This document shows positions 1 through 64,000 of a DNA stretch of 64,000 bases, one piece after another. Under the pieces are notes generated by a model that did no database searches, had not been told where the DNA came from, and saw only the letters and a list, made by a program, of their open reading frames with translations. The DNA is from Gemmatimonadota bacterium (GTDB taxonomy: Bacteria > Gemmatimonadota > Gemmatimonadetes > Gemmatimonadales > Gemmatimonadaceae). The position numbers were made by a program, and so were the translations under genes. How positions within the stretch are numbered: the first letter of the stretch is position 1; every line of letters begins with the position of its first letter. Where the stretch lies: the NCBI GenBank assembly GCA_031127095.1, contig JARIEX010000001.1:1-64000 (forward strand). Direction: 5' to 3'.

Positions 1-593
1 GAGAGCAACTGGCGCACGATGCGCTCGGTGAGCCCCCACACGATGTGCTGCTCCACGCGGTACGCGGGAAACCGCGCGGACTGTCCCTGAATCTCCATCA
101 CATGCTCGGCCTGCGTATCGTCGTGACGCAGCACGGACAGCGGCACCCAGAACGTGGCCGCCACTTCGTCGCTCCGCACCAGCACCACCGACGGCTCCAC
201 GAGCGCGACGAACGGCCGGATCAGCACAGGAGGCAGCGTGCGATTGCGGGGCGCCAAATCATCGAGCCGCCCCAGCATCTGCCCCTGCGTCAGGTCGAGC
301 GCCAGTTCTTCCATCGTTTCACGGACGGCCGTTCCCTCGAGCGATGCGTCACCCGGCTCGTGCCGTCCACCGGGAAAGGCCATGTGGCCGCTCCATGGGT
401 CGCGCGCCAACTCCGCGCGCTTGATGAACAGCACCTCCGGCTCCTGCTCGACCACGCGCAGCACCACCGACACCGCCGCCAGCCGCGACGAAGCCGTGGC
501 CACCGCATCGATCGGGGTGCGCGCCGCCAGCCGCCGCGCGAGCCGCGACACATCGGCCTGTTGCAGGGCCCGTTGCAGGAGCTGCTCGCGCAT
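1..593 (-). CDS. NUDIX hydrolase (CoA pyrophosphatase-like), 3' end cut by window edge
   Basis: Reverse-strand translation MREQLLQRALQQADVSRLARRLAAR... with Nudix box GGRHEPGDASLEGTAVRETMEELAL; runs off the window start. Confidence 0.85.
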   Translation of the reverse strand, partial: MREQLLQRALQQADVSRLARRLAARTPIDAVATASSRLAAVSVVLRVVEQEPEVLFIKRAELARDPWSGHMAFPGGRHEPGDASLEGTAVRETMEELALDLTQGQMLGRLDDLAPRNRTLPPVLIRPFVALVEPSVVLVRSDEVAATFWVPLSVLRHDDTQAEHVMEIQGQSARFPAYRVEQHIVWGLTERIVRQLL

Positions 594-601
594 GGCGGCC
601 G

Positions 602-958
602 TCAGTCCGCGACCGCGCCTCCCGACGCCACCCAGTCGCGAAAACCGCCCGCCATCGACGCGACGTTGGTGTAGCCCATCTCCAGCAGCGTGCGCGCCGC
701 CAGCGCCGAGCGATTACCGCTCGCGCACATGAGCACCACCTGCGCGTCACGGGGGACGATCGATTCGATCTGGCTTTCGAGAACGCCACGGCCGATGTAC
801 TGCGCCGGCGCGGCGTGGCCAAGGCTCCATTCGTTCTGCTCGCGGACGTCGATGAGCACCAGCGGTGCGCCGTGGGCGAGGCGGTCCTGGACTTCGCGCG
901 CCGTCACCTCGGTGATCCCTGCCTTGGCCTCGGCGATGAGTTGCTGTGCAGTCTTCAT
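602..958 (-). CDS. Rhodanese-like domain protein
   Basis: MKTAQQLIAEAKAGITEVTAREVQDRL...LVLIDVREQNEWSLGHA...VLMCASGNRSALAARTLLEMGY; rhodanese active-site loop CASGNRS. Confidence 0.9.
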   Translation of the reverse strand: MKTAQQLIAEAKAGITEVTAREVQDRLAHGAPLVLIDVREQNEWSLGHAAPAQYIGRGVLESQIESIVPRDAQVVLMCASGNRSALAARTLLEMGYTNVASMAGGFRDWVASGGAVAD

Positions 959-959
959 G

Positions 960-2012
960 TCACGTCCCGGGTGAAGTGAGAAAGGGCGATGTCTCGTGGA
1001 GCGTCGTGTCGACACGCAACGTGCGCGTGTCGGCGTCCAGCGTGGCCATGGCGCCGAAGGGCAGCGTCCACTGGTCGGAAATATGACCCACCGGAATGCC
1101 GAGCAGCGTGGGCACCTGCAACGCGTCCGCCAGTTCGGTCACGAGCGCGGTGATGCTGCGCGTGCCATCGTCGCTGGTATCCGTGCAATCGGTGCAGGCG
1201 CCGAACGCGATGCCCACGCACCCGTGGAACGACCCGGCGAGGCGCAGCTGGGTGAGCATACGGTCGATCCGGTAGGTGGCCTCGTTGATGTCTTCGAGCA
1301 CGAGAATCGCGCCGTTGAAATCAACGGCCCACGGCGTGCCGCACAGCGAGGCCACCAGTGCCAGATTCCCGCCGGCCAACCGGCCGTGAGCCACGCCACC
1401 GCGGATCACCTGTGCCTCCGGGGCGATGCCGCCGCTGTCCGCCTGCTGCTGCACCGCACGCACGAGCGAGTCGCGCGAGAAGTCCGACAGCGGCGACCGC
1501 GCCGTGGGGCCGTGATAGCTCACCAGCCCGGCGTGTTGCCAAGCGGCGTGCAACGCCGTGATGTCCGAATAGCCGAGCAAGACTTTGGGGTGCTGCTGCA
1601 GGAACGGCGCGCCGAGCCGCGGCAGCAGTCGCGCCGCGCCGTAGCCGCCGCGCAGACACCAGATGCCGTCGATGGCATCATCGGCAATCGCGGCGAGAAG
1701 GTCGTCGCCGCGCTGCACGTCGTCGCCGGCAAAGTACCCCGTGCGTTGCATCGCGTGTCGCCCGACCTGCACCTCCCAACCCAGCGACTCGGCGGTCGCC
1801 ACCGCGCGCTCGAGCTCGTGCGGCCCGTGCAGCGGTCCCGACGGCGAGATCATGGCCACCCGCGACCCCGGCGGCAGCGGGGGCGGCAGGATCAACGCCG
1901 TGCGCAACGCCGTGCGCAACGACGGGTGATCGGCCGCGCGATCGGACCCGGGCCGGACATCACGCCCGGTATCGCGTTCCGGCAAATCAGGAGTGCCCGC
2001 CGCTGCAGCCAT
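960..2012 (-). CDS. LD-carboxypeptidase (S66 family, muramoyltetrapeptide carboxypeptidase-like)
   Basis: PPPLPPGSRVAMISPSGPL...GIWCLRGGYGAARLLPRL...LLGYSDITALHAA...LAGGNLALVASLCGTPWAVDFNGAILVLEDINEATYRIDRMLTQL. N-terminal start uncertain. Confidence 0.88.
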   Translation of the reverse strand: MAAAAGTPDLPERDTGRDVRPGSDRAADHPSLRTALRTALILPPPLPPGSRVAMISPSGPLHGPHELERAVATAESLGWEVQVGRHAMQRTGYFAGDDVQRGDDLLAAIADDAIDGIWCLRGGYGAARLLPRLGAPFLQQHPKVLLGYSDITALHAAWQHAGLVSYHGPTARSPLSDFSRDSLVRAVQQQADSGGIAPEAQVIRGGVAHGRLAGGNLALVASLCGTPWAVDFNGAILVLEDINEATYRIDRMLTQLRLAGSFHGCVGIAFGACTDCTDTSDDGTRSITALVTELADALQVPTLLGIPVGHISDQWTLPFGAMATLDADTRTLRVDTTLHETSPFLTSPGT

Positions 2013-2123
2013 CCCGCAACGTATCGGCCCTGCCACGGGCGAGCAACGGAATGCGCCGGCCGGCCGGTACGTCGCCCGTGGCAGTGTCATCAGCGCCGTG
2101 CACCGGCCACCTTGCAGCACATC

Positions 2124-3311
2124 ATGCTCTCCCCATCGATTCCCCTGATCGCGGCGATCGCGACCGCACCATGGGTGGCGGCGCCGCTGGTGCTGGCGCG
2201 TCGCCTGCGCACCACGCCCAGCCTCGACGACCTCGATGAGGCCGCGCTGACCTCGGGCAGCCAGCCTCGCGTGAGTATCGTGTTGCCGGCCCGCAACGAG
2301 GCCGTGCACATCGCGGCGTGCGTGCGCAGCATCCGGGCCAGCACGTGGCCGGATCTCGAGCTCATCGTGGTGGACGACCACTCCACCGACGGCACCGGTG
2401 CGTTGGCCCGTGACGCTGCCCAGGGCGACGCCCGCGTGCGGGTGATCGACGCCCCGGATCTGCCACCGGGGTGGTTTGGTAAGCAGTGGGCCTGCCAATC
2501 CGGTGCGGCGCATGCCACCGGATCGTTGCTGTTGTTCACCGACGCGGACACGCGGCACGCGCCCGATCTCGTGACGCGCATGGTGCGCATGCGCGAGCAG
2601 CGCGGCGCCGAGTTGCTGTCGGTGGCGGGCCATCAGGCCATGGGGACGATCTGGGAGCGTGCGGTGCAGCCGTCGGTGTTCACGCTGATTCTCACGCGCT
2701 ACGGCGGGGCCGACGCCATGGAACGTGCCACGAATCCGCGCGATGTCGTCGCCAACGGCCAGTGCTTCATGCTCTCGCGCACGGTCTACGACGCCCTCGG
2801 CGGCCACGAGCCCATCCGCGGCTACGTCGTCGAGGACGTCATGATGGCGCAGGCCGTCAACCGGTCGGGCGGGCGGGTGTCGCTGGCCCTCGGGATCGGA
2901 CAGCTCAGCACGCGCATGTACGACGGGCTGTCCAGCCTCAGGAAGGGGTGGGGCAAGAACATGTACGCCGGTGGACGCCACGCGATGTGGTGGGGTGCCC
3001 TGGGGCAGCGCCTGTACCCGCTGTTCCTGCTCGCCTTTCCGGTGGGCGTGCTCGCACCGTTCGTGGCGCTGGCGATCAGTGGGTGGAACGCCGCCACCGG
3101 TGGCGCCCCGTCGGGGTGGCTGCTCTGGAGCGCCGTCACGAGCCTCGCCGTCCTCGCGTCGTTCGCCGCGGCCAACCGGCTCAACCGGGACCCGGCATAT
3201 CGCGCGCTGCTCGCCCCGCTGGGCGGCGCGATCGTCCTGCTGATTTGTGTGCAGGCGATCGCGCGCGGCAACCGCGTGCAATGGAAAGACCGCGGCTACG
3301 TGTCACAGTAG
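2124..3311 (+). CDS. Family 2 glycosyltransferase, membrane-associated
   Basis: VSIVLPARNEAVHIAACVRSIRAS...LELIVVDDHSTDGTGALAR...LLLFTDADTRHAPDLV plus C-terminal TM segments. Confidence 0.88.
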   Translation: MLSPSIPLIAAIATAPWVAAPLVLARRLRTTPSLDDLDEAALTSGSQPRVSIVLPARNEAVHIAACVRSIRASTWPDLELIVVDDHSTDGTGALARDAAQGDARVRVIDAPDLPPGWFGKQWACQSGAAHATGSLLLFTDADTRHAPDLVTRMVRMREQRGAELLSVAGHQAMGTIWERAVQPSVFTLILTRYGGADAMERATNPRDVVANGQCFMLSRTVYDALGGHEPIRGYVVEDVMMAQAVNRSGGRVSLALGIGQLSTRMYDGLSSLRKGWGKNMYAGGRHAMWWGALGQRLYPLFLLAFPVGVLAPFVALAISGWNAATGGAPSGWLLWSAVTSLAVLASFAAANRLNRDPAYRALLAPLGGAIVLLICVQAIARGNRVQWKDRGYVSQ

Positions 3312-3336
3312 CCGCGGTGGCATCGCCGACGCGGCG

Positions 3337-4182
3337 TTACTGCGTGAGCCGCGTGGCGCGCGCGAGATAGGCGGCCCGCAGCCGCATCGTCACCGGTCCC
3401 GGGGCGCCGTCGGCGATGGTGTGATCGTCGATGCGCGTCACCGGCAGCACGAAACTCGTCGCGCTGCTCATCAGGCATTCGTCCGCGGCCAGCGCCTGCG
3501 TTACCGTGAACGCCCGCTCGCGTACCGGCACGCCGGCCTCGTGCGCGATCTCCAGCACCACGTCACGCGTAATGCCGGCCAGGATGTCGCTCGACGTCGG
3601 GCGCGTGCACAGCGTCCCGTCGCGTACGATCCACACGTTGCTCGAACCGCCTTCGGTCACGAGTCCGTCCTCGTGCATCATCGCCTCGAACGCGCCCGCC
3701 GCGCGCGCGGACTGCTTGGCCAGCACCTGCGCGAGCATGCTGGTGCTCTTGATGTCGCACCGCTGCCAGCGCAGATCCGGCACCGTGAGCAGACGGACAC
3801 CGGCGGCGTTCGGGTCGGCGAGCAGCAGCTTCGGGCGGGCGTACGCGAACATCGTGGGGACCACCTGCGCGGGGAACGGGAAATCCCGCTCCGCGACGCC
3901 GCGGGTGACCTGCAGGTACACGAGCCCCTCGTGCACACCGTTCTGCGTGGCCAGCTGCTGCATCACGTCCAGCCACACGGCAGTCGGCTGCGTGTCCGGG
4001 ATACCGATCGCGGCCAGCGACCGCGACAGTCGTACCAAGTGACGGTCGGCGTCCAGCAACCGGCCGTTCACCACCGCCGCGACTTCGTACACACCGTCGC
4101 CGAACAGGAGGCCGCGATCGAAGATGGACACGTGGGCGTCCTGTTCGGCGACGAAGGATCCGTTGAGCCAGCAGACGGGCAT
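3337..4182 (-). CDS. Class IV aminotransferase (D-amino-acid / branched-chain type)
   Basis: MPVCWLNGSFVAEQDAHVSIFDRGLLFGDGVYEVAAVVNGRLL...KSTSMLAQVLAKQSA...VTEGGSSNVWIV. Confidence 0.9.
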   Translation of the reverse strand: MPVCWLNGSFVAEQDAHVSIFDRGLLFGDGVYEVAAVVNGRLLDADRHLVRLSRSLAAIGIPDTQPTAVWLDVMQQLATQNGVHEGLVYLQVTRGVAERDFPFPAQVVPTMFAYARPKLLLADPNAAGVRLLTVPDLRWQRCDIKSTSMLAQVLAKQSARAAGAFEAMMHEDGLVTEGGSSNVWIVRDGTLCTRPTSSDILAGITRDVVLEIAHEAGVPVRERAFTVTQALAADECLMSSATSFVLPVTRIDDHTIADGAPGPVTMRLRAAYLARATRLTQ

Positions 4183-4219
4183 GGGAAGTCGGGCGGTGAG
4201 GGAAAAAGAACGGTCGGAT

Positions 4220-5410
4220 TCAGAGCATCGTGCGGCACACACCGGCCACGGCACCGGCCAGCAGCACCCACCCGCTGCCGAGTTGCGTGAACAGGAGCAC
4301 CACGGCCGACAGGGCCAAGATAGCCAGCGCCACGGGATCGGGGGTAATCGTACGCGCCATCAGCAGCACGACCGACGTCATCAGCGCCAGCGAGACCGCA
4401 TTCACGCCGTCGAGGGCGGACGACCAGCGATGCGAGCTCCGCAGGCGTGCCACGAAGGGTGCCGTGAGCGCGACCGCCACGAACGCCGGCAGAAAGATCC
4501 CGACCGTCGCCGCTAGCGCGCCCGCCGGTCCGCCCACGAGATAGCCCACGAACGTGGCCGCTGAGAACACCGGCCCCGGGGTGATCTGTCCCACGGCGAT
4601 GGCGTCGAGCAGCTGCGCATCGGTGAGCACGCCCTGCCGCACCACGAACTCGCCGCGCAGAAACGACAGCAGCACGTAGCCGCTGCCGAAGAGCACGCTG
4701 CCGATTTTGGCGAAGGCGAGCAGGATCGACCACGGCGCCATGGCGGTCGCCATGGCGGCGGCCGCCGTCGTCGTCGCCGCGACCGGCAGCGGGGAGGCGG
4801 CGGCGCCGAGGAGGAGGCCGGCCACCGGGCGCGCTGAGAGATGGGCGTCGTCATCAGCAGCCTCCGTCCACGCGCCCGCGCGCACCACCGAGATTATCAG
4901 GGCCACCGCAAGCACCGCGAGCTCCGACACGCCGCCCAGCACCGCCGCCAGACTCGCGACCGCCAGCGCGGCCGCCCAGCGCGTGCGCACGAGGCTCGCG
5001 CGCAGACGCCAGAGCGCCTGCACCACCACGGCCACCACCACCGGCTGCATTCCCGCCAGCATGGCCGCGGCACGCACCCGCCACACCGCGCTCTCGTGCG
5101 CCATGGTGTACGCGGCCGCGAGCCCCCACACCAGCAGGACCGCCGGCAGGATGAAGCTCACCCCGGCCGCGAACAGCCCGGACCATCCGGCCCGACGGTA
5201 GCCCAGATGAATCGCGAGCTCGGTGGAGTTGGGGCCGGGGATCAGGTTGGCCGCGCCCACGAGATCGGCGAACGCGTCGGCCGTCACCCACCGCCGCCGC
5301 CGCACGCATTCGTCCTCCATGGCCGCGATGTGCGCCGCCGGCCCACCAAAGGCCGTCAGCCCCAGTCGACCGAACACGCGCGCCACCTCGACCCACGCCG
5401 CTGTTGCCAT
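4220..5410 (-). CDS. chrA: Chromate transporter, long-chain (CHR family)
   Basis: VFGRLGLTAFGGPAAHIAAMEDE...GAANLIPGPNSTELAIHLGYRRAGW... duplicated CHR domain (FAKIGSVLFGSGYVLLSFLRGEFV...ITPGPVFSAATFVGYLVGG). Confidence 0.9.
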   Translation of the reverse strand: MATAAWVEVARVFGRLGLTAFGGPAAHIAAMEDECVRRRRWVTADAFADLVGAANLIPGPNSTELAIHLGYRRAGWSGLFAAGVSFILPAVLLVWGLAAAYTMAHESAVWRVRAAAMLAGMQPVVVAVVVQALWRLRASLVRTRWAAALAVASLAAVLGGVSELAVLAVALIISVVRAGAWTEAADDDAHLSARPVAGLLLGAAASPLPVAATTTAAAAMATAMAPWSILLAFAKIGSVLFGSGYVLLSFLRGEFVVRQGVLTDAQLLDAIAVGQITPGPVFSAATFVGYLVGGPAGALAATVGIFLPAFVAVALTAPFVARLRSSHRWSSALDGVNAVSLALMTSVVLLMARTITPDPVALAILALSAVVLLFTQLGSGWVLLAGAVAGVCRTML

Positions 5411-5462
5411 CCCGCAGCGTACGCACCCGCCCCGCGCTCCGAAAGCACCACCGGCGTACTTC

Positions 5463-5500
5463 GGGTGACACACGGCCATCGGGTCACCCCTACGATGGCC
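5463..5500. promoter_or_regulatory. Two interlocked inverted repeats upstream of the methyltransferase gene
   Basis: GGGTGAC (5463-5469)/GTCACCC (5483-5489) and GGCCATCG (5474-5481)/CGATGGCC (5493-5500), order A-B-A'-B', ending 2 nt before the GTG at 5503. Confidence 0.5.
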
Positions 5501-5502
5501 CC

Positions 5503-8500
5503 GTGCTCACACTCCGCGCCGCCGCCCAACTGCTCGCGCAGGCCGACTCCCGGTCCGCGCTACGCCCCATCGCCCACGCCATGGGCTTCACCGCGCCCGC
5601 CATCCGGATCGCGACCCACGACCGCAGTCCGCTGCGCCTGGACGCACTCGTGACCAGCGCCGACCTGCGGCACGGCCCGGACACCCTGCGCCTGCTCTGC
5701 GCCGAACTCGCCCCACCCACCGATCTCGCCGCCGCCGCCGACCCGCGCGAACTCACCCGACGGCTCGCCCTCACGCTCCTGCAGCAAGCCCCCGCGCGCC
5801 ACTGGTGCCTGGTCACGCTCGATGCCCGCCAGCGCACGCTCTGCATCGCCACGGTCCAGCCCCACGCCAACGGACCGCGCATCGCCGCCCTCCGCATCGA
5901 CCGCGCGCGCGTGGTCGACTCCGACGCCGACACGCTCCGCACGCTCGCGGCCGTGACGGAGCCGTCGGCCCTGCTGCGCCACGCCCGCTTCACCGACATC
6001 CTGCGACGGGACGCGCTGTCCAACCGGTTCTACGGCGTGCTCGAACGCGCCGTCAGCACACTCGCCACCGACGCCACGGGCACCGCCTCACCGGCAGAAC
6101 GCCGCGAACTGGCGCTGCTCTGCACCTCACGTTGCCTCTTCCTGGCGTTCCTGGAAGCGAAGGGCTGGCTCGACCATCGCCTCGACTTTCTCATGCACCA
6201 CACCACCGCCCAGCTCGAACGCGGTGGGCACCTCCACCAGCGCCTGCTGCGCCCGCTCTTCTTCGGCACGCTCAACACGCCGCGCCGCGACCGCGCACCC
6301 GCCGCCCGCGCCTTCGGAGCGGTGCCGTTTCTCAACGGCGGTCTCTTCTCGCCCACTCCCCTCGAACGCCGGCACCGCACGCTCCGCTTCTCCGATGACG
6401 CCGTCACGCACCTCATCGGCGCCGTGCTCGATCGCCATCGCTTCACCGCGCACGAGGATTCGGCCGCCTGGTCGGAAGCCGCGGTCGATCCGGAAATGCT
6501 CGGCCGCGCCTTCGAATCACTCATGGCCACCGACGAACGCCGCCGCTCAGGCGCGTTCTACACGCCGCCCGCACTGGTCGATCACGTGGTGCGCGATGCC
6601 CTGCACACCGCCCTCCCCGGTCTCCCCGCCGATGCCCTCGACGATACCCGCGTCGCACCACACGACGACGCACCGCTCGCTATCCCCGCCGCCACACTGC
6701 ATGCCCTCAATCACCTGCGCATCCTCGATCCGGCATGTGGGTCCGGCGCCTTCCTCGTGCACACGCTGGAACGCCTCGCCGCCCTGCACCAACGCGTCGA
6801 TCCCACGGTCGCCACACACCACATCCGCCGCCGCCTGCTCACCCACGGCATCTTCGGCGTCGATCGCAATCCGGTCGCGGTCTGGCTCTGCGAATTACGT
6901 CTCTGGCTGTCGGTGGTCATCGAATGCCCGGAAACGGATGTCACGCGCGTGCCGCCACTGCCCAACCTGGATCATCACATCCGCGTCGGTGACTCGCTCG
7001 CCGGTGGCTCCTTCCGCTTCGCGCCCCCCAGCGCCCGCACCCTGACCACGCTGCGCGAGCGCTACACCCGCGCCGCCGGCCCCCGCAAACACGCCATCGC
7101 CTCCGCCCTGCAACGCGAGGAACGACGGCGCGCCATCGCCGAAGTCACCCGACGACACGACGCGATCCGCACGGAACGCGCCGCCCTCCTCGGCACACTC
7201 CGCGCACGCGATCTGTTCGGACAGCGCCGCCCCCCCAACCGACACGACCGGCAACGCCTCGCCCTCCTCCGCCAGCACGGCCGCGATCTCTCCGCCGCCC
7301 GCGCACGGCTCGCCGACGGCGGCGCCCTCCCGTTCCGATTCGTCACCTACTTCGCCGACGTCGCCGCCGCCGGAGGATTCGACGTCATCGTGGGCAATCC
7401 GCCGTGGGTGCGCCCGCACGCCCTCACCCACGACGACCGCGAACGCCTGCGCCGCGAGTTCCGCAGCATGCGCGCCGCCACCTGGCACGCCGGCGCCGCC
7501 CGCGCCGGCGCCGGCGTGGGCTTCGCCTCACAACCGGATCTGGCGGTCGCATTCATCGAACGCAGCCTGGAATTGCTCGCCCCGCACGGCACCCTCGCCC
7601 TGCTGGTCCCGGCCAAGCTCTGGCGCACGCTCTCCGGCGGCGGCATCCGACGCACGATCTCACAACACGCCGACATCCGCACGATCCGCGATTGGAGTGA
7701 TGCCCCGGCCCTGTTCGACGCGGCCACCTATCCGTCACTGCTCGTCGCCAGCAAACACCCGCCGCACAACGAGCCCCCCATGTCACCCACCGACATCGCG
7801 GTCTCGGTCGCCCGCGGCGCCCACGACCGCCCATTCCAACTGCCAACGGCACGACTCGCCCTGGGCGGCGACCCGGCCGCCCCCTGGATCCTCCTCCCCC
7901 CCGACGCCCACTCGGCCTTCGAACGGCTCCGCACGTCCGGACCCCCACTCGGCGACTCCCCCCTCGGCCGCCCCCTCCTCGGCATCAAATGCGGCTGCAA
8001 CGCCGCCTTCCTCGTCCACGCCCACGAACACGACGACGACGGCGCCACCGTCCGCAGCGCCGACCCCACCGCCGCCCGCACCGCCGTCATCGAACGACAA
8101 CTCCTCCGGCCCGCCCTGCGCGGGGAATGCCTCTCCGCACGCCACGACGGTACGCCCCGCCCCTCCGGCGACGCACTGCGCCTGATCTGGACCCACGGCC
8201 CCGACGGCATGCCCCTGCGCACCCTCCCGCCCGCCACGGCACGCTGGCTCGCCCACTGGCGCCCACGACTCGAAAGCCGCCGCGATGCCCGCCCCCGACA
8301 ACCCTGGTGGACGCTCTTTCGCACCGAGGCCGCCCGCAGCGATGCCCCCCGCGTGGTCTGGGCCGACATCGGCAAACGCCTGCGCACACGCGTACTCGAC
8401 GCCGATGACCCCACCGTGCCACTCAATACGTGCTACGTGGTCCGCACCCCCACCCTCGACGACGCCCACGCACTCAACGCCCTCCTCCACGCCACCATCA

Positions 8501-8760
8501 CCGCCGCCTGGCTCGACGTCCTCGCCGAACCGGCACGCGGCGGCTTCCGACGATTCCTCGGCTGGACGGTCGCCTCACTCCCCATCCCCGCCGAATGGCC
8601 ACGCGCACGCCGCATCCTCGCACCCCTGGGGCGCCAGATCGCCACGACACAGGCGCCCGGTGATGACGCCCAGCACGACGCCCTCGACCAGGCCGTCGCC
8701 GACGCCTACGACATCCCCCTCCGCCAACTCCTCCCCCTGCTCCACTGGTATCGCCCATGA
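5503..8760 (+). CDS. Eco57I/PglX-like class I DNA methyltransferase (type IIG/BREX/DISARM-related)
   Basis: FLAFLEAKGWLD...SGAFYTPPALVDHVV...ILDPACGSGAFLVHTLERL...GIFGVDRNPVAVWLCELRLWL...FDVIVGNPPWVRP. SAM and NPPW motifs present. GTG start preferred because the ATG at 5404 would overlap chrA. Confidence 0.88.
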   Translation: MLTLRAAAQLLAQADSRSALRPIAHAMGFTAPAIRIATHDRSPLRLDALVTSADLRHGPDTLRLLCAELAPPTDLAAAADPRELTRRLALTLLQQAPARHWCLVTLDARQRTLCIATVQPHANGPRIAALRIDRARVVDSDADTLRTLAAVTEPSALLRHARFTDILRRDALSNRFYGVLERAVSTLATDATGTASPAERRELALLCTSRCLFLAFLEAKGWLDHRLDFLMHHTTAQLERGGHLHQRLLRPLFFGTLNTPRRDRAPAARAFGAVPFLNGGLFSPTPLERRHRTLRFSDDAVTHLIGAVLDRHRFTAHEDSAAWSEAAVDPEMLGRAFESLMATDERRRSGAFYTPPALVDHVVRDALHTALPGLPADALDDTRVAPHDDAPLAIPAATLHALNHLRILDPACGSGAFLVHTLERLAALHQRVDPTVATHHIRRRLLTHGIFGVDRNPVAVWLCELRLWLSVVIECPETDVTRVPPLPNLDHHIRVGDSLAGGSFRFAPPSARTLTTLRERYTRAAGPRKHAIASALQREERRRAIAEVTRRHDAIRTERAALLGTLRARDLFGQRRPPNRHDRQRLALLRQHGRDLSAARARLADGGALPFRFVTYFADVAAAGGFDVIVGNPPWVRPHALTHDDRERLRREFRSMRAATWHAGAARAGAGVGFASQPDLAVAFIERSLELLAPHGTLALLVPAKLWRTLSGGGIRRTISQHADIRTIRDWSDAPALFDAATYPSLLVASKHPPHNEPPMSPTDIAVSVARGAHDRPFQLPTARLALGGDPAAPWILLPPDAHSAFERLRTSGPPLGDSPLGRPLLGIKCGCNAAFLVHAHEHDDDGATVRSADPTAARTAVIERQLLRPALRGECLSARHDGTPRPSGDALRLIWTHGPDGMPLRTLPPATARWLAHWRPRLESRRDARPRQPWWTLFRTEAARSDAPRVVWADIGKRLRTRVLDADDPTVPLNTCYVVRTPTLDDAHALNALLHATITAAWLDVLAEPARGGFRRFLGWTVASLPIPAEWPRARRILAPLGRQIATTQAPGDDAQHDALDQAVADAYDIPLRQLLPLLHWYRP

Positions 8761-11267
8761 CCTGGATGCTCACCGACCGCCGGCACGTACACGCACAACT
8801 CGCCGACGCCGTGCTGGCCGACCCGCCACCGGCCGCACTGGGCGACATCACCCTGCTCCCCCACCAGCGCGACGCCGTCGCACGCATCCGCACCGCCATC
8901 CGCACACACCACGGCGCACTCCTCGCCGACGACGTCGGACTCGGCAAGACATACACCGCCCTCGCCGTCGCCAGCCGCTATACCCAGGTGCACGTGATCG
9001 CCCCCGCCGCCCTCCAGGCGATGTGGCGCACCGCCATCACACACGCCCAGTTGCCGCACGTCCGACTGCACTCGGTCCACGGGTTCTCGCACGGCGCACC
9101 CGAGCGCACCGACACGCCCCCGCACGTCGTGCGGGAAGCATCCGACGGCAGATCGCCGCCACGCTCCGTCCTCGTGATCATCGACGAGGCCCACTACCTG
9201 CGCACCCGGCGCACCGCACGCTACGCCGCCGTCGCACGGTTCGTGAGCGGCTGCGACACCCTGCTCCTGTCAGCCACGCCACTCCACAATCGGGCCGACG
9301 AGCTGCGCCATCTCCTCGGCCTCTTCCTCGGCGCGCGGGCCGACCTCCTCTCCGACACCCTGCTCGCACAAGTCGTCATCCGGCGCACCACCGCCCACGC
9401 ACTCCCGGGACCGTCATCCACCCCCGCCGTTCAACGACACGGCGCGCACCCGATCCCGCACGACCGCGACACGCTCGCCCACATTCTCGCCATCCCCGCG
9501 CCCCTCCCCGCCCACGATGGCGCCGTCGCCGGTGCACTGATCAGACTGGGGCTGCTGCGCGCCTGGTGCTCCAGCGACGCCGCCCTCGCGCACGCCGTCC
9601 GGCAGCGACGCCTGCGGGGGCACGCCCTGCAACAGGCGCTGCGCGCCGGACGGCATCCCACACAGGCGGAACTGCGCAGCTGGCTCGTCGGCGAGCACGA
9701 CGTCCAGCTCGCGTTCCCCGAACTGATGGCGCAACACCCCGTCGAAGCCGCACCACTCCTCGATCGGCTGGCGGCCCACCTCGATGCCCTCGAGCGGCTC
9801 GCCCAGCATCACGACGCCACCGCCTGTGGCGATGTCGCCCGCGCCGACGCGCTCCGGGACATCATGCGGACACACCCCGATACCCCGATCATCGCATTCT
9901 CACAGTTCACCCGCACCGTGCACGCGCTGCATCGCGCCCTCGCCGACATCGCCGGCGTCGGCGTGCTCTCCAGCCGACACGCCCGCATCGCCAGCGGCCG
10001 TATCAGCCGCAGCGACGCCCTGGCTCGCTTCGCCCCACACGCACAGGAACGCCCGCCGCCGCCCACGCAGCAGTCCATTCGCCTGCTGCTCTCCACCGAT
10101 CTGCTCGCCGAAGGCGTGAACCTGCAGGACGCCGGTGTCGTCGTCCACCTCGACCTGCCGTGGACCGACGCCCTGCGCACGCAGCGCGTCGGACGCTGCG
10201 CCCGCATCGGCTCACCACATGCCGTCGTGCACGTGTACCGCTTCGCACCACCGCCACACGGGGAGCGCGCGCTGCAGCTGCACCGCCGGCTCACCCAAAA
10301 GGCGCGGCTCGCGAAACGCTTCACCGGCGTCACACCAACACACGCGCGCACAGCGCCGTCGGTGCGCACGGCGAGCGCCGCGGCGCAGGCCACACGCCTG
10401 CGCCGCCTGCTCTCCACATGGCGTGATCACGCGGAGCAACAGCCACCGATCACCACGCCCGAGACCACCCACCCGGCCACGCGAGTAGTCACCGCCGTGA
10501 CTACCGCGGTGACTACCGCCGTGGCGACCGCCGTGGCACCGGACCACGCATGGATAGCGCACATCGAACACCACGGTGTGCACCAACTACTCTGCGCCAT
10601 CGCCGGGCAACGGGCGGGAGCACGACGGCGCGTGGGCACCGGCGTTCGCCTGCTCGTCCGCGCCGTCCGGATCGCGCAGCGCGCGGAGCCCGTGGGGGAC
10701 CGCACGCTCGCGGCGGTGGAAACGTCCACCGCGCACGCGGCCGTCGTCACGGCTGCGATCACGGCGGCCGTGCACCGTGCGCGGCGCGATATCCATCGGT
10801 GGGAGCGTCGCAGCCATGTTCGCGAGGCCGCCGGTCCACCGGCCGGCGCGCTGTCTCCCGTGCGGCAGCGCGTGACCCGGCAGATCGAGCAGCTCGTTGG
10901 GCGTGCGACGGCGCTCGAGCGCCGGGCGTGGCAGCCTGCCATTCGTGAGGCCATGCAGGTCGTCGCGCGCGCGCAGGGGACCGGCGCCGACGATGCGCTC
11001 GCGCGCTGGAGCGCTGAGTGGTCCGGGCGGGACCACACGTGGCTCGGGGCGTGGCGGCGCGAGCCGGTGTTGGCGGCGGGCGCGACGAGGGCGGATGCCG
11101 ATGCGGAGACCAAAGTGTGTGGCGGTGCCAGTGCCAGTACGCGTTCCGGTGTGCGCGCCGCGCCGCTCGTCGTGCATGCGCTGTTGCTGGTCGGCCCGGA
11201 GTTCCACGCCGATTACACTTCGGCATGCCACGACACGCCTTGCTCTTCGATCTCGACGGGACCCTGA
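8757..11267 (+). CDS. SNF2-family DEAH-type helicase
   Basis: LPHQRDAVARIRTAIRTHHGALLADDVGLGKTYTALAVA (motif I), VLVIIDEAHYLRT (II), LLLSATPLHNRADEL (III), QRVGRCARIGS (VI). Start ATG overlaps the methyltransferase stop in ATGA. Confidence 0.88.
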   Translation: MTWMLTDRRHVHAQLADAVLADPPPAALGDITLLPHQRDAVARIRTAIRTHHGALLADDVGLGKTYTALAVASRYTQVHVIAPAALQAMWRTAITHAQLPHVRLHSVHGFSHGAPERTDTPPHVVREASDGRSPPRSVLVIIDEAHYLRTRRTARYAAVARFVSGCDTLLLSATPLHNRADELRHLLGLFLGARADLLSDTLLAQVVIRRTTAHALPGPSSTPAVQRHGAHPIPHDRDTLAHILAIPAPLPAHDGAVAGALIRLGLLRAWCSSDAALAHAVRQRRLRGHALQQALRAGRHPTQAELRSWLVGEHDVQLAFPELMAQHPVEAAPLLDRLAAHLDALERLAQHHDATACGDVARADALRDIMRTHPDTPIIAFSQFTRTVHALHRALADIAGVGVLSSRHARIASGRISRSDALARFAPHAQERPPPPTQQSIRLLLSTDLLAEGVNLQDAGVVVHLDLPWTDALRTQRVGRCARIGSPHAVVHVYRFAPPPHGERALQLHRRLTQKARLAKRFTGVTPTHARTAPSVRTASAAAQATRLRRLLSTWRDHAEQQPPITTPETTHPATRVVTAVTTAVTTAVATAVAPDHAWIAHIEHHGVHQLLCAIAGQRAGARRRVGTGVRLLVRAVRIAQRAEPVGDRTLAAVETSTAHAAVVTAAITAAVHRARRDIHRWERRSHVREAAGPPAGALSPVRQRVTRQIEQLVGRATALERRAWQPAIREAMQVVARAQGTGADDALARWSAEWSGRDHTWLGAWRREPVLAAGATRADADAETKVCGGASASTRSGVRAAPLVVHALLLVGPEFHADYTSACHDTPCSSISTGP

Positions 11268-11875
11268 TCGACTCGATCCAGTTGCTCCTCGAGTCCATGC
11301 ACTTCGCCTTTGCGGGGCAGGAGCGCGCCCCCACGACGGAGCAGTGGGTGGCGGGGATCGGGACGCCGTTGCGGACCCAGTTGGCCGAGTGGTGTGACGG
11401 GGCGGAGGCGGTCGAGGCGTTGGCCACGCGCTATCGCGAGTATCAGACCATCCACCTGGCGCGGCTCACCACCGTGTATCCCGGGGTGCCTGAGACCATC
11501 GCCTGGGCACGTGCCGCCGGGCATGCCACGGCACTTGTCACCAGCAAAGGGCGCGGCATGACGGGGCGCTCGCTCGAGCAAGTCGGGCTGGCGTCGTCGT
11601 TCGACGCGATCGTCACCTTCGAGGAGACCGCGCGTCACAAGCCGCTCCCCGACCCCGTGCTGCTGGCGCTCGACCGGCTGGGGCTGCCGGCACGCAGCGC
11701 GCTGTTCGTGGGGGATTCCCCGCACGATATGCATGCCGGGCGGGCGGCCGGTGTGCGCACGGCGGCTGCGCAGTGGGGGCCGTTCAGCCGAGAGGAACTG
11801 GCGGTCGCGGCACCCGATTATTGGATGAACAGTATGACAGAACTGCCGGGCATCGTCGCCACGCTCGCCTCCTGA
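11225..11875 (+). CDS. HAD-superfamily hydrolase (phosphoglycolate phosphatase-like)
   Basis: MPRHALLFDLDGTLIDS...ALVTSKGRGM...KPLPDPVLLAL...ALFVGDSPHDMHAGRAAGVRT. Confidence 0.92.
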   Translation: MPRHALLFDLDGTLIDSIQLLLESMHFAFAGQERAPTTEQWVAGIGTPLRTQLAEWCDGAEAVEALATRYREYQTIHLARLTTVYPGVPETIAWARAAGHATALVTSKGRGMTGRSLEQVGLASSFDAIVTFEETARHKPLPDPVLLALDRLGLPARSALFVGDSPHDMHAGRAAGVRTAAAQWGPFSREELAVAAPDYWMNSMTELPGIVATLAS

Positions 11876-11904
11876 GCCGCCGCGTCAACGAGCGGGAGGC
11901 GCGC

Positions 11905-12330
11905 TTAGCGCGTCGGCATCGGTACGGCCACGACGTCGAGCCCGTCGATGCCGCTGAAGTCATCAGGATTGCACGTGTAGATCGGTAACGCATTCGCGAG
12001 CGCCGTGGCGGCAATCATGGCGTCGTACGAGCGGGCCTGCGTTTTGCGCCCGGCTTGCCGTAATGACACCGCCACGCGTCCGAAGGCCCGCGCGGCGGCG
12101 GCATCGAACGGCAGCGCATCGAAATCTGCTTCCGCCTGCTGCAGGTGCGCCTGTCGCGCCGACCGTTCGTGATCGGATTTGGCGACGAGCGGCCCGACGC
12201 TGAATTCAGCCAACGTGATGGCCGTGATCAGCGGTTCATCCGGTAGCACCGCGGGATCGTCGAGCCGACTGAGCAGGATCACCGTGCTGGTGTCGAGAAT
12301 GCCGCGCTCATGGCGGACCCGGTCGATCAC
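11905..12330 (-). CDS. PIN-domain toxin (VapC-like)
   Basis: ILDTSTVILLSRLDD...LITAITLAEFSVGPLVA...SYDAMIAATALANALPIYTCNPDDF; acidic PIN residues conserved. Confidence 0.9.
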   Translation of the reverse strand: MIDRVRHERGILDTSTVILLSRLDDPAVLPDEPLITAITLAEFSVGPLVAKSDHERSARQAHLQQAEADFDALPFDAAAARAFGRVAVSLRQAGRKTQARSYDAMIAATALANALPIYTCNPDDFSGIDGLDVVAVPMPTR

Positions 12331-12563
12331 AGGGATCCGTCCATCACGTCGTCGAGATCATGGCGCAGCTGCTCTATGTCGACCGACGGAAGTCGGCGCC
12401 ACCGTGTCAGCAGCGCCGCTGCGGTGAGGCCCCGACCGGTGAGCGGACGCAATTCGGCGATCGGACGCCCGTCCATCGTCACGGTGAGTGTTTCTCCGTC
12501 GGCCACGCGCTGCAGCACCCGACCGCCGTTGTTGCGCAGTTCCCGCACGGTGACGTTGTCCAT
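12327..12563 (-). CDS. Phd/YefM-type antitoxin
   Basis: MDNVTVRELRNNGGRVLQRVADGETLTVTMDGRPIAELRPL; ATGA overlap with the downstream PIN gene. Confidence 0.9.
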   Translation of the reverse strand: MDNVTVRELRNNGGRVLQRVADGETLTVTMDGRPIAELRPLTGRGLTAAALLTRWRRLPSVDIEQLRHDLDDVMDGSL

Positions 12564-12575
12564 AACCTGAGTGTA

Positions 12576-12585
12576 TCACCGGTGA
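12576..12585. promoter_or_regulatory. Candidate antitoxin operator TCACCGGTGA
   Basis: Perfect 10-bp palindrome 13 bp upstream of the antitoxin start. Confidence 0.4.
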
Positions 12586-12676
12586 GACAGTCGGGCAAAC
12601 CCAACCCCGCAATCTCGTATTGGCGCCGACCGGTTCGCGTGTGGAAGAACCAAACGCCCGTCATTCGCCACACTCC

Positions 12677-12961
12677 CTACGCCGCCGCCAACTCCTCGAT
12701 CGCGCGGGCGAGTTCGAAATCCTTTTGGGTGATCCCGCCCGCGTCGTGCGTGCTGAGCGAGAAGTGCACCTTGGTGTAGCGGATATCGATGTCAGGGTGA
12801 TGCTGCATCGTTTCGGCGATATCGGCCACCTGCGCGATGAAGGCCACACCCGCCGGAAACGTGGCGAAGTGGTACCCCTTCACGAGCGCGTGGCCCTTAC
12901 GGGACCAGCCCGGCAGGGCGCCGAGGCCTCGCTGGATTTCGATATCGGACAGAGCAGGCAT
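12677..12961 (-). CDS. Pterin-4-alpha-carbinolamine dehydratase
   Basis: LPGWSRKGHALVKGYHFATFPAGVAFIAQVADIAETMQHHPDIDIRYTKVHFSLSTHDAGGITQKDFELA. Confidence 0.93.
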   Translation of the reverse strand: MPALSDIEIQRGLGALPGWSRKGHALVKGYHFATFPAGVAFIAQVADIAETMQHHPDIDIRYTKVHFSLSTHDAGGITQKDFELARAIEELAAA

Positions 12962-13079
12962 GTGTCTCCTAGAGTAGAGTGTGCCTCGTACGGAGACAAT
13001 AGGCGCCGGTTCCGGAACGGTTCCCGCGGGCCCCCTCAGTCGGATTTTCCAGAATCTGATCTTCCCGCCGCCTTTGATT

Positions 13080-13096
13080 TTCGGTATTTATTCGGT
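13080..13096 (+). promoter_or_regulatory. TTCGGT-N5-TTCGGT direct repeat abutting the imuA start
   Basis: ttcggtatttattcggt immediately before ATG 13097; same motif before dnaE2 at 16534. Confidence 0.5.
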
Positions 13097-14272
13097 ATGA
13101 CCGCCTTGCCTGCCACCGCCCTCCTCGATCCCGCTCCCGCGTTGGCGCGGCCGGACCTCACGCCACTCCGCGATCAACTGCAAGCGGTGGTGGCCAGTGG
13201 ACGGCAGGCCAGCGGCCCGTGGAGCACGGGGCTGGCGCGATTGGACCGGGCGCTGGGGGGCGGCATTCCGCGGGGGCGGGTCACCGAGATCAGCGGTCCC
13301 CTGGCCGTCGGCAAAACAGCGTTGCTGCGGCGGTTGGTGGCGCAGGTGCTGCACACCGGCGCGTGGGTGGCATGGATCGACGCCACGCGCACGCTCGCCC
13401 CGGCGCCATGGGCCGCGCTCGGGTCGCGCTTCGTGGTGATCCGGCCGCCCGATACCACACGCAGTGCGTGGACCGCCGATCTGTTGCTGCGCAGCGGGGT
13501 GTTCGCGCTGGTCGTCATCGACGGCGCCCCCCCGTTGTCACGGGTGCATGGCGTGCGCCTGGCGCAGCTGGCGCGGGAGCGCGATGCGGCGTGCGTGGTG
13601 CTCGAGCACCACGAGAGTGGCCGTACCGCGCGTCCCAGCCGGTTGGCCGGCACCGTGCGTCTGCGCGTGGCCGCGATGCCGCCGTGCGCGCCGAGTATGC
13701 CGCCCTCGATGCGCCTGTTACCCAGCCGACGACGACCCACCCCATCCCCAGCAGAACCGGTCGCCGATGCGTCGCGACGGTGTGTGATAACCGTGGAGAA
13801 AGGCGGGCACAGTCAGGGTCGCAGTCAGTCCATCGAGGTGAGCAGTGCAGTCGTCATGGCGCGTCGCGTGTGTACGGATTCCGAGATTCCCGATCGGCGC
13901 GGGGTGGCGCGAAGCGCGCGTCGTCCCTGGACCGCCCGCGGCAACAGCAGCGACGCCGAACAGCCCGGTCAACACACCGAGCACCCCGTCACCTGGGGCG
14001 GACTCGGCGTGTCCGCCAGCGACCTGTACGGAGTTGACCTTCCCGGACACCCAGCTCGCCTTGCCGCTGGGTTTACCGACCGTGGCCTCGCCATCACCAG
14101 CGACCGCCCGTTCCCGCCGCGGGAGCGCAGTGACCGCGAAACCGACCAGCGTACCCGCGACTGGACGCGCGCGCGCGGCCGCCGCCGCGCCGCCGACCCC
14201 GGGTACGGTCGCCGCCCCAAACGCCACGAGCCCACCGCCCACGGCCCACGGCTCACGGCCGAGCGCCCATAG
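13097..14272 (+). CDS. imuA: ImuA-like RecA-fold protein, long overlapping C-terminus
   Basis: STGLARLDRALGGGIPRGRVTEISGPLAVGKTALLRRLVAQVL...ALVVIDGAPPL; upstream of imuB and dnaE2. Final ~140 aa overlap imuB. Confidence 0.78.
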   Translation: MTALPATALLDPAPALARPDLTPLRDQLQAVVASGRQASGPWSTGLARLDRALGGGIPRGRVTEISGPLAVGKTALLRRLVAQVLHTGAWVAWIDATRTLAPAPWAALGSRFVVIRPPDTTRSAWTADLLLRSGVFALVVIDGAPPLSRVHGVRLAQLARERDAACVVLEHHESGRTARPSRLAGTVRLRVAAMPPCAPSMPPSMRLLPSRRRPTPSPAEPVADASRRCVITVEKGGHSQGRSQSIEVSSAVVMARRVCTDSEIPDRRGVARSARRPWTARGNSSDAEQPGQHTEHPVTWGGLGVSASDLYGVDLPGHPARLAAGFTDRGLAITSDRPFPPRERSDRETDQRTRDWTRARGRRRAADPGYGRRPKRHEPTAHGPRLTAERP

Positions 14273-16019
14273 CCCCCAGCCCACAGCCCACTGGGACAAC
14301 GCCCCCCGCGCCCTCCTCATCGACACCAAACTCCGCGCCGTCTCCCTCGCCGCCGGCCGGGCCGGCGTCCGCGCCGGGATGCTCCTCCCCGAAGCCCGCG
14401 CCTGCTGTGCCGATCTCGACGTGCGCCCGTGGGACGATCACGCCATCCGCGACGCCGTGTTGGCGGCCAGCACCGCGCTGCTCGCCGCCAGTCCCCAGGT
14501 CACGCCCGTAGCCGGTGCGCCCGGGATGTGGTGGGTGGGTGCCAACGGCTTCGAGGCTATCGGTGGCGAAGCCCAGCTCGCGCGCACCCTGCTCGCCATC
14601 GCGCAGCAGTGGCACCCCGATGCCCGTGTCGCCATCGCCGATTCATGCGTCGCCGCGCGCGCCGCCACCTGGGCGCCGCGCGCCCGCAGCCGTGCCGTGC
14701 GCGAACGTGATCCACAGGGTGTGCGGGAACGCGATCCACTCACGCTGCCCGACGGCATCACGATCATTCCCGCCGGGCAGTGCGCACAGTATCTCGCACC
14801 GGCGCCATTGGGGTTGGTGCCCATGGACGATGATTTGCGCGACGCGCTGCAGGCGTTGGGACTGCGCACCGTCGGCGGTCTGGCCTCGCTCGAGGCCGGC
14901 GACATCGAAAAGCGCTGGGGCCCCGGCGGCCTCACCGCGTGGCGACTCGCCCACGGCCACGATCCCCGTCGGCCGGGACTCGTGCGCGTGGAAGCCGCGC
15001 GCAGTGCGAGTGTGGAGTTGCCCGCGGCAGTGGAAAGCACCGAGCCCGTGCTGTTCGTGTTGCGCGCGCAGTTGCAGCGCCTACTGCGCGAGTGTGTGGA
15101 AGACGGACGCGCCGCCGCGGCGGTGGCGATCACGCTCGTGCTCGACGCCGGCCGGCAGTATCCCATCGACGACATCGGCAGTGAAATGCGCGGGCATGTC
15201 CACGTGCCGGAGACGTCCGACGACACGACAACGAAGGAAGCAGGACGGAGGAAGGAGCCCCCCCCTGCCCCCTCCTCCCTGACACCCTCCTCCCTGCCTC
15301 CTAAGCCGTTGGCAGTTACGGAGCCTTCGGCAGTTTCAAACCTCCTCAGCATCCCCCAACGCTCCATCACCCGCGAAATCCGCCCCGCGCGTCCGCTCGC
15401 GCGGCTCGAGCCGCTGTTCGATCAATGCCGCAGCCTGCTGGACCGGTGGAGCATTCCCGCGCCGATCATCGGCGTCACCGTCAGCATTCCCGCCACCGCG
15501 CCGCTCGCCGCCGATCAAGGCGACCTGCTGATCCCGTCGTGGCGCGACGCCGCCATGAATGCCGACGCCGTGTTCGCGCGCCTGCGCGCCGTGCTCGATC
15601 CCGACAACACCGGCACCGTCGTCGTGCACCCCGAAGCCGGCGACAGTCATCGCCCCGAAGACACCGGTCGCTGGATCAGCGCCGACGCCATGGCCCTCGG
15701 CGCCGCCCCGATCCCCGCACCGATTCCCGCACCATCAACACCCACCTCGCCAACACCCACCGCCGCCGTACTCCGTTTGCTCGACGCACCGGAAACGGTG
15801 GACGTGGAATGCCCACACGGCGTGCCCGACGCCGTGTGGTGGCGTGGCCAACGTCTGTCGATCCTCACCGCCGACGGCCCCGAACGCTTGAGCGGTGACT
15901 GGTGGCGTGCCGATGCCTACGCCCGCGATTACTGGCGCTGTACCGCCGAGCATGACGGGGAGCTGATGCTGTACTGCGAGGATGGGGTGCGGTGGTACGT
16001 GCAGGGGTGGTTTGACTGA
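13845..16019 (+). CDS. imuB: ImuB, Y-family polymerase-like protein
   Basis: GTG start, VQSSWRVACVRIPRFPIG; ALLIDTKLRAVSLAAGRAGVRAGMLLPEARACCADL...ALQALGLRTVGGLASLEAGDIEKRWGPGGLTAWRLAHGHDPRR; C-terminus RLSGDWWRADAYARDYWRCTAEHDGELMLYCEDGVRWYVQGWFD. Confidence 0.88.
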   Translation: MQSSWRVACVRIPRFPIGAGWREARVVPGPPAATAATPNSPVNTPSTPSPGADSACPPATCTELTFPDTQLALPLGLPTVASPSPATARSRRGSAVTAKPTSVPATGRARAAAAAPPTPGTVAAPNATSPPPTAHGSRPSAHSPQPTAHWDNAPRALLIDTKLRAVSLAAGRAGVRAGMLLPEARACCADLDVRPWDDHAIRDAVLAASTALLAASPQVTPVAGAPGMWWVGANGFEAIGGEAQLARTLLAIAQQWHPDARVAIADSCVAARAATWAPRARSRAVRERDPQGVRERDPLTLPDGITIIPAGQCAQYLAPAPLGLVPMDDDLRDALQALGLRTVGGLASLEAGDIEKRWGPGGLTAWRLAHGHDPRRPGLVRVEAARSASVELPAAVESTEPVLFVLRAQLQRLLRECVEDGRAAAAVAITLVLDAGRQYPIDDIGSEMRGHVHVPETSDDTTTKEAGRRKEPPPAPSSLTPSSLPPKPLAVTEPSAVSNLLSIPQRSITREIRPARPLARLEPLFDQCRSLLDRWSIPAPIIGVTVSIPATAPLAADQGDLLIPSWRDAAMNADAVFARLRAVLDPDNTGTVVVHPEAGDSHRPEDTGRWISADAMALGAAPIPAPIPAPSTPTSPTPTAAVLRLLDAPETVDVECPHGVPDAVWWRGQRLSILTADGPERLSGDWWRADAYARDYWRCTAEHDGELMLYCEDGVRWYVQGWFD
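14231..14287. repeat. Heptameric (CCCACGG)n repeat inside imuB
   Basis: cccaccg cccacgg cccacgg ctcacgg ... ; 14241-14274 matches 59899-59932 at 31/34 positions. Confidence 0.7.
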
Positions 16020-16035
16020 CCGGGTGCCACGCCAC

Positions 16036-16398
16036 CTACACGCCGCTGTCGTCGCGCTCCAGCGGCTTCCCCTCATGATCCGAAATCAGCACCCACACCG
16101 TGCGCGTCCGGCGCGAATACAGCAGCCGCACGGTCACGTCACGCGGGTTCTGCTTAAACGCAAAGTGAAAGCGGAAGCTCGTATCGAGCGATTCGCGGAT
16201 CACCCCTTCCTTGAAGCGCCCGTAGAACTCCTGCACCTTCGTGCACGGCGCGATCTCGGTGAAGAACTGCTTGCCGATCGCGTCTTCCTTCTTCAACGAC
16301 GCCAGCTTCGACTCCACGGCGTTGTAGTTCAAAATCCGCCCGGTCGCGTCCAGCTGGATCATGCCGTACGGCAGCTTGTCCAGCTCCTCGGTGGACAT
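16036..16398 (-). CDS. Photoactive yellow protein-like single PAS-domain protein
   Basis: MSTEELDKLPYGMIQLDATGRILNYNAVESKLASLKKEDAIGKQFFTEIAPCTKVQEFYGRFKEGV...VWVLISD aligns end to end with Halorhodospira PYP ([26 protein letters not shown]...[26 protein letters not shown]). Alternative GTG start at 16428. Confidence 0.82.
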   Translation of the reverse strand: MSTEELDKLPYGMIQLDATGRILNYNAVESKLASLKKEDAIGKQFFTEIAPCTKVQEFYGRFKEGVIRESLDTSFRFHFAFKQNPRDVTVRLLYSRRTRTVWVLISDHEGKPLERDDSGV

Positions 16399-16533
16399 CG
16401 TATCGGCCTGCTCGAGCACCTGCTTCACGAGGGGCGCGGAATACAGGAAGGACGGCGGACAATGGGCATGAGAGAAAGATAACGGCGGTCGGCCGACACA
16501 CGGCCCCGCCGGCCCCCCTTCGCCGCCCCTGGC

Positions 16534-16550
16534 TTCGGTGTATATTCGGT
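16534..16550 (+). promoter_or_regulatory. TTCGGT-N5-TTCGGT direct repeat upstream of dnaE2
   Basis: ttcggtgtatattcggt, 5 nt before ATG 16556. Confidence 0.5.
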
Positions 16551-16555
16551 ACCTC

Positions 16556-19500
16556 ATGCCGAACCAGTACGTCGAACTCCATTGCCACTCGGCCCTCTCC
16601 CTACTCGACGGGGCCTCGCTCCCCGAGTCACTGGCCGAGCGGGCCGCCGAGCTGGGGTACCCTGCCCTGGCCATCACCGACCACGATGAAATGGGGGGCG
16701 TGGTCCGCTTTGGCACCGCCTGCGCCACGCTCGGCATCGGGGGCATCCTGGGCGTCGAGCTCACGGTGCGCATGCCCGACATCGGCAACCCGGGCGCCGA
16801 ACGACGCACCCATATGGTGCTCCTCGCCGAAACGCGCGACGGCTACCGCAACATCGCCTCGCTCGTCACGCGGGCCCGCATGGATAGCGAGCGCGGCACC
16901 CCCAGTGTGCCCTGGGCGCTCGTTACCCGGCACGTAGAGGGCGTGACGGCCCTCACCGGCTGCCCGCGCGGCTGGGTGCCGCAACTGCTGGCCGAAGGGC
17001 GCGCCAGCGACGCCTACACCGCCGCCGGTGAATTACGCGACGTATTCGGCGAACATCTCGCGGTGGAATGCTGGGATCATCGACTGCCCGAAGAGCGCGC
17101 GCTGGTGCAGCAGCTGCGCCCGCTCGCCGCCAAGCTCGGTGTGCCGTGGGTGGTCACCAACGATGTGCACTACGCCACCCCCGAACAGCGCATCGTGCAC
17201 GACGTGCTCAACACGCTGCGGCACGAACGCACACTCGACACCATGGGTACGCGGTTGCGTCCAAACGCCGAGTGGGCGCTCAAGAAGCCGTCGCTGATGT
17301 ATCAGCGGTGGCGTGGGGCCGAAGAAGGCGTAAAAGCCACGCTGGCGATTGCCGAACGGTGCACCTTCCGGCTGGAGCAGCTCAAGCCGTCCATGCCGGC
17401 GTTTCCGCTACCGCCCGGCATTAGCGCGCAGGAGTATCTCACACGGTTAGTGGAACAGGGCGCCTACGAGCGGTGGAACACGTCGCGCACCCCGAAGCAC
17501 GACACCCAACTCGCGCACGAACTGGCGATGATCGGCAAGCTCGATCTCGCCGGATTTTTTCTTACCGTGTGGGACATCGTACGTTTCGCGCGACGCGAAG
17601 GGATTCTCTGTCAGGGACGTGGCTCCGCCGCCAATTCGGCCGTGTGCTACTGCCTCGGCATCACGGCGGTCGATCCCATTCGCATGGAGCTGTTGTTCGA
17701 ACGGTTCTTGAGCGAAGGACGCACAGAACCGCCCGACATCGACATCGACTTCGCGCACCGCGATCGCGAGCGCGTGCTGCAGTACGTGTACAATCGCTAC
17801 GGCCGCGAACACGCCGCCATGGTGTGCGAGCAGATCACCTGGCGCGGACGCAGCGCCGTGCGCGATGCGGCGCGCGTGCTCGGCTTCTCGGTGCAGCAGG
17901 GTGACATGCTGGCGTCGCTCAGCGACCGGTTCAGCGCGCGGAGCACGGCGGAGGCGCTGCGGGTCGATACACCGGCACCCGAAGGCGAGGCCACCGTACC
18001 ACCCTCCACACCAAGCGCCACCGACGCCGATCGCTTAGGCCAACAGATGCTCGGCGGCACCGAAGCCACCACCACGGCCCGCGTGGTGCGTGAGGCGTCG
18101 CGCAAAGTCGCGTCCACGCAAACGAAAGCATCAGCGAAGGCATCCGCCACCGCACAACGCGCCCCCAAAGGCCCCACCGATCGCGACGGCACGTGGGCGC
18201 AGGTCATCGATATGCAGGCCGAGCGCAAGATCGCGGCCGATGCCCGCGCAGAGAGTAAGCCGCAGCCGCAAAGCGACGTACTCACCCGCGCCGGTCTCGA
18301 CCCCAACGACGAGCGCGTGCGTCGCTTGGCCGACGTGGTGGCCGGCCTGCACCAACTGCCGCGTCACCGCTCCATTCACGTGGGCGGGTTCATTCTCACC
18401 GAAGAACCACTCGGCTCCATCGTGCCCATCGAGCCCGCCTCCATGCCGGGGCGCACGGTGATTCAGTGGGAGAAGGACGATCTCGATCCCGTCGGCCTGG
18501 TCAAGATCGACCTGCTGGGACTGGGCATGCTCACCGTGGTGCAGGATTGCTTGCTGTATATCCGGCACACGCGTGGCACCACGATCGATCTCGGGCAGCT
18601 CGACATGAGCGATCAGGCCGTGTACGACGTGATGTGCCGCGCCGATACCGTGGGACTCTTCCAGATCGAGAGTCGCGCGCAGATGAACACGCTGCCGCGT
18701 CTCAAGCCGCGGTGCTTTTACGATCTCGTAGTCGAAGTCGCGCTCATCCGCCCCGGCCCCATTCAGGGCGAGATGGTGCATCCGTATCTCCGACGGCGCG
18801 CGGGATTGGAACCGGTCACGTATCCGCACCCCATGCTCGAGAAGGTGCTCAAGCGCACGCTCGGCGTGCCGCTCTTTCAGGAGCAGGGTATGCAGGTGGC
18901 CATCGTGGCCGCCGGCTTCACGCCGGCGCAGGCCGATCAACTGCGTCGTGCCATGGGGCACAAGCGGTCACGCGAACGCATGGCGCAGATCTGCGAAGAG
19001 CTGATTGCAGGCATGGCCAGGAACGGCATCCCCGAAGAAACCGGCCGACGCATTTACAACCAGATCAACGCCTTCGCCGACTACGGCTTTCCCGAAAGTC
19101 ATGCGGCCAGCTTTGCGCTCATCGTGTACGCCACGGCGTGGCTCCGGCACTACTACGCGCCGGAATACACCGCCGCCATTCTCAACGCGCAGCCGATGGG
19201 CTTCTATGCGCCGAGCACGCTCATCGAAGACGCCAAGCGACATGGCGTGGAAGTGCGTCCGGTCGATCTCACCCGCAGCACGTGGGATCACGCCCTCGAG
19301 ATGGCCGACGGACGCGTGCTCGTGCCCAACGATGGCGTGGTGCGCTGGGGTCGTCACATCGGCGCGCAACCCATGCGCGATGTAGTGGCCGTGCGCCTGG
19401 GCGTGCGACTCGTGCGCGGACTGGGCGCCAAGGCCCGTCGCGCGCTCGAAGCGGCGCTGGCGCAGGGCCCGTTCACCAGTGTCGACGACGCCGTGCGTCG

Positions 19501-20113
19501 CGTGTCGCTCGACAAAACGTCATGGCGTCGACTGGCCGAAGCCGGTGCGTTCGACAGCATGTTCGCGCACGAACCGGCCGAACGCCGACGGCGCGTGGCG
19601 CTCTGGGAAGTGATGGCCGCCACCCGTGGTCCCGAGTTGCCGCTGGCGCCCTTTCAGGCGCAGCCGGTGCCCACGCAACTGCCGGCCTACACGCCCGTCG
19701 AACTCACCGAAGCCGACTATCGCATGACAGGGCTGTCGTTGGCCGGGCATCCCATGAAGCACGTGCGCCCCATTCTGGCACCCAATGGCGTGCTGTCGGC
19801 CCGTGAAGCGCACGAGCTGGGCAAGGATGGTCAGCGCGTGGCCGTGGCTGGACTGGTGATCTGTCGTCAGCGCCCGGGCACCGCCAAGGGATTCGTGTTT
19901 CTCACCCTCGAAGACGAAACGGGGATGATCAACATCGTGATCACCCCCGATCGCTTCGAGGAACATGCACAGTTGCTCTCCACATCACCCATGCTGCTCA
20001 TTCGCGGCACGCTGCAGGTAGAGCAGCACGTGGTGAATGTGCGCGCCAAACAGTTCAAGGCGCTGGAGCTGGGTGGCGGCGAGCGACATGTGAAGGGGCA
20101 CAACTACCGGTAG
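16556..20113 (+). CDS. dnaE2: Error-prone DNA polymerase III alpha subunit
   Basis: YVELHCHSALSLLDGASLPESLAERAAELGYPALAITDHDEMGG (PHP domain); GRGSAANSAVCYCLGIT...PPDIDIDFAHRDRERVLQYVYNRYGREHAAMV; VGLFQIESRAQMNTLPRLKPRCFYDLVVEVALIRPGPIQGEMVHPYLRRR. Confidence 0.95.
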   Translation: MPNQYVELHCHSALSLLDGASLPESLAERAAELGYPALAITDHDEMGGVVRFGTACATLGIGGILGVELTVRMPDIGNPGAERRTHMVLLAETRDGYRNIASLVTRARMDSERGTPSVPWALVTRHVEGVTALTGCPRGWVPQLLAEGRASDAYTAAGELRDVFGEHLAVECWDHRLPEERALVQQLRPLAAKLGVPWVVTNDVHYATPEQRIVHDVLNTLRHERTLDTMGTRLRPNAEWALKKPSLMYQRWRGAEEGVKATLAIAERCTFRLEQLKPSMPAFPLPPGISAQEYLTRLVEQGAYERWNTSRTPKHDTQLAHELAMIGKLDLAGFFLTVWDIVRFARREGILCQGRGSAANSAVCYCLGITAVDPIRMELLFERFLSEGRTEPPDIDIDFAHRDRERVLQYVYNRYGREHAAMVCEQITWRGRSAVRDAARVLGFSVQQGDMLASLSDRFSARSTAEALRVDTPAPEGEATVPPSTPSATDADRLGQQMLGGTEATTTARVVREASRKVASTQTKASAKASATAQRAPKGPTDRDGTWAQVIDMQAERKIAADARAESKPQPQSDVLTRAGLDPNDERVRRLADVVAGLHQLPRHRSIHVGGFILTEEPLGSIVPIEPASMPGRTVIQWEKDDLDPVGLVKIDLLGLGMLTVVQDCLLYIRHTRGTTIDLGQLDMSDQAVYDVMCRADTVGLFQIESRAQMNTLPRLKPRCFYDLVVEVALIRPGPIQGEMVHPYLRRRAGLEPVTYPHPMLEKVLKRTLGVPLFQEQGMQVAIVAAGFTPAQADQLRRAMGHKRSRERMAQICEELIAGMARNGIPEETGRRIYNQINAFADYGFPESHAASFALIVYATAWLRHYYAPEYTAAILNAQPMGFYAPSTLIEDAKRHGVEVRPVDLTRSTWDHALEMADGRVLVPNDGVVRWGRHIGAQPMRDVVAVRLGVRLVRGLGAKARRALEAALAQGPFTSVDDAVRRVSLDKTSWRRLAEAGAFDSMFAHEPAERRRRVALWEVMAATRGPELPLAPFQAQPVPTQLPAYTPVELTEADYRMTGLSLAGHPMKHVRPILAPNGVLSAREAHELGKDGQRVAVAGLVICRQRPGTAKGFVFLTLEDETGMINIVITPDRFEEHAQLLSTSPMLLIRGTLQVEQHVVNVRAKQFKALELGGGERHVKGHNYR

Positions 20114-20125
20114 CGATACAAACCG

Positions 20126-21958
20126 CTAACGCCGCACCTGCTCGAAGTACAACAACCCACCCGACGTGGTGCCCACCACGATATCGAGATCGCCGTCGCC
20201 ATCGAGGTCGGCCACCGCCACGCTGGAGTACGGTCCACTCGGCAGCGTAAACGACGGGTCCTGCTCGAAGCGCACGCCGGTGCTGTCCGACACGTTGCGC
20301 CACAGCTGCACGCCGCCGTCTTCACTCCCTACCAGCAGGTCCGGCTTACCGTCGCCCGTGAGATCGGCAAAAGTGGGCGTGCTGCGACGCCCGACATCAA
20401 TGCTCTGGAAGACATCGCTCACCAGTTCGAAACGCGGTGCGACGCGTGAGCCGATGTTGCGATAGAAGTTGAGTTGACCCGAGGCCTCTCCCACGAAGAG
20501 GTCCAGGTCGCCGTCCCCATCGAGATCGGCGAACGCCGGCGCACTGTTGCTGCCGCGCGTGAGCACAATCAGCGCGCTGTCGGCGAGGGTGTACACGGGG
20601 GCTGCACGCGAACCCGTATTGCGCCAGAACTGCACTTTGTCGCGCCACGTACCGAGCAGCAAGTCGGGAAGGCCGTCACCATCGAGATCGGCCACTGTCG
20701 GCGCGTAGTGAAACTCGCGCTGCATCGGTAGCATGCCGCGATGCACCAGTGACGGCGCGCGGGTACTGCCCGTGTTCTCGAACCAGGCGATGGTCCCCGC
20801 CGTGTCGCTCACGGTGTCGATCCGATTCCCCACCAGCAGATCCAAGTCGCCGTCCCCATCAAGATCGGCCAGCGCAGGAATCGCATCGCTGCCCACATCA
20901 ATCGTCCGGATCAGACGCCGCGTGGTGAGCGTGAAATCTCCGGCCGCGCGCTGCGACACCAGCAGCAGATTGTCGATGGACGTCGTTCGAGGCGTGTACG
21001 CCCCACCGATCACGCCGATGAGCAGATCGGTGAAGCCGTTACCATCGAGGTCGCCCAGCGTGGGTGCGTTGTACCCACTCGTGAGCACCGGCGCGCTGAC
21101 CGGAAAGCGCTTCGGTTCATTCCCGCGCATCGCCGGCGTCGTGCAGCCGCTGGAGCGATTCTCGAACAGCAGCACCCCCTGCTCGAAGTAGTCACCCCAG
21201 AAGAGATCGAGATCGCGATCACCGTCAATGTCGCCAAAGGCGAGCGTGTTCGCCCCATGCCGGGAGCCACGCCCCTGCACCGGCTGCCCGGGCACCGGCC
21301 CGAGGACCTCGATGCCTTCGAACCGCTCGGTGTGCAGCGCGAAGCGGGGGACACCGTCCTGCTCCGTGCCGGGCACCGCCTCGAAGCGATCGACCGTGCC
21401 GGCCACCCGACCGATGAACAGATCGAGACGACCGTTGCAGTCGACATCCACGATGTTGAGAATGTTCTGCCGGTCGGCGGGAATCGGTGCGTTGTCGCCA
21501 TCGCGCAGCGAGTCCACGGCCACGCGAAACGTCGGGGCGCTCTTCGTGCCAACATTGCGCCACGCACGGATGTAGCTCGTCGGCGACTCGCTCAACAGAT
21601 CGACCCGTCCGTCGGCGTCGAGATCGACGAAGCGATACCACTCACCGACATGCAGATCGAGAAAACGATCGGAGCGCCACACAAAGCGGCCGTTCACGTT
21701 TTCGAAGTGCATCAGCGCCGACGACCGCTCCTGCACGAACAGATCAAGGTCGCCATCGCCGTCGATGTCCACCATCTGCGGGCGCGGCACGTCGAACCCG
21801 CCGAGAAACGCTTCCGGCAACGGTGCACCGTCGCGATCCGTCACCGAGAATGGCGCCACCCGCCGCACAAACGTGGCTTGTGCCTGCACCACATCCGTCG
21901 TGCACACCGCGAGCAACAAGGCGCCGATCGCGGCACGCGCCACACATCGTACACTCAT
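20126..21958 (-). CDS. Secreted FG-GAP/VCBS repeat protein
   Basis: Signal peptide followed by many VDIDGDGDLDLFV / ADLDGDGDLDLLVG repeats. Confidence 0.88.
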   Translation of the reverse strand: MSVRCVARAAIGALLLAVCTTDVVQAQATFVRRVAPFSVTDRDGAPLPEAFLGGFDVPRPQMVDIDGDGDLDLFVQERSSALMHFENVNGRFVWRSDRFLDLHVGEWYRFVDLDADGRVDLLSESPTSYIRAWRNVGTKSAPTFRVAVDSLRDGDNAPIPADRQNILNIVDVDCNGRLDLFIGRVAGTVDRFEAVPGTEQDGVPRFALHTERFEGIEVLGPVPGQPVQGRGSRHGANTLAFGDIDGDRDLDLFWGDYFEQGVLLFENRSSGCTTPAMRGNEPKRFPVSAPVLTSGYNAPTLGDLDGNGFTDLLIGVIGGAYTPRTTSIDNLLLVSQRAAGDFTLTTRRLIRTIDVGSDAIPALADLDGDGDLDLLVGNRIDTVSDTAGTIAWFENTGSTRAPSLVHRGMLPMQREFHYAPTVADLDGDGLPDLLLGTWRDKVQFWRNTGSRAAPVYTLADSALIVLTRGSNSAPAFADLDGDGDLDLFVGEASGQLNFYRNIGSRVAPRFELVSDVFQSIDVGRRSTPTFADLTGDGKPDLLVGSEDGGVQLWRNVSDSTGVRFEQDPSFTLPSGPYSSVAVADLDGDGDLDIVVGTTSGGLLYFEQVRR

Positions 21959-23076
21959 CGTGCGCCCGCCGCGCCCATCCCGGTCGGCCCGGCCCCGAGC
22001 ATCAGCGTGCGGAGCACCGATCCCGTGCGCAGATCGAAAATCGTGAGCCAGCCGTCAGTCATGTTCTCGTGCGCTCCCATGCCATGCATCTCATGTCCAC
22101 TCTGTCCGGGTGCCGCCGCACCGGTGTTCTGACTGACCACGAACGCGTACTTCCCGTCGCGCCGCAGCAGCATGCTGTACGGCTGCGCCACGCGCCCCGT
22201 CAGCGTGCGCACCACCGCGCCCGACGCCAGGTCCACGTCGGCGATCGCATTCTTGGTGAGCAGCGTGACGAGCACATGCTTGCCGTCGGGGGTGAAGCGT
22301 GGCTCCCACGGTTTGCCCTCGAGCGCGATCTCACGCACCGGCTGCAACGGCGGCGGCGGCCGCAGGTCGAACACCAGCAGCGAATTCGACAGCTCACCGG
22401 CCGACACCATCGTGTTCCCGTCGGGGCTGAGTGCGAACGTCACCAACGAGCGCGGGACGCCGGAAATCACGGACAGCGTGACGCGACCGGTCGCGGTTTC
22501 CACCGACGCAATCCGGTTCTCCGCCAGCGACGCCGTGTGCACGAAGCGCCCGTCCATGCTCGCGGCCAGTGCATGCGGCCGCGGCATCACGATCTCCTGC
22601 TCATCCACCAGCGTGAAGGCAGAGCGCTGAATCACGCCCAGCGACTTGGGCGGATTCACCGCCGTCATCGAGCGCCCCACATACAGCGAGTCGTGCACCG
22701 GGTCGAGCGACAGCAGCCCCGGCGTTTCCATCTTCACCTGCGCCAACAAGCGATTAGCCCGATCGAACTTGAGCACGCGGCCATCGCCGATCAACGACAC
22801 GTACCAATACGCGCCGTTGTCTTCCACGGCGACATGATGCGGCTTGGCATTCGCCGTAAACCCGAGCGCGCGCAAATCGAGCACCGTGTCGATGGCCAGA
22901 CGCGCCTGATCGACCACGGTGATCGACGCGCCCGCCTGATTCACGATGTACAGCTTATCGCCCGCGCCAGTACCCGCATTGGCGCCCGCATCGGAGCCCG
23001 AGCGCGGCGCAACGCCCGCGCAGGCGGTGACGCTCCACGCCACCGCCAACGCGAGCACGCTACGTACTGCAGGCAT
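21955..23076 (-). CDS. Lipoprotein with YVTN/YncE-type beta-propeller
   Basis: LALAVAWSVTACAG lipobox; KLYIVNQAGASITVVDQARLAIDTVLDLRALGF...ALSPDGNTMVSAGELSNSLLVFDL. Confidence 0.82.
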   Translation of the reverse strand: MPAVRSVLALAVAWSVTACAGVAPRSGSDAGANAGTGAGDKLYIVNQAGASITVVDQARLAIDTVLDLRALGFTANAKPHHVAVEDNGAYWYVSLIGDGRVLKFDRANRLLAQVKMETPGLLSLDPVHDSLYVGRSMTAVNPPKSLGVIQRSAFTLVDEQEIVMPRPHALAASMDGRFVHTASLAENRIASVETATGRVTLSVISGVPRSLVTFALSPDGNTMVSAGELSNSLLVFDLRPPPPLQPVREIALEGKPWEPRFTPDGKHVLVTLLTKNAIADVDLASGAVVRTLTGRVAQPYSMLLRRDGKYAFVVSQNTGAAAPGQSGHEMHGMGAHENMTDGWLTIFDLRTGSVLRTLMLGAGPTGMGAAGAR

Positions 23077-25535
23077 CAGGGCACCACTTTGCGCGACATG
23101 TCGCGCACGAAGAACACGCCTTCACCGATGCTCGTCACCACGATCGCGCCGCTCTTGAAGTACGGATACACGCTCCACGCGCCGGCGAAGCTCGGCGTGC
23201 CGTCGTCGCCGGGGTGCGTATCCATGAAGCCGACTTCCTTCGGATTGCGCGGATCGCTCACGTCGAGAATACGCAGCCCCGACGTGTAGTTCGCCTGGTA
23301 CATGCGATCGCCCTTCACGTACAGGTTGTGGTCGATCGCCTTCGACGTGCCGACGTGCTCCTTCACCAGAATCGGATCGGACAGGTCAGCGAGATCCCAC
23401 ACCAGGGTGCGCGTGCCCTTCGCCGCTTCGCCCTTGCCCGTCGACTCGTCGCCTTCGTCGTTCAGGTACAGGAAGCGATGATCGTCGGTGAACCACGCCT
23501 GATGCGCGTAGGCCACGTTGGGGTAGCTGGCGCGGGAAATGGCCACCGGGTTCTTCTTGTCGGTGAGATCCGCGATGCTGATCGCGTTCTCGTTGGACCC
23601 GACACAGATCTCCTTGCCCGCGTACTTCTTGTCGGGACCGTGGTACGTCACGCACTGGGCATCGTGCGAGTAGCCGGTGCCGGCGGAGCCCGTCTTCGGA
23701 TCACCGAAGCAGCCGGCGAACTTGGGCTTCTTGGGCGTGCGCACGTCGATCATGTGGTAGCCACCGCCGCACGTTTCACCGCCGCCCGAATTGCCGACCG
23801 TATACATGAAGCCGGTCTCTTCGTTGGCGACGATGTTGTGCGCGCTGTTGATGCGATCGTACGTGACGTCGGGCTTGAATACTTCCGGTGTCTTCACCGT
23901 GCGCAGCCGCGTCATGTCGAACACCTGCATGCCATGCTCGGCCGCGTTGTCGGACACGATGAAGACATGATCCTTGTACACCTTCATGTCGCGCCACGAC
24001 GACGACGGCGAACCCTTGGTCTTCGGCAAGTCGCCGAGGTACCGCGGGTTGACGGGGTCGGTCACGTCGACGAACGACGTGCCATCGGTGCGGCCCAGAA
24101 TCGCGATCTCGCGCTTGGTGACCGGGTCGGTCCAGCCCCAGTTGTCGTTCATCCTGGTGCCGCGTTTGCCGCCGATCGCCGAGATGGGCAGGAACGACAT
24201 CAATCCGGTGCTGCCGCATTCGAAGGCGCCGGCTTTGCCATCGGTGCCGCACTGCACCTCCTTGCCCTTCACCGCGCTGTAGGTCTTGGTCGGTGCCTCG
24301 GGGAACAACACGCCCTTGGAGCTCCACGCACCCGCGGCCGATCGCTCCAGAAACATCACGCTGCCGGCGGCACCCGCGTCGTTGGGCATGCCGACCACCG
24401 CGAAATTGCCCGACACCGCGACGGCAGCGCCGAAGGCCGCACCCGGCTCGATGTCCGGCGTGGTGAGCTGATTCATCGACCACGCCCCGTCGGCATTCTG
24501 ACGCAGGCGCTGGATCGCGCCGGTGTTGCGCTCTGCATTGGGCGCCGAGAGCCAGAGTTCATTGCCGGCGCGGACGAGCGCCGTGCCGAGGCGAGCCGGG
24601 CCGAAGGTGAACTGCGTGAAGGACTGCCGTTCACGCCAGATCTCGGCGACCTCGCTGTAATCGAAGATCGTCACGAGGCCGGCGGCCGCATTGCCACCCA
24701 TTCCTGCGATCGGCAACGCGCCTGGCGCGCCCACCGCGAGCCGCGTGCCGCTCAGTTGCACCGACTGGCCGAAGCGCGCGTTCTCGGCCCCGCGGGCCGA
24801 CACCACGAGCGCTTCCTGCTTCCAGCTGCCATCGCCCTGGCGGCGATAAACGAACACGCCACCTCGGCGCGTCGCGCGCGCCGGCGCACCGACGGCCATG
24901 CGATCACCGTCGATCGTGATCGAGGTACCGTAGGCATCGTTCACCTCGGTGCCTGCACCCGTCATGCGCCCGGCGGCTTCGTACGCGCCGCTTGCCGATT
25001 TGCGGAACACGTGCACGGCGCCGGCGCCTTCACCCGGCGCGCCGATGTAGACGCGATCACCCTCGAATACGATCGCGCTGCCGAAAGCGGCGCGCGCCGT
25101 GCGCGTCGGTGCCTGCAGCAGGCCGCTGTGCGTCCACGCGCCAGCGGCGGTCCGGCGGTACACGTGCACCGCGCCGCGCGTGCTGTCGGTGACTGTGCCG
25201 CTCTGATAGACCAGCAACGAGGTGCCGTCCGTGGCGAGCACCGCGCCGAAACCATCGTTCGGTGCCGTTGTCGGCGCATTCAGCTTTCCCGACAAGCGCC
25301 AGACTGACGCCGACCGCGTGTAAATGTGCACCGTGCCGGCCTCCTGACCGCGCGGCTCGCCGACAAAGGCGATGTTCCCGCTGATCGCGACCGACGCACC
25401 GAACACCATGCGTGCCGTCGCGGCGTCGGCGGTGGAGTGGGGCGCCGCGGATTTCCGCGGGAGGGAATCGGAGACGGTGGCGGCGGACAGCGCCACCGGA
25501 CAGGCGAGGCTGGTAACCCAGAGAGCGAGGCGCAT
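23076..25535 (-). CDS. Secreted choice-of-anchor B family protein (FG-GAP plus LVIVD repeats)
   Basis: MRLALWVTSLACPVALSA signal; FGASVAISGNIAFVGEPRG repeats; WGWTDPVTKREIAILGRTDGTSFVDVTDPVNPRYLGDLP...LRILDVSDPRNPKEVGFMDTHPG. Confidence 0.85.
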   Translation of the reverse strand: MRLALWVTSLACPVALSAATVSDSLPRKSAAPHSTADAATARMVFGASVAISGNIAFVGEPRGQEAGTVHIYTRSASVWRLSGKLNAPTTAPNDGFGAVLATDGTSLLVYQSGTVTDSTRGAVHVYRRTAAGAWTHSGLLQAPTRTARAAFGSAIVFEGDRVYIGAPGEGAGAVHVFRKSASGAYEAAGRMTGAGTEVNDAYGTSITIDGDRMAVGAPARATRRGGVFVYRRQGDGSWKQEALVVSARGAENARFGQSVQLSGTRLAVGAPGALPIAGMGGNAAAGLVTIFDYSEVAEIWRERQSFTQFTFGPARLGTALVRAGNELWLSAPNAERNTGAIQRLRQNADGAWSMNQLTTPDIEPGAAFGAAVAVSGNFAVVGMPNDAGAAGSVMFLERSAAGAWSSKGVLFPEAPTKTYSAVKGKEVQCGTDGKAGAFECGSTGLMSFLPISAIGGKRGTRMNDNWGWTDPVTKREIAILGRTDGTSFVDVTDPVNPRYLGDLPKTKGSPSSSWRDMKVYKDHVFIVSDNAAEHGMQVFDMTRLRTVKTPEVFKPDVTYDRINSAHNIVANEETGFMYTVGNSGGGETCGGGYHMIDVRTPKKPKFAGCFGDPKTGSAGTGYSHDAQCVTYHGPDKKYAGKEICVGSNENAISIADLTDKKNPVAISRASYPNVAYAHQAWFTDDHRFLYLNDEGDESTGKGEAAKGTRTLVWDLADLSDPILVKEHVGTSKAIDHNLYVKGDRMYQANYTSGLRILDVSDPRNPKEVGFMDTHPGDDGTPSFAGAWSVYPYFKSGAIVVTSIGEGVFFVRDMSRKVVP

Positions 25536-25591
25536 AATCGGGCGGGTAAGGGGGAACACGAGCAGCTACACATAAAGAGAGCGCCCGGTCG

Positions 25592-26450
25592 TCAGCGGCG
25601 CCAACGGAATTTCTCGAGCAGGTAGCCGAACGCATTGACGAGCTGGGACCAGGCCAGCAGGGCGACCGGTAAGACCGGACGGCGGATACGTCTGCGCCGG
25701 AGCGGGTACGCGAGCAATCCGGCGTAGAACCGGAACGCTTTCGTTTGCCGTGCCCCAGCCCTACGGCGCGCGCACGCCAGATGACACGTCCGGGCCCCCA
25801 CACGCCAGAAGGACAGCACCAACGCCACGAAGCTGGACAACCCCTTCGACTTCATCAACCGACCCGCATACACGAACAGCGGCGCCGAGGCACCCAACGG
25901 CGACGCCGGCCGTGCCTGCGCCGTCGGTGCGAGAGGGCGCAGGGTCGAGAACGATGGCAGTACACGAGTGGGTCGGCTCACACCCGCTGCCCCATGTCGT
26001 TCCGCCGTAAATATGCTCGGCCAGTCCACCGAATGGACAGGTCGGCGTGTCACGGGGCCGTTCACCATTCTTCTCAGAGCACGTGCGTGGCGCAGAACAG
26101 CCAGTGGTCGTGCGGCGTGTGCAGGATCACGGGCGCGCGGCTCATCGGGAACACGCCCGGCCCGCCAATCAGCGAAACGTTGTGGAAGTGCACCACGTCA
26201 CACGGCGCATCGAGCACGCGTTGCAGTGCGGGGCGCAGCAATCCGGGGCGTCGCGTTTGCTGCACGATCACGGGCGTGAGCGCTCCGAAGCCGCTACGTA
26301 TCGAGACACGATGCAAGCCCGGCGGATCCTCGATCGGTATCGCGGGTGCCGCACTGCGCAGTGAGAAGGCATCCGCCGAGTGCACCACCGTGACGTCGTG
26401 CCCACGGCGCACGAGCCCTTCGTAGATGGCCTGCGCATCCGCTCGCGGAC
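25592..26450 (-). pseudogene. Degraded chimeric glycosyltransferase remnant
   Basis: GT4 N-terminal fragment (ADAQAIYEGLVRRGHDVTVVHSADAF...ILHTPHDHWLFCATHVL, stop), then a shifted-frame GT4 middle fragment (IFTAERHGAAGVSRPTRVLPSF...LFVYAGRLMKSKGL) running into a GT2-like C-terminal tail (FRFYAGLLAYPLRRRRIRRPVLPVALLAWSQLVNAFGYLLEKFRWRR). Confidence 0.65.
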
Positions 26451-26514
26451 TGCTCTATCTTCCGCATCACGGCGGCCACCGCGGCGGCCGTCTGCCACTT
26501 TCGCCAATGCTGAC

Positions 26515-28791
26515 GTGCTGCTTGCTGCCCTGCTGCTCCTGACCGGCCAGGTACCCCCGCCCCGCGCCGACTCCACCGGTGCCCTGCAGGGACGCGTGAC
26601 GGACGCCGCGACCACCGCGCCGGTACCCTCGGCGACGGTCGTAGTCATGGGTACGCGCATCGGCACCCTCGCCGGTGAGGACGGCCGGTTCGTCCTCCCC
26701 TCCCTCCCCGCCGGACCGGCGCGCGTGATCGTGGGGCGGCTCGGCTACCGCAGCGACACCATCGCGGTGATCGTGCGGGCGGGGGACACCACCACCGTCG
26801 CCGTCGCGCTGCGCCCGGCCACGGCGCAACTCCAAACCGTGCGCGTTGCGGCGGCCGCCACCGAACGCGATCAGTTCCGCCTGTCGGCCAGCCCCGGCGT
26901 GGTGAGCGTGCGCGGCGAAACGATCAAGCGCGTCCCCGTGATCGGCGAACCCGACGTGCTGCGCGTCGTACAGCTGCTCCCGGGCGTCGTCGCCACCAAC
27001 GACTTCACCGCCGGCTATAACGTGCGCGGTGGCGAAAGCGATCAGAATCTCGTGTTGCTCGACGGATTCCCGATCTACAACCCGTTTCATCTGGGCGGCT
27101 TGTTCGGCACCTTCATCGACGAAACCGTCGGCGAGTTTGAATTGCTCCCCGGTGGATTTCCCGCCCGCTACGGGAGCCGCCTGTCGAGTGTGCTCAGCGT
27201 GATCCCCAAAACCGAAGAGCGCAGCGGCGTGCACGGCGCGGCCAGCGTGTCGCTGCTGGCCAGCACCCTCTCCCTCGGCGGCACCGTGCGCGGCGCCACC
27301 AGCTGGAACGTCGCCGCCCGACGCACATACGCTGACCGCTTCGTCTCGCTGCTCAGCGATCAGCAGCTGCCGTACTACTTCACCGATATGCAGGCGCACG
27401 TGCGGCATCGGCTGCGCAACGGCGGCGCCCTGTCGGTCACCGCCTATGGCGGCCGTGACGTGCTCGACGCCTCGCTGGCGTCCTTCGGCGATTCCACCCA
27501 GGCCGGCGGCGGGGCGCTGCTCTTCGACTGGGGCAACACGCTGCTGGGCGTGGCGTACACGCAGCCGCTCGGGGCACGATGGGGTGCCGACTCCACACGC
27601 GTCATGCAACGCCTGTCGCTCACCGGCTTCGGCACCACGCTCGATCTGGGTTCGGGCTCGCTGCGCTTCGTGAACACGCTCGGGGACCGGCGCGCGTGGG
27701 GTGAGCTGGCACGGTGGCGCGGCGCCCACGAGACGCTCGTGGGCTATGAGTGGTCGGCGCTGCGCACGCGCTACGACGTCAAGGCCGCTGCGGCCATCGA
27801 TCCCATTCTCGCCGTCGGGCAGTCCCCGTCGGCGGCTGGTGTGTATGTGGATCACACCGTGCGCAGCAGCCGCGTCGTGGCACGCGCCGGCCTGCGCGGC
27901 GAAACCGTCACCGGCACGGGCTGGGCCGGGCTGTCACCGCGACTGTCGCTCAAGTGGTTTGCCAACCCCGACCTCGCGATCACCGTTGCCGCCGCCGGCA
28001 CCACGCAATGGACCCCGGCGCTGCGCAACGAGCAGGCGCCGGTGCGCATCTTCGACTTCTGGCTGACCGCCGATCGCAACACCCCCGTGTCGCGGGCTTG
28101 GCAGACGAGCGTGGGCGCCGAGCAGTGGTTCGGTCGCGCGCGCTTCGTGCGCCTCGAGGGATGGGGCAAGCGCTATCTCCGCCTTCCGTCGTCCAATCTG
28201 TTCAACGATCCGGACGTGATCGGCGACGAGTTCATCGTGACCACCGGACAGTCGTACGGCGCGGACCTGCTGCTGCGCCAGCTCGAAAGCGAACGCCTGT
28301 CGGGGTGGGTCGCGTATTCGTTCGCCGTGAATTGGCGCAACGGCCCCACCGGACGCTTTGCGCCCGTGCAGGACCGTCGCCACAACCTCAATCTCGTCAC
28401 GTCGTATCGCCGCGGGGGGAAGTGGAGCTACGGCGCACGACTCGGCCTGGGCACGGGCACACCGTACACCGATGTGGTCGGCCAGCTGGTGCGGCGGCGC
28501 TACGACCCGCTCACGAACAGTTTCAATTCCAACAATCTCGAAGTCGCGCGCGAACCGATCGGCGGGGCGCGCAACGCGGCCCGTTTCCCGCTCTTTCAGC
28601 GCCTCGATTTCAGCGCCACGCGCACGCGCCCCGGCACGCGCACCTGGGCACCATACGTGTCCATCATCAACGCCTACAACGCGCGCAACGTGTTCACCTA
28701 CGTGTTCAATTACAGCGACAATCCACCCACACGTACGGCGATCTCCCAGTTTCCCTTCATTCCGACCGCGGGGATCACGATCTCATGGTAA
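26515..28791 (+). CDS. TonB-dependent receptor with N-terminal carboxypeptidase-regulatory-like domain
   Basis: GALQGRVTDAATTAPVPSATVVVMGTRIGTLAGEDGRFVLPSLPAG...VLRVVQLLPGVVATNDFTAGYNVRGGESDQNLVLLDGFPIYNPFHLGGLFGTF. Start approximate. Confidence 0.87.
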   Translation: MLLAALLLLTGQVPPPRADSTGALQGRVTDAATTAPVPSATVVVMGTRIGTLAGEDGRFVLPSLPAGPARVIVGRLGYRSDTIAVIVRAGDTTTVAVALRPATAQLQTVRVAAAATERDQFRLSASPGVVSVRGETIKRVPVIGEPDVLRVVQLLPGVVATNDFTAGYNVRGGESDQNLVLLDGFPIYNPFHLGGLFGTFIDETVGEFELLPGGFPARYGSRLSSVLSVIPKTEERSGVHGAASVSLLASTLSLGGTVRGATSWNVAARRTYADRFVSLLSDQQLPYYFTDMQAHVRHRLRNGGALSVTAYGGRDVLDASLASFGDSTQAGGGALLFDWGNTLLGVAYTQPLGARWGADSTRVMQRLSLTGFGTTLDLGSGSLRFVNTLGDRRAWGELARWRGAHETLVGYEWSALRTRYDVKAAAAIDPILAVGQSPSAAGVYVDHTVRSSRVVARAGLRGETVTGTGWAGLSPRLSLKWFANPDLAITVAAAGTTQWTPALRNEQAPVRIFDFWLTADRNTPVSRAWQTSVGAEQWFGRARFVRLEGWGKRYLRLPSSNLFNDPDVIGDEFIVTTGQSYGADLLLRQLESERLSGWVAYSFAVNWRNGPTGRFAPVQDRRHNLNLVTSYRRGGKWSYGARLGLGTGTPYTDVVGQLVRRRYDPLTNSFNSNNLEVAREPIGGARNAARFPLFQRLDFSATRTRPGTRTWAPYVSIINAYNARNVFTYVFNYSDNPPTRTAISQFPFIPTAGITISW

Positions 28792-29942
28792 GCCGCACCA
28801 TGCTCGCCACGCTCGCGGCGGTCGCGGCACTGACCGCCTGCGAATCGGCGCCCGTCGAGGTACGCTCGCCGACGGCGGCGATCGTGGTGTTTGCCGTGCT
28901 CACCCCGGATGCCGCCGAACAGGTCATCCTGGTGGAGGCGTCCCTTACCGGACGCGTGGACATCAACGACCGCCTCGCCTTCGACCCGCTCGATCCCATT
29001 CGGACCGCCGGTGGCGAGCCGATCTCGGGCGCTGATGTCCGCCTCCTCGCGAACGGCGATGACGTCGGGGTACAGGCCGTCGAGACCCGGGTGCGCGCCC
29101 GTGGCACCGGGCGCTACGTGGTGCCGCGAGCGGCGCTCGCCGTGCAGCCGGGGCAGCGCTACCGCCTGCGGCTGCGCACCAGCGACGGACGGCTCGTGAC
29201 CGGCGAGACCCGCGTGCCCGGCGCGCCGGCGGGATGGAGCCCCGGCGCGGGCACGGTCGCAACGCCCGTCACGCTCGACCGCAGCCGGGATACCCTGCGG
29301 TTGCAATGGAGCGCGGTGCGCGATGCCCGCACGTACGTGGTGCGCGTGGAAACACCGTACGGCCCGTGGGCGCTCTTTGCCGACTCCACCCAGTTCACGC
29401 TGTCGGGCGGCTTGCGGAACTACTTCGCACCAGGGCTGCCGTCGGTGTGGTTCCCGGGCTTCGTGCAGACGGCCAGTATCGTCGCCGTTGACGCAAATTT
29501 CTACGACTACAACCGGTCGGGAAACGACCCCTTCGGGGGGACGGGACTCATCAGCAGCGTGCAGGGTGGTGTCGGCCTCTTCGGGAGTGTCGTCAATCTG
29601 CTGCGCCGCAGCATCACGGTCACGGATCGCGTCCGCTTCCCGATCGACGCGCGATGGCGCGGCACCAACGGCGCGGGTGCCACGTCGGAGCTCGACCTCT
29701 GGATCGACGTGGCGGGCCCCACCGTCAGTTCGGTGAGCGGACGGGTGACCACCGCCACCGAACGGTATCTCATTGGCACGCTGCGCGGCGAAACGCTGCG
29801 CCTGGTCACGCTGAGCAGCATCTCGAGTGCCGATACGGTCGCGGTGTACTCCGCCCGCGTGCAGGGCGACTCCATCGTGGGCAGCTATGATCCGCGCTTC
29901 GAGTCCACCGGCGCCCGCGTCTTCCGACGGGTGGCGCGGTAG
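28785..29942 (+). CDS. DUF4249-like lipoprotein
   Basis: MLATLAAVAALTACES lipobox; VFAVLTPDAAEQVILVEASLTGRV...ISGADVRLL; overlaps the receptor stop. Confidence 0.7.
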   Translation: MVSRTMLATLAAVAALTACESAPVEVRSPTAAIVVFAVLTPDAAEQVILVEASLTGRVDINDRLAFDPLDPIRTAGGEPISGADVRLLANGDDVGVQAVETRVRARGTGRYVVPRAALAVQPGQRYRLRLRTSDGRLVTGETRVPGAPAGWSPGAGTVATPVTLDRSRDTLRLQWSAVRDARTYVVRVETPYGPWALFADSTQFTLSGGLRNYFAPGLPSVWFPGFVQTASIVAVDANFYDYNRSGNDPFGGTGLISSVQGGVGLFGSVVNLLRRSITVTDRVRFPIDARWRGTNGAGATSELDLWIDVAGPTVSSVSGRVTTATERYLIGTLRGETLRLVTLSSISSADTVAVYSARVQGDSIVGSYDPRFESTGARVFRRVAR

Positions 29943-29947
29943 CACGA

Positions 29948-31420
29948 TCATGTCGGCGGGAGCACCGTGGCGCGGCCGCGCAGCGGAGCCGTCACGAAGG
30001 AGAACACGTGCGTGGGCAGTTCGCGCAGGAGTATCAGCGCCGAGACCAGTGCCGCGCTGATCGTCAGCAGCTTGGCCACCGCACTCGGCGCGGTCGGCGT
30101 GTGCCATGCGGTCGCCGCGCTGAACGCCCCGAGGGCGAGCACAGCGCCCACAACCACGGTGCGCAACGGCGCGTGCACCGTCACGATGCGCTGAACCGTA
30201 ACCAGCGCGGCACATGCCGCTGCCACCGACACGAGCATCGAGGCCATCGCGGGGGCGATCGTGCCGTAGCGCGGCAGCAGCAGCAACGTGGCCGCGATCA
30301 GCGCCGCGAGCATCGGCCCGGTGATCGCCACCGCCAACCACGCACGCTCAGCGGCCATCAACAGCACCGTCGACAGTGAGACCGCCAGCATGGCCGTGGC
30401 GCCGATCATGAGCAGCGCGAACGGTACGGCGGCGTCGAGGAACGATGGCCCGTAGATCATGCGCATGAGATCCGGTGCCGCCCCCGCTGCGAGCGCCGCG
30501 AACGGGAGCACGAGGATTGGCAGCCGGACGACATCACGCTGCAGCGCGAGGGCTTCGTCCACATCGCCATGGCGTTGCAGGCGCGTGACGGCGGCCAGCA
30601 CGACCGGCGTGACGGTGCCCGTCAGCAGGGAGAGCGTGACCGTCAGATTCTGCGCGGCACCGTAGTGCCCGAGACTCGCCGCCGTCCCCCCCAAGGTGGC
30701 CAACAACAGCAAATCGAGGCGATCGAATAGACGCGCGCCCATGGTGGCCACGGCGATCGGCGCGGCCAGCGCGAACAGGCCGGCGCGCACGCGCTGGCGC
30801 TCTGCCCGTGGCGCCCGCGGGAGCGCGCCCACGCGCCATCGGGCGAGCAGCAGCGTGGCGAGACTGGAGAGGGCGATGCCACCGACCGCGCCGTCGATCG
30901 ACCAGCCGAGTCGTACGAACGCGACCACCGCCAGCATCCGCGTGATCCACCGGACGGCCGACATCAGCGAGAGCCAGCCGTGCGCCCCGGTGGCCACCAG
31001 GACGCCGCGGTAGCCTTGCGCGACCACGATCAGCACCAGATCGACGGCCAGCAGTCGCAGCGTTGGCGTGAGCGACGGCTGGCGCAGCGCGGCGGCCAGC
31101 CACGGCGACACCGCCAACAGCAACAGGCCAATCACGCTCCCGAACAACCGCTGACTGTGCATGACTTCCGCGGCGACCGGACGCCAGTCGCCGGCGGCGG
31201 CGACCGCCCGATTCGACGCGCGCGCCAGCATCGAGCCCGCCATCCACTGGAACCATCCCACCACCGTGACGCCGAGGCTGAGGAGGCCGTACGTCTCGGG
31301 CCCCAGCTGTCGGGTCAGCACGCCCGCCGTCACCAGACCGGTCGGCAGGATCAGCAGTTCGGCCGCGAACATCCACGCCGATCCCTGCCACATGCGATCG
31401 GTCCGGGCGTTGCGCGTCAT
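29948..31420 (-). CDS. Polysaccharide flippase (MOP/Wzx-like)
   Basis: MWQGSAWMFAAELLILPTGLVTAGVLTRQLGPETYGLLSLGVTVVGW... with about 12-14 hydrophobic segments. Confidence 0.85.
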   Translation of the reverse strand: MTRNARTDRMWQGSAWMFAAELLILPTGLVTAGVLTRQLGPETYGLLSLGVTVVGWFQWMAGSMLARASNRAVAAAGDWRPVAAEVMHSQRLFGSVIGLLLLAVSPWLAAALRQPSLTPTLRLLAVDLVLIVVAQGYRGVLVATGAHGWLSLMSAVRWITRMLAVVAFVRLGWSIDGAVGGIALSSLATLLLARWRVGALPRAPRAERQRVRAGLFALAAPIAVATMGARLFDRLDLLLLATLGGTAASLGHYGAAQNLTVTLSLLTGTVTPVVLAAVTRLQRHGDVDEALALQRDVVRLPILVLPFAALAAGAAPDLMRMIYGPSFLDAAVPFALLMIGATAMLAVSLSTVLLMAAERAWLAVAITGPMLAALIAATLLLLPRYGTIAPAMASMLVSVAAACAALVTVQRIVTVHAPLRTVVVGAVLALGAFSAATAWHTPTAPSAVAKLLTISAALVSALILLRELPTHVFSFVTAPLRGRATVLPPT

Positions 31421-31531
31421 GCCGGACGATAGCCCGACGCGTGAGTCCGTACCAGCGTCCACGGACCGGTCACCCGGATCGCCGCCGTCATGACATGGCG
31501 GGTAGCACGTCGAGACGTGTCAGCAGCGAAA

Positions 31532-31564
31532 TGCCGTCAGAGTGCCGTCAGAGCGCCGTCAGAG
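31532..31564. repeat. 11-bp tandem repeat x3 spanning the metallophosphoesterase stop
   Basis: tgccgtcagag tgccgtcagag cgccgtcagag. Confidence 0.8.
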
Positions 31565-32434
31565 CGCCGCCGGTCGGGCGCGTGCGCCATCCGGCGCGGC
31601 CTCCGACAGCCGGAACACCGTCACTTCCGGACGCACGTTGAAGCGCACCGGCAGGTACGTGCCCACGCCGCGACTGATGTACATCTGCCGCCCGCCGGAC
31701 AGCGTGAACGCCCCGCTGGTGTACCGCTTGTTCTGCACCGGCAGCACGGGCGGCGGCAGGAAGGGCGGCTTGCACTGCCCCCCGTGCGTATGGCCGGCCA
31801 GCACCCACCCGTCGTAGCGTCCCCACCCAGGCAGGTCGACGCTGTCCGGATTGTGGCTCAACACCAACCGCGCCGCGGCCGGGTCCGCGCGGGCCAGAGC
31901 GCGCTCCGGCGCGAACTGCCCCGCCCACAAGTCGCCCATGCCGATGATCTGGACATCACCGGCGGTGGCCACGGCATTCACGAGCACGGTCACCCCGAGA
32001 TTCTCGAGCATCCCCCGCAGCCGCGACGCCACGGCCGGCGACGACCACGTCGGGCCGTAATCATGATTCCCGAAGCTGACGAACGTCCCCAGCCGCCCAC
32101 GCGGCAGCGATGCGTAGATCGCCTCGGCGTGCGCGATCTCCCCGACATGGTGCGAAATCAGGTCGCCGGTCACCACCACGATGTCCGGCGCCACGGCGCG
32201 CACCCGCGCAAACGTCTCCCGGACGTAATCATCTGCCACGCTGGGGCACACGTGGATGTCCGAGATGTGCACCAGACGACAGCCGGCCAGCGCCGCTGGT
32301 AGGTGGCGGATCGGCAGATCGACCGCCGTCATCTCCAGCCACTCCGGCTCAACCAGAAACGTGTAGCCGGCCGTCCCCGTCACGGCAGCCGCCATCCCCC
32401 CGGCTGTCAGCAGGAACGCGCGTCGAGAGAGCAT
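31559..32434 (-). CDS. Tat-type secreted metallophosphoesterase
   Basis: MLSRRAFLLTAGGMAAAV; LVHISDIHVCP...VVVTGDLISHH...SFGNHDYGPTW...LSHNPDSVDL...LAGHTHGGQ. Confidence 0.92.
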   Translation of the reverse strand: MLSRRAFLLTAGGMAAAVTGTAGYTFLVEPEWLEMTAVDLPIRHLPAALAGCRLVHISDIHVCPSVADDYVRETFARVRAVAPDIVVVTGDLISHHVGEIAHAEAIYASLPRGRLGTFVSFGNHDYGPTWSSPAVASRLRGMLENLGVTVLVNAVATAGDVQIIGMGDLWAGQFAPERALARADPAAARLVLSHNPDSVDLPGWGRYDGWVLAGHTHGGQCKPPFLPPPVLPVQNKRYTSGAFTLSGGRQMYISRGVGTYLPVRFNVRPEVTVFRLSEAAPDGARARPAAL

Positions 32435-32649
32435 CCCATCGGTCGTTGAAGTCAGTGCAGCAGACCACCCATGCGCCGGAAGGTAATGGGCACGCGCGAG
32501 AAGGACGTACACGGCATGGGCGCACCGCGAATCGCGTGGACGGCGGTTTCATGTTCGTTGGCAACAGCGGCGTCACCATCACCCCCCCTCGCGGTCACGA
32601 AGCCGTGACTGGCTCGCGGCCGAACGCAGCACATGGCACTATTGGGCGC

Positions 32650-33684
32650 ATGCACTCACTCTCGCTTTTGCTGGCGTGCGTCGTGGCCACCGGCGGCCTC
32701 GCACGGACCGCCACCGCCCAGCCCGCACGATTTCTCGTGCCCGAGCGCGCCCCCGGGGCGCGCTGGCTGAAAGGGAACACGCACGCCCACACCACCAACT
32801 CCGACGGCGACACCGCGCCGGACGAGGTCGCGCGCTGGTACAAGAGCCGGAAGTACGACTTCCTCGTGCTCTCGGATCACAACGTCTTCACGGATCCGGC
32901 CACGCTGGCGTCGTTGATGGACTCGACCTTTTTGCTGATTCCAGGCGAAGAGGTCACGACCGCCTTCCAGAAAGCGGCCGTGCATGTGAACGCGTTGGCC
33001 ATCACCCGCGTGATCGCGGCGCCGCGTGACAGCACGTTGCTGGGCACCGTCCAGAAGACGGTCGACGCCATTCGCGCCGACCACGCCGTGCCGCACATCA
33101 ACCATCCGAATTTTCTCTGGAGCATCGACACCGCCACGCTCTTCCGCGTGAAGAACGACCGGCTGCTCGAGATCTTCAACGGGCATCCCACCGTGCACAA
33201 CATCGGCGGTGGTGACTGGCCCGGCATGGAAGACGCTTGGGACGCGCTGCTCACGCGCGGCAAGAAGATCTACGGCATCGCCGTGGACGACGCGCATCAC
33301 TTCCAGGGCGAGTTCGCCAAGGCACGGGCCAACCCCGGACGCGGTTGGGTGGTGGTACGGGCGCGCTCGCGCGACACGAGGGAGATCGTGACCGCGCTCG
33401 ACGAGGGCCGCTTTTACGCGAGCACCGGACCGGTAATTGACGCAATCACGGTGACCGAGTCCGAGCTATCGGTGACCATCACGCGCACCGGCGACTTCAA
33501 GTACACCACCCAATTCGTTGGCGCCGACGGCGAGATCCTCGCCACCGACAAGTCGCTCACCCCATCGTACCGGCTCCGGGGTCCCGAGACGTACGTGCGG
33601 GTGCGCGTGGTCGACTCCAGCGGTGCCACCGCCTGGCTCCAACCCGTCTTCACCACCCGATACCGGGAACGCCCAACGCCGTAA
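32650..33684 (+). CDS. Secreted PHP-domain metal-dependent phosphoesterase-like protein
   Basis: WLKGNTHAHTTNSDGDTAPDEVARWYKSRKYDFLVLSDHNVF...HINHPNFLW...GIAVDDAHHF. Confidence 0.85.
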   Translation: MHSLSLLLACVVATGGLARTATAQPARFLVPERAPGARWLKGNTHAHTTNSDGDTAPDEVARWYKSRKYDFLVLSDHNVFTDPATLASLMDSTFLLIPGEEVTTAFQKAAVHVNALAITRVIAAPRDSTLLGTVQKTVDAIRADHAVPHINHPNFLWSIDTATLFRVKNDRLLEIFNGHPTVHNIGGGDWPGMEDAWDALLTRGKKIYGIAVDDAHHFQGEFAKARANPGRGWVVVRARSRDTREIVTALDEGRFYASTGPVIDAITVTESELSVTITRTGDFKYTTQFVGADGEILATDKSLTPSYRLRGPETYVRVRVVDSSGATAWLQPVFTTRYRERPTP

Positions 33685-33827
33685 ACCCGTGGACGTCCCA
33701 CCCGAAGCGCCCACCGACCGCGATTTTCCCGCTGCGGACTCAACGGCGATCGGTTCCGGAGAGTAAATCTCTCGTTGGCGGCCCATCTCGTGGCGCCGCC
33801 ATTCCCGCCCTCCGGAGGAAGCAGGAC

Positions 33828-36437
33828 ATGGCTCTCGCATTGCGTCGGCTCGGACGCTGGACCGGCACGTGGATGCTGCTGGCCGCCAGCGCCGGTGTCG
33901 CTCAGGCCCAGATCAGCCCCCAGACCAGCCAGGCCGACGAAGGTCGCGCCAACAAGGGCAACTGGGCACTCGCCAATCGGTTCAGCACCACGGCGCTCCG
34001 CGCCATCACGTACACGCAGGCCGTGCAGCCCCGTTTCCTCGGGCAGACGGACACGATGTACTACAACTGGAAGGACCGGAACGGCAACCGCTTCATGCTC
34101 TTCGTGCCCTCGCCCACCGGCGGCACCAAGCGGCTGCTGTTCGACCCGGCCAAGCTGGCCGAGCAGCTCACCGTGCTCAGCAAGAAGCCCTACGACGCCA
34201 CCAACCTGCCCTTCCAGACCATCACGTTCCTGAAGAGCCACAAGGCGTTCCGCTTTACGGTGGACACCGTGCGCTACGAGTGGACGCTGGCCACGGAAAC
34301 GCTGAAGTCGAATGGCCGCGCGGTGCGCAACGCCCCCCCACCGGTGGACGAAGAGATCAACACGCAGGGCGGTGGTGGCGGTCAGGGCGGCGGCGGTGCC
34401 CGCGGCGAGTTCCGCAACTACAACAAGGACAGCTCGGCCTTCGTGTTCGCGCGCATGCACAATCTCTACCTCGTAGAGAAGAGCAGCAACGACACCGTGC
34501 AGATCAGCACCGACGGCGCGATGGACTACTCCTTCGGCTTCCGTGACACCACCGAGAACGCGCGTCAGCTCGCGGCACTCGCCGGTGGCGGGCAGCAGAC
34601 GGACGGCGAGCAGGACGACACCGACGATGCGAGCAATCGCGATCAGCGCATCCGCCCGAACGTGACGTGGTCACCCGACGGGAAGTCGTTCTCGTTCGTG
34701 CGCCGCGACCAGCGCAAGGTGAAGGACCTGTTCCTCGTGAACGTGCTCGCCCAGCCGCGCCCCGTGCTGCTGCACTACAAGTACACGATGCCCGGCGAGG
34801 ACGACGTCACGCGCAGCGAACTGTGGACGTTCCGTCGCGGCGAGAAGGCCGTGAAGCAACTCAACGTCGCGAAGTGGAAGGACCAGTCGCTGATGAACGT
34901 GCATTGGCCCGTGAGCGGCGACAAAGTGCGTCTCGTGCGTCGCGATCGTCCGCAGCGCGCCGTGGATTTCATCGAAGTGGACGTCGCCACCGGCGCCATC
35001 AAGACGCTGCTCACCGACGCGATCGAAGGGGCCGCACTCGAGCCCAAGAACGTCGCCTACCTGAAAAAGGGCGGTGACTTTCTCTGGTGGTCACAGAAGA
35101 CCGGCTGGGGCATGTTCTACGTGCACGCCTTTGACGGGGGCGAGAAGCGCGCGCTCACGACAGGACAGTGGAACGCCAACAGCATCGTCACGATCGACTC
35201 CACCACCCAGCAGGTGTGGGTGTCCGGCCAGGGCCGTGAAGCGGGGGAGCAGCTCTACCAGACGCACCTCTACCGCGTGAACGGCGACGGCACCGGCTTC
35301 ACGCTGCTCGACGCCGGCAACGCGCACCATGCCTCCACCCTCGGCGAAAACGGCACGCCGAGCATCGTGTCCCCCACCAAGCGATACATCTACGACTCGT
35401 TCTCGCGCATGGACCTGCCGTTCAAGTCGGTGCTGCGCGACGGCGCCACGGGGCGCATCCTGAGCACGCTCGAGGAGATGGACCTGTCGAAGCTGAAGGA
35501 ACTCGGCTTCAAGCCGGCCGAAACGTTCTCGGTGAAGGCGGCCGACGGCGTGACGGAGCTGTTCGGCAACATGTGGAAGCCGATCGACTTCGACAGCACG
35601 AAAAAGTATCCGATCATCACCTACGTCTATCCGGGCCCGCAGACGGAAGGGATGACGACCGGCTTCAGCGTGCGCGGTCCGCTGATGCAGCTCGCGCAGC
35701 TCGGCTTCATCGTGATCGAGGTGGGCCACCGTGGCGGCACGCCGCTGCGTTCACTGGCATATCATCGCTACGGCTACGGCAACATGCGCGACTACGCACT
35801 GGTCGATAAGAAGTACGCCATCGAGCAGCTCGCCGCGCGGCATCGCTTCATCGACCTCGACAAAGTCGGGATCTTCGGCCACTCCGGTGGCGGCTTCATG
35901 ACCGCCGCCGCCATGCTGCTGCCGCCGTACAATGAATTCTTCAAGGTGGGCTGGTCGGAATCCGGCAATCACGACAACAACATCTACAACCAGAACTGGA
36001 GCGAGTGGAACCACGGCGTGAAGGTGGTCGCCAAGGCCGACAGCGCCAGCGGTGCCGTGCGCGCCGGTGGCACCGGCGCCGCGCGTCGCGGCGGTCCGGG
36101 AGCCAACGCGGCCGCGCGTGAAGTGGTGCAGGATTCCACGAACGCCGACAAGATCAAGTTCGAGATCCGCGTACCGACCACCGACGAACTCGCGGTCAAC
36201 CTCAAGGGCAACCTCGCCCTCGCGACCGGTGATCTCGACAACAACGTGCACCCGGGCGGCACTATCCGTCTTGCGAACGCGCTGATCAAGGCCAACAAGC
36301 GCTTCGACTTCTTCATCTATCCCGGTGAACCGCACGGCTACCGCGGCACCGGCCCGTACAACCAGCGCATGCTGATGGAGTACTTCGCCGAGCACCTGCT
36401 GGGCGACTACTACCGCGGCAACGGCGAGATCAAGTAG
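33828..36437 (+). CDS. S9 family peptidase (dipeptidyl peptidase IV / prolyl oligopeptidase type)
   Basis: Signal peptide; KYPIITYVYPGPQ...DLDKVGIFGHSGGGFMTAAAMLLPP (GxSxG)...GDLDNNVHPGGTIRLANALIKANKRFDFFIYPGEPHGYRG. Confidence 0.93.
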   Translation: MALALRRLGRWTGTWMLLAASAGVAQAQISPQTSQADEGRANKGNWALANRFSTTALRAITYTQAVQPRFLGQTDTMYYNWKDRNGNRFMLFVPSPTGGTKRLLFDPAKLAEQLTVLSKKPYDATNLPFQTITFLKSHKAFRFTVDTVRYEWTLATETLKSNGRAVRNAPPPVDEEINTQGGGGGQGGGGARGEFRNYNKDSSAFVFARMHNLYLVEKSSNDTVQISTDGAMDYSFGFRDTTENARQLAALAGGGQQTDGEQDDTDDASNRDQRIRPNVTWSPDGKSFSFVRRDQRKVKDLFLVNVLAQPRPVLLHYKYTMPGEDDVTRSELWTFRRGEKAVKQLNVAKWKDQSLMNVHWPVSGDKVRLVRRDRPQRAVDFIEVDVATGAIKTLLTDAIEGAALEPKNVAYLKKGGDFLWWSQKTGWGMFYVHAFDGGEKRALTTGQWNANSIVTIDSTTQQVWVSGQGREAGEQLYQTHLYRVNGDGTGFTLLDAGNAHHASTLGENGTPSIVSPTKRYIYDSFSRMDLPFKSVLRDGATGRILSTLEEMDLSKLKELGFKPAETFSVKAADGVTELFGNMWKPIDFDSTKKYPIITYVYPGPQTEGMTTGFSVRGPLMQLAQLGFIVIEVGHRGGTPLRSLAYHRYGYGNMRDYALVDKKYAIEQLAARHRFIDLDKVGIFGHSGGGFMTAAAMLLPPYNEFFKVGWSESGNHDNNIYNQNWSEWNHGVKVVAKADSASGAVRAGGTGAARRGGPGANAAAREVVQDSTNADKIKFEIRVPTTDELAVNLKGNLALATGDLDNNVHPGGTIRLANALIKANKRFDFFIYPGEPHGYRGTGPYNQRMLMEYFAEHLLGDYYRGNGEIK

Positions 36438-36469
36438 CCGCCGGTCGCGCGGTACCGCGGCGCAAACAA

Positions 36470-36506
36470 ACAAACGGGCCGTGCGCAGTGCGCACGGCCC
36501 GTTTGT
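36470..36506. terminator. Bidirectional hairpin terminator between convergent genes
   Basis: Perfect 17-bp stem acaaacgggccgtgcgc-agt-gcgcacggcccgtttgt. Confidence 0.85.
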
Positions 36507-36548
36507 GGTTACGCCCGATCCTCGGTGCCCGTCGTGGGTCCACTGCCG

Positions 36549-37454
36549 TCAGTCGGCCGCCGGTGGGATGTCCACGAAGCGGCCGCCCTGCAGCCCAGTC
36601 CCGACCTGATGGATGAAGAAGGCCCGCACAGGCTCGTCGTCCTCAAACGCATCCCGGATCATGTTCAGGCCCGTGCAGTGGAAGGCATTGCAGATATCCG
36701 CCCGCATATCCCGGGGCAAAGCGCACCCATCGGAATTCTGAAAGACACACCCGTCAGTGAGGGTGCGCTTGGACAGATAGGCCACGTAGTCGGAGACGAT
36801 GGTCTCGTCGTCCTTGTCGGGGAATCGCTGCAGGTAATGCAGCATCGCGTCGACGCCCAAAAAGGCGTGCTCTTTCCCCCGTCCGCAGCAGTGCCCGCGG
36901 CAGGCGGCGCACCCCGCACCGAGTACCGCCATCTGCCGCTGCGCCTGCACGGTCGGCGTCGGTTCAGTCGCCGGTGGCCGGTAGGTTGGCGGCAGTTCAC
37001 CGCGCGCCAACCAGCCGCGCGCTTCCGCCAGGTGTGCGCGAAGACTCACCTCGAACAGTGCGCGACGACGGCGCGGCAACGCCGATACGCGACGGGTGTT
37101 TTTCGGAATCACCGACACCCGGTAACTCTCGACGGCTCCCGACGGCACACCGTCGCGCGCCGCACGCACCCGCCGCTGCGTGTGGGCCGAGACGACCAGC
37201 GCGGCATGCGCGGCACGCGCGGCCGCCTGCGGGCGATCCACCGCGACGGTCTTCGCACAGGCATAGCGGCCACAGTGGCGCGATGCCCGGTGCGCCGGTG
37301 GGATCACACGGCCGCACACGCCGCACTTCAGGTGGTCCGGCACCGCCCGGTACGCCGCCGCGCACGACAGCGAGTCGCACAGCACGTCGTCCCGCCCGCG
37401 CCGCAGAGACAGCGTCGCCTCACAGATGGTGCACAGGTTCGGCGTGTCAGTCAC
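36549..37454 (-). CDS. Cys-rich putative metal-binding protein with YkgJ-like cluster
   Basis: LCTICEATL...CDSLSC...LKCGVCGRVIPPAHRASRHCGRYAC... and GAGCAACRGHCCGRGKEHAFLG...TDGCVFQNSDGCALPRDMRADICNAFHC. Confidence 0.6.
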   Translation of the reverse strand: MTDTPNLCTICEATLSLRRGRDDVLCDSLSCAAAYRAVPDHLKCGVCGRVIPPAHRASRHCGRYACAKTVAVDRPQAAARAAHAALVVSAHTQRRVRAARDGVPSGAVESYRVSVIPKNTRRVSALPRRRRALFEVSLRAHLAEARGWLARGELPPTYRPPATEPTPTVQAQRQMAVLGAGCAACRGHCCGRGKEHAFLGVDAMLHYLQRFPDKDDETIVSDYVAYLSKRTLTDGCVFQNSDGCALPRDMRADICNAFHCTGLNMIRDAFEDDEPVRAFFIHQVGTGLQGGRFVDIPPAAD

Positions 37455-37510
37455 AAACGGCTCCGGCAGGCGAGGCGAACGGGGGATGATGGAGCAATCT
37501 GGCCCCCCAC

Positions 37511-37551
37511 TGCACAGAGGGCCACCAGCATCGCTGGTGGCCCTCTGTGCA
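37511..37551 (-). terminator. Terminator downstream of the cold-shock gene
   Basis: Perfect 19-bp stem tgcacagagggccaccagc-atc-gctggtggccctctgtgca. Confidence 0.85.
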
Positions 37552-37571
37552 ACACGATCTCCAGCAGGCAA

Positions 37572-37784
37572 TCAGCCGCGGATCTTGGTCACCTGTTCGG
37601 CGGCCGGACCCTTCTGGCCCTGCACGATGTCGAATTCAACGCGCTCGCCTTCGGCGAGGGTACGGAATCCACCACCCTGAATCGCCGAGTGGTGCACGAA
37701 GCAATCCTTCGAGCCGTCGTCGGGCGTGATGAAACCGAAGCCCTTCGCGTCGTTGAACCACTTCACCTTGCCGGTCGTACGCAT
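37572..37784 (-). CDS. Cold-shock protein (CspA family)
   Basis: [65 protein letters not shown]. Confidence 0.97.
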
Positions 37785-38025
37785 GGCACTGTTCCCCTTG
37801 CTGTGTGATCGGAGTCCGGCCCTGCCGTACGCACCGAGCACTCGTGTTGTTCGCGGATGAGCCCCCCGCGTGGGCCGCGGCTGTCGTGCGACAACCGCTC
37901 TGCGTTCGCGTCCGAAAACCTGCCCACGACAAAGGGACCGGCACGCCGCCAGGTCCCCGAAGTCGCCTGCAACGCTCGTGTTGTCCCGCACCGTGGCGCG
38001 GCCCTCATAATTCGAATGCCACCAG

Positions 38026-38054
38026 ACACTAGCGTCAGCTTTTCGGACTGTCAA
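38026..38054 (-). promoter_or_regulatory. Sigma70-like promoter for the cold-shock gene
   Basis: Minus strand TTGACA (38054-38049), 17-nt spacer, TAGTGT (38031-38026). Confidence 0.6.
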
Positions 38055-38145
38055 CAGGATTTTTGGGGAAGGCCCCGGGCCGGACGGACGGACGCGCGCG
38101 TGCCGCCGACTGGACGCCCCCGCACGCCACCGCCAGCTTCACGGC

Positions 38146-39147
38146 ATGTCCACTCCCAGGCACTACACCGTCGTCGCCCGCCTCGGCCTCGCCGCGCGCA
38201 TGCTCGCCGCGCGCATGCTCGCCGCGCTCACGCTGGCCGTCGCCTCCGCGGCCCACGCGCAGACGGGCACACCCCCCAGCGCCCCCGCACCGCGCCTCAT
38301 GCGCGCCGGCGACGTGGACACGATCCCGCTGCGCTCGGCCGGACTCCGCATCGCCTACGGCGCCGACTCGCTGCAGTTCGGCGAGCTGCGCCTCCCCCCC
38401 AACACCGCCCCCGGCACCCGCGCGCCCCTCGCCATCATCATTCACGGCGGCTGTTGGCTCTCCCGCTACGCCTCCGTGCGGAACAGCGCCCCGCTGGCCG
38501 ATGCGCTCGCGGCCAGTGGGGTCGCCACCTGGAACGTGGAATACCGCCGCTACGATCACCCGGGGGGTGGCTGGCCCGGCACCTTCCGCGACGTTGCCGA
38601 CGCCGCCGACTACGTGCGCACCCTGGCGAGCCGGTACCCGGTAGACACCTCGCGCATCGTCGTCGCCGGACACTCTGCCGGCGGCCACCTCGCCCTCTGG
38701 CTGGCTACGCGTCACGCGCTCGACGTCACCAGTCCGCTGGCTGGCGGCACGCCCCTGCCCCTCCGCGGCGTCGTGTCGGTGGGGGGCATTGCCGATCTGG
38801 CCGAGTTCTACACGCGCGAACGCGCTACCTGCGGTAACCCGGCCGTGGAATCGCTGCTGGGGGCCGCGCCCGATAGCGTGCCGGCACGGCTTCGTGATGC
38901 CTCCCCGCGCGAACGTCTGCCCCTGGGCACCCCCAGCGTCCACGTGGCCGGCGATCGTGACTTCATTGCGCCCGTGGAGGTCCGCGACCGCTTCGTTGCG
39001 GCCGCCCGCGCGCGCGGCGACAGCGCGTGGGTCGTGACCGTGCCGGGCGACGGCCACTTCGAAGCCATGACGCCGTACAAGGCAGCCGGGCGCGCCGTCA
39101 TCAACGCCGTGCGGGCCATGCTTGCGCTGCCGCCTGTCGCTCCGTGA
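38146..39147 (+). CDS. Secreted alpha/beta hydrolase (BD-FAE-like esterase)
   Basis: LAIIIHGGCWLSRYAS...IVVAGHSAGGHLALWLATRH...GDRDFIAPVEVRDRF...VPGDGHFEAMTP. Confidence 0.88.
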   Translation: MSTPRHYTVVARLGLAARMLAARMLAALTLAVASAAHAQTGTPPSAPAPRLMRAGDVDTIPLRSAGLRIAYGADSLQFGELRLPPNTAPGTRAPLAIIIHGGCWLSRYASVRNSAPLADALAASGVATWNVEYRRYDHPGGGWPGTFRDVADAADYVRTLASRYPVDTSRIVVAGHSAGGHLALWLATRHALDVTSPLAGGTPLPLRGVVSVGGIADLAEFYTRERATCGNPAVESLLGAAPDSVPARLRDASPRERLPLGTPSVHVAGDRDFIAPVEVRDRFVAAARARGDSAWVVTVPGDGHFEAMTPYKAAGRAVINAVRAMLALPPVAP

Positions 39148-39258
39148 TGCGGCGCCGACCAGCTCCGGCGTCCCTGACGTCGCTTCGGTGTGCCCCGGTG
39201 GCCTTTACAGGCGGCGCCGGCACCGGCAACATCAAGGTGTCCCTCAACCGGAGTGCTC

Positions 39259-39438
39259 ATGAAGGATTCACAGCTCAAGGCGTTGCTCAGAAAGACGGCC
39301 GCCAAGGCGTCGCAGCAGAAGAAGCCCTCCCGCAGCCTGTTCGACCCCACGCTCGAGGCCACGCGCGGCAAGACCGAGCCGTTGGAAGGGTCCGAAGCGG
39401 AAGGCATTTTCAAGGAAATGAAGCGCCGCGAATTCTGA
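39259..39438 (+). CDS. Small hypothetical protein (59 aa)
   Basis: MKDSQLKALLRKTAAKASQQKKPSRSLFDPTLEATRGKTEPLEGSEAEGIFKEMKRREF; cggag 5-10 nt upstream. Confidence 0.5.
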   Translation: MKDSQLKALLRKTAAKASQQKKPSRSLFDPTLEATRGKTEPLEGSEAEGIFKEMKRREF

Positions 39439-39926
39439 CGCCCACCAGACGTCCCGCCCTTGCCCTCGCCGCGCTCCTCGCCGCCGGGGCATGCGCCGAT
39501 CAACCCGCCGCGAAAGCCGTCGACCGCGCGGCGGCCGACACCGTCACGGTGGAGGGCCGCTGGTCCGACAGCGTCACGAGCGAATCCGGCTACGTGGCGC
39601 GCTACGTGAACGGCACGCTCGCGGTCATCGAGGAGCAGATGACGTTCACCGACGGCATGCGCTCGTCGCGTGCGTACTTCTACGACGACCGCGTCGCGCT
39701 CACCCGCATCGTCGACGATCGTCGGCTCATGGCCGCGTCGGGCAACAGCACGCCGACCATGCTGCACGCGCGGCTGAACGTCTACCTGAGCGGACACACG
39801 GTCGACTCCGCCATCAAGACCGTGGACCTCGGCGCGAAACCCGTACAGCCGTACGATATCGAGAACCTGCGCCGGCACGAGCGCGAGATTTTCGCGCGGG
39901 TTGCCAAGACACTCGTCGCCCCCTGA
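39435..39926 (+). CDS. Hypothetical lipoprotein, start codon uncertain
   Basis: ALALAALLAAGACADQPA lipobox; open frame to ...FARVAKTLVAP; no clear ATG/GTG at the expected start. Confidence 0.45.
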   Translation: MTPTRRPALALAALLAAGACADQPAAKAVDRAAADTVTVEGRWSDSVTSESGYVARYVNGTLAVIEEQMTFTDGMRSSRAYFYDDRVALTRIVDDRRLMAASGNSTPTMLHARLNVYLSGHTVDSAIKTVDLGAKPVQPYDIENLRRHEREIFARVAKTLVAP

Positions 39927-39939
39927 CCGACCGCGCACG

Positions 39940-42357
39940 ATGACCGACTTCGAAACACTGGGCGCCTTCTACCTCGGCAAGCACTACGACCTCGCCGCGC
40001 GCGTGCGGCGTGACGAGTTCGTGCTCTACGATGCGAAGGATCTCACCACGCATGCCGTGATCATCGGCATGACCGGCAGCGGCAAGACCGGTCTCGGCGT
40101 CGGGCTCATCGAGGAGGCGCTGATCGATCACATCCCCGTCATCGCGATCGATCCGAAGGGTGATCTCGGCAACCTCGCGCTGCGATTCCCGTCGCTGGCG
40201 CCGGCCGACTTCCGACCGTGGGTGGATCCGCAGCAGGCGGCCAACGCCGGACTCTCCGCCGAGGAGTTTGCCGCGAAGCAGGCGATGCTCTGGAAAGACG
40301 GACTCGCCGGCTGGGGCCAGGACGGCGCGCGCATTCAGCGACTCGCCGACGCCGCCGATGTCACCATCTACACGCCAGGCAGCACCGCCGGTCAGCCGCT
40401 GTCACTCCTCAAAGCGTTCGTGGCGCCGCCGCCGGTCATCCGCGACGACACCGAAGCGATGCAGGAGCGCGTCGAGGCCACCGCCACGAGCGTGCTCGCC
40501 CTGCTGGGCATTGACGGCGATCCCATCTCGAGCCGCGAGCACATTCTGCTCGCGAACCTGTTGCACGCGTCGTGGAGCGACGGCCGCGATCTCGATCTCG
40601 CCGGCCTGATCGGCGGGATCCAGTCGCCGCCGTTCCACACCGTCGGCGTCATGCCGCTCGACACGGTGTTTCCGCCGAAGGACCGCACCGCGTTCGCCAT
40701 GAAGCTCAACAATCTGTTGGCGGCGCCGGGCTTCCAGACGTGGATGCAAGGCGAGCCGCTCGATACCGCAACGCTGTTGTACGACGCGCACGGCAAGCCG
40801 AAGGGCTCGATCGTATCCATCGCGCATCTCGGGGACGCCGAGCGCATGTTCTTTGTGACGCTGCTGCTGGCCGACATCCTTGCGTGGGTGCGCACGCAGC
40901 CGGGCACCGGCTCGTTGCGGGCAATCCTCTACATCGACGAACTATTCGGCTACATGCCACCGGTGGAAAACCCACCGTCGAAACGGCTGCTGCTCACGCT
41001 GCTCAAGCAGGCCCGCGCCTACGGACTCGGCGTCGTACTGGCCACGCAAAATCCGGTGGATCTGGATTATCGCGGCCTCTCGAACACCGGCACCTGGTTC
41101 ATCGGCCGCCTGCAGACGGAACGTGACAAGATGCGCGTGATGGAAGGACTCGAAGGCGCGTCCGGCGGACAGCCCTTTGACAAGTCCGCCATGGAACAGA
41201 CGATCGCCGGACTCGGCAAACGCGTGTTCCTCATGCACAGCGTGCATGAGTCGGCGCCGATCACCTTCGAGACGCGTTGGACGATGTCGTATCTCGCCGG
41301 TCCCATGACGCGCGAGCAGATCAGGACGCTCAGCGCACGCACCGGTGCTGCACCCGCCGCCGCACCCGCCGCCGCACCCACTTCGCCAACCGCCGCTGGG
41401 AGCGTGGCCGCACGTCACCCGTCGGCGTCGCAGCAGGCGCCCGTGTTGCCAGCGGATATTCCGCAGTACTTCCTCCCGGTGCACGCCGATGGCGCCCCGG
41501 TCACGTACCGCCCGGCCGTCCTGGGGCTGGCCGACGTGTCCTTTGCCAGTACGAAGTACGGTGTCACCGAGCAACGTCGCGTAGCGCTGCTGGCCACGAT
41601 GGACGATGGTCCGATCACGATCGCGTGGGATGGTGCGGAGCGGATTGAACTGGATCCGTCCGCGCTCGAGCGCGCGCCGATCGACGGAGCCACCTACGCC
41701 GCGTTACCGAAGACCGCGTCGAATCCGAAGAGCTATCCCGCGTGGAGCAAGGCGTTCCAGAAGTGGATCGTCACCACCGAAATGGTGTCGCTGTTTCGGA
41801 GCACCACGCTCAAGCAGTGCTCGAACGTCGGCGAGTCGGAGCGGGATTTCCGGATTCGCCTGCAGGTACTGGCGCGCGAAGACCGGGACCGGCGCATCGA
41901 GACGCTGCGCGGCAAGTACGCCACCAAGTTTGCGACCCTGCAGGAGCGCCTGCGTCGCGCAGAACAGACCGTGCAGCGTGAGCAGGCGCAGGCGTCGCAG
42001 GCCAAGATGGATACCGCCATCTCGGTGGGAGGCGCGATTCTCGGCGCGTTCTTCGGGCGCGGCCGGATCTCCGCCGGCGCGATCAGCCGGGTCGGCACCG
42101 CCGCGCGGGGCGCTGGGCGTGCCGCGCAGCAGCAGGGAGACGTGACCCGCGCCAGTGAGAGCCTGCAGGCGATCGAGGCGCAGTACGCCGAGCTGGAAGC
42201 GGCACTGCAAGCCGATGTCGATGCCCTGGGCGGTGCGTACGATGCGCAGCAGGAAACGCTCGAGGCCATTCCCATCAAGGCGAAGAGCGGCGACGTGCAC
42301 GTGCAGCTCGTGGCGTTGGTGTGGGTGCCGTCTCCGGCGCCGTCACGCCTCGCGTGA
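39940..42357 (+). CDS. HerA/VirB4-like ATP-binding protein (DUF853 type)
   Basis: THAVIIGMTGSGKTGLGVGLIEEALIDHIPVIAIDPKGDLGNL...RAILYIDELFGYMPPVENPPSKRLLLTLLKQARAYGLGVVLATQNPVDLDYRGLSNTGTWFIGRLQTERDK. Confidence 0.88.
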   Translation: MTDFETLGAFYLGKHYDLAARVRRDEFVLYDAKDLTTHAVIIGMTGSGKTGLGVGLIEEALIDHIPVIAIDPKGDLGNLALRFPSLAPADFRPWVDPQQAANAGLSAEEFAAKQAMLWKDGLAGWGQDGARIQRLADAADVTIYTPGSTAGQPLSLLKAFVAPPPVIRDDTEAMQERVEATATSVLALLGIDGDPISSREHILLANLLHASWSDGRDLDLAGLIGGIQSPPFHTVGVMPLDTVFPPKDRTAFAMKLNNLLAAPGFQTWMQGEPLDTATLLYDAHGKPKGSIVSIAHLGDAERMFFVTLLLADILAWVRTQPGTGSLRAILYIDELFGYMPPVENPPSKRLLLTLLKQARAYGLGVVLATQNPVDLDYRGLSNTGTWFIGRLQTERDKMRVMEGLEGASGGQPFDKSAMEQTIAGLGKRVFLMHSVHESAPITFETRWTMSYLAGPMTREQIRTLSARTGAAPAAAPAAAPTSPTAAGSVAARHPSASQQAPVLPADIPQYFLPVHADGAPVTYRPAVLGLADVSFASTKYGVTEQRRVALLATMDDGPITIAWDGAERIELDPSALERAPIDGATYAALPKTASNPKSYPAWSKAFQKWIVTTEMVSLFRSTTLKQCSNVGESERDFRIRLQVLAREDRDRRIETLRGKYATKFATLQERLRRAEQTVQREQAQASQAKMDTAISVGGAILGAFFGRGRISAGAISRVGTAARGAGRAAQQQGDVTRASESLQAIEAQYAELEAALQADVDALGGAYDAQQETLEAIPIKAKSGDVHVQLVALVWVPSPAPSRLA

Positions 42358-42369
42358 CGGCCGGCCACC

Positions 42370-43197
42370 TCAGCGCGTGGGGCGCTGCGCGTTCAACGAC
42401 CAGTCGAACGGGATTTCCCGCATCCCGAAACGCCCGGACTCCAGCCGTGTTTTCGTGTCGCCATCAAACCACGCGGCCAGAAATGCCCCCAGCTCCGCCC
42501 GCGAATTGCCGAAGTCGGCGCGGTAATACGTGAAAATCGGACTGAGCCGCGGAAGTTTCACCGCGATCTGATTTTTCGTGGTATCCCGCAGAAAACGACG
42601 GCCCTGATCGAACAGCTGCCGTTCGAGCGCCGCCCCCGTATACGCCTCCGCGCGCAGCGGTGGGCTGCCCTTCGACGCCGCGACGAGCGCGAAATGAATG
42701 CGGGGATCGTGGAATTCCCGGCGCAGAATCCGGTGTTCCACATCGTCGAGCGTCAGACGGCGTCCCGCCGCGCGCACGAGCGGCTCGCTCCACGGCCCCT
42801 TGAGGCGCAGCACGCCGAACGTCCGGTTGATCTGGCGGATGCTTTCGCGTTCACCGTGCGCGACGATCAGCTGGATCGTGTAGGCGTTGTACGCATTCAG
42901 CCAGAACGCCAGCCGCTCGTGCTCATCCGCGCCGTCCAGCGAGGCGCGCTCGAGCAGCGTGAGGTAGCGACGGAATGACGGAGCCCGCCGGAACGCATCG
43001 TAGTCCACCAACCCATCGGCCACGTGCGCGCGCAGCAAGGCGTCGAATGCCGAGTGGTCGATGGTGACGCGGGCGGCGGGGGCCGCGGCCTGACCTGCCA
43101 CCGCCCCGGGGACCGACACGCCGGACGCCACCACGACGAGCGCGGCGAACGCCCAACGGCGACTGATGGCGAAGACGCTGCGCAGCGGGAGGACCAT
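42370..43197 (-). CDS. DUF547 family secreted protein
   Basis: LLRAHVADGLVDYDAFRRAPSFRRYLTLLE...ERLAFWLNAYNAYTIQLIV...LTLDDVEHRILRREFHDPRIHFALVAASKGSPPLRAEAY. Confidence 0.88.
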   Translation of the reverse strand: MVLPLRSVFAISRRWAFAALVVVASGVSVPGAVAGQAAAPAARVTIDHSAFDALLRAHVADGLVDYDAFRRAPSFRRYLTLLERASLDGADEHERLAFWLNAYNAYTIQLIVAHGERESIRQINRTFGVLRLKGPWSEPLVRAAGRRLTLDDVEHRILRREFHDPRIHFALVAASKGSPPLRAEAYTGAALERQLFDQGRRFLRDTTKNQIAVKLPRLSPIFTYYRADFGNSRAELGAFLAAWFDGDTKTRLESGRFGMREIPFDWSLNAQRPTR

Positions 43198-43213
43198 GCT
43201 GTATAGTACGCGC

Positions 43214-43525
43214 ATGAGCACCGACTGGTTGCTGGGCATTTGGCGCCTCATGCGCGCCGACGTGACACTCGACTTCGCCCCGGGTGTGCGCATGGAATTT
43301 CTGGCCGGCGGCGTGCTGCAGTATCACGTCGACGTCGGCGGGACCGATCAGATGGTCGAACTCGTGTACCGGGTTGAGGGCGACGTGCTGCACACCGAGA
43401 ATCCGGCGGCACCGCACTCCATGCAGGTCCGGATCGAGCACGGCGTGGGCGACGTCCTGCTGCTGGACTTCGCGGGCGCACAGGCGATGCTGGTGCGCGA
43501 AGTACCGCTCACGCCGCGGGACTGA
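43214..43525 (+). CDS. Hypothetical protein
   Basis: MSTDWLLGIWRLMRADVTLDFAPGVRMEFLAGGVLQYHVDVGG...; complete ORF in a divergent gap. Confidence 0.55.
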   Translation: MSTDWLLGIWRLMRADVTLDFAPGVRMEFLAGGVLQYHVDVGGTDQMVELVYRVEGDVLHTENPAAPHSMQVRIEHGVGDVLLLDFAGAQAMLVREVPLTPRD

Positions 43526-43548
43526 GAGCGCACGACCCGCGCCCCCGC

Positions 43549-43839
43549 TTACGGCCCGTACACCACCGGAGACGTCCCCCGCCGGATGTCACGCGCCCCG
43601 AACGCCACCCCGGAGCCGACAGCCATCCCCGCTGTCAGCGCGGTCCCGATGCCCACCAGCGGCAGGACGCCGGCCACTACGGTCCCCACCAGAAACACGG
43701 CGCCGCCGGCCGCCCACGGGGCCATCGCGCGCTGCACCGCTTCGACATAGCGCAGGCGGTTGCGCACGAACCGGCGCGTGGAACCGTGCAGGATGATGGC
43801 CAGCACGGTGGAGAGCACGAACGAGATGATGAAGAACAT
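43549..43839 (-). CDS. Small membrane protein, hypothetical
   Basis: MFFIISFVLSTVLAIILHG... two hydrophobic segments. Confidence 0.5.
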   Translation of the reverse strand: MFFIISFVLSTVLAIILHGSTRRFVRNRLRYVEAVQRAMAPWAAGGAVFLVGTVVAGVLPLVGIGTALTAGMAVGSGVAFGARDIRRGTSPVVYGP

Positions 43840-43960
43840 CGGATCCTCCAGAGAAGGCGGGCGCGCGGCAACGGGGAGCCACGCACCCTCTCCCGTCCCT
43901 ACCGGGACAGCATGCGGGAGGTTTCAGCGCCGTCTCCCGCCGTGTGGACCACGCGCGCCG

Positions 43961-44656
43961 CTAGGGCCGCCGTGGCATGGCCATTTTCGTGTACGAGGGC
44001 GGGACCGCGAAGAGCGCGTTATCCAGGCGCTGCGGCGCGATCTTCACCACCTCGATCGGCACGGAGCCGTCCGCCATGGTGATCCGCAACGGAAACCCGT
44101 CCTCGGCCATCAGCATGCGTTGCCACGTCGGGGCCGCGCCCTGCGCCATCGCCGCCATCGGATTCACGTAGCGCCCCAGTCCCTTCGCGAGACACAGGTC
44201 AATCGTTTGTGCCGCGCTGACCATCTGCACGTGCTCGCACGAATACCCGGCGATGGTTTCGGTGCGGCCGGTACGCGTGACTTTCACGTCGGCTGGTGGT
44301 GCGGCCTCAGGCGTCGACGCCATGGCTCCCATTGGCATCTCCATGTACGCGCGCTGCGCCGCCATCAGGATGAACAGCGTCCGCTCCGGCGGTACCATCA
44401 GCATGGACATGCCGCCCGTCGGCCCGCGCATGTTCACCCGCACCGCGCCGTTCCGCACGAGGTACTCGAGTTCCTGCCCCGGACGCGGCGCTTGCCCGGC
44501 CCCCGCCGCACCACGGGGCGCGGCGGCGGCCACCCGCATGGTCACCACGCCTTCAAACGTCTGCGCCACCAGCGGGCGCACCGGCAGGATGGCCGGCACC
44601 AGCACCGACAGCACGACCACCGTGCGCCGCGCCACTCTCCGCCACGACACCGTCAT
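43961..44656 (-). CDS. Secreted DUF4412-like protein
   Basis: Signal; TFEGVVTMRV...LEYLVRNGAVRVNMRGPTGGMSMLMVPPERTLFILMAAQRAYMEMPM...VTRTGRTETIAGYSCEHVQMV. Confidence 0.7.
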   Translation of the reverse strand: MTVSWRRVARRTVVVLSVLVPAILPVRPLVAQTFEGVVTMRVAAAAPRGAAGAGQAPRPGQELEYLVRNGAVRVNMRGPTGGMSMLMVPPERTLFILMAAQRAYMEMPMGAMASTPEAAPPADVKVTRTGRTETIAGYSCEHVQMVSAAQTIDLCLAKGLGRYVNPMAAMAQGAAPTWQRMLMAEDGFPLRITMADGSVPIEVVKIAPQRLDNALFAVPPSYTKMAMPRRP

Positions 44657-44667
44657 CCCATCCCCGC

Positions 44668-46029
44668 TCACACGATACCGGTACGGATCGCTTTCAGCAC
44701 GAGATCGGTGAAGCGGTCGATTTCCGGCAACGTCGTGTACACGTTGGGCGTCACGCGAATGCCGCTGAACTCCGGGTGCACGATCGGTGTCTGCACGATC
44801 CGATGCTGGGTCACCAGCCAGTTGCCGAGCTTCACCGGATCGAGGCCGTCCACGCTGAAGAAGCCGATCCCGCCGCCCCACGCCGAGTCGAGCGGCGTGT
44901 GGATCTTCACGCGCCCCTGCCCGTCGGCGAGCAGTCGCTTGGCCCAGCGGTCTCGCAGATACACGAGACGCGCGAACTTGCGGGGCGCCCCGATCGCGCG
45001 GTGAAACGCGAGCGAGACCGAGACCGCATTGTGATTGGCGGCCGGATGCGTGCCGATCTCCTCGTACTTCCGGATGTCCTTTTCCTGTCCCGGATTGCCC
45101 GCCATGAGCGGCCACATTGCGGGAATGCGATCCTTGCGCACGTACAGGAACCCGGTGCCGATCGGGGCCAGCAGCCACTTGTGCAGGCTCGTGCCGTAGT
45201 AGTCCACGCCCAGCTCGTCGCGCGTGAACGGGAACTGCGCGAACGCGTGCGCGCCGTCCACGAACGTGGCCACGTTCTTTGCCCGCGCCATCGCCACCAG
45301 CTCCTTCACCGGCAGGATCTGGCCGGTCAGGTTGGTGATGTGCGTGATCTCCATCACGCGCGTGCGCGGCGTGATCGCCGCCGCGAACGCGTCGATGATC
45401 AGCTGCGGATTGGTGCACGGCACGGGGAAGGCCACCTCCTTCACCACGATCCCTTCCCGCTGCGCGCGCTGCCGCCACGCGTTCAGCATGCGGCCGTAAT
45501 TCTGGTTGCTCACCACCACTTCGTCGCCGCGCTTCAGGTCGATGCCGAAGATCAGCGTCTCCATCGCTTCCGACGCATTGCGCGTGATGGCCATTTCCTC
45601 GGTGTCGCAGCCAAACTCCAGCGCGAGTTCGCGCCGCACGACTTCGATGCGTGGCTCGAGCGTCTGCCACATCTGGATCACCGGCAGCTCATTCGAGAAG
45701 CGCAGGTCGCGCTCGAGCTGCGCCATCACGTGCGACGGAGCGGGTGAACAGCCGCCGTTGTTCAGGTTGATCCACGTGCGATCAAGATCGAACGCACGCT
45801 GGATCGGTTCCCAGAAGTCCTCGTCGGCGGCGAACGCCTCGGCCTGCGCCGCCGTGCCGCGCCATGTCGGCGCATCGGGATCGAACAGCGCCACGCCGCG
45901 GCCCTTGGCCACATCCGAGGCATCGATGAGACGGCGGATTGCCTGCGGCGAGAAGCGCGGGGCGATCGCGGCGAGACTGGGCAGAGCGGTCGCTCCGGCC
46001 ACGGCGGATACGAAGAGTCGACGGTCCAT
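44668..46029 (-). CDS. Class V aminotransferase (isopenicillin-N epimerase-like), exported
   Basis: MDRRLFVSAVAGATALPSLA; INLNNGGCSPAPSHVM...ITRNASEAMETLIFGIDLKRGDEVVVSNQNYGRM...THITNLTGQILPVKELV...FVDGAHAFAQFPF...SLHKWLLAPIGTGFLYVRK. Confidence 0.9.
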   Translation of the reverse strand: MDRRLFVSAVAGATALPSLAAIAPRFSPQAIRRLIDASDVAKGRGVALFDPDAPTWRGTAAQAEAFAADEDFWEPIQRAFDLDRTWINLNNGGCSPAPSHVMAQLERDLRFSNELPVIQMWQTLEPRIEVVRRELALEFGCDTEEMAITRNASEAMETLIFGIDLKRGDEVVVSNQNYGRMLNAWRQRAQREGIVVKEVAFPVPCTNPQLIIDAFAAAITPRTRVMEITHITNLTGQILPVKELVAMARAKNVATFVDGAHAFAQFPFTRDELGVDYYGTSLHKWLLAPIGTGFLYVRKDRIPAMWPLMAGNPGQEKDIRKYEEIGTHPAANHNAVSVSLAFHRAIGAPRKFARLVYLRDRWAKRLLADGQGRVKIHTPLDSAWGGGIGFFSVDGLDPVKLGNWLVTQHRIVQTPIVHPEFSGIRVTPNVYTTLPEIDRFTDLVLKAIRTGIV

Positions 46030-46119
46030 TTCCCAACATGCGGCCGAAAGCCGCTTTGCGCGAGGGGGAGCCGGCGGGACGAGGAACGGCTGGACCGGTG
46101 CGTCCCGCCCCCACGCGGG

Positions 46120-48822
46120 TCAGAACGTGGAGCGCAGCCCGAAGCTCAGCGTTCGCCCCGCCGTCACGGTGGCATTGTCGGGTGCGCCGCGCTGCACGTT
46201 CAGCAGGTTCTCGCCGCCCACGATCGCCGACAGGTCACGGCGCAGCTGATACGACGCCGACGCCCGCCAGCGCGTGACGCCCCCATACGGAAGCCAATAG
46301 CGGCGCAACTGCGCGCCCCCCACGTCGTAGGCCCGCGAGTCGTCCGCCAGCGCCACGCCGATCGCCGTCCGGTCGTACCCGATCCAGTCGGCCGCGCGGG
46401 TGGCCGTCGTGCTCACGCTCCAGCGACGTGCCGACCAGGCCGCCGACAGACTCAGCGTCGAGGCCGGCACGTCGAGCATGCGGTCGCCGACCTGCAGCTC
46501 GCCCCGGTACCCGCGGGCGGTCTTCGCCACCCGGCTGTCCACGAGCGACAGGGCACCGGCCACCTGCAGCGCACGGCGGCGCATCGTGGCCTGCAGCTCC
46601 CAGCCACGGTTGGTGATCGCCCCCACGTTCTGCAGGGTGTACGACAGACTCCGCACCACCCGACCGTTGGTGCCGATCCCACTTTCCATCTGGGCCACCG
46701 GCTGGATCAACCCCGACGCCTCCTGATCGAAGCGCGTGGCGTGCAACGAGAGGCCGTGCTCGAACACGAGGTCGGCACCGGCTTCCACCCCCGACTGCTC
46801 CTCGGGCTGCAGGTCGGTCGTGAGCGCGCCGCCACCGCGCCCCATCCACGATGTCCCGCGCGCCAGTGCGCGCGCCGGACGGATACCGGTACCGAACGCG
46901 CTGCGCAGCTTCAGCACCGCACCACCGTAGTCGCGCACATACGCCGCCCCCACCATCGGCAGCAGCGCATGCTGCACCGTCGCCGCCGCCCCGCTCGTCC
47001 GTTCGGCGCGCCCGCCGGCCGAGAGGTACCACCGGTCGCGCCACGACAGCATCGCCTGCGCCGACACGCCCGCGTTGTTGATCCAGCCGCGCGTGACCCG
47101 CGAGATCGTGGGGGCCGATGTCAGGGCCGGCGCCAGCGCACCCACGCCGCCGCGAGCGAGGGGCACCGCAACACTCTGTAACGACACATCACGCGTGAGC
47201 GCCTGTTCTGCGGCAAAGGTCACCGCCAACAGCGTCCCCTCGGCCACGTCGAAACGCCCCACCGAGCGGACGCGCAGCGTCCCCCGGTCAGCGGCCCCCT
47301 CTCCCTCACCCAACAGGCTCGTATTCGCCACCGGCGCCGGCAGTGACGCCGACGACAGTCCCTGCAACCGATAGCCATCGACCCCGGCGATGAGGGTGTG
47401 CGTCCAGTGCAGATCGGGCATCACGGCCACCGTGCCGCCCACTGTGTACTGCGCCAGACGCTGGCCGGTGGCGCTGTCGCCGGCGAACAGGCGGAGCGCC
47501 GCCGAGTCGAGCGGGGGGCGCCGGTTCAGCGTGTCGGGCACCGTCAGCCCGAGGCGTGACATGCCCACCCCGCTCGCGGACAGCCCCGGTTGCGCGCGCC
47601 ACACCGACGCGGCACCAGCGCCGGCGGCAAACCCCGGCGCGCCCGCGCCGTCGAACATCAGCCCGGCACTCGCGTTCGCGTGCTGCAGCGAGTAGCGCGC
47701 CGTCCCGGTCAGCACCGTATTGGCGCGGATCACGCGCCCGTCGACGTCGGCCAGCAGCCGGCGCTCCGACGCGCCCGGCACATACGCCCCGACGGTCCCC
47801 ACGTTCAGGCCGAATCCGAGACTGCGCGCACTGCTGCCACGGCGGAACGACATGGCGTGATCCTGCACGAACGCATCGCGCGGGGCGTACGCCGTGGCCG
47901 ACAGGCCCGCCGAGGTCGACAGCTGCACGGTCGGCCCGCCCGTCGGACTGCCGTCGTGTCGCGTCAGGATGTTCACCACCCCGCTGATCGCGTCGGCCCC
48001 GTACAAGGCGGCCCCCTGCGGACCGCGGATCACTTCCACGCGATCGATGCGCGCCGGATCGAGTTGCGTCACCAGTAACGGATTGGCCACCTCGATCCCG
48101 TCGAGATACACCTTTGGGGCTGACACACCGAACGAGCTCGCGCCGCGGATGCTGCCGTATCGCGCCGACAACGTCCCCGCACTCGCCGTCCACGTCCACA
48201 CCCCGGGCACGGCCAGATCCAGCGCCTCGGCCAGCGTCCCCACCCCCTGTCGCGCCAGCTCGGCCCCGTCAATCACGTCCAGCGCAAACGGCGACCCGCG
48301 CTGCGGCGCCCCATCCGGCGAGCCGGTCACCACGACCCGGTCGAGCACACTGGCATGCCGCGCCATCACCGGCACTCCGGACCCGCCGGCGCTCGGTGCG
48401 GTCCCCCCCTCGGTGCGCGAGGGCGCCAGCACGACCTGCGACGTGCCCAGCACGATCGAACGGAGCGACGTACCGGTCAGCAGCGATTCGAGCACCGCGC
48501 CGACCGGTACGCGGTCGAGCGCAAGGCACACGCGCCGATCGGGGGGGAGCAGCTCAGCGCTATACGACAGCTCGATCCGAGCCAGCGCCGCGAGGCGGTC
48601 GAGCGCCTCGCGCAATGGCAGGTCGGGGAGCTGCACCTTGATGATGCGGTCCAGCGGCGGCGCCCACAGCGACGACCGCTCCGACAACGCGATCCGCACG
48701 GCGCACACGGGGTCCGGCGCGGTCGCCGGCGCCGCATGCGCCTGCACGACAGTGGCGGGCGCGATCAAAAGTGCGATCGCGCCCGCCGTCATGCCCCGCC
48801 GGCCTACCTGCCACCACGTCAT
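46120..48822 (-). CDS. TonB-dependent receptor with N-terminal STN domain
   Basis: IKVQLPDLPLREALDRLAALARIELSYSAELLPPDRRVCLALDRVPVGAVLESLLTGT (STN); plug PKVYLDGIEVANPLLVTQLDPARIDRVEVIRGPQGAALYGADAISGVVNILTR. Confidence 0.9.
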   Translation of the reverse strand: MTWWQVGRRGMTAGAIALLIAPATVVQAHAAPATAPDPVCAVRIALSERSSLWAPPLDRIIKVQLPDLPLREALDRLAALARIELSYSAELLPPDRRVCLALDRVPVGAVLESLLTGTSLRSIVLGTSQVVLAPSRTEGGTAPSAGGSGVPVMARHASVLDRVVVTGSPDGAPQRGSPFALDVIDGAELARQGVGTLAEALDLAVPGVWTWTASAGTLSARYGSIRGASSFGVSAPKVYLDGIEVANPLLVTQLDPARIDRVEVIRGPQGAALYGADAISGVVNILTRHDGSPTGGPTVQLSTSAGLSATAYAPRDAFVQDHAMSFRRGSSARSLGFGLNVGTVGAYVPGASERRLLADVDGRVIRANTVLTGTARYSLQHANASAGLMFDGAGAPGFAAGAGAASVWRAQPGLSASGVGMSRLGLTVPDTLNRRPPLDSAALRLFAGDSATGQRLAQYTVGGTVAVMPDLHWTHTLIAGVDGYRLQGLSSASLPAPVANTSLLGEGEGAADRGTLRVRSVGRFDVAEGTLLAVTFAAEQALTRDVSLQSVAVPLARGGVGALAPALTSAPTISRVTRGWINNAGVSAQAMLSWRDRWYLSAGGRAERTSGAAATVQHALLPMVGAAYVRDYGGAVLKLRSAFGTGIRPARALARGTSWMGRGGGALTTDLQPEEQSGVEAGADLVFEHGLSLHATRFDQEASGLIQPVAQMESGIGTNGRVVRSLSYTLQNVGAITNRGWELQATMRRRALQVAGALSLVDSRVAKTARGYRGELQVGDRMLDVPASTLSLSAAWSARRWSVSTTATRAADWIGYDRTAIGVALADDSRAYDVGGAQLRRYWLPYGGVTRWRASASYQLRRDLSAIVGGENLLNVQRGAPDNATVTAGRTLSFGLRSTF

Positions 48823-48840
48823 TGTGTCGAGCGCCTCGAA

Positions 48841-49935
48841 TCAGGGAATCCGCGTCGATCCGGGTCCCTGCGGCTGAAGAAAAAGCGTATCGCCGCGCTG
48901 CGTCACGTCTGCCCCGAGTGCCAGCGCGATCAGCCGCACCACCTGCGCCGACGAATCGCCGCGGAAGGCGGCGGTGAGCGTCCGCCCGGCCAGGATGGAA
49001 TCTGTCACCTGCAACTCGAGACCGTACCAGCGGCGGAGATCGGCCTGCACCTCGGCCAACGGCGCATCCCGATACGCCAGCTCGCCACGGGTCCACGCGA
49101 TGTCCGCATCGGTCACCGTGCCGCGGGCCACCGTGACCGCGCCCGCCTGCAGGACCCCACGGTCGCCGGCACCCAACTCCACCGCAGGCGCACTCCCGGC
49201 AGCCGAATCACGCAGCGCCACGATCCCGTGCGTGACAGCGACCGAGACCCGTCCGCTCCGATCGGTCTTTACCGAGAACGCCGTTCCGATGTCCCGGATC
49301 TCCGCGCCACGGGCGTGGATCAGAAACGGATGCACACCGTCGTGCTCGACCTCGAAGAAGGCAGCCCCCTCCAGCGTGACCACACGATTGGCCGCGTTGA
49401 ACCCCGCGGCCACCGTCAGACGGCTCCCCGGCGCGAGGATCACGCGACTGCCGTCCGGGAGCCGCACCGAATCGCGCTGGCCGACCGCCGTGGCATACTC
49501 CCGCGATGCCACCGACGACGGCTGGCCACGCCACTGCGCGATCCCGACGATCGCGACCAGCCCCGCCGCGAGGGCGACGAGTGGCGTGCGCCATGAACGC
49601 GTCACCGGCGCAACAGTATTGCGACTTTGATCGGAATCCGAGCGACGGCCGCCACGTGAAACGGTCAACGCCGGTGCCGCCCCAACCTCCGTCATCCGAC
49701 GGTGCACGGCGGCCAAGGCCCCTTCGGTATCCACGGCCAGTTCGGACCGCACCTCGGCGCGATCGACGCGCGCCTTAACAAGTGCGGCCAACGCAGCGTC
49801 TTCTGGATGCGTGGCCAGCCACCGCTCCACGGCGCCCGACTCCACTGGGTCGCTTTCCCCCGCGAGATAGCGGGCAAAGGCGTCCCAGTCGGACCCGGAC
49901 ACAACATCAGCAGAAGGACGGATTTCGTCGGACAT
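48841..49935 (-). CDS. FecR-type anti-sigma / signal-transducing protein
   Basis: YATAVGQRDSVRLPDGSRVILAPGSRLTVAAGFNAANRVVTLEGAAFFEVEHDGVHPFLIHARGAEIRDIGTAFSVK. Confidence 0.9.
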   Translation of the reverse strand: MSDEIRPSADVVSGSDWDAFARYLAGESDPVESGAVERWLATHPEDAALAALVKARVDRAEVRSELAVDTEGALAAVHRRMTEVGAAPALTVSRGGRRSDSDQSRNTVAPVTRSWRTPLVALAAGLVAIVGIAQWRGQPSSVASREYATAVGQRDSVRLPDGSRVILAPGSRLTVAAGFNAANRVVTLEGAAFFEVEHDGVHPFLIHARGAEIRDIGTAFSVKTDRSGRVSVAVTHGIVALRDSAAGSAPAVELGAGDRGVLQAGAVTVARGTVTDADIAWTRGELAYRDAPLAEVQADLRRWYGLELQVTDSILAGRTLTAAFRGDSSAQVVRLIALALGADVTQRGDTLFLQPQGPGSTRIP

Positions 49936-50107
49936 GCCCCGGGAACACGAGAAGGTGGCGGTACCCTACGTCCCCGCGACGACGACAGGATCCGGCACAC
50001 GCACGGCGCCGGTTGATGTAGTATACGCGGCTCACCGCGCCGACAGAACTCCGCCGAGTCGGGTCGACCACCTGCTCACGCACGCATTTCCCGCCTCTAC
50101 TACCCTC

Positions 50108-50656
50108 GTGTCCGACGCTGACCTTCTGGACCGCCTCCGCCGCGGCGATCACACAGCGTTCGACGCGATCTTCCGCCAGTGGTACGAGCCCGTGGTGCGC
50201 TCGGCCAATCGGGTGCTGCACGATCCCGGCGTCGCCGAGGAGCTCGCCCAGGACATCTTTCTGGAGCTGTGGCGCCGACGCGAGGTGCTCGCGCCCGACA
50301 GCAGCGTGGCCGGATACCTCCTGCAGGCCGTCCGCAACCGGGCCCTGAATCACCTGCGGCACCTGCAGGTACAGAAGAAGTCGGCGGTGTACGTCGAGGC
50401 GCTCAGCGAGCCCGCCGAGCCGGCGGACGCCGAGGTGCACGCCGCCGAGTTGCAGGCCGCCATCCACGAGGCAATCGAAGCCCTCCCGCCGCGCACGCGG
50501 GAGGTGTTTCTCATGAGCCGCGAGCGGAACCTCCGCTACGGCGAGATCGCAGAGCTGTTGGGCGTTTCGGTCAAGGCGGTCGAGGCCAATATGAGCCGGG
50601 CGCTGCGGCAGCTGCGGGAGCGGCTCGCCCCCTTTCTGCCGCGAGCCGACGACTAG
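50108..50656 (+). CDS. ECF RNA polymerase sigma factor (FecI-like)
   Basis: VSDADLLDRLRRGDHTAFDAIFRQWYEPVVRSANRVLHDPGVAEELAQDIFLELWRRR...ALPPRTREVFLMSRERNLRYGEIAELLGVSVKAVEANMSRALRQLRERL. GTG start. Confidence 0.92.
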   Translation: MSDADLLDRLRRGDHTAFDAIFRQWYEPVVRSANRVLHDPGVAEELAQDIFLELWRRREVLAPDSSVAGYLLQAVRNRALNHLRHLQVQKKSAVYVEALSEPAEPADAEVHAAELQAAIHEAIEALPPRTREVFLMSRERNLRYGEIAELLGVSVKAVEANMSRALRQLRERLAPFLPRADD

Positions 50657-50761
50657 CGCGTAGGGTCCCGACCGCGTTGTGTGTTACTGCATCGAACGCC
50701 CGGACAATGGCTGCGCGACGGTCGCGAGCTGACACGGGCCTCCCTTCGAGAGGATTTCACC

Positions 50762-51670
50762 ATGCGCTCCCATTTCCGTGCGCTGGCCATGACGGCCTCG
50801 CTCCTCAGCGTGACCGCCTGCAGCCTCGACAGCTCGGCGCCGAGCTTCTTCGACTCGGACCTCGCCTTCGCCTCGGCGCCGGCTGGCCTCGATCTCGTGT
50901 CGAGCAGCTACGCGCCGTCGGCGAGCAACGGCATGCCGTGGGGCGGCCCTGAGCGCGGCCGCGGTGGCGGACCCGGGATGGGCGGTTTCATGGGCGGCGG
51001 GCTCGGTGACTCGTTCATCGGCAACGCCCCGCCGGGCCGCGGACCGCACGGTGGCCCGTTCGGCATCCGGATCGACGACAGCTGCGTCTTCTCGGCGGCC
51101 ACGGGCGACCTGACCTGCGGCCCCACCACGAAGCAGGGGCTCGCCGTCACGACGATCTACACCATCAAGACCACCGCCGGCGCGGCCCAGTCGGCCATCG
51201 ACACCGCCACCACGAACTCGGTCCGGACGCGTACGACCGTAACGGGGACCGCCACGCGCAGCCGTGACGGCAGTGTCACCGCCACCGTGAGCAACGCAGG
51301 CGACCGCACCGTGACGGGGCTCGCCACCGGCAGCACGCAGCGCACCGTGAACGGCAACTCGCAGGGTTCTGAAACCGCGCGGGGCACCAATCGCGAAGGG
51401 AAGACCTTCTCGTCGGTGCGCACCTCATCCGACGTCACGAGCGGCCTCGTGATCCCGGTCTCGGCCACGTCGCAGACCTATCCCAAGGCCGGCACGGTCA
51501 CGCGCACCATGAAAGTGGTGATGACGATCGACGGCACGAGCTCCACCAAGGAGCGGCGCGAAGTGATCACGTACGACGGCACGGCGACGGCCAAGCTCGC
51601 CATCACCGAGAACGGCACCACGAAGAACTGCACGGTGGCGCTGCCGCGCGGCCGCCCCAGCTGCTCCTGA
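50762..51670 (+). CDS. Hypothetical lipoprotein with Gly/Met-rich segment
   Basis: MRSHFRALAMTASLLSVTACSLDS lipobox; ERGRGGGPGMGGFMGGGLGDSFIG; Thr-rich body. Confidence 0.6.
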   Translation: MRSHFRALAMTASLLSVTACSLDSSAPSFFDSDLAFASAPAGLDLVSSSYAPSASNGMPWGGPERGRGGGPGMGGFMGGGLGDSFIGNAPPGRGPHGGPFGIRIDDSCVFSAATGDLTCGPTTKQGLAVTTIYTIKTTAGAAQSAIDTATTNSVRTRTTVTGTATRSRDGSVTATVSNAGDRTVTGLATGSTQRTVNGNSQGSETARGTNREGKTFSSVRTSSDVTSGLVIPVSATSQTYPKAGTVTRTMKVVMTIDGTSSTKERREVITYDGTATAKLAITENGTTKNCTVALPRGRPSCS

Positions 51671-51684
51671 GTGGTTCCCGCATG

Positions 51685-51720
51685 ACGGCAGGACGGCAGG
51701 ACGGCAGGACGGCAGGACGG
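51685..51720. repeat. 8-bp tandem repeat ACGGCAGG x4.5
   Basis: acggcagg repeated four times plus acgg. Confidence 0.85.
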
Positions 51721-51787
51721 GTGAATGGCGCCGGGTCGCGCGACTGACACCCTGAACACACCACCGCGGGAAGGCGGTGGCGGGACC

Positions 51788-51827
51788 AAGCCCCGGCATT
51801 GGATCACACGATCCGGTGCCGGGGCTT
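51788..51827. terminator. Hairpin terminator
   Basis: aagccccggca-ttggatcacacgatccgg-tgccggggcttt. Confidence 0.6.
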
Positions 51828-51876
51828 TGGTTATCCCCGCAGCAAGCGACATGCCGATGCGCATACGCTTGCTCAG

Positions 51877-51914
51877 TAGCACTACGGTGCTATTTTAATA
51901 GCACACCCGTGCTA
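51877..51914. promoter_or_regulatory. Twin operators of the AbrB-Doc operon
   Basis: TAGCACTACGGTGCTA (51877-51892) and TAGCACACCCGTGCTA (51899-51914), both TAGCAC-N4-GTGCTA, flanking an AT-rich tattttaata. Confidence 0.7.
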
Positions 51915-51924
51915 CGGAGGATTG

Positions 51925-52152
51925 ATGGTTCGCGAAGTCACCTTGCGCCAAGTCGGTGGATCGATCGGCGCAACAATCCCGAAGGATATGGCCGAGCGAC
52001 TGCATCTCGCAGTCGGCGACCGCGTACTGGCGGTGGAGACGGACCGCGGCATCCTCCTGACGCCCTACGATCCGGATGTCGAGGCAGGCTTAGCAGTGGC
52101 AGCGCACGCGGCAAAGAAGTTCCGGAACGCGCTGCGCGAGCTGGCGAAGTAG
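51925..52152 (+). CDS. AbrB/MazE-type antitoxin
   Basis: MVREVTLRQVGGSIGATIPKDMAERLHLAVGDRVLAVETDRGILLTPYD; swapped-hairpin AbrB pattern; ggagg upstream. Confidence 0.88.
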   Translation: MVREVTLRQVGGSIGATIPKDMAERLHLAVGDRVLAVETDRGILLTPYDPDVEAGLAVAAHAAKKFRNALRELAK

Positions 52153-52155
52153 CCG

Positions 52156-52551
52156 GTGGCGACGCGGCGCTGGGTACCGCGGATCGTCTTGGAGGCCGCG
52201 CATCTCGACCAATTGCGCGAACACGGCGGACTGCCGGGCGTTCGGGATGAGAACGCGCTGGAGGCCGCCTTGGCGCGCCCGAGGCAGAAGCACCACTACG
52301 AGGAAGGCTCGGACCTCGCGACACTCGCCGCCGCGTATGCGTTCGGACTCGCGAGGGCGCATCCATTCAATGACGGCAACAAACGGGCCGCCTTCCTGGC
52401 CGCAATGATCTTTCTCGGTCTCAACGGCAAGGATCTCGACGCATCGGAGACGGAGGTGGTGCAGGTCATGACGGCGCTCGCAGCCGGATCGCTGACGGAG
52501 GCGTCGCTGGCCACGTGGATGCGGGAGCGCCTCGTTGGCCTCACGCTCTAG
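52156..52551 (+). CDS. Doc-type Fic-fold toxin
   Basis: GLPGVRDENALEAALARPRQKHHY...LAAAYAFGLARAHPFNDGNKRAAFLAAMIFLGLNG; Doc motif HPFxDGNKR. Confidence 0.92.
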   Translation: MATRRWVPRIVLEAAHLDQLREHGGLPGVRDENALEAALARPRQKHHYEEGSDLATLAAAYAFGLARAHPFNDGNKRAAFLAAMIFLGLNGKDLDASETEVVQVMTALAAGSLTEASLATWMRERLVGLTL

Positions 52552-52625
52552 CCGAATCGGTCAGTGGAACGCCGGCTTCCGTGGCGTGCGGACCGTCCAA
52601 CCCCGCACACGGTCGGGCACCACCG

Positions 52626-53027
52626 TCAGTCGTCCACCCCGGCGAAGTCGAGCGAGGCCGAATTCACGCAGTAGCGCAGCCCCGCCGGCATCGGGCCGTC
52701 GTCGAACAGGTGCCCGAGGTGCGCATCGCACGTCGCGCAGTGCACCTCCACCCGCACCAGGAACCAGCGCCGGTCGGTGGTCGTCTCGACGGCGAGGTCG
52801 TGCAGGGGAGCCGTGAAGCTGGGCCAGCCGGTCCCCGACTCGAACTTGGCGGCAGAGGCGAACAGCGGCTGCCCGCACCCGGCGCACAGATAAGTGCCAT
52901 CGTCACGATGGTCCCAGTAGCAGCCACCGAACGCGCGTTCGGTGCCGTGCGACCGCATCACCCGGAACTGCTCGGCCGAGAGAATGGTGCGCCATTCACG
53001 ATCGCTCTTGCGAATCTTGTCGGCCAT
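52626..53027 (-). CDS. msrB: Peptide-methionine (R)-S-oxide reductase
   Basis: YLCAGCGQPLFASAAKFESGTGWPSFTAPL...HCATCDAHLGHLFDDGPMPAGLRYCVNSASLDF. Confidence 0.95.
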   Translation of the reverse strand: MADKIRKSDREWRTILSAEQFRVMRSHGTERAFGGCYWDHRDDGTYLCAGCGQPLFASAAKFESGTGWPSFTAPLHDLAVETTTDRRWFLVRVEVHCATCDAHLGHLFDDGPMPAGLRYCVNSASLDFAGVDD

Positions 53028-53034
53028 CAGTCAA

Positions 53035-53688
53035 ATGAACGGCATGACGACTCCCCCCGCCAGCACCACGATGCCTCAGGACGCCATCCCGACCGCACCC
53101 GGCGACTGGCGGCTCGGCCCCGAGGCCCCGCAGACCCATCGTCGCTGGCTGCGTCGTCTTGGGCTGGCCATCATGACGCGCGCCGGCTGGCGCTTCGAGG
53201 GACAGATGCCCAACGTGCCGCGGTTCGTGGCCATCGTCGCGCCGCACACCTCGAACTGGGACTTCCCGATCGGCCTCGCCGGCAAATGGGCCCTCGGGTT
53301 CGACGCGCACTTCTGGGCCAAGGACTCGCTGTTCCTGCCGCCGTTCGGCTGGTTCATGCGCGCCAACGGCGGCATTCCGGTCAACCGCAAGCAGCGCGAC
53401 CACGCCGTGGACCGCACCGTCGCCGCGTTTCGCGCCCACGAGCGCTTTGCGCTTGCCTTGGCACCCGAGGGCACGCGAAAAAAGGTGACGGCATGGCGCA
53501 GCGGCTTCTGGCATGTGGCCAAGGGCGCCAACGTGCCCATCTGCTGCGTCGCTCTCGACTGGCGACGCAAGGTCATCCGGCTCGGCCCCACCACGATGCC
53601 CGTTGAGGAAAACCCCACCGACGGGATCGAGCGCCTCCGCAGCTACTTTGCCGACGTGACCGGATATCATCCCTCCCAACAGGCGTGA
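53035..53688 (+). CDS. PlsC-like 1-acyl-glycerol-3-phosphate acyltransferase family protein
   Basis: FVAIVAPHTSNWDFPIGL...FWAKDSLFLPPFGWFMRANGGIPVNR...FALALAPEGTRKKVTAWRSGFWHVA. Confidence 0.85.
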   Translation: MNGMTTPPASTTMPQDAIPTAPGDWRLGPEAPQTHRRWLRRLGLAIMTRAGWRFEGQMPNVPRFVAIVAPHTSNWDFPIGLAGKWALGFDAHFWAKDSLFLPPFGWFMRANGGIPVNRKQRDHAVDRTVAAFRAHERFALALAPEGTRKKVTAWRSGFWHVAKGANVPICCVALDWRRKVIRLGPTTMPVEENPTDGIERLRSYFADVTGYHPSQQA

Positions 53689-56264
53689 CGCCGATCGAGA
53701 CACCGCGCCGCCGCGCCGCCGCGCCTTTTACGCGTGCCCTGTGGTCGGCCGCCATCGTGCTGATCACCGCCACACCACTCACCGCCCAAGACGCGAGCGC
53801 GGGGCGCGACACACCGCGAGACGCGCGTACCAGCGCTGCACCCGAAACGGCAGGCCACGCCATCCGCGCCGACCGCGCGCCGGAGATCGACGGACGCGAC
53901 AGCGATGCCGTGTGGCGTCGCGCCGTCCCCATGGCCGACTTCCGGCAGTTCGAACCGGGCGAGAATCTGGCGCCGACGTTTCGCACCGAAGCCCGCGCCG
54001 CCTACGACGACCGCTATCTGTACGTGCTCGTCCGCGCCTTCGATCCGCACCCCGACAGCTTGGCCGCGCTGCTCTCGCGACGCGATGTGAAAACGGCGAG
54101 CGATCAGCTCAAGATCATCATCGACGCCTACCACGACGGACGCACCGGGGTCGAGCTCGCGGTGAATCCGGCCGGCGTGAAGCGCGACTACTCCATCTAC
54201 GGCGACATCACCGAAGACGCCACGTGGGACGGCGTGTGGGATGTGGCCACGCGCATCGACAGCGCCGGCTGGGTGGCCGAGTATCGCGTCCCGTTCAGCC
54301 AGCTGCGCTTCACGGCGAAGGACGTGCACACCTTCGGGTTTGGCGTGTGGCGCGATGTGATCCGCCTGAACGAGCGCAGCGGCTGGCCGCTCTACCGCCC
54401 GTCGCGCCGCACGCTGATCTCGCAACTCGGCACCCTCGACGGGATCCGTAACATCGGGACACCGCGGCGTCTGGAATTGTTGCCGTACACCGTCGCGAAG
54501 CGCGTCCCGACCACGACCACCACGCGCGGGAGCGCCCTCAGCACGATGGCGGGCGGCCTCGATCTCAAGGCCGGCCTCGGCTCGCGCGTCACGATCGATG
54601 CCACGGTCAATCCCGATTTCGGTCAGGTGGAGGCCGACCCGGCCGTACTCAACCTCTCGGCGTTCGAAATCCGCTTCGACGAGCGCCGCCCGTTCTTCCA
54701 GGAAGGCGCCGGCCTCTACCGCTGCGGCGGATCCTGCGAAGGCATTTTCTACACGCGGCGCGTGGGGCGCACGCCACAGCTGCGACGCAGCAGCGCCGAC
54801 CCGGTGTTCACGAACATCACGGCGGCCGCCAAGATCACGGGACGCCTCGACAACGGTGTGGCCTTCGGCCTCATGAACGCCTCCACCGAACAGGTCCGCG
54901 GCGCGGATGGCCGTACCATCGAACCGCAAACCAACTATCTCGTGGTGCGGGGCGTCCGCGAGATGCGGGCGGGACGATCGCAGTTCGGCCTGCAGCTCAC
55001 CGACGTCCGCCGGCGCGTCGATGCCGCCACCGACCCCTACCTGCGCCGCGCGGCCACTACGCTGCTGCTGCAGGGATACCACCGGTTCGCGCACGACCGT
55101 TGGGAGTGGATGGGCTACAGCGGCCTCAACGAAGTCAGCGGCTCCGCGTCGTCCATTGCGCTCACGCAGCGCAACAGCGTGCACCTGTACCAGCGCCCCG
55201 ATCACGAGCAACGCTTCGACTCCACCCGCACCGCCATGGGCGGGCTCGTGGCATCCACGGGGCTCAAGCAGGTGGGCGGCCGCGTGCGCTACGAAAGCGT
55301 GGTGCGCTACGCGTCGGCGGGTGTGGAGATGAACGACCTCGGCTTCGTGAATCTTGTGAACGACATGATGTTCCGGCAGTCGCTGGACCTCCGGCAGCTG
55401 CGCCCCAACCGCCTCCTGCGCTCGTCGTTCTCCACCATGAGCGCCGAGTCGCACTGGACCACCGGCGGGCTCCTGGCGGCGCAGACGCTGTCGCTGCACA
55501 CCAGCGGCTCGCTGGCCAGCAACTGGGGCGGCGCGATCACGGCCTCGCTGAGTGACGTGGGTGGCACGCACTGCGTGAGCTGCGCGCGCGGCGGGCCGGC
55601 GCTGCGACAGTCGCCGAAGCAGACGCTGCGCTTCGACGTGGTGGGGGATCCCCGGCCGGTGATCGTGCCGCGCGCCGCCTACCGGATCGGCACCAGCGAC
55701 GAGGGGCGCTCGTGGTACCGCGGTGGTGACCTCGGCGCCGAGTGGCGGTTTGCAAGCCGATTCTCCACGTCGATGGCGTTCAACTACGATCAGGTGGCCA
55801 ACGATCAGCAGTGGATCGGCAACTACGGGGCGTTCCTGTCGGATACCACGCATTACACCTTTGCGCGGCTGCATCAGCACATTCTCGGCATCACCATGCG
55901 CGCCAACTGGACGGCGACCCCGACGCTCTCGTTCCAGCTGTACGCGCAGCCGTTCGTGACCACGGGCGACTACAGCGACTGGCGTCAGCTCCGTGACCCG
56001 CGCGCGCGCGACTATGCCGGCCGCTTCACGACCTTCCGCGCCTCGACGCCGGCGGACTTCAACGTCAAGCAGTTCAACTCCAACGCCGTGCTGCGGTGGG
56101 AGTACCGGCCCGCGAGTGCCGTCTTTCTGGTGTGGCAACAGGGGCGCGCGCAGGACGCCCTCAACCCCGGCGTGTTCGTGCCGGGGCGTGACGTGCGCGA
56201 CCTGTTCGGGACGCGACCGCTGAACACGCTGCTGCTCAAGGTCAGCTATTGGTTCAACCCGTAG
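53685..56264 (+). CDS. DUF5916-type outer-membrane protein with N-terminal CBM9-like domain
   Basis: DRAPEIDGRDSDAVWRRAVPMADFRQFEPGENLAPTFRTEARAAYDDRYLYVLVRAFDPHPD...NPDFGQVEADPAVLNLSAFEIRFDERRPFFQEGAGLY; C-terminal beta-barrel. Confidence 0.85.
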   Translation: MTPIETPRRRAAAPFTRALWSAAIVLITATPLTAQDASAGRDTPRDARTSAAPETAGHAIRADRAPEIDGRDSDAVWRRAVPMADFRQFEPGENLAPTFRTEARAAYDDRYLYVLVRAFDPHPDSLAALLSRRDVKTASDQLKIIIDAYHDGRTGVELAVNPAGVKRDYSIYGDITEDATWDGVWDVATRIDSAGWVAEYRVPFSQLRFTAKDVHTFGFGVWRDVIRLNERSGWPLYRPSRRTLISQLGTLDGIRNIGTPRRLELLPYTVAKRVPTTTTTRGSALSTMAGGLDLKAGLGSRVTIDATVNPDFGQVEADPAVLNLSAFEIRFDERRPFFQEGAGLYRCGGSCEGIFYTRRVGRTPQLRRSSADPVFTNITAAAKITGRLDNGVAFGLMNASTEQVRGADGRTIEPQTNYLVVRGVREMRAGRSQFGLQLTDVRRRVDAATDPYLRRAATTLLLQGYHRFAHDRWEWMGYSGLNEVSGSASSIALTQRNSVHLYQRPDHEQRFDSTRTAMGGLVASTGLKQVGGRVRYESVVRYASAGVEMNDLGFVNLVNDMMFRQSLDLRQLRPNRLLRSSFSTMSAESHWTTGGLLAAQTLSLHTSGSLASNWGGAITASLSDVGGTHCVSCARGGPALRQSPKQTLRFDVVGDPRPVIVPRAAYRIGTSDEGRSWYRGGDLGAEWRFASRFSTSMAFNYDQVANDQQWIGNYGAFLSDTTHYTFARLHQHILGITMRANWTATPTLSFQLYAQPFVTTGDYSDWRQLRDPRARDYAGRFTTFRASTPADFNVKQFNSNAVLRWEYRPASAVFLVWQQGRAQDALNPGVFVPGRDVRDLFGTRPLNTLLLKVSYWFNP

Positions 56265-56381
56265 CCTGACCACCGGGGGCGCCAGGAACATGACGCCACC
56301 GTCGTATTCCTTCGGCCGCCCCCTTCCCTCCGGCCAATTTCCGGCGGAATTTGTAGGGGTCCCTTACGGAGAGGATTCCGA

Positions 56382-58694
56382 ATGCGCGTGACGACTGTCG
56401 GCGTGGTGGGCGCGGGCGCCATGGGGAGCGGCATCGCCGCCCTCGCGGCCTCTGCGGGCTGCCGCGTCGTGCTCCTCGATATTCCCGGCGACAGCGACCC
56501 GACGTCGCCCAACCGCAGTGCGCCCGCCCGCAACGGGCTGCAGAAGGCCATCAAAGCCAAGCCGGCGGCGTTCATGGAGGCCGCCGCAGCGGCACGGGTG
56601 CGCACCGGCAACACCGAGGATCATCTCGACCTCCTCGCCGGGTGTGACTGGATCTGCGAAGCCATCGTCGAGCTGGCCGAGCCCAAGCAGCAGCTGTTCG
56701 CGCGCATCGAAGCGCTCATGAAGCCCACGGCCATCATTGCGTCGAACACCTCGGGGATCCCGATGTCGACGCTGCTCGAAGACCGCGGGGAGAAGTTCCG
56801 TCGCCGGTTCCTCGGGACGCACTTTTTCAATCCGCCGCGCTACATGCATCTGCTCGAGGTGATCCCCACACCGGAGACGGATCCGGCCGTCATCGGGGCC
56901 ATTCGCGAGTTCGCCGAGCGCACGCTCGGCAAGGGTATCGTGATCGCGAAGGATGTCCCGGGGTTCGTGGCGAACCGGCTTGGCGTGTACGGCATGGTCG
57001 CGACCATGCGCCGTATGGAGCAGCACGGGCTCACGATCGACGAAGTCGACGGCCTCACCGGCGCCCTCATCGGCCGGGCGCGCACCGCGACGTTCCGCAC
57101 GGGTGACCTGTCGGGACTCGATGTGTTGGCGCACGTCACCAAGGGGATCGGCGGCGCGACGGGCGAAGATTTTTCGCTGCCGTCGTGGATGCTCGACGAA
57201 CTCGTGGCCACGGGGAAACTCGGCGACAAAACGGGCGGCGGGTTCTATACCAAAACGAAGGAAGGCACCCGGACCTTCGACTGGAACTCAAAGCAGTACG
57301 TGCCGCAGCAGCGCCTCGAAGGCGGAGACATCGGCCAGGCGATCCGCCTGCCGATCGCACAGCGACTCCCCGCCGCCGTGGCGATGCCGGGCGCGCAGGG
57401 CGCGTTCCTGCGCGACCATCTGGTGGACGCCGCGCACTACACGCTCACGCTCGCCGCAGAGCTCGCGTACGACATCGTCGCGATCGACCGTGCGATGGAG
57501 TGGGGCTACGGCTGGGATGCCGGACCGTTTCAGATCATGGACGCGCTGGGTATTGACTGGCTCCGCGGGGAATTCCGCGCGCACGGCAAGTCCATCCCAC
57601 CGCTGCTGGATCTGGTGAAGGGGTCGTTCTACAAGGACGGCGAGTACCTCACCTTCGACGGCACCTACGAGCCTATCCCCGGTATTCCGGGACGCCTGGC
57701 GCTGGCCAGTCTGGCCACGCGCGGGCGCATACTCGACGACAACGGACTCTCCCGCCTGATCGATCTGGGCGACGGCGTGGCCTGCTTCGAGTTCCGCTCG
57801 AAGATGAACAGTCTGGGCGAGGGCGTGCTAAAGGGGCTCGACAGCGCACTGGCCAAGGTGGAGAAGCTCGGCTTCAACGGCATGGTGATCGGCAACGAGG
57901 ATGCGCGCGCGTTCAGCGTGGGCGCCGATCTGTCGCTGGTCTCCTTCGCAGTCGCGGCTGGCGCCTGGGACGATATCGCGCGCTCGTGCAAAGCGTTTCA
58001 GGACAGCGTGATGTCGATCCGACGCGCCCCCTTCCCGGTGGTGGTCGCCCCCGCGGGCATGACCCTCGGTGGCGGCGCGGAGTTCACGCTGCATGCCGAT
58101 GCCGTGCAGGCGCATGCCGAGACGTACATGGGGCTCGTGGAGGCCGGCGTCGGGCTGCTCCCCGGCGGTGGCGGCACCAAGGAGTTGCTCATGCGCTTTA
58201 CGGGCGAACTGCAGCGCTACGAGGACGTCGACCTGTTCGCCGCCGTGAAGCGGGCGTTCAAGCTGATTGCCTTCGCGACCACGTCCACGTCGGCCTACGA
58301 GGCCAGGGCGTACGGATACCTGCGCGACAGTGATCGCATCAGCATGAACCGCGATCACCAGATCGCGGATGCGAAAGCGCGCGTGCTCGATCTGGCCCGC
58401 GGCTATCTCCCGCCGGCTGAGCGCACCGTCCGTGCGCTGGGCCGCGAGGGCCTCGGCAATCTCGAATATGCCCTCTGGTCGGCCAAGGAGGCCGGTCAGG
58501 CGTCGGCACACGATGTCTGCGTGGGTCGCGCCATTGCCTACGTGCTCTGCGGCGGCGACGGGACGCCGCGCGATGTCACCGAGCAGGACCTGCTCGACCT
58601 CGAGCGCGAACAGTTCCTCAGTCTCCTTGGCACCAAGGAGACGCAGGAACGCATCGCGTACACCCTCAAGACCGGCAAGCCGCTGCGCAATTGA
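56382..58694 (+). CDS. 3-hydroxyacyl-CoA dehydrogenase / enoyl-CoA hydratase fusion
   Basis: VGVVGAGAMGSGIAALAASAGCRVVLLDI...IIASNTSGIPMSTL...FLGTHFFNPPRYMHLLEVIPTPETD...; hydratase segment GMTLGGGAEFTLHADAVQAHAETYMGLVEAGVGLLPGGGGTKELL. Confidence 0.93.
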   Translation: MRVTTVGVVGAGAMGSGIAALAASAGCRVVLLDIPGDSDPTSPNRSAPARNGLQKAIKAKPAAFMEAAAAARVRTGNTEDHLDLLAGCDWICEAIVELAEPKQQLFARIEALMKPTAIIASNTSGIPMSTLLEDRGEKFRRRFLGTHFFNPPRYMHLLEVIPTPETDPAVIGAIREFAERTLGKGIVIAKDVPGFVANRLGVYGMVATMRRMEQHGLTIDEVDGLTGALIGRARTATFRTGDLSGLDVLAHVTKGIGGATGEDFSLPSWMLDELVATGKLGDKTGGGFYTKTKEGTRTFDWNSKQYVPQQRLEGGDIGQAIRLPIAQRLPAAVAMPGAQGAFLRDHLVDAAHYTLTLAAELAYDIVAIDRAMEWGYGWDAGPFQIMDALGIDWLRGEFRAHGKSIPPLLDLVKGSFYKDGEYLTFDGTYEPIPGIPGRLALASLATRGRILDDNGLSRLIDLGDGVACFEFRSKMNSLGEGVLKGLDSALAKVEKLGFNGMVIGNEDARAFSVGADLSLVSFAVAAGAWDDIARSCKAFQDSVMSIRRAPFPVVVAPAGMTLGGGAEFTLHADAVQAHAETYMGLVEAGVGLLPGGGGTKELLMRFTGELQRYEDVDLFAAVKRAFKLIAFATTSTSAYEARAYGYLRDSDRISMNRDHQIADAKARVLDLARGYLPPAERTVRALGREGLGNLEYALWSAKEAGQASAHDVCVGRAIAYVLCGGDGTPRDVTEQDLLDLEREQFLSLLGTKETQERIAYTLKTGKPLRN

Positions 58695-58716
58695 GCGCGC
58701 GGCAGGAGCAATAGCG

Positions 58717-59886
58717 ATGACCGAGGTCGTAATCGTCAGTGCCGCCCGCAGCGCTGTGGCGCGCGGCAAGGCGGATGGTGCGCTCGCCAGCGTGCATCCG
58801 GTGGATCTGTCGTCTGCCGTCATGAAGGCCGCCATCGATCGCGCGGGGATCGACCCCGCGATCGTGGAAGACGTGCAGTGGGGCTGTGCCATGCCCGAAG
58901 CCTCGCAGGGGCTCAACCATGCGCGGCTGGCATGGTTGCGCGGCGGGTTTCCCGTGGAGACGTCGGCCGCCACGGTGAACCGGTTCTGTTCGTCGGGACT
59001 GCAGTCAGTGGCGTACGCCGCGCAGGCGATCATGGCCGGCCAAGGCGACGCCGTGATGGCCGGTGGCATCGAGATGATGTCGCAGGTTCCGATGTCGGGG
59101 TACAACGCCCGGTTATCGCCGGAGATCACCGAGAGCTACATCGGCATGGGCTTCACCGCCGAACGCGTGGCACAGCGCTGGGGGATTTCGCGCGCGGCGC
59201 AGGACCAGTTCGCGTTCGACAGTCAGCAGAAAGCCGTGTCGGCGATTCAGCGCGGCGTGTTCAGCGACGAGATCGTGCCGATCCACGTGCAGCGCGACAC
59301 GTGGAAGGGTGCCACCAAGACGGTCACGGACATCGTGTTCAGCACCGACGAGTGCCCGCGCGCCGAGACCACGCTCGAAGGACTCGCCAAACTGCGTCCG
59401 GCGTTCTCACCGACGGGCACGGTGACGGCCGGCAATGCCAGCCCGTACTCCGACGGCGCGGCGGCCGTGCTGGTTATGAGCGCGGCCAAGGCGAAGGAGC
59501 TGGGGCTCACACCACTCGCGCGCTTCGTGAGTTTCGCGGTGGCGGGCGTCTCCCCCGACATCATGGGCGTCGGCCCGATCAAGGCCGTCCCGAAAGCCCT
59601 CGCGCGCGCCGGACTCACCCTCGCCGATCTCAAGCTCATCGAGTTCAACGAGGCGTTTGCGGCGCAGGCGCTGGCCGTGATCCAGGAGCTCGGTATGGAC
59701 CCGGGGATCATCAATGTGAACGGCGGTGCCCTCGCGCTGGGACACCCGCTCGGTGCGACCGGTGCGAAGCTCACCACGCAGCTCGTGCACGAACTCAAGC
59801 GGCGCGGCGGTGGTTACGGCATGGTGACGATGTGCATCGGTGGCGGAATGGGCGCTGCCGGCATTTTCGAGGTGTACGGGGAGTAG
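58717..59886 (+). CDS. Acetyl-CoA acyltransferase (thiolase)
   Basis: VNRFCSSGLQSVAYAAQAIMAGQGDAVMAGGIEMMSQVPM...EFNEAFAAQALAVIQEL...NVNGGALALGHPLGATGAK...GMVTMCIGGGMGAAGIFE. Confidence 0.96.
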   Translation: MTEVVIVSAARSAVARGKADGALASVHPVDLSSAVMKAAIDRAGIDPAIVEDVQWGCAMPEASQGLNHARLAWLRGGFPVETSAATVNRFCSSGLQSVAYAAQAIMAGQGDAVMAGGIEMMSQVPMSGYNARLSPEITESYIGMGFTAERVAQRWGISRAAQDQFAFDSQQKAVSAIQRGVFSDEIVPIHVQRDTWKGATKTVTDIVFSTDECPRAETTLEGLAKLRPAFSPTGTVTAGNASPYSDGAAAVLVMSAAKAKELGLTPLARFVSFAVAGVSPDIMGVGPIKAVPKALARAGLTLADLKLIEFNEAFAAQALAVIQELGMDPGIINVNGGALALGHPLGATGAKLTTQLVHELKRRGGGYGMVTMCIGGGMGAAGIFEVYGE

Positions 59887-59888
59887 AA

Positions 59889-60057
59889 CCCATGGCTCAC
59901 GGCCCATGGCTCACGGCCGAGAGCCCACAGCCAGAGAGCCCACAGCCCGCAGGTATGAGCGGCTGTGGACTCCGGAGCTGGGAGCTGGGGGCTGACGGCC
60001 GTGGGCCGTAGGCCGTGGGCCGTGGGCCGTGGGCCATCAGCCGTGGGCCGTTGGCTG
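59889..60057. repeat. Intergenic heptamer-repeat block between convergent genes
   Basis: cccatggctcacggcccatggctcacggccgagagcccacagcc... then 5 x 7-bp units at 59997-60031 (ggccgtg ggccgta ggccgtg ggccgtg ggccgtg). Confidence 0.75.
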
Positions 60058-61146
60058 TTACACCACGCCCCTCTCTGCGGCGCCCTTCGCCGCACTCCCC
60101 AACGCCATCACCACCTCTCCCAACACCGCAAAGCGTGGATCGCTCGTCAGCCCCTTCACGTGCCGCGCGTAGATCTGCTGCGCAATCACCGCGACCTTGA
60201 ACAAACCGAACGCATAGTAGAACGGCGCATCGCTCACATCGATCCCGCGTTGCGCGCCGTACGCCGTCACCAACTCGGCGCGGGTCATGGCACCCGGCAA
60301 CGCCGTGATCCCCAAGCCAAGCGCACGAAAAATCGGTGCGTCGTCGGCTTCAACCCAGTACGCGAGACTGGTGCCAAGATCCATGAGCGGATCGCCGATC
60401 GTGGCCATCTCCCAGTCAAGAATCGCACGGACCCGCGAGAGATCGGGCTCAAGGACGAGATTATCGAGCTTGAAGTCGTTGTGCACGAGCGTCGCGGCGC
60501 GATCGGGAGGACGGTGCGTGTCCAGCCATGCCGCCACCCAGTCGAGCGCCGGCACATCGTCCGTGCGTGACGCCTCCCATCGCTTCGTCCACCCTCGCAC
60601 CTGGCGCTGGACGTAGCCATCCGGACGCCCCAGCGACGCGAGCGGCTCCGACGACACATCCACGGCATGCAACTGTGCGAGCGCGTGCACAAAGGTGTGC
60701 GAAAGCGCGGCCAGTCTGCCCGGCATCGCGGCGGCGTCATCGGTGAGCATCGCGGGCGGTTTACCGCGGAGGATCACACCGTCCACACACGCCATCAGGT
60801 AGAACGGGGCACCGATCACGCTGGCATCGTCGCATCGCGCCACCGGGGCGGGCACCGGAACGCCCAGTGGATGCAGCGCCGTCAGAATGCCGTGCTCGCG
60901 CCCGACATCGTGGGCGATCCCCGCCTTCACGCCTCGCGGCGGACGACGCAGCACGAGCGCGCGCGCGCCCTGCGCGTGCTCCACGGTGACCAGATACGTC
61001 AGATTCGAAAAGCCGGAGGGGAATTGCCGGATGAGCAGGTGCGCCCGTGGCGGGACCAGCGCGGGCACCGACGTGACGAGCCACGCGAGCAGCGCGTCGG
61101 CGTCCACCTGCTCACCCTCGCGCAGCGCGATGGTGCCGTCAGTCAC
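60058..61146 (-). CDS. APH-family phosphotransferase (acyl-CoA dehydrogenase-associated)
   Basis: IRQFPSGFSNLTYLVTVEHAQG...LVLRRPPRGVKAGIAHDVGREHGILTALHPLGVPVP...LVHNDFKLDNLVLEPDLSRVRAILDWEMATIGDPLMDLG. Confidence 0.9.
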   Translation of the reverse strand: MTDGTIALREGEQVDADALLAWLVTSVPALVPPRAHLLIRQFPSGFSNLTYLVTVEHAQGARALVLRRPPRGVKAGIAHDVGREHGILTALHPLGVPVPAPVARCDDASVIGAPFYLMACVDGVILRGKPPAMLTDDAAAMPGRLAALSHTFVHALAQLHAVDVSSEPLASLGRPDGYVQRQVRGWTKRWEASRTDDVPALDWVAAWLDTHRPPDRAATLVHNDFKLDNLVLEPDLSRVRAILDWEMATIGDPLMDLGTSLAYWVEADDAPIFRALGLGITALPGAMTRAELVTAYGAQRGIDVSDAPFYYAFGLFKVAVIAQQIYARHVKGLTSDPRFAVLGEVVMALGSAAKGAAERGVV

Positions 61147-62362
61147 GGGGTGTGGCGGACGCGAGATACGGCTTGAGCGCCCTCCGGGCGATCACGGACC
61201 GGTGCACTTCGTCGGCGCCGTCATAGATGCGGGCCGCACGCTCGTGGCGATACCACCACGCCAACGGGGTATCGTCCGTCATCCCCAGCGCGCCGTGCGC
61301 CTGTATCGCGCGATCGAGGACGCGCTGCAGCGTGTTCGCCACGAACACCTTGATGTACGCGATCTCTTCACGCGCCGCCTCCTGCCCCTCGCGCGCCATG
61401 CGCGTGGCCGCATCCATCACCATCAGCCGCGCCGCATGGATCTCGATGCGCGAATCGGCGATCCAGAACTGCACCTGCTGCTTGTTCGCCAACACATCCC
61501 CGGGCGCCAACTCGCGCGACGCGGCGCGCCGGCACATGAGATCAAACGCCCGTTCGCAGATGCCGATCCAGCGCATGCAGTGATGGATGCGCCCGGGACC
61601 GAGCCGCTCCTGCGCCAACGCGAAGCCACGGCCGGGTGCGCCGAGCACGTTTGTGAAGGGCACGCGCACGCCGTCAAAGCGCACCTCGGCGTGACTCGAC
61701 CACCCACCGCCGCTCTCACCCATCACCGCGATGTTGCGCACCAGTGTGTACCCCGGCGCAGGCAGTGGCACAAGAATCTGACTGGCACGGGCGTGCCTGT
61801 GCGGCGCGTCGGCGTCGGTCACCGCCATCACCACCGCAAACGAGGCCCCATCGGCGCTACTGGTAAACCACTTGTGCCCGGTGATCACGAGATCGTCGCC
61901 GTCGCGCACCGCCGTGGTGGACATCCACACCGGATTCGAGCCGGCGTGCTCCGGTTCGGTCATGGCGAAGCAGCTGCGGATCTCGCCGCGCGCCAGCGGC
62001 TCGAGATACGTGGCTTTCTGCTGGTCGGTCCCGAACTGCAGCAGCAGCTCCATGTTGCCGACGTCCGGCGCCTGACAGTTGCACGCGTAGTGCCCGTACG
62101 GCGTCCACCCCAGCACCTCGCTCAGTCTGGCATACGCATCGAGGGGCATATCGAGGCCACCCAGCGCGCGCGGCAGGAAGGGCGCCCATAAGCCGCGGGC
62201 ACGGGCCTCTGCGCGCACGCCGGCGAGGAGCGGTTCGCTGTGCGCCCACGTGCCGTGCAGCAGCTGCGATTCCAGCGGGACCAGCACCTCCCGCACGAAC
62301 GTGCGCGCCGTCGCGAGCAGCGCGTCCACCTCGGCGGCCGGCATCGAAGGGGCATGGCTCAC
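61139..62362 (-). CDS. Acyl-CoA dehydrogenase
   Basis: RSCFAMTEPEHAGSNPVWMSTTAVRDGDDLVITGHKWFTSSADGASFAVVMAV...VPFTNVLGAPGRGFALAQERLGPGRIHHCMRWIG...QAHGALGMTDDTPLAWWYRHERAARIYDGADEVHRSVIARR. Confidence 0.94.
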   Translation of the reverse strand: MSHAPSMPAAEVDALLATARTFVREVLVPLESQLLHGTWAHSEPLLAGVRAEARARGLWAPFLPRALGGLDMPLDAYARLSEVLGWTPYGHYACNCQAPDVGNMELLLQFGTDQQKATYLEPLARGEIRSCFAMTEPEHAGSNPVWMSTTAVRDGDDLVITGHKWFTSSADGASFAVVMAVTDADAPHRHARASQILVPLPAPGYTLVRNIAVMGESGGGWSSHAEVRFDGVRVPFTNVLGAPGRGFALAQERLGPGRIHHCMRWIGICERAFDLMCRRAASRELAPGDVLANKQQVQFWIADSRIEIHAARLMVMDAATRMAREGQEAAREEIAYIKVFVANTLQRVLDRAIQAHGALGMTDDTPLAWWYRHERAARIYDGADEVHRSVIARRALKPYLASATPRD

Positions 62363-63153
62363 GTGAGATACCCGCCGTCCACCATGTACACGCCGCCCGT
62401 GCAATACGACGAGGCGTCCGACGCGAGAAACAGGGCCAGCCCGGCCACATCATCCGGCACACCGATGCGACGGATCGGCTGATGGCCGAGGACCTGATCG
62501 GCGATCTGCGCGTCCTGCCAGAGGGCCTTCGAGAACTTCGTCTTGATCAGCCCGGGGCAGATCACGTTGGCCCGGATCCCGTCGGCGCCCCACTCCTGCG
62601 CCATCACCTTCGTGAGTGAAATCAGCGCGGCCTTGCTCACGCTGTACAGCCCGAGACCCGCCTCGGGTGACACGCCGCCGATGCTCGAGAGATTCACGAT
62701 CGAGCCACCGCCGCGCTGCGCCATCACGGTGTGCGCCGTCCGGCACAACTCGAGCGGCCCCTTGAGGTTCACGGCGAAGATCTTGTCGAACGCCTCGTCG
62801 CTGGCCTGTTGTAACGGACCAAAAATCGGATTGGTGGCCGCGTTGTTCACGATGATATCGATGCCGTCGAAGTGTTCGACGGTGCGGGCCGCGAGCTCGT
62901 GGGCATCGGCGGCCTGGCCCATGTGCGCGGGCATGCCGAACACCGAGAGTCCCTCCGCGCGGAGCGCGGCGACGGCGGCGTCGACGTGCTCGGCTTTGCG
63001 GCTCGAGATGGTCACGCGGGCGCCGGCACGCGCGAGTGTGGTGGCAATGGCCAGACCGATGCCGCGCGTGCCACCGGTCACGATGGCCACTTTGCCATCG
63101 AGGCGCAGGCGGGCCAGCGCATCGGCCTGGGGGGAAGTCAGAGGCTCGTGCAT
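62359..63153 (-). CDS. Short-chain dehydrogenase/reductase
   Basis: LDGKVAIVTGGTRGIGLAIATTLARAGARVTISSR...IIVNNAATNP...IVNLSSIGGVSPEAGLGLYSVSKAALISLTKVMAQEW. Confidence 0.95.
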   Translation of the reverse strand: MHEPLTSPQADALARLRLDGKVAIVTGGTRGIGLAIATTLARAGARVTISSRKAEHVDAAVAALRAEGLSVFGMPAHMGQAADAHELAARTVEHFDGIDIIVNNAATNPIFGPLQQASDEAFDKIFAVNLKGPLELCRTAHTVMAQRGGGSIVNLSSIGGVSPEAGLGLYSVSKAALISLTKVMAQEWGADGIRANVICPGLIKTKFSKALWQDAQIADQVLGHQPIRRIGVPDDVAGLALFLASDASSYCTGGVYMVDGGYLT

Positions 63154-63160
63154 GACGTGG

Positions 63161-64000
63161 TCACAGCCGCGTATCCACCTGCTCGCCGCGAATCGCAAAG
63201 ACGCGGGCCACGGCCTGGCCAATTTTGTTGTTCGGTGTGCTCGCGCCGGCCGTGATGCCGACCCGCAGCGTGCCCGCGCGCGGAATCCAGTCGGTGAGCG
63301 ACTCCTCGTGGTGATGCGGACCGATCGTGCGGAACCGCACGGCGTTCCCCTCGACGTCGATGTCGTCCGGGTCCGCGATGTGATACGTCGGCACCTGCTC
63401 CGCACACAGCGCGGCCAGCGAAATCGTGTTGCTGGAGTTGTAGCCGCCCACGACCACCATCAGGTCGAGCGGCTCGCGCAGCAATTCCACCACGGCATCC
63501 TGACGGTCCTGCGTGGCGCTGCAGATCGTGTCGAACGTGCGGAAGTACTCCGAGCGGTGCGCCTCGCCGTACGCGTGCGCCATCGCCTCACCCACCGCCG
63601 CGCCGATTGCCAGCGACTCGCGCGCCAGCATGGTGGTCTGATTGGCCACGCCGATCCGGTCGAGGTGCACGTCGGGATCGAAATGGTCCGACGCCGCCCG
63701 CGCGAACTTGTCCAGAAACGCCACGCGGGTGAGCGCAGGACGGATGGTCGGACGGCCCGCCCGGTGTGTGATGTAGTCCATCACGAGATCGGCTTCGTCC
63801 ATGTCACGCACCACGATGTACTGACCGCCGGGGTACTTCTCCACCTGCGACGCCGTCGCACGCGTTTCCTCGTGGTAGTACTTGCCGTGAATCAGCGACG
63901 TGAATCCGTCACGGGCATACACCTCCACCCGCTTCCACACGTTCAGCACCGAGCCGCAGGTCGTGTCCACCACCACGCACCCCAACTCGCGCAGCGTCTG
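63161..64000 (-). CDS. ispH: 4-hydroxy-3-methylbut-2-enyl diphosphate reductase, 5' end cut by window edge
   Basis: VVVDTTCGSVLNVWKRVEVYARDGFTSLIHGKYYHEETRATASQ...FDTICSATQDRQDAVVELL...LDLMVVVGGYNSSNTISLAALC...GITAGASTPNNKIGQAV. Confidence 0.93.
   Translation of the reverse strand, partial: QTLRELGCVVVDTTCGSVLNVWKRVEVYARDGFTSLIHGKYYHEETRATASQVEKYPGGQYIVVRDMDEADLVMDYITHRAGRPTIRPALTRVAFLDKFARAASDHFDPDVHLDRIGVANQTTMLARESLAIGAAVGEAMAHAYGEAHRSEYFRTFDTICSATQDRQDAVVELLREPLDLMVVVGGYNSSNTISLAALCAEQVPTYHIADPDDIDVEGNAVRFRTIGPHHHEESLTDWIPRAGTLRVGITAGASTPNNKIGQAVARVFAIRGEQVDTRL

Follow-up and report, generated by a model that had tools for sequence, protein, structure and literature searches.

An adenine DNA methyltransferase gene and an SNF2-type ATPase gene, overlapping in a window of 64,000 nucleotides from a Gemmatimonadota bacterium, form an inherited pair under selection, in which the methyltransferase and ATPase motifs are intact and a nuclease is not recognisable. 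The pair is vertically inherited and chromosomally fixed in the Gemmatimonas lineage, and it probably consists of a core orphan adenine methyltransferase that was domesticated and has one conserved specificity, together with an SNF2 translocase that lacks a nuclease. The initial annotation had considered a candidate minimal, mobile defence module, which was not supported, as the pair is core and syntenic in relatives and close mobile copies were not found. Of its three inferences, the solitary epigenetic module fits best.

The positions of the two genes, the protein domains and the conserved neighbours are listed in Table 1. The two large ORFs overlapping in ATGA were confirmed, and the two proteins are probably made from one transcript; the short spacing between the genes is maintained throughout the family. 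A longer methyltransferase ORF is available from a TTG at 5404, and relatives begin at the 5503 position. The HAD phosphatase gene that follows begins about 40 bases before the SNF2 ORF ends. No RNA family was found in positions 4000-14000 of the window. The window contig is 71 kb long and belongs to an assembly of 3.5 Mb (83% complete) that shares its genus with genomes filed as Gemmatimonas, and the nearest record to the window methyltransferase is a Gemmatimonadota MAG with 99% methyltransferase identity.

Table 1. Coordinates of the gene pair, its protein domains and its conserved neighbours (positions in the window; residues are those of the methyltransferase)
Feature	Position	Strand	Description
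LD-carboxypeptidase (Peptidase S66)	960..1955	-	conserved syntenic neighbour, outside the module
Family 2 glycosyltransferase	2100..3311	+	conserved syntenic neighbour, upstream
Methyltransferase gene	5503..8760	+	GTG start; 1085 aa; gamma-class (Eco57I/TaqI-C type) adenine DNA methyltransferase
N-terminal alpha/beta domain	aa 1-135 = 5503..5907	+	
Helical spacer	aa 136-400		
Catalytic domain	aa 401-740		coiled insert at about 500-612
Target-recognition domain (TRD)	aa about 826-1030 = 7978..8592	+	conservation nearly equal to catalytic domain
Stop/start overlap (ATGA)	8757..8760	+	translational coupling of methyltransferase and SNF2
SNF2 gene	8757..11267	+	836 aa; SNF2-type ATPase/translocase without nuclease domain
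HAD phosphatase	11225..11875	+	conserved neighbour; upstream or downstream of the pair by genus
Pterin-4a-carbinolamine dehydratase	12677..12961	-	conserved neighbour

The motifs first reported for the two proteins were all present: DPACGSGAF at residues 409-417 and NPPW at residues 632-635 of the methyltransferase, and DVGLGKT, DEAH, SATP and QRVGRCAR in SNF2, the latter near-invariant in 23 aligned sequences. Pfam matches to Eco57I (68.7 bits), SNF2-rel_dom (42.6 bits) and Helicase_C (52.6 bits) supported the description of a coupled Eco57I/PglX-like methyltransferase and SNF2 protein. The reported absence of a visible nuclease held by profile, alignment and neighbourhood scan, and no Pfam nuclease family matched either protein.

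The AlphaFold model of the methyltransferase was fairly confident (mean pLDDT 85.9), and its nearest solved folds were CamA (top match, E 8e-20), M.BseCI, MmeI and BrxX/PglX. The catalytic motifs were invariant or nearly so across aligned relatives, and m6A chemistry is predicted from the sequence. A sub-threshold Pfam match to the MmeI-type helical spacer was also detected, and the strongest PADLOC matches were type IIG restriction enzymes (132 bits). Residues 1-135 are the least conserved and fastest-evolving part of the protein, and the alignment of relatives revealed no conserved D/E...K catalytic triad in them; for these two reasons, the effector once suspected in the methyltransferase N-terminus is unlikely.

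The SNF2 model was also fairly confident (mean pLDDT 80.0). Its core starts at about residue 31, its nearest solved folds are chromatin remodellers, with ZorD lower in the list, and its profile matches include RapA. Few residues are conserved in the C-terminal third, namely W555, W682 and R722. In another Gemmatimonadota family (f9; L148, L149 and L190-L193), the SNF2 orthologues carry a conserved N-terminal extension of about 190 aa without a Pfam match; its identification as a PLD homologue received no support (hhalign probability 0.6%).

We then assessed the distribution of the pair. The methyltransferase was found in 153 of 179 genomes of the family, 94 of 105 high-quality genomes and 34 of 35 genera, and SNF2 in 148 of 179, 91 of 105 and 33 of 35, respectively, nearly always as one copy per genome. 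The universal gene IspH was itself recovered from only 168 of the 179 genomes, so the pair is near the ceiling set by incomplete assemblies. Across the phylum, a profile search matched the methyltransferase in 215 of 394 sampled genomes, some of them from further families within the order and class, and in four other families SNF2 adjoined it at 11/11 loci. Three genomes appeared to hold SNF2 only (G005, G150 and G170); the SNF2 match lies at a contig start in each, and the methyltransferase was therefore probably cut off. A further genome counted as lacking the methyltransferase (G024) has it at a contig end. Patristic distances followed those of IspH for the methyltransferase (Mantel r 0.74) and SNF2 (r 0.73), with 0 of 2000 permutations as high, and the correlations for the non-Gemmatimonas genera alone (r 0.39 and 0.48) were also above all permutations. 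The two proteins were most tightly correlated with each other (r 0.87). A contig filed under Candidatus Kuenenia stuttgartiensis (L008) equals G071:C62 in length, is Gemmatimonas by content and is probably misbinned.

In the family loci that were read, the methyltransferase is followed closely by SNF2, with one exception (G001), in which the SNF2 match lies about 12 kb further along the same contig. LD-carboxypeptidase, glycosyltransferase 2, HAD phosphatase, carbinolamine dehydratase and imuA recur as neighbours across genera, together with an ECF sigma factor, an anti-sigma factor and DUF4097-like proteins that were named by eye. The pair is a syntenic core pair of its relatives, with losses in some reduced genomes, which is essentially the outcome under which the initial annotation would have abandoned a defence module. 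The window also contains a PIN-domain toxin with a Phd/YefM-like antitoxin between the HAD phosphatase and carbinolamine dehydratase genes (11905-12563, minus strand), an imuA-imuB-dnaE2 mutagenesis cassette (13100-20113, plus strand) and, by eye, a MazE/AbrB-like and Doc/Fic-like toxin-antitoxin pair (51922-52551, plus strand). Many members of the genus also have imuA/imuB downstream of the pair.

Many genomes that lack the pair measure 1.8-2.8 Mb. Where their loci were readable, the flanks were kept and the pair was missing, and in one genome (G136) a methyltransferase remnant remains at the locus. A profile search of the pair-less genomes returned no SNF2 orthologue, the best match scoring 56 bits compared with about 800 for true orthologues. 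The retention of the flanks without the pair in reduced genomes points to secondary loss by deletion and indicates that the pair is ancestral but dispensable, and it is not essential, since some complete reduced genomes live without it. In another genome (G033, locus L194), the methyltransferase is truncated at about 597 aa within the contig and no SNF2 follows; this is likely a decaying copy.

Gemmatirosa kalamazoonensis KBS708 (G072) has the methyltransferase at the syntenic place with an ECF sigma gene directly after it, and a profile search found no SNF2 orthologue. SNF2 has been lost and the methyltransferase kept in this species, and SNF2 therefore looks accessory. In the published methylome of G. 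kalamazoonensis (PMC3974934), the three m6A motifs RGATCY, ATGCAC and CCAGN7TCA are each methylated at more than 99% of sites. For CCAGN7TCA, a restriction, specificity and methylation set of type I fits, and two candidate makers, the core methyltransferase and an MmeI-like enzyme, are available for RGATCY and ATGCAC; among the families searched, no PF01555 or PF02086 methyltransferase was found. Assignment by elimination failed, as the locus of the MmeI-like enzyme, a helicase and a T5orf172 protein leaves RGATCY versus ATGCAC ambiguous, and the genomic signature of either motif gave nothing clear. Either motif is a candidate product of the core methyltransferase, and if it makes one of them, SNF2 is not needed for that. 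The genes of the MmeI-like methyltransferase locus (L165:7935-13952) overlap; its helicase is of the DEAD type and its T5orf172 protein is GIY-YIG-like.

We searched 72,556 plasmids, 50,697 phages and IMG/VR viral contigs and found no close copies of the pair; the methyltransferase matches on plasmid, phage and viral contigs were of partial length with about 25-35% identity. A mobile element was rejected on this ground. Distant plasmid cousins (about 25% identity) from Lactococcus, Nostoc, Calothrix and Microcystis resemble the window pair in parts and gene order, combining an Eco57I-type methyltransferase with an SNF2 helicase that bears an N-terminal PLD (HKD) nuclease. PLDc_2 was detected by Pfam in 6/6 plasmid helicases scanned, whereas the window SNF2 had none. 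The pair thus lacks the nuclease domain of the methyltransferase and PLD-SNF2 restriction-like systems but shares with them the encoding of an Eco57I methyltransferase beside an SNF2 helicase. The same architecture is found in orf33/orf34 of L. lactis FM03P (PMC6098607). In the cyanobacterial cousins, the methyltransferase N-terminal domain could be aligned with window residues 1-135. On Nostoc plasmid pn2 (L182:7605-18442), the system has genes for an EVE-domain protein, a deoxynucleoside kinase and viperin as neighbours.

The plasmid cousins are mobile, carry the PLD nuclease and swap their TRDs, whereas the window pair is fixed, vertically inherited and PLD-free and has kept its TRD. A cyanobacterial plasmid set showed 44% TRD identity beside about 95% catalytic identity. 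The mean ratio of TRD to catalytic identity was 0.45 in this set, a small mobile control of six plasmid sequences, compared with 0.92 (0.72-1.13) in 351 Gemmatimonad pairs, where the methyltransferase N-terminus drifts instead (0.56 of catalytic identity). This contrast is the strongest argument that the Gemmatimonad methyltransferase has one fixed sequence specificity, a property deduced here from sequence comparison. The PLD difference may reflect loss in the Gemmatimonad lineage or gain elsewhere. The two groups make a clear comparative case of one methyltransferase-SNF2 architecture in two regimes, one mobile with a nuclease and swapped TRDs, the other fixed and nuclease-free with a kept TRD.

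Class 1 DISARM pairs an adenine methyltransferase with an SNF2-like helicase (DrmD), and BREX uses PglX-type methyltransferases. The window pair is like DrmMI and DrmD in holding both kinds of protein, and its methyltransferase belongs to the N6-methyltransferase class of PglX. However, drmA, drmB and drmC, which belong to class 1 DISARM, are absent from the locus, and neither pglZ, brxC nor a DUF499 protein was seen near the pair, in agreement with the initial annotation that neither neighbour looks like drmA, drmB, drmC, pglZ or brxC. A PADLOC scan of ten flanking proteins gave no match; these are housekeeping or toxin-antitoxin genes. Matches of the pair to PADLOC and NCBIfam models (type IIG, DrmMI, PglX, DrmD, DpdE and PLD-helicase) were only partial. 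SNF2 scored 83 bits against the NCBIfam DrmD equivalog (cut-off 610) and the methyltransferase 57.7 bits against BREX-2 PglX (cut-off 400). The resemblances to DrmMI, DrmD and PglX therefore stand as partial likeness and fall far under the curated cut-offs where such exist, and both class 1 DISARM and BREX were rejected. Owing to these partial DISARM, BREX and type IIG matches, genes of this kind could be misread as remnants of defence systems. HKD-SNF2 is also borne by the type-2 DUF499-centred BREX-related (BR) helicases (PMC12839542).

MmeI (type IIL) has its helical spacer, methyltransferase and TRD fold in common with the window methyltransferase, but its N-terminal PD-(D/E)XK nuclease motif was not found there. 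A type IIG/IIL restriction-modification enzyme was rejected, with no nuclease profile fused to the methyltransferase and no conserved D/E...K in residues 1-135. The closest solved fold is that of CamA, an orphan m6A methyltransferase from C. difficile that recognises CAAAAA (PMC8187626). Both are gamma-class enzymes of similar fold with lineage-wide conservation and no restriction partner; the window methyltransferase is single-copy and vertically inherited, and no partner restriction endonuclease was found in the pair or its flanks. CamA differs in its length of about 577 aa, without the N-terminal third of the window methyltransferase, in its conservation within one species rather than a family and beyond, and in not being described with an SNF2 partner.

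On these results, the methyltransferase would write one fixed m6A mark, and SNF2 would most likely be an accessory translocase that aids it by clearing DNA-bound proteins or responding to the methylation state. The lineage would have retained a marking enzyme and a motor without a cutting domain, and the mark may serve its own regulation or maintenance, a regulatory function suggested by analogy with CamA in C. difficile. The main rival, which we judge unlikely, is core defence without cutting, in which the methyltransferase marks self and SNF2 strips proteins or blocks replication on unmarked phage DNA. A core location may be compatible with a defence role, SNF2 and the methyltransferase resemble DrmD, DrmMI and PglX, methylation is tied to defence in BREX and DISARM, and one mobile cousin has defence genes next to it, among them those for viperin and an EVE protein. 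Against this, the TRD is fixed, mobility is absent, synteny is conserved, the flanking proteins scanned include no defence genes, and one species has lost SNF2 yet keeps the methyltransferase.

That same loss would suit two proteins with separate jobs, an orphan regulatory methyltransferase and a merely co-transcribed RapA-like SNF2 acting in transcription or repair, as would the RapA match and the mutagenesis genes nearby in many members of the genus. We consider this quite improbable, given that the methyltransferase and SNF2 trees are tightly correlated, the mobile cousins share the pairing, and no convincing SNF2 without a methyltransferase was found, the apparent cases being contig ends. 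Least probable is ordinary restriction-modification with a cryptic nuclease in the methyltransferase N-terminus, the SNF2 C-terminus or elsewhere. The type IIG enzymes that head the PADLOC matches would accord with it, and the modelled N-terminal alpha/beta domain could be a dead endonuclease-like fold; however, neither protein matches a nuclease profile, residues 1-135 lack the conserved catalytic set and evolve fastest, and the nuclease of the cousins is the PLD domain that is absent here. A domesticated orphan methyltransferase with its motor remains our preferred reading. A bolder extension, offered tentatively and with rather low confidence, is that a dedicated SNF2 remodeller serves the methyltransferase by clearing nucleoid proteins or reading the mark, giving a lineage-wide epigenetic system comparable to that of plants and animals, where the SNF2 remodellers DDM1/LSH assist DNA methylation.

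Core orphan methyltransferases and methyltransferase and PLD-SNF2 systems are already known; in the literature searched, we found no report of a nuclease-free methyltransferase-SNF2 pair that is fixed in a whole bacterial family and extends further. To our knowledge, only a few orphan adenine methyltransferases span a lineage (Dam, CcrM and CamA), and we know of no co-inherited SNF2 motor for any of them. Because the pair occupies one fixed chromosomal place and its cutting part is missing, it resembles a long-inherited system for marking DNA more than a mobile weapon against viruses. The cultured species G. aurantiaca, G. phototrophica and G. kalamazoonensis make these predictions testable. 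If true, a lineage-wide orphan methyltransferase with a co-inherited SNF2 motor would extend through the Gemmatimonas family and a large part of its order.
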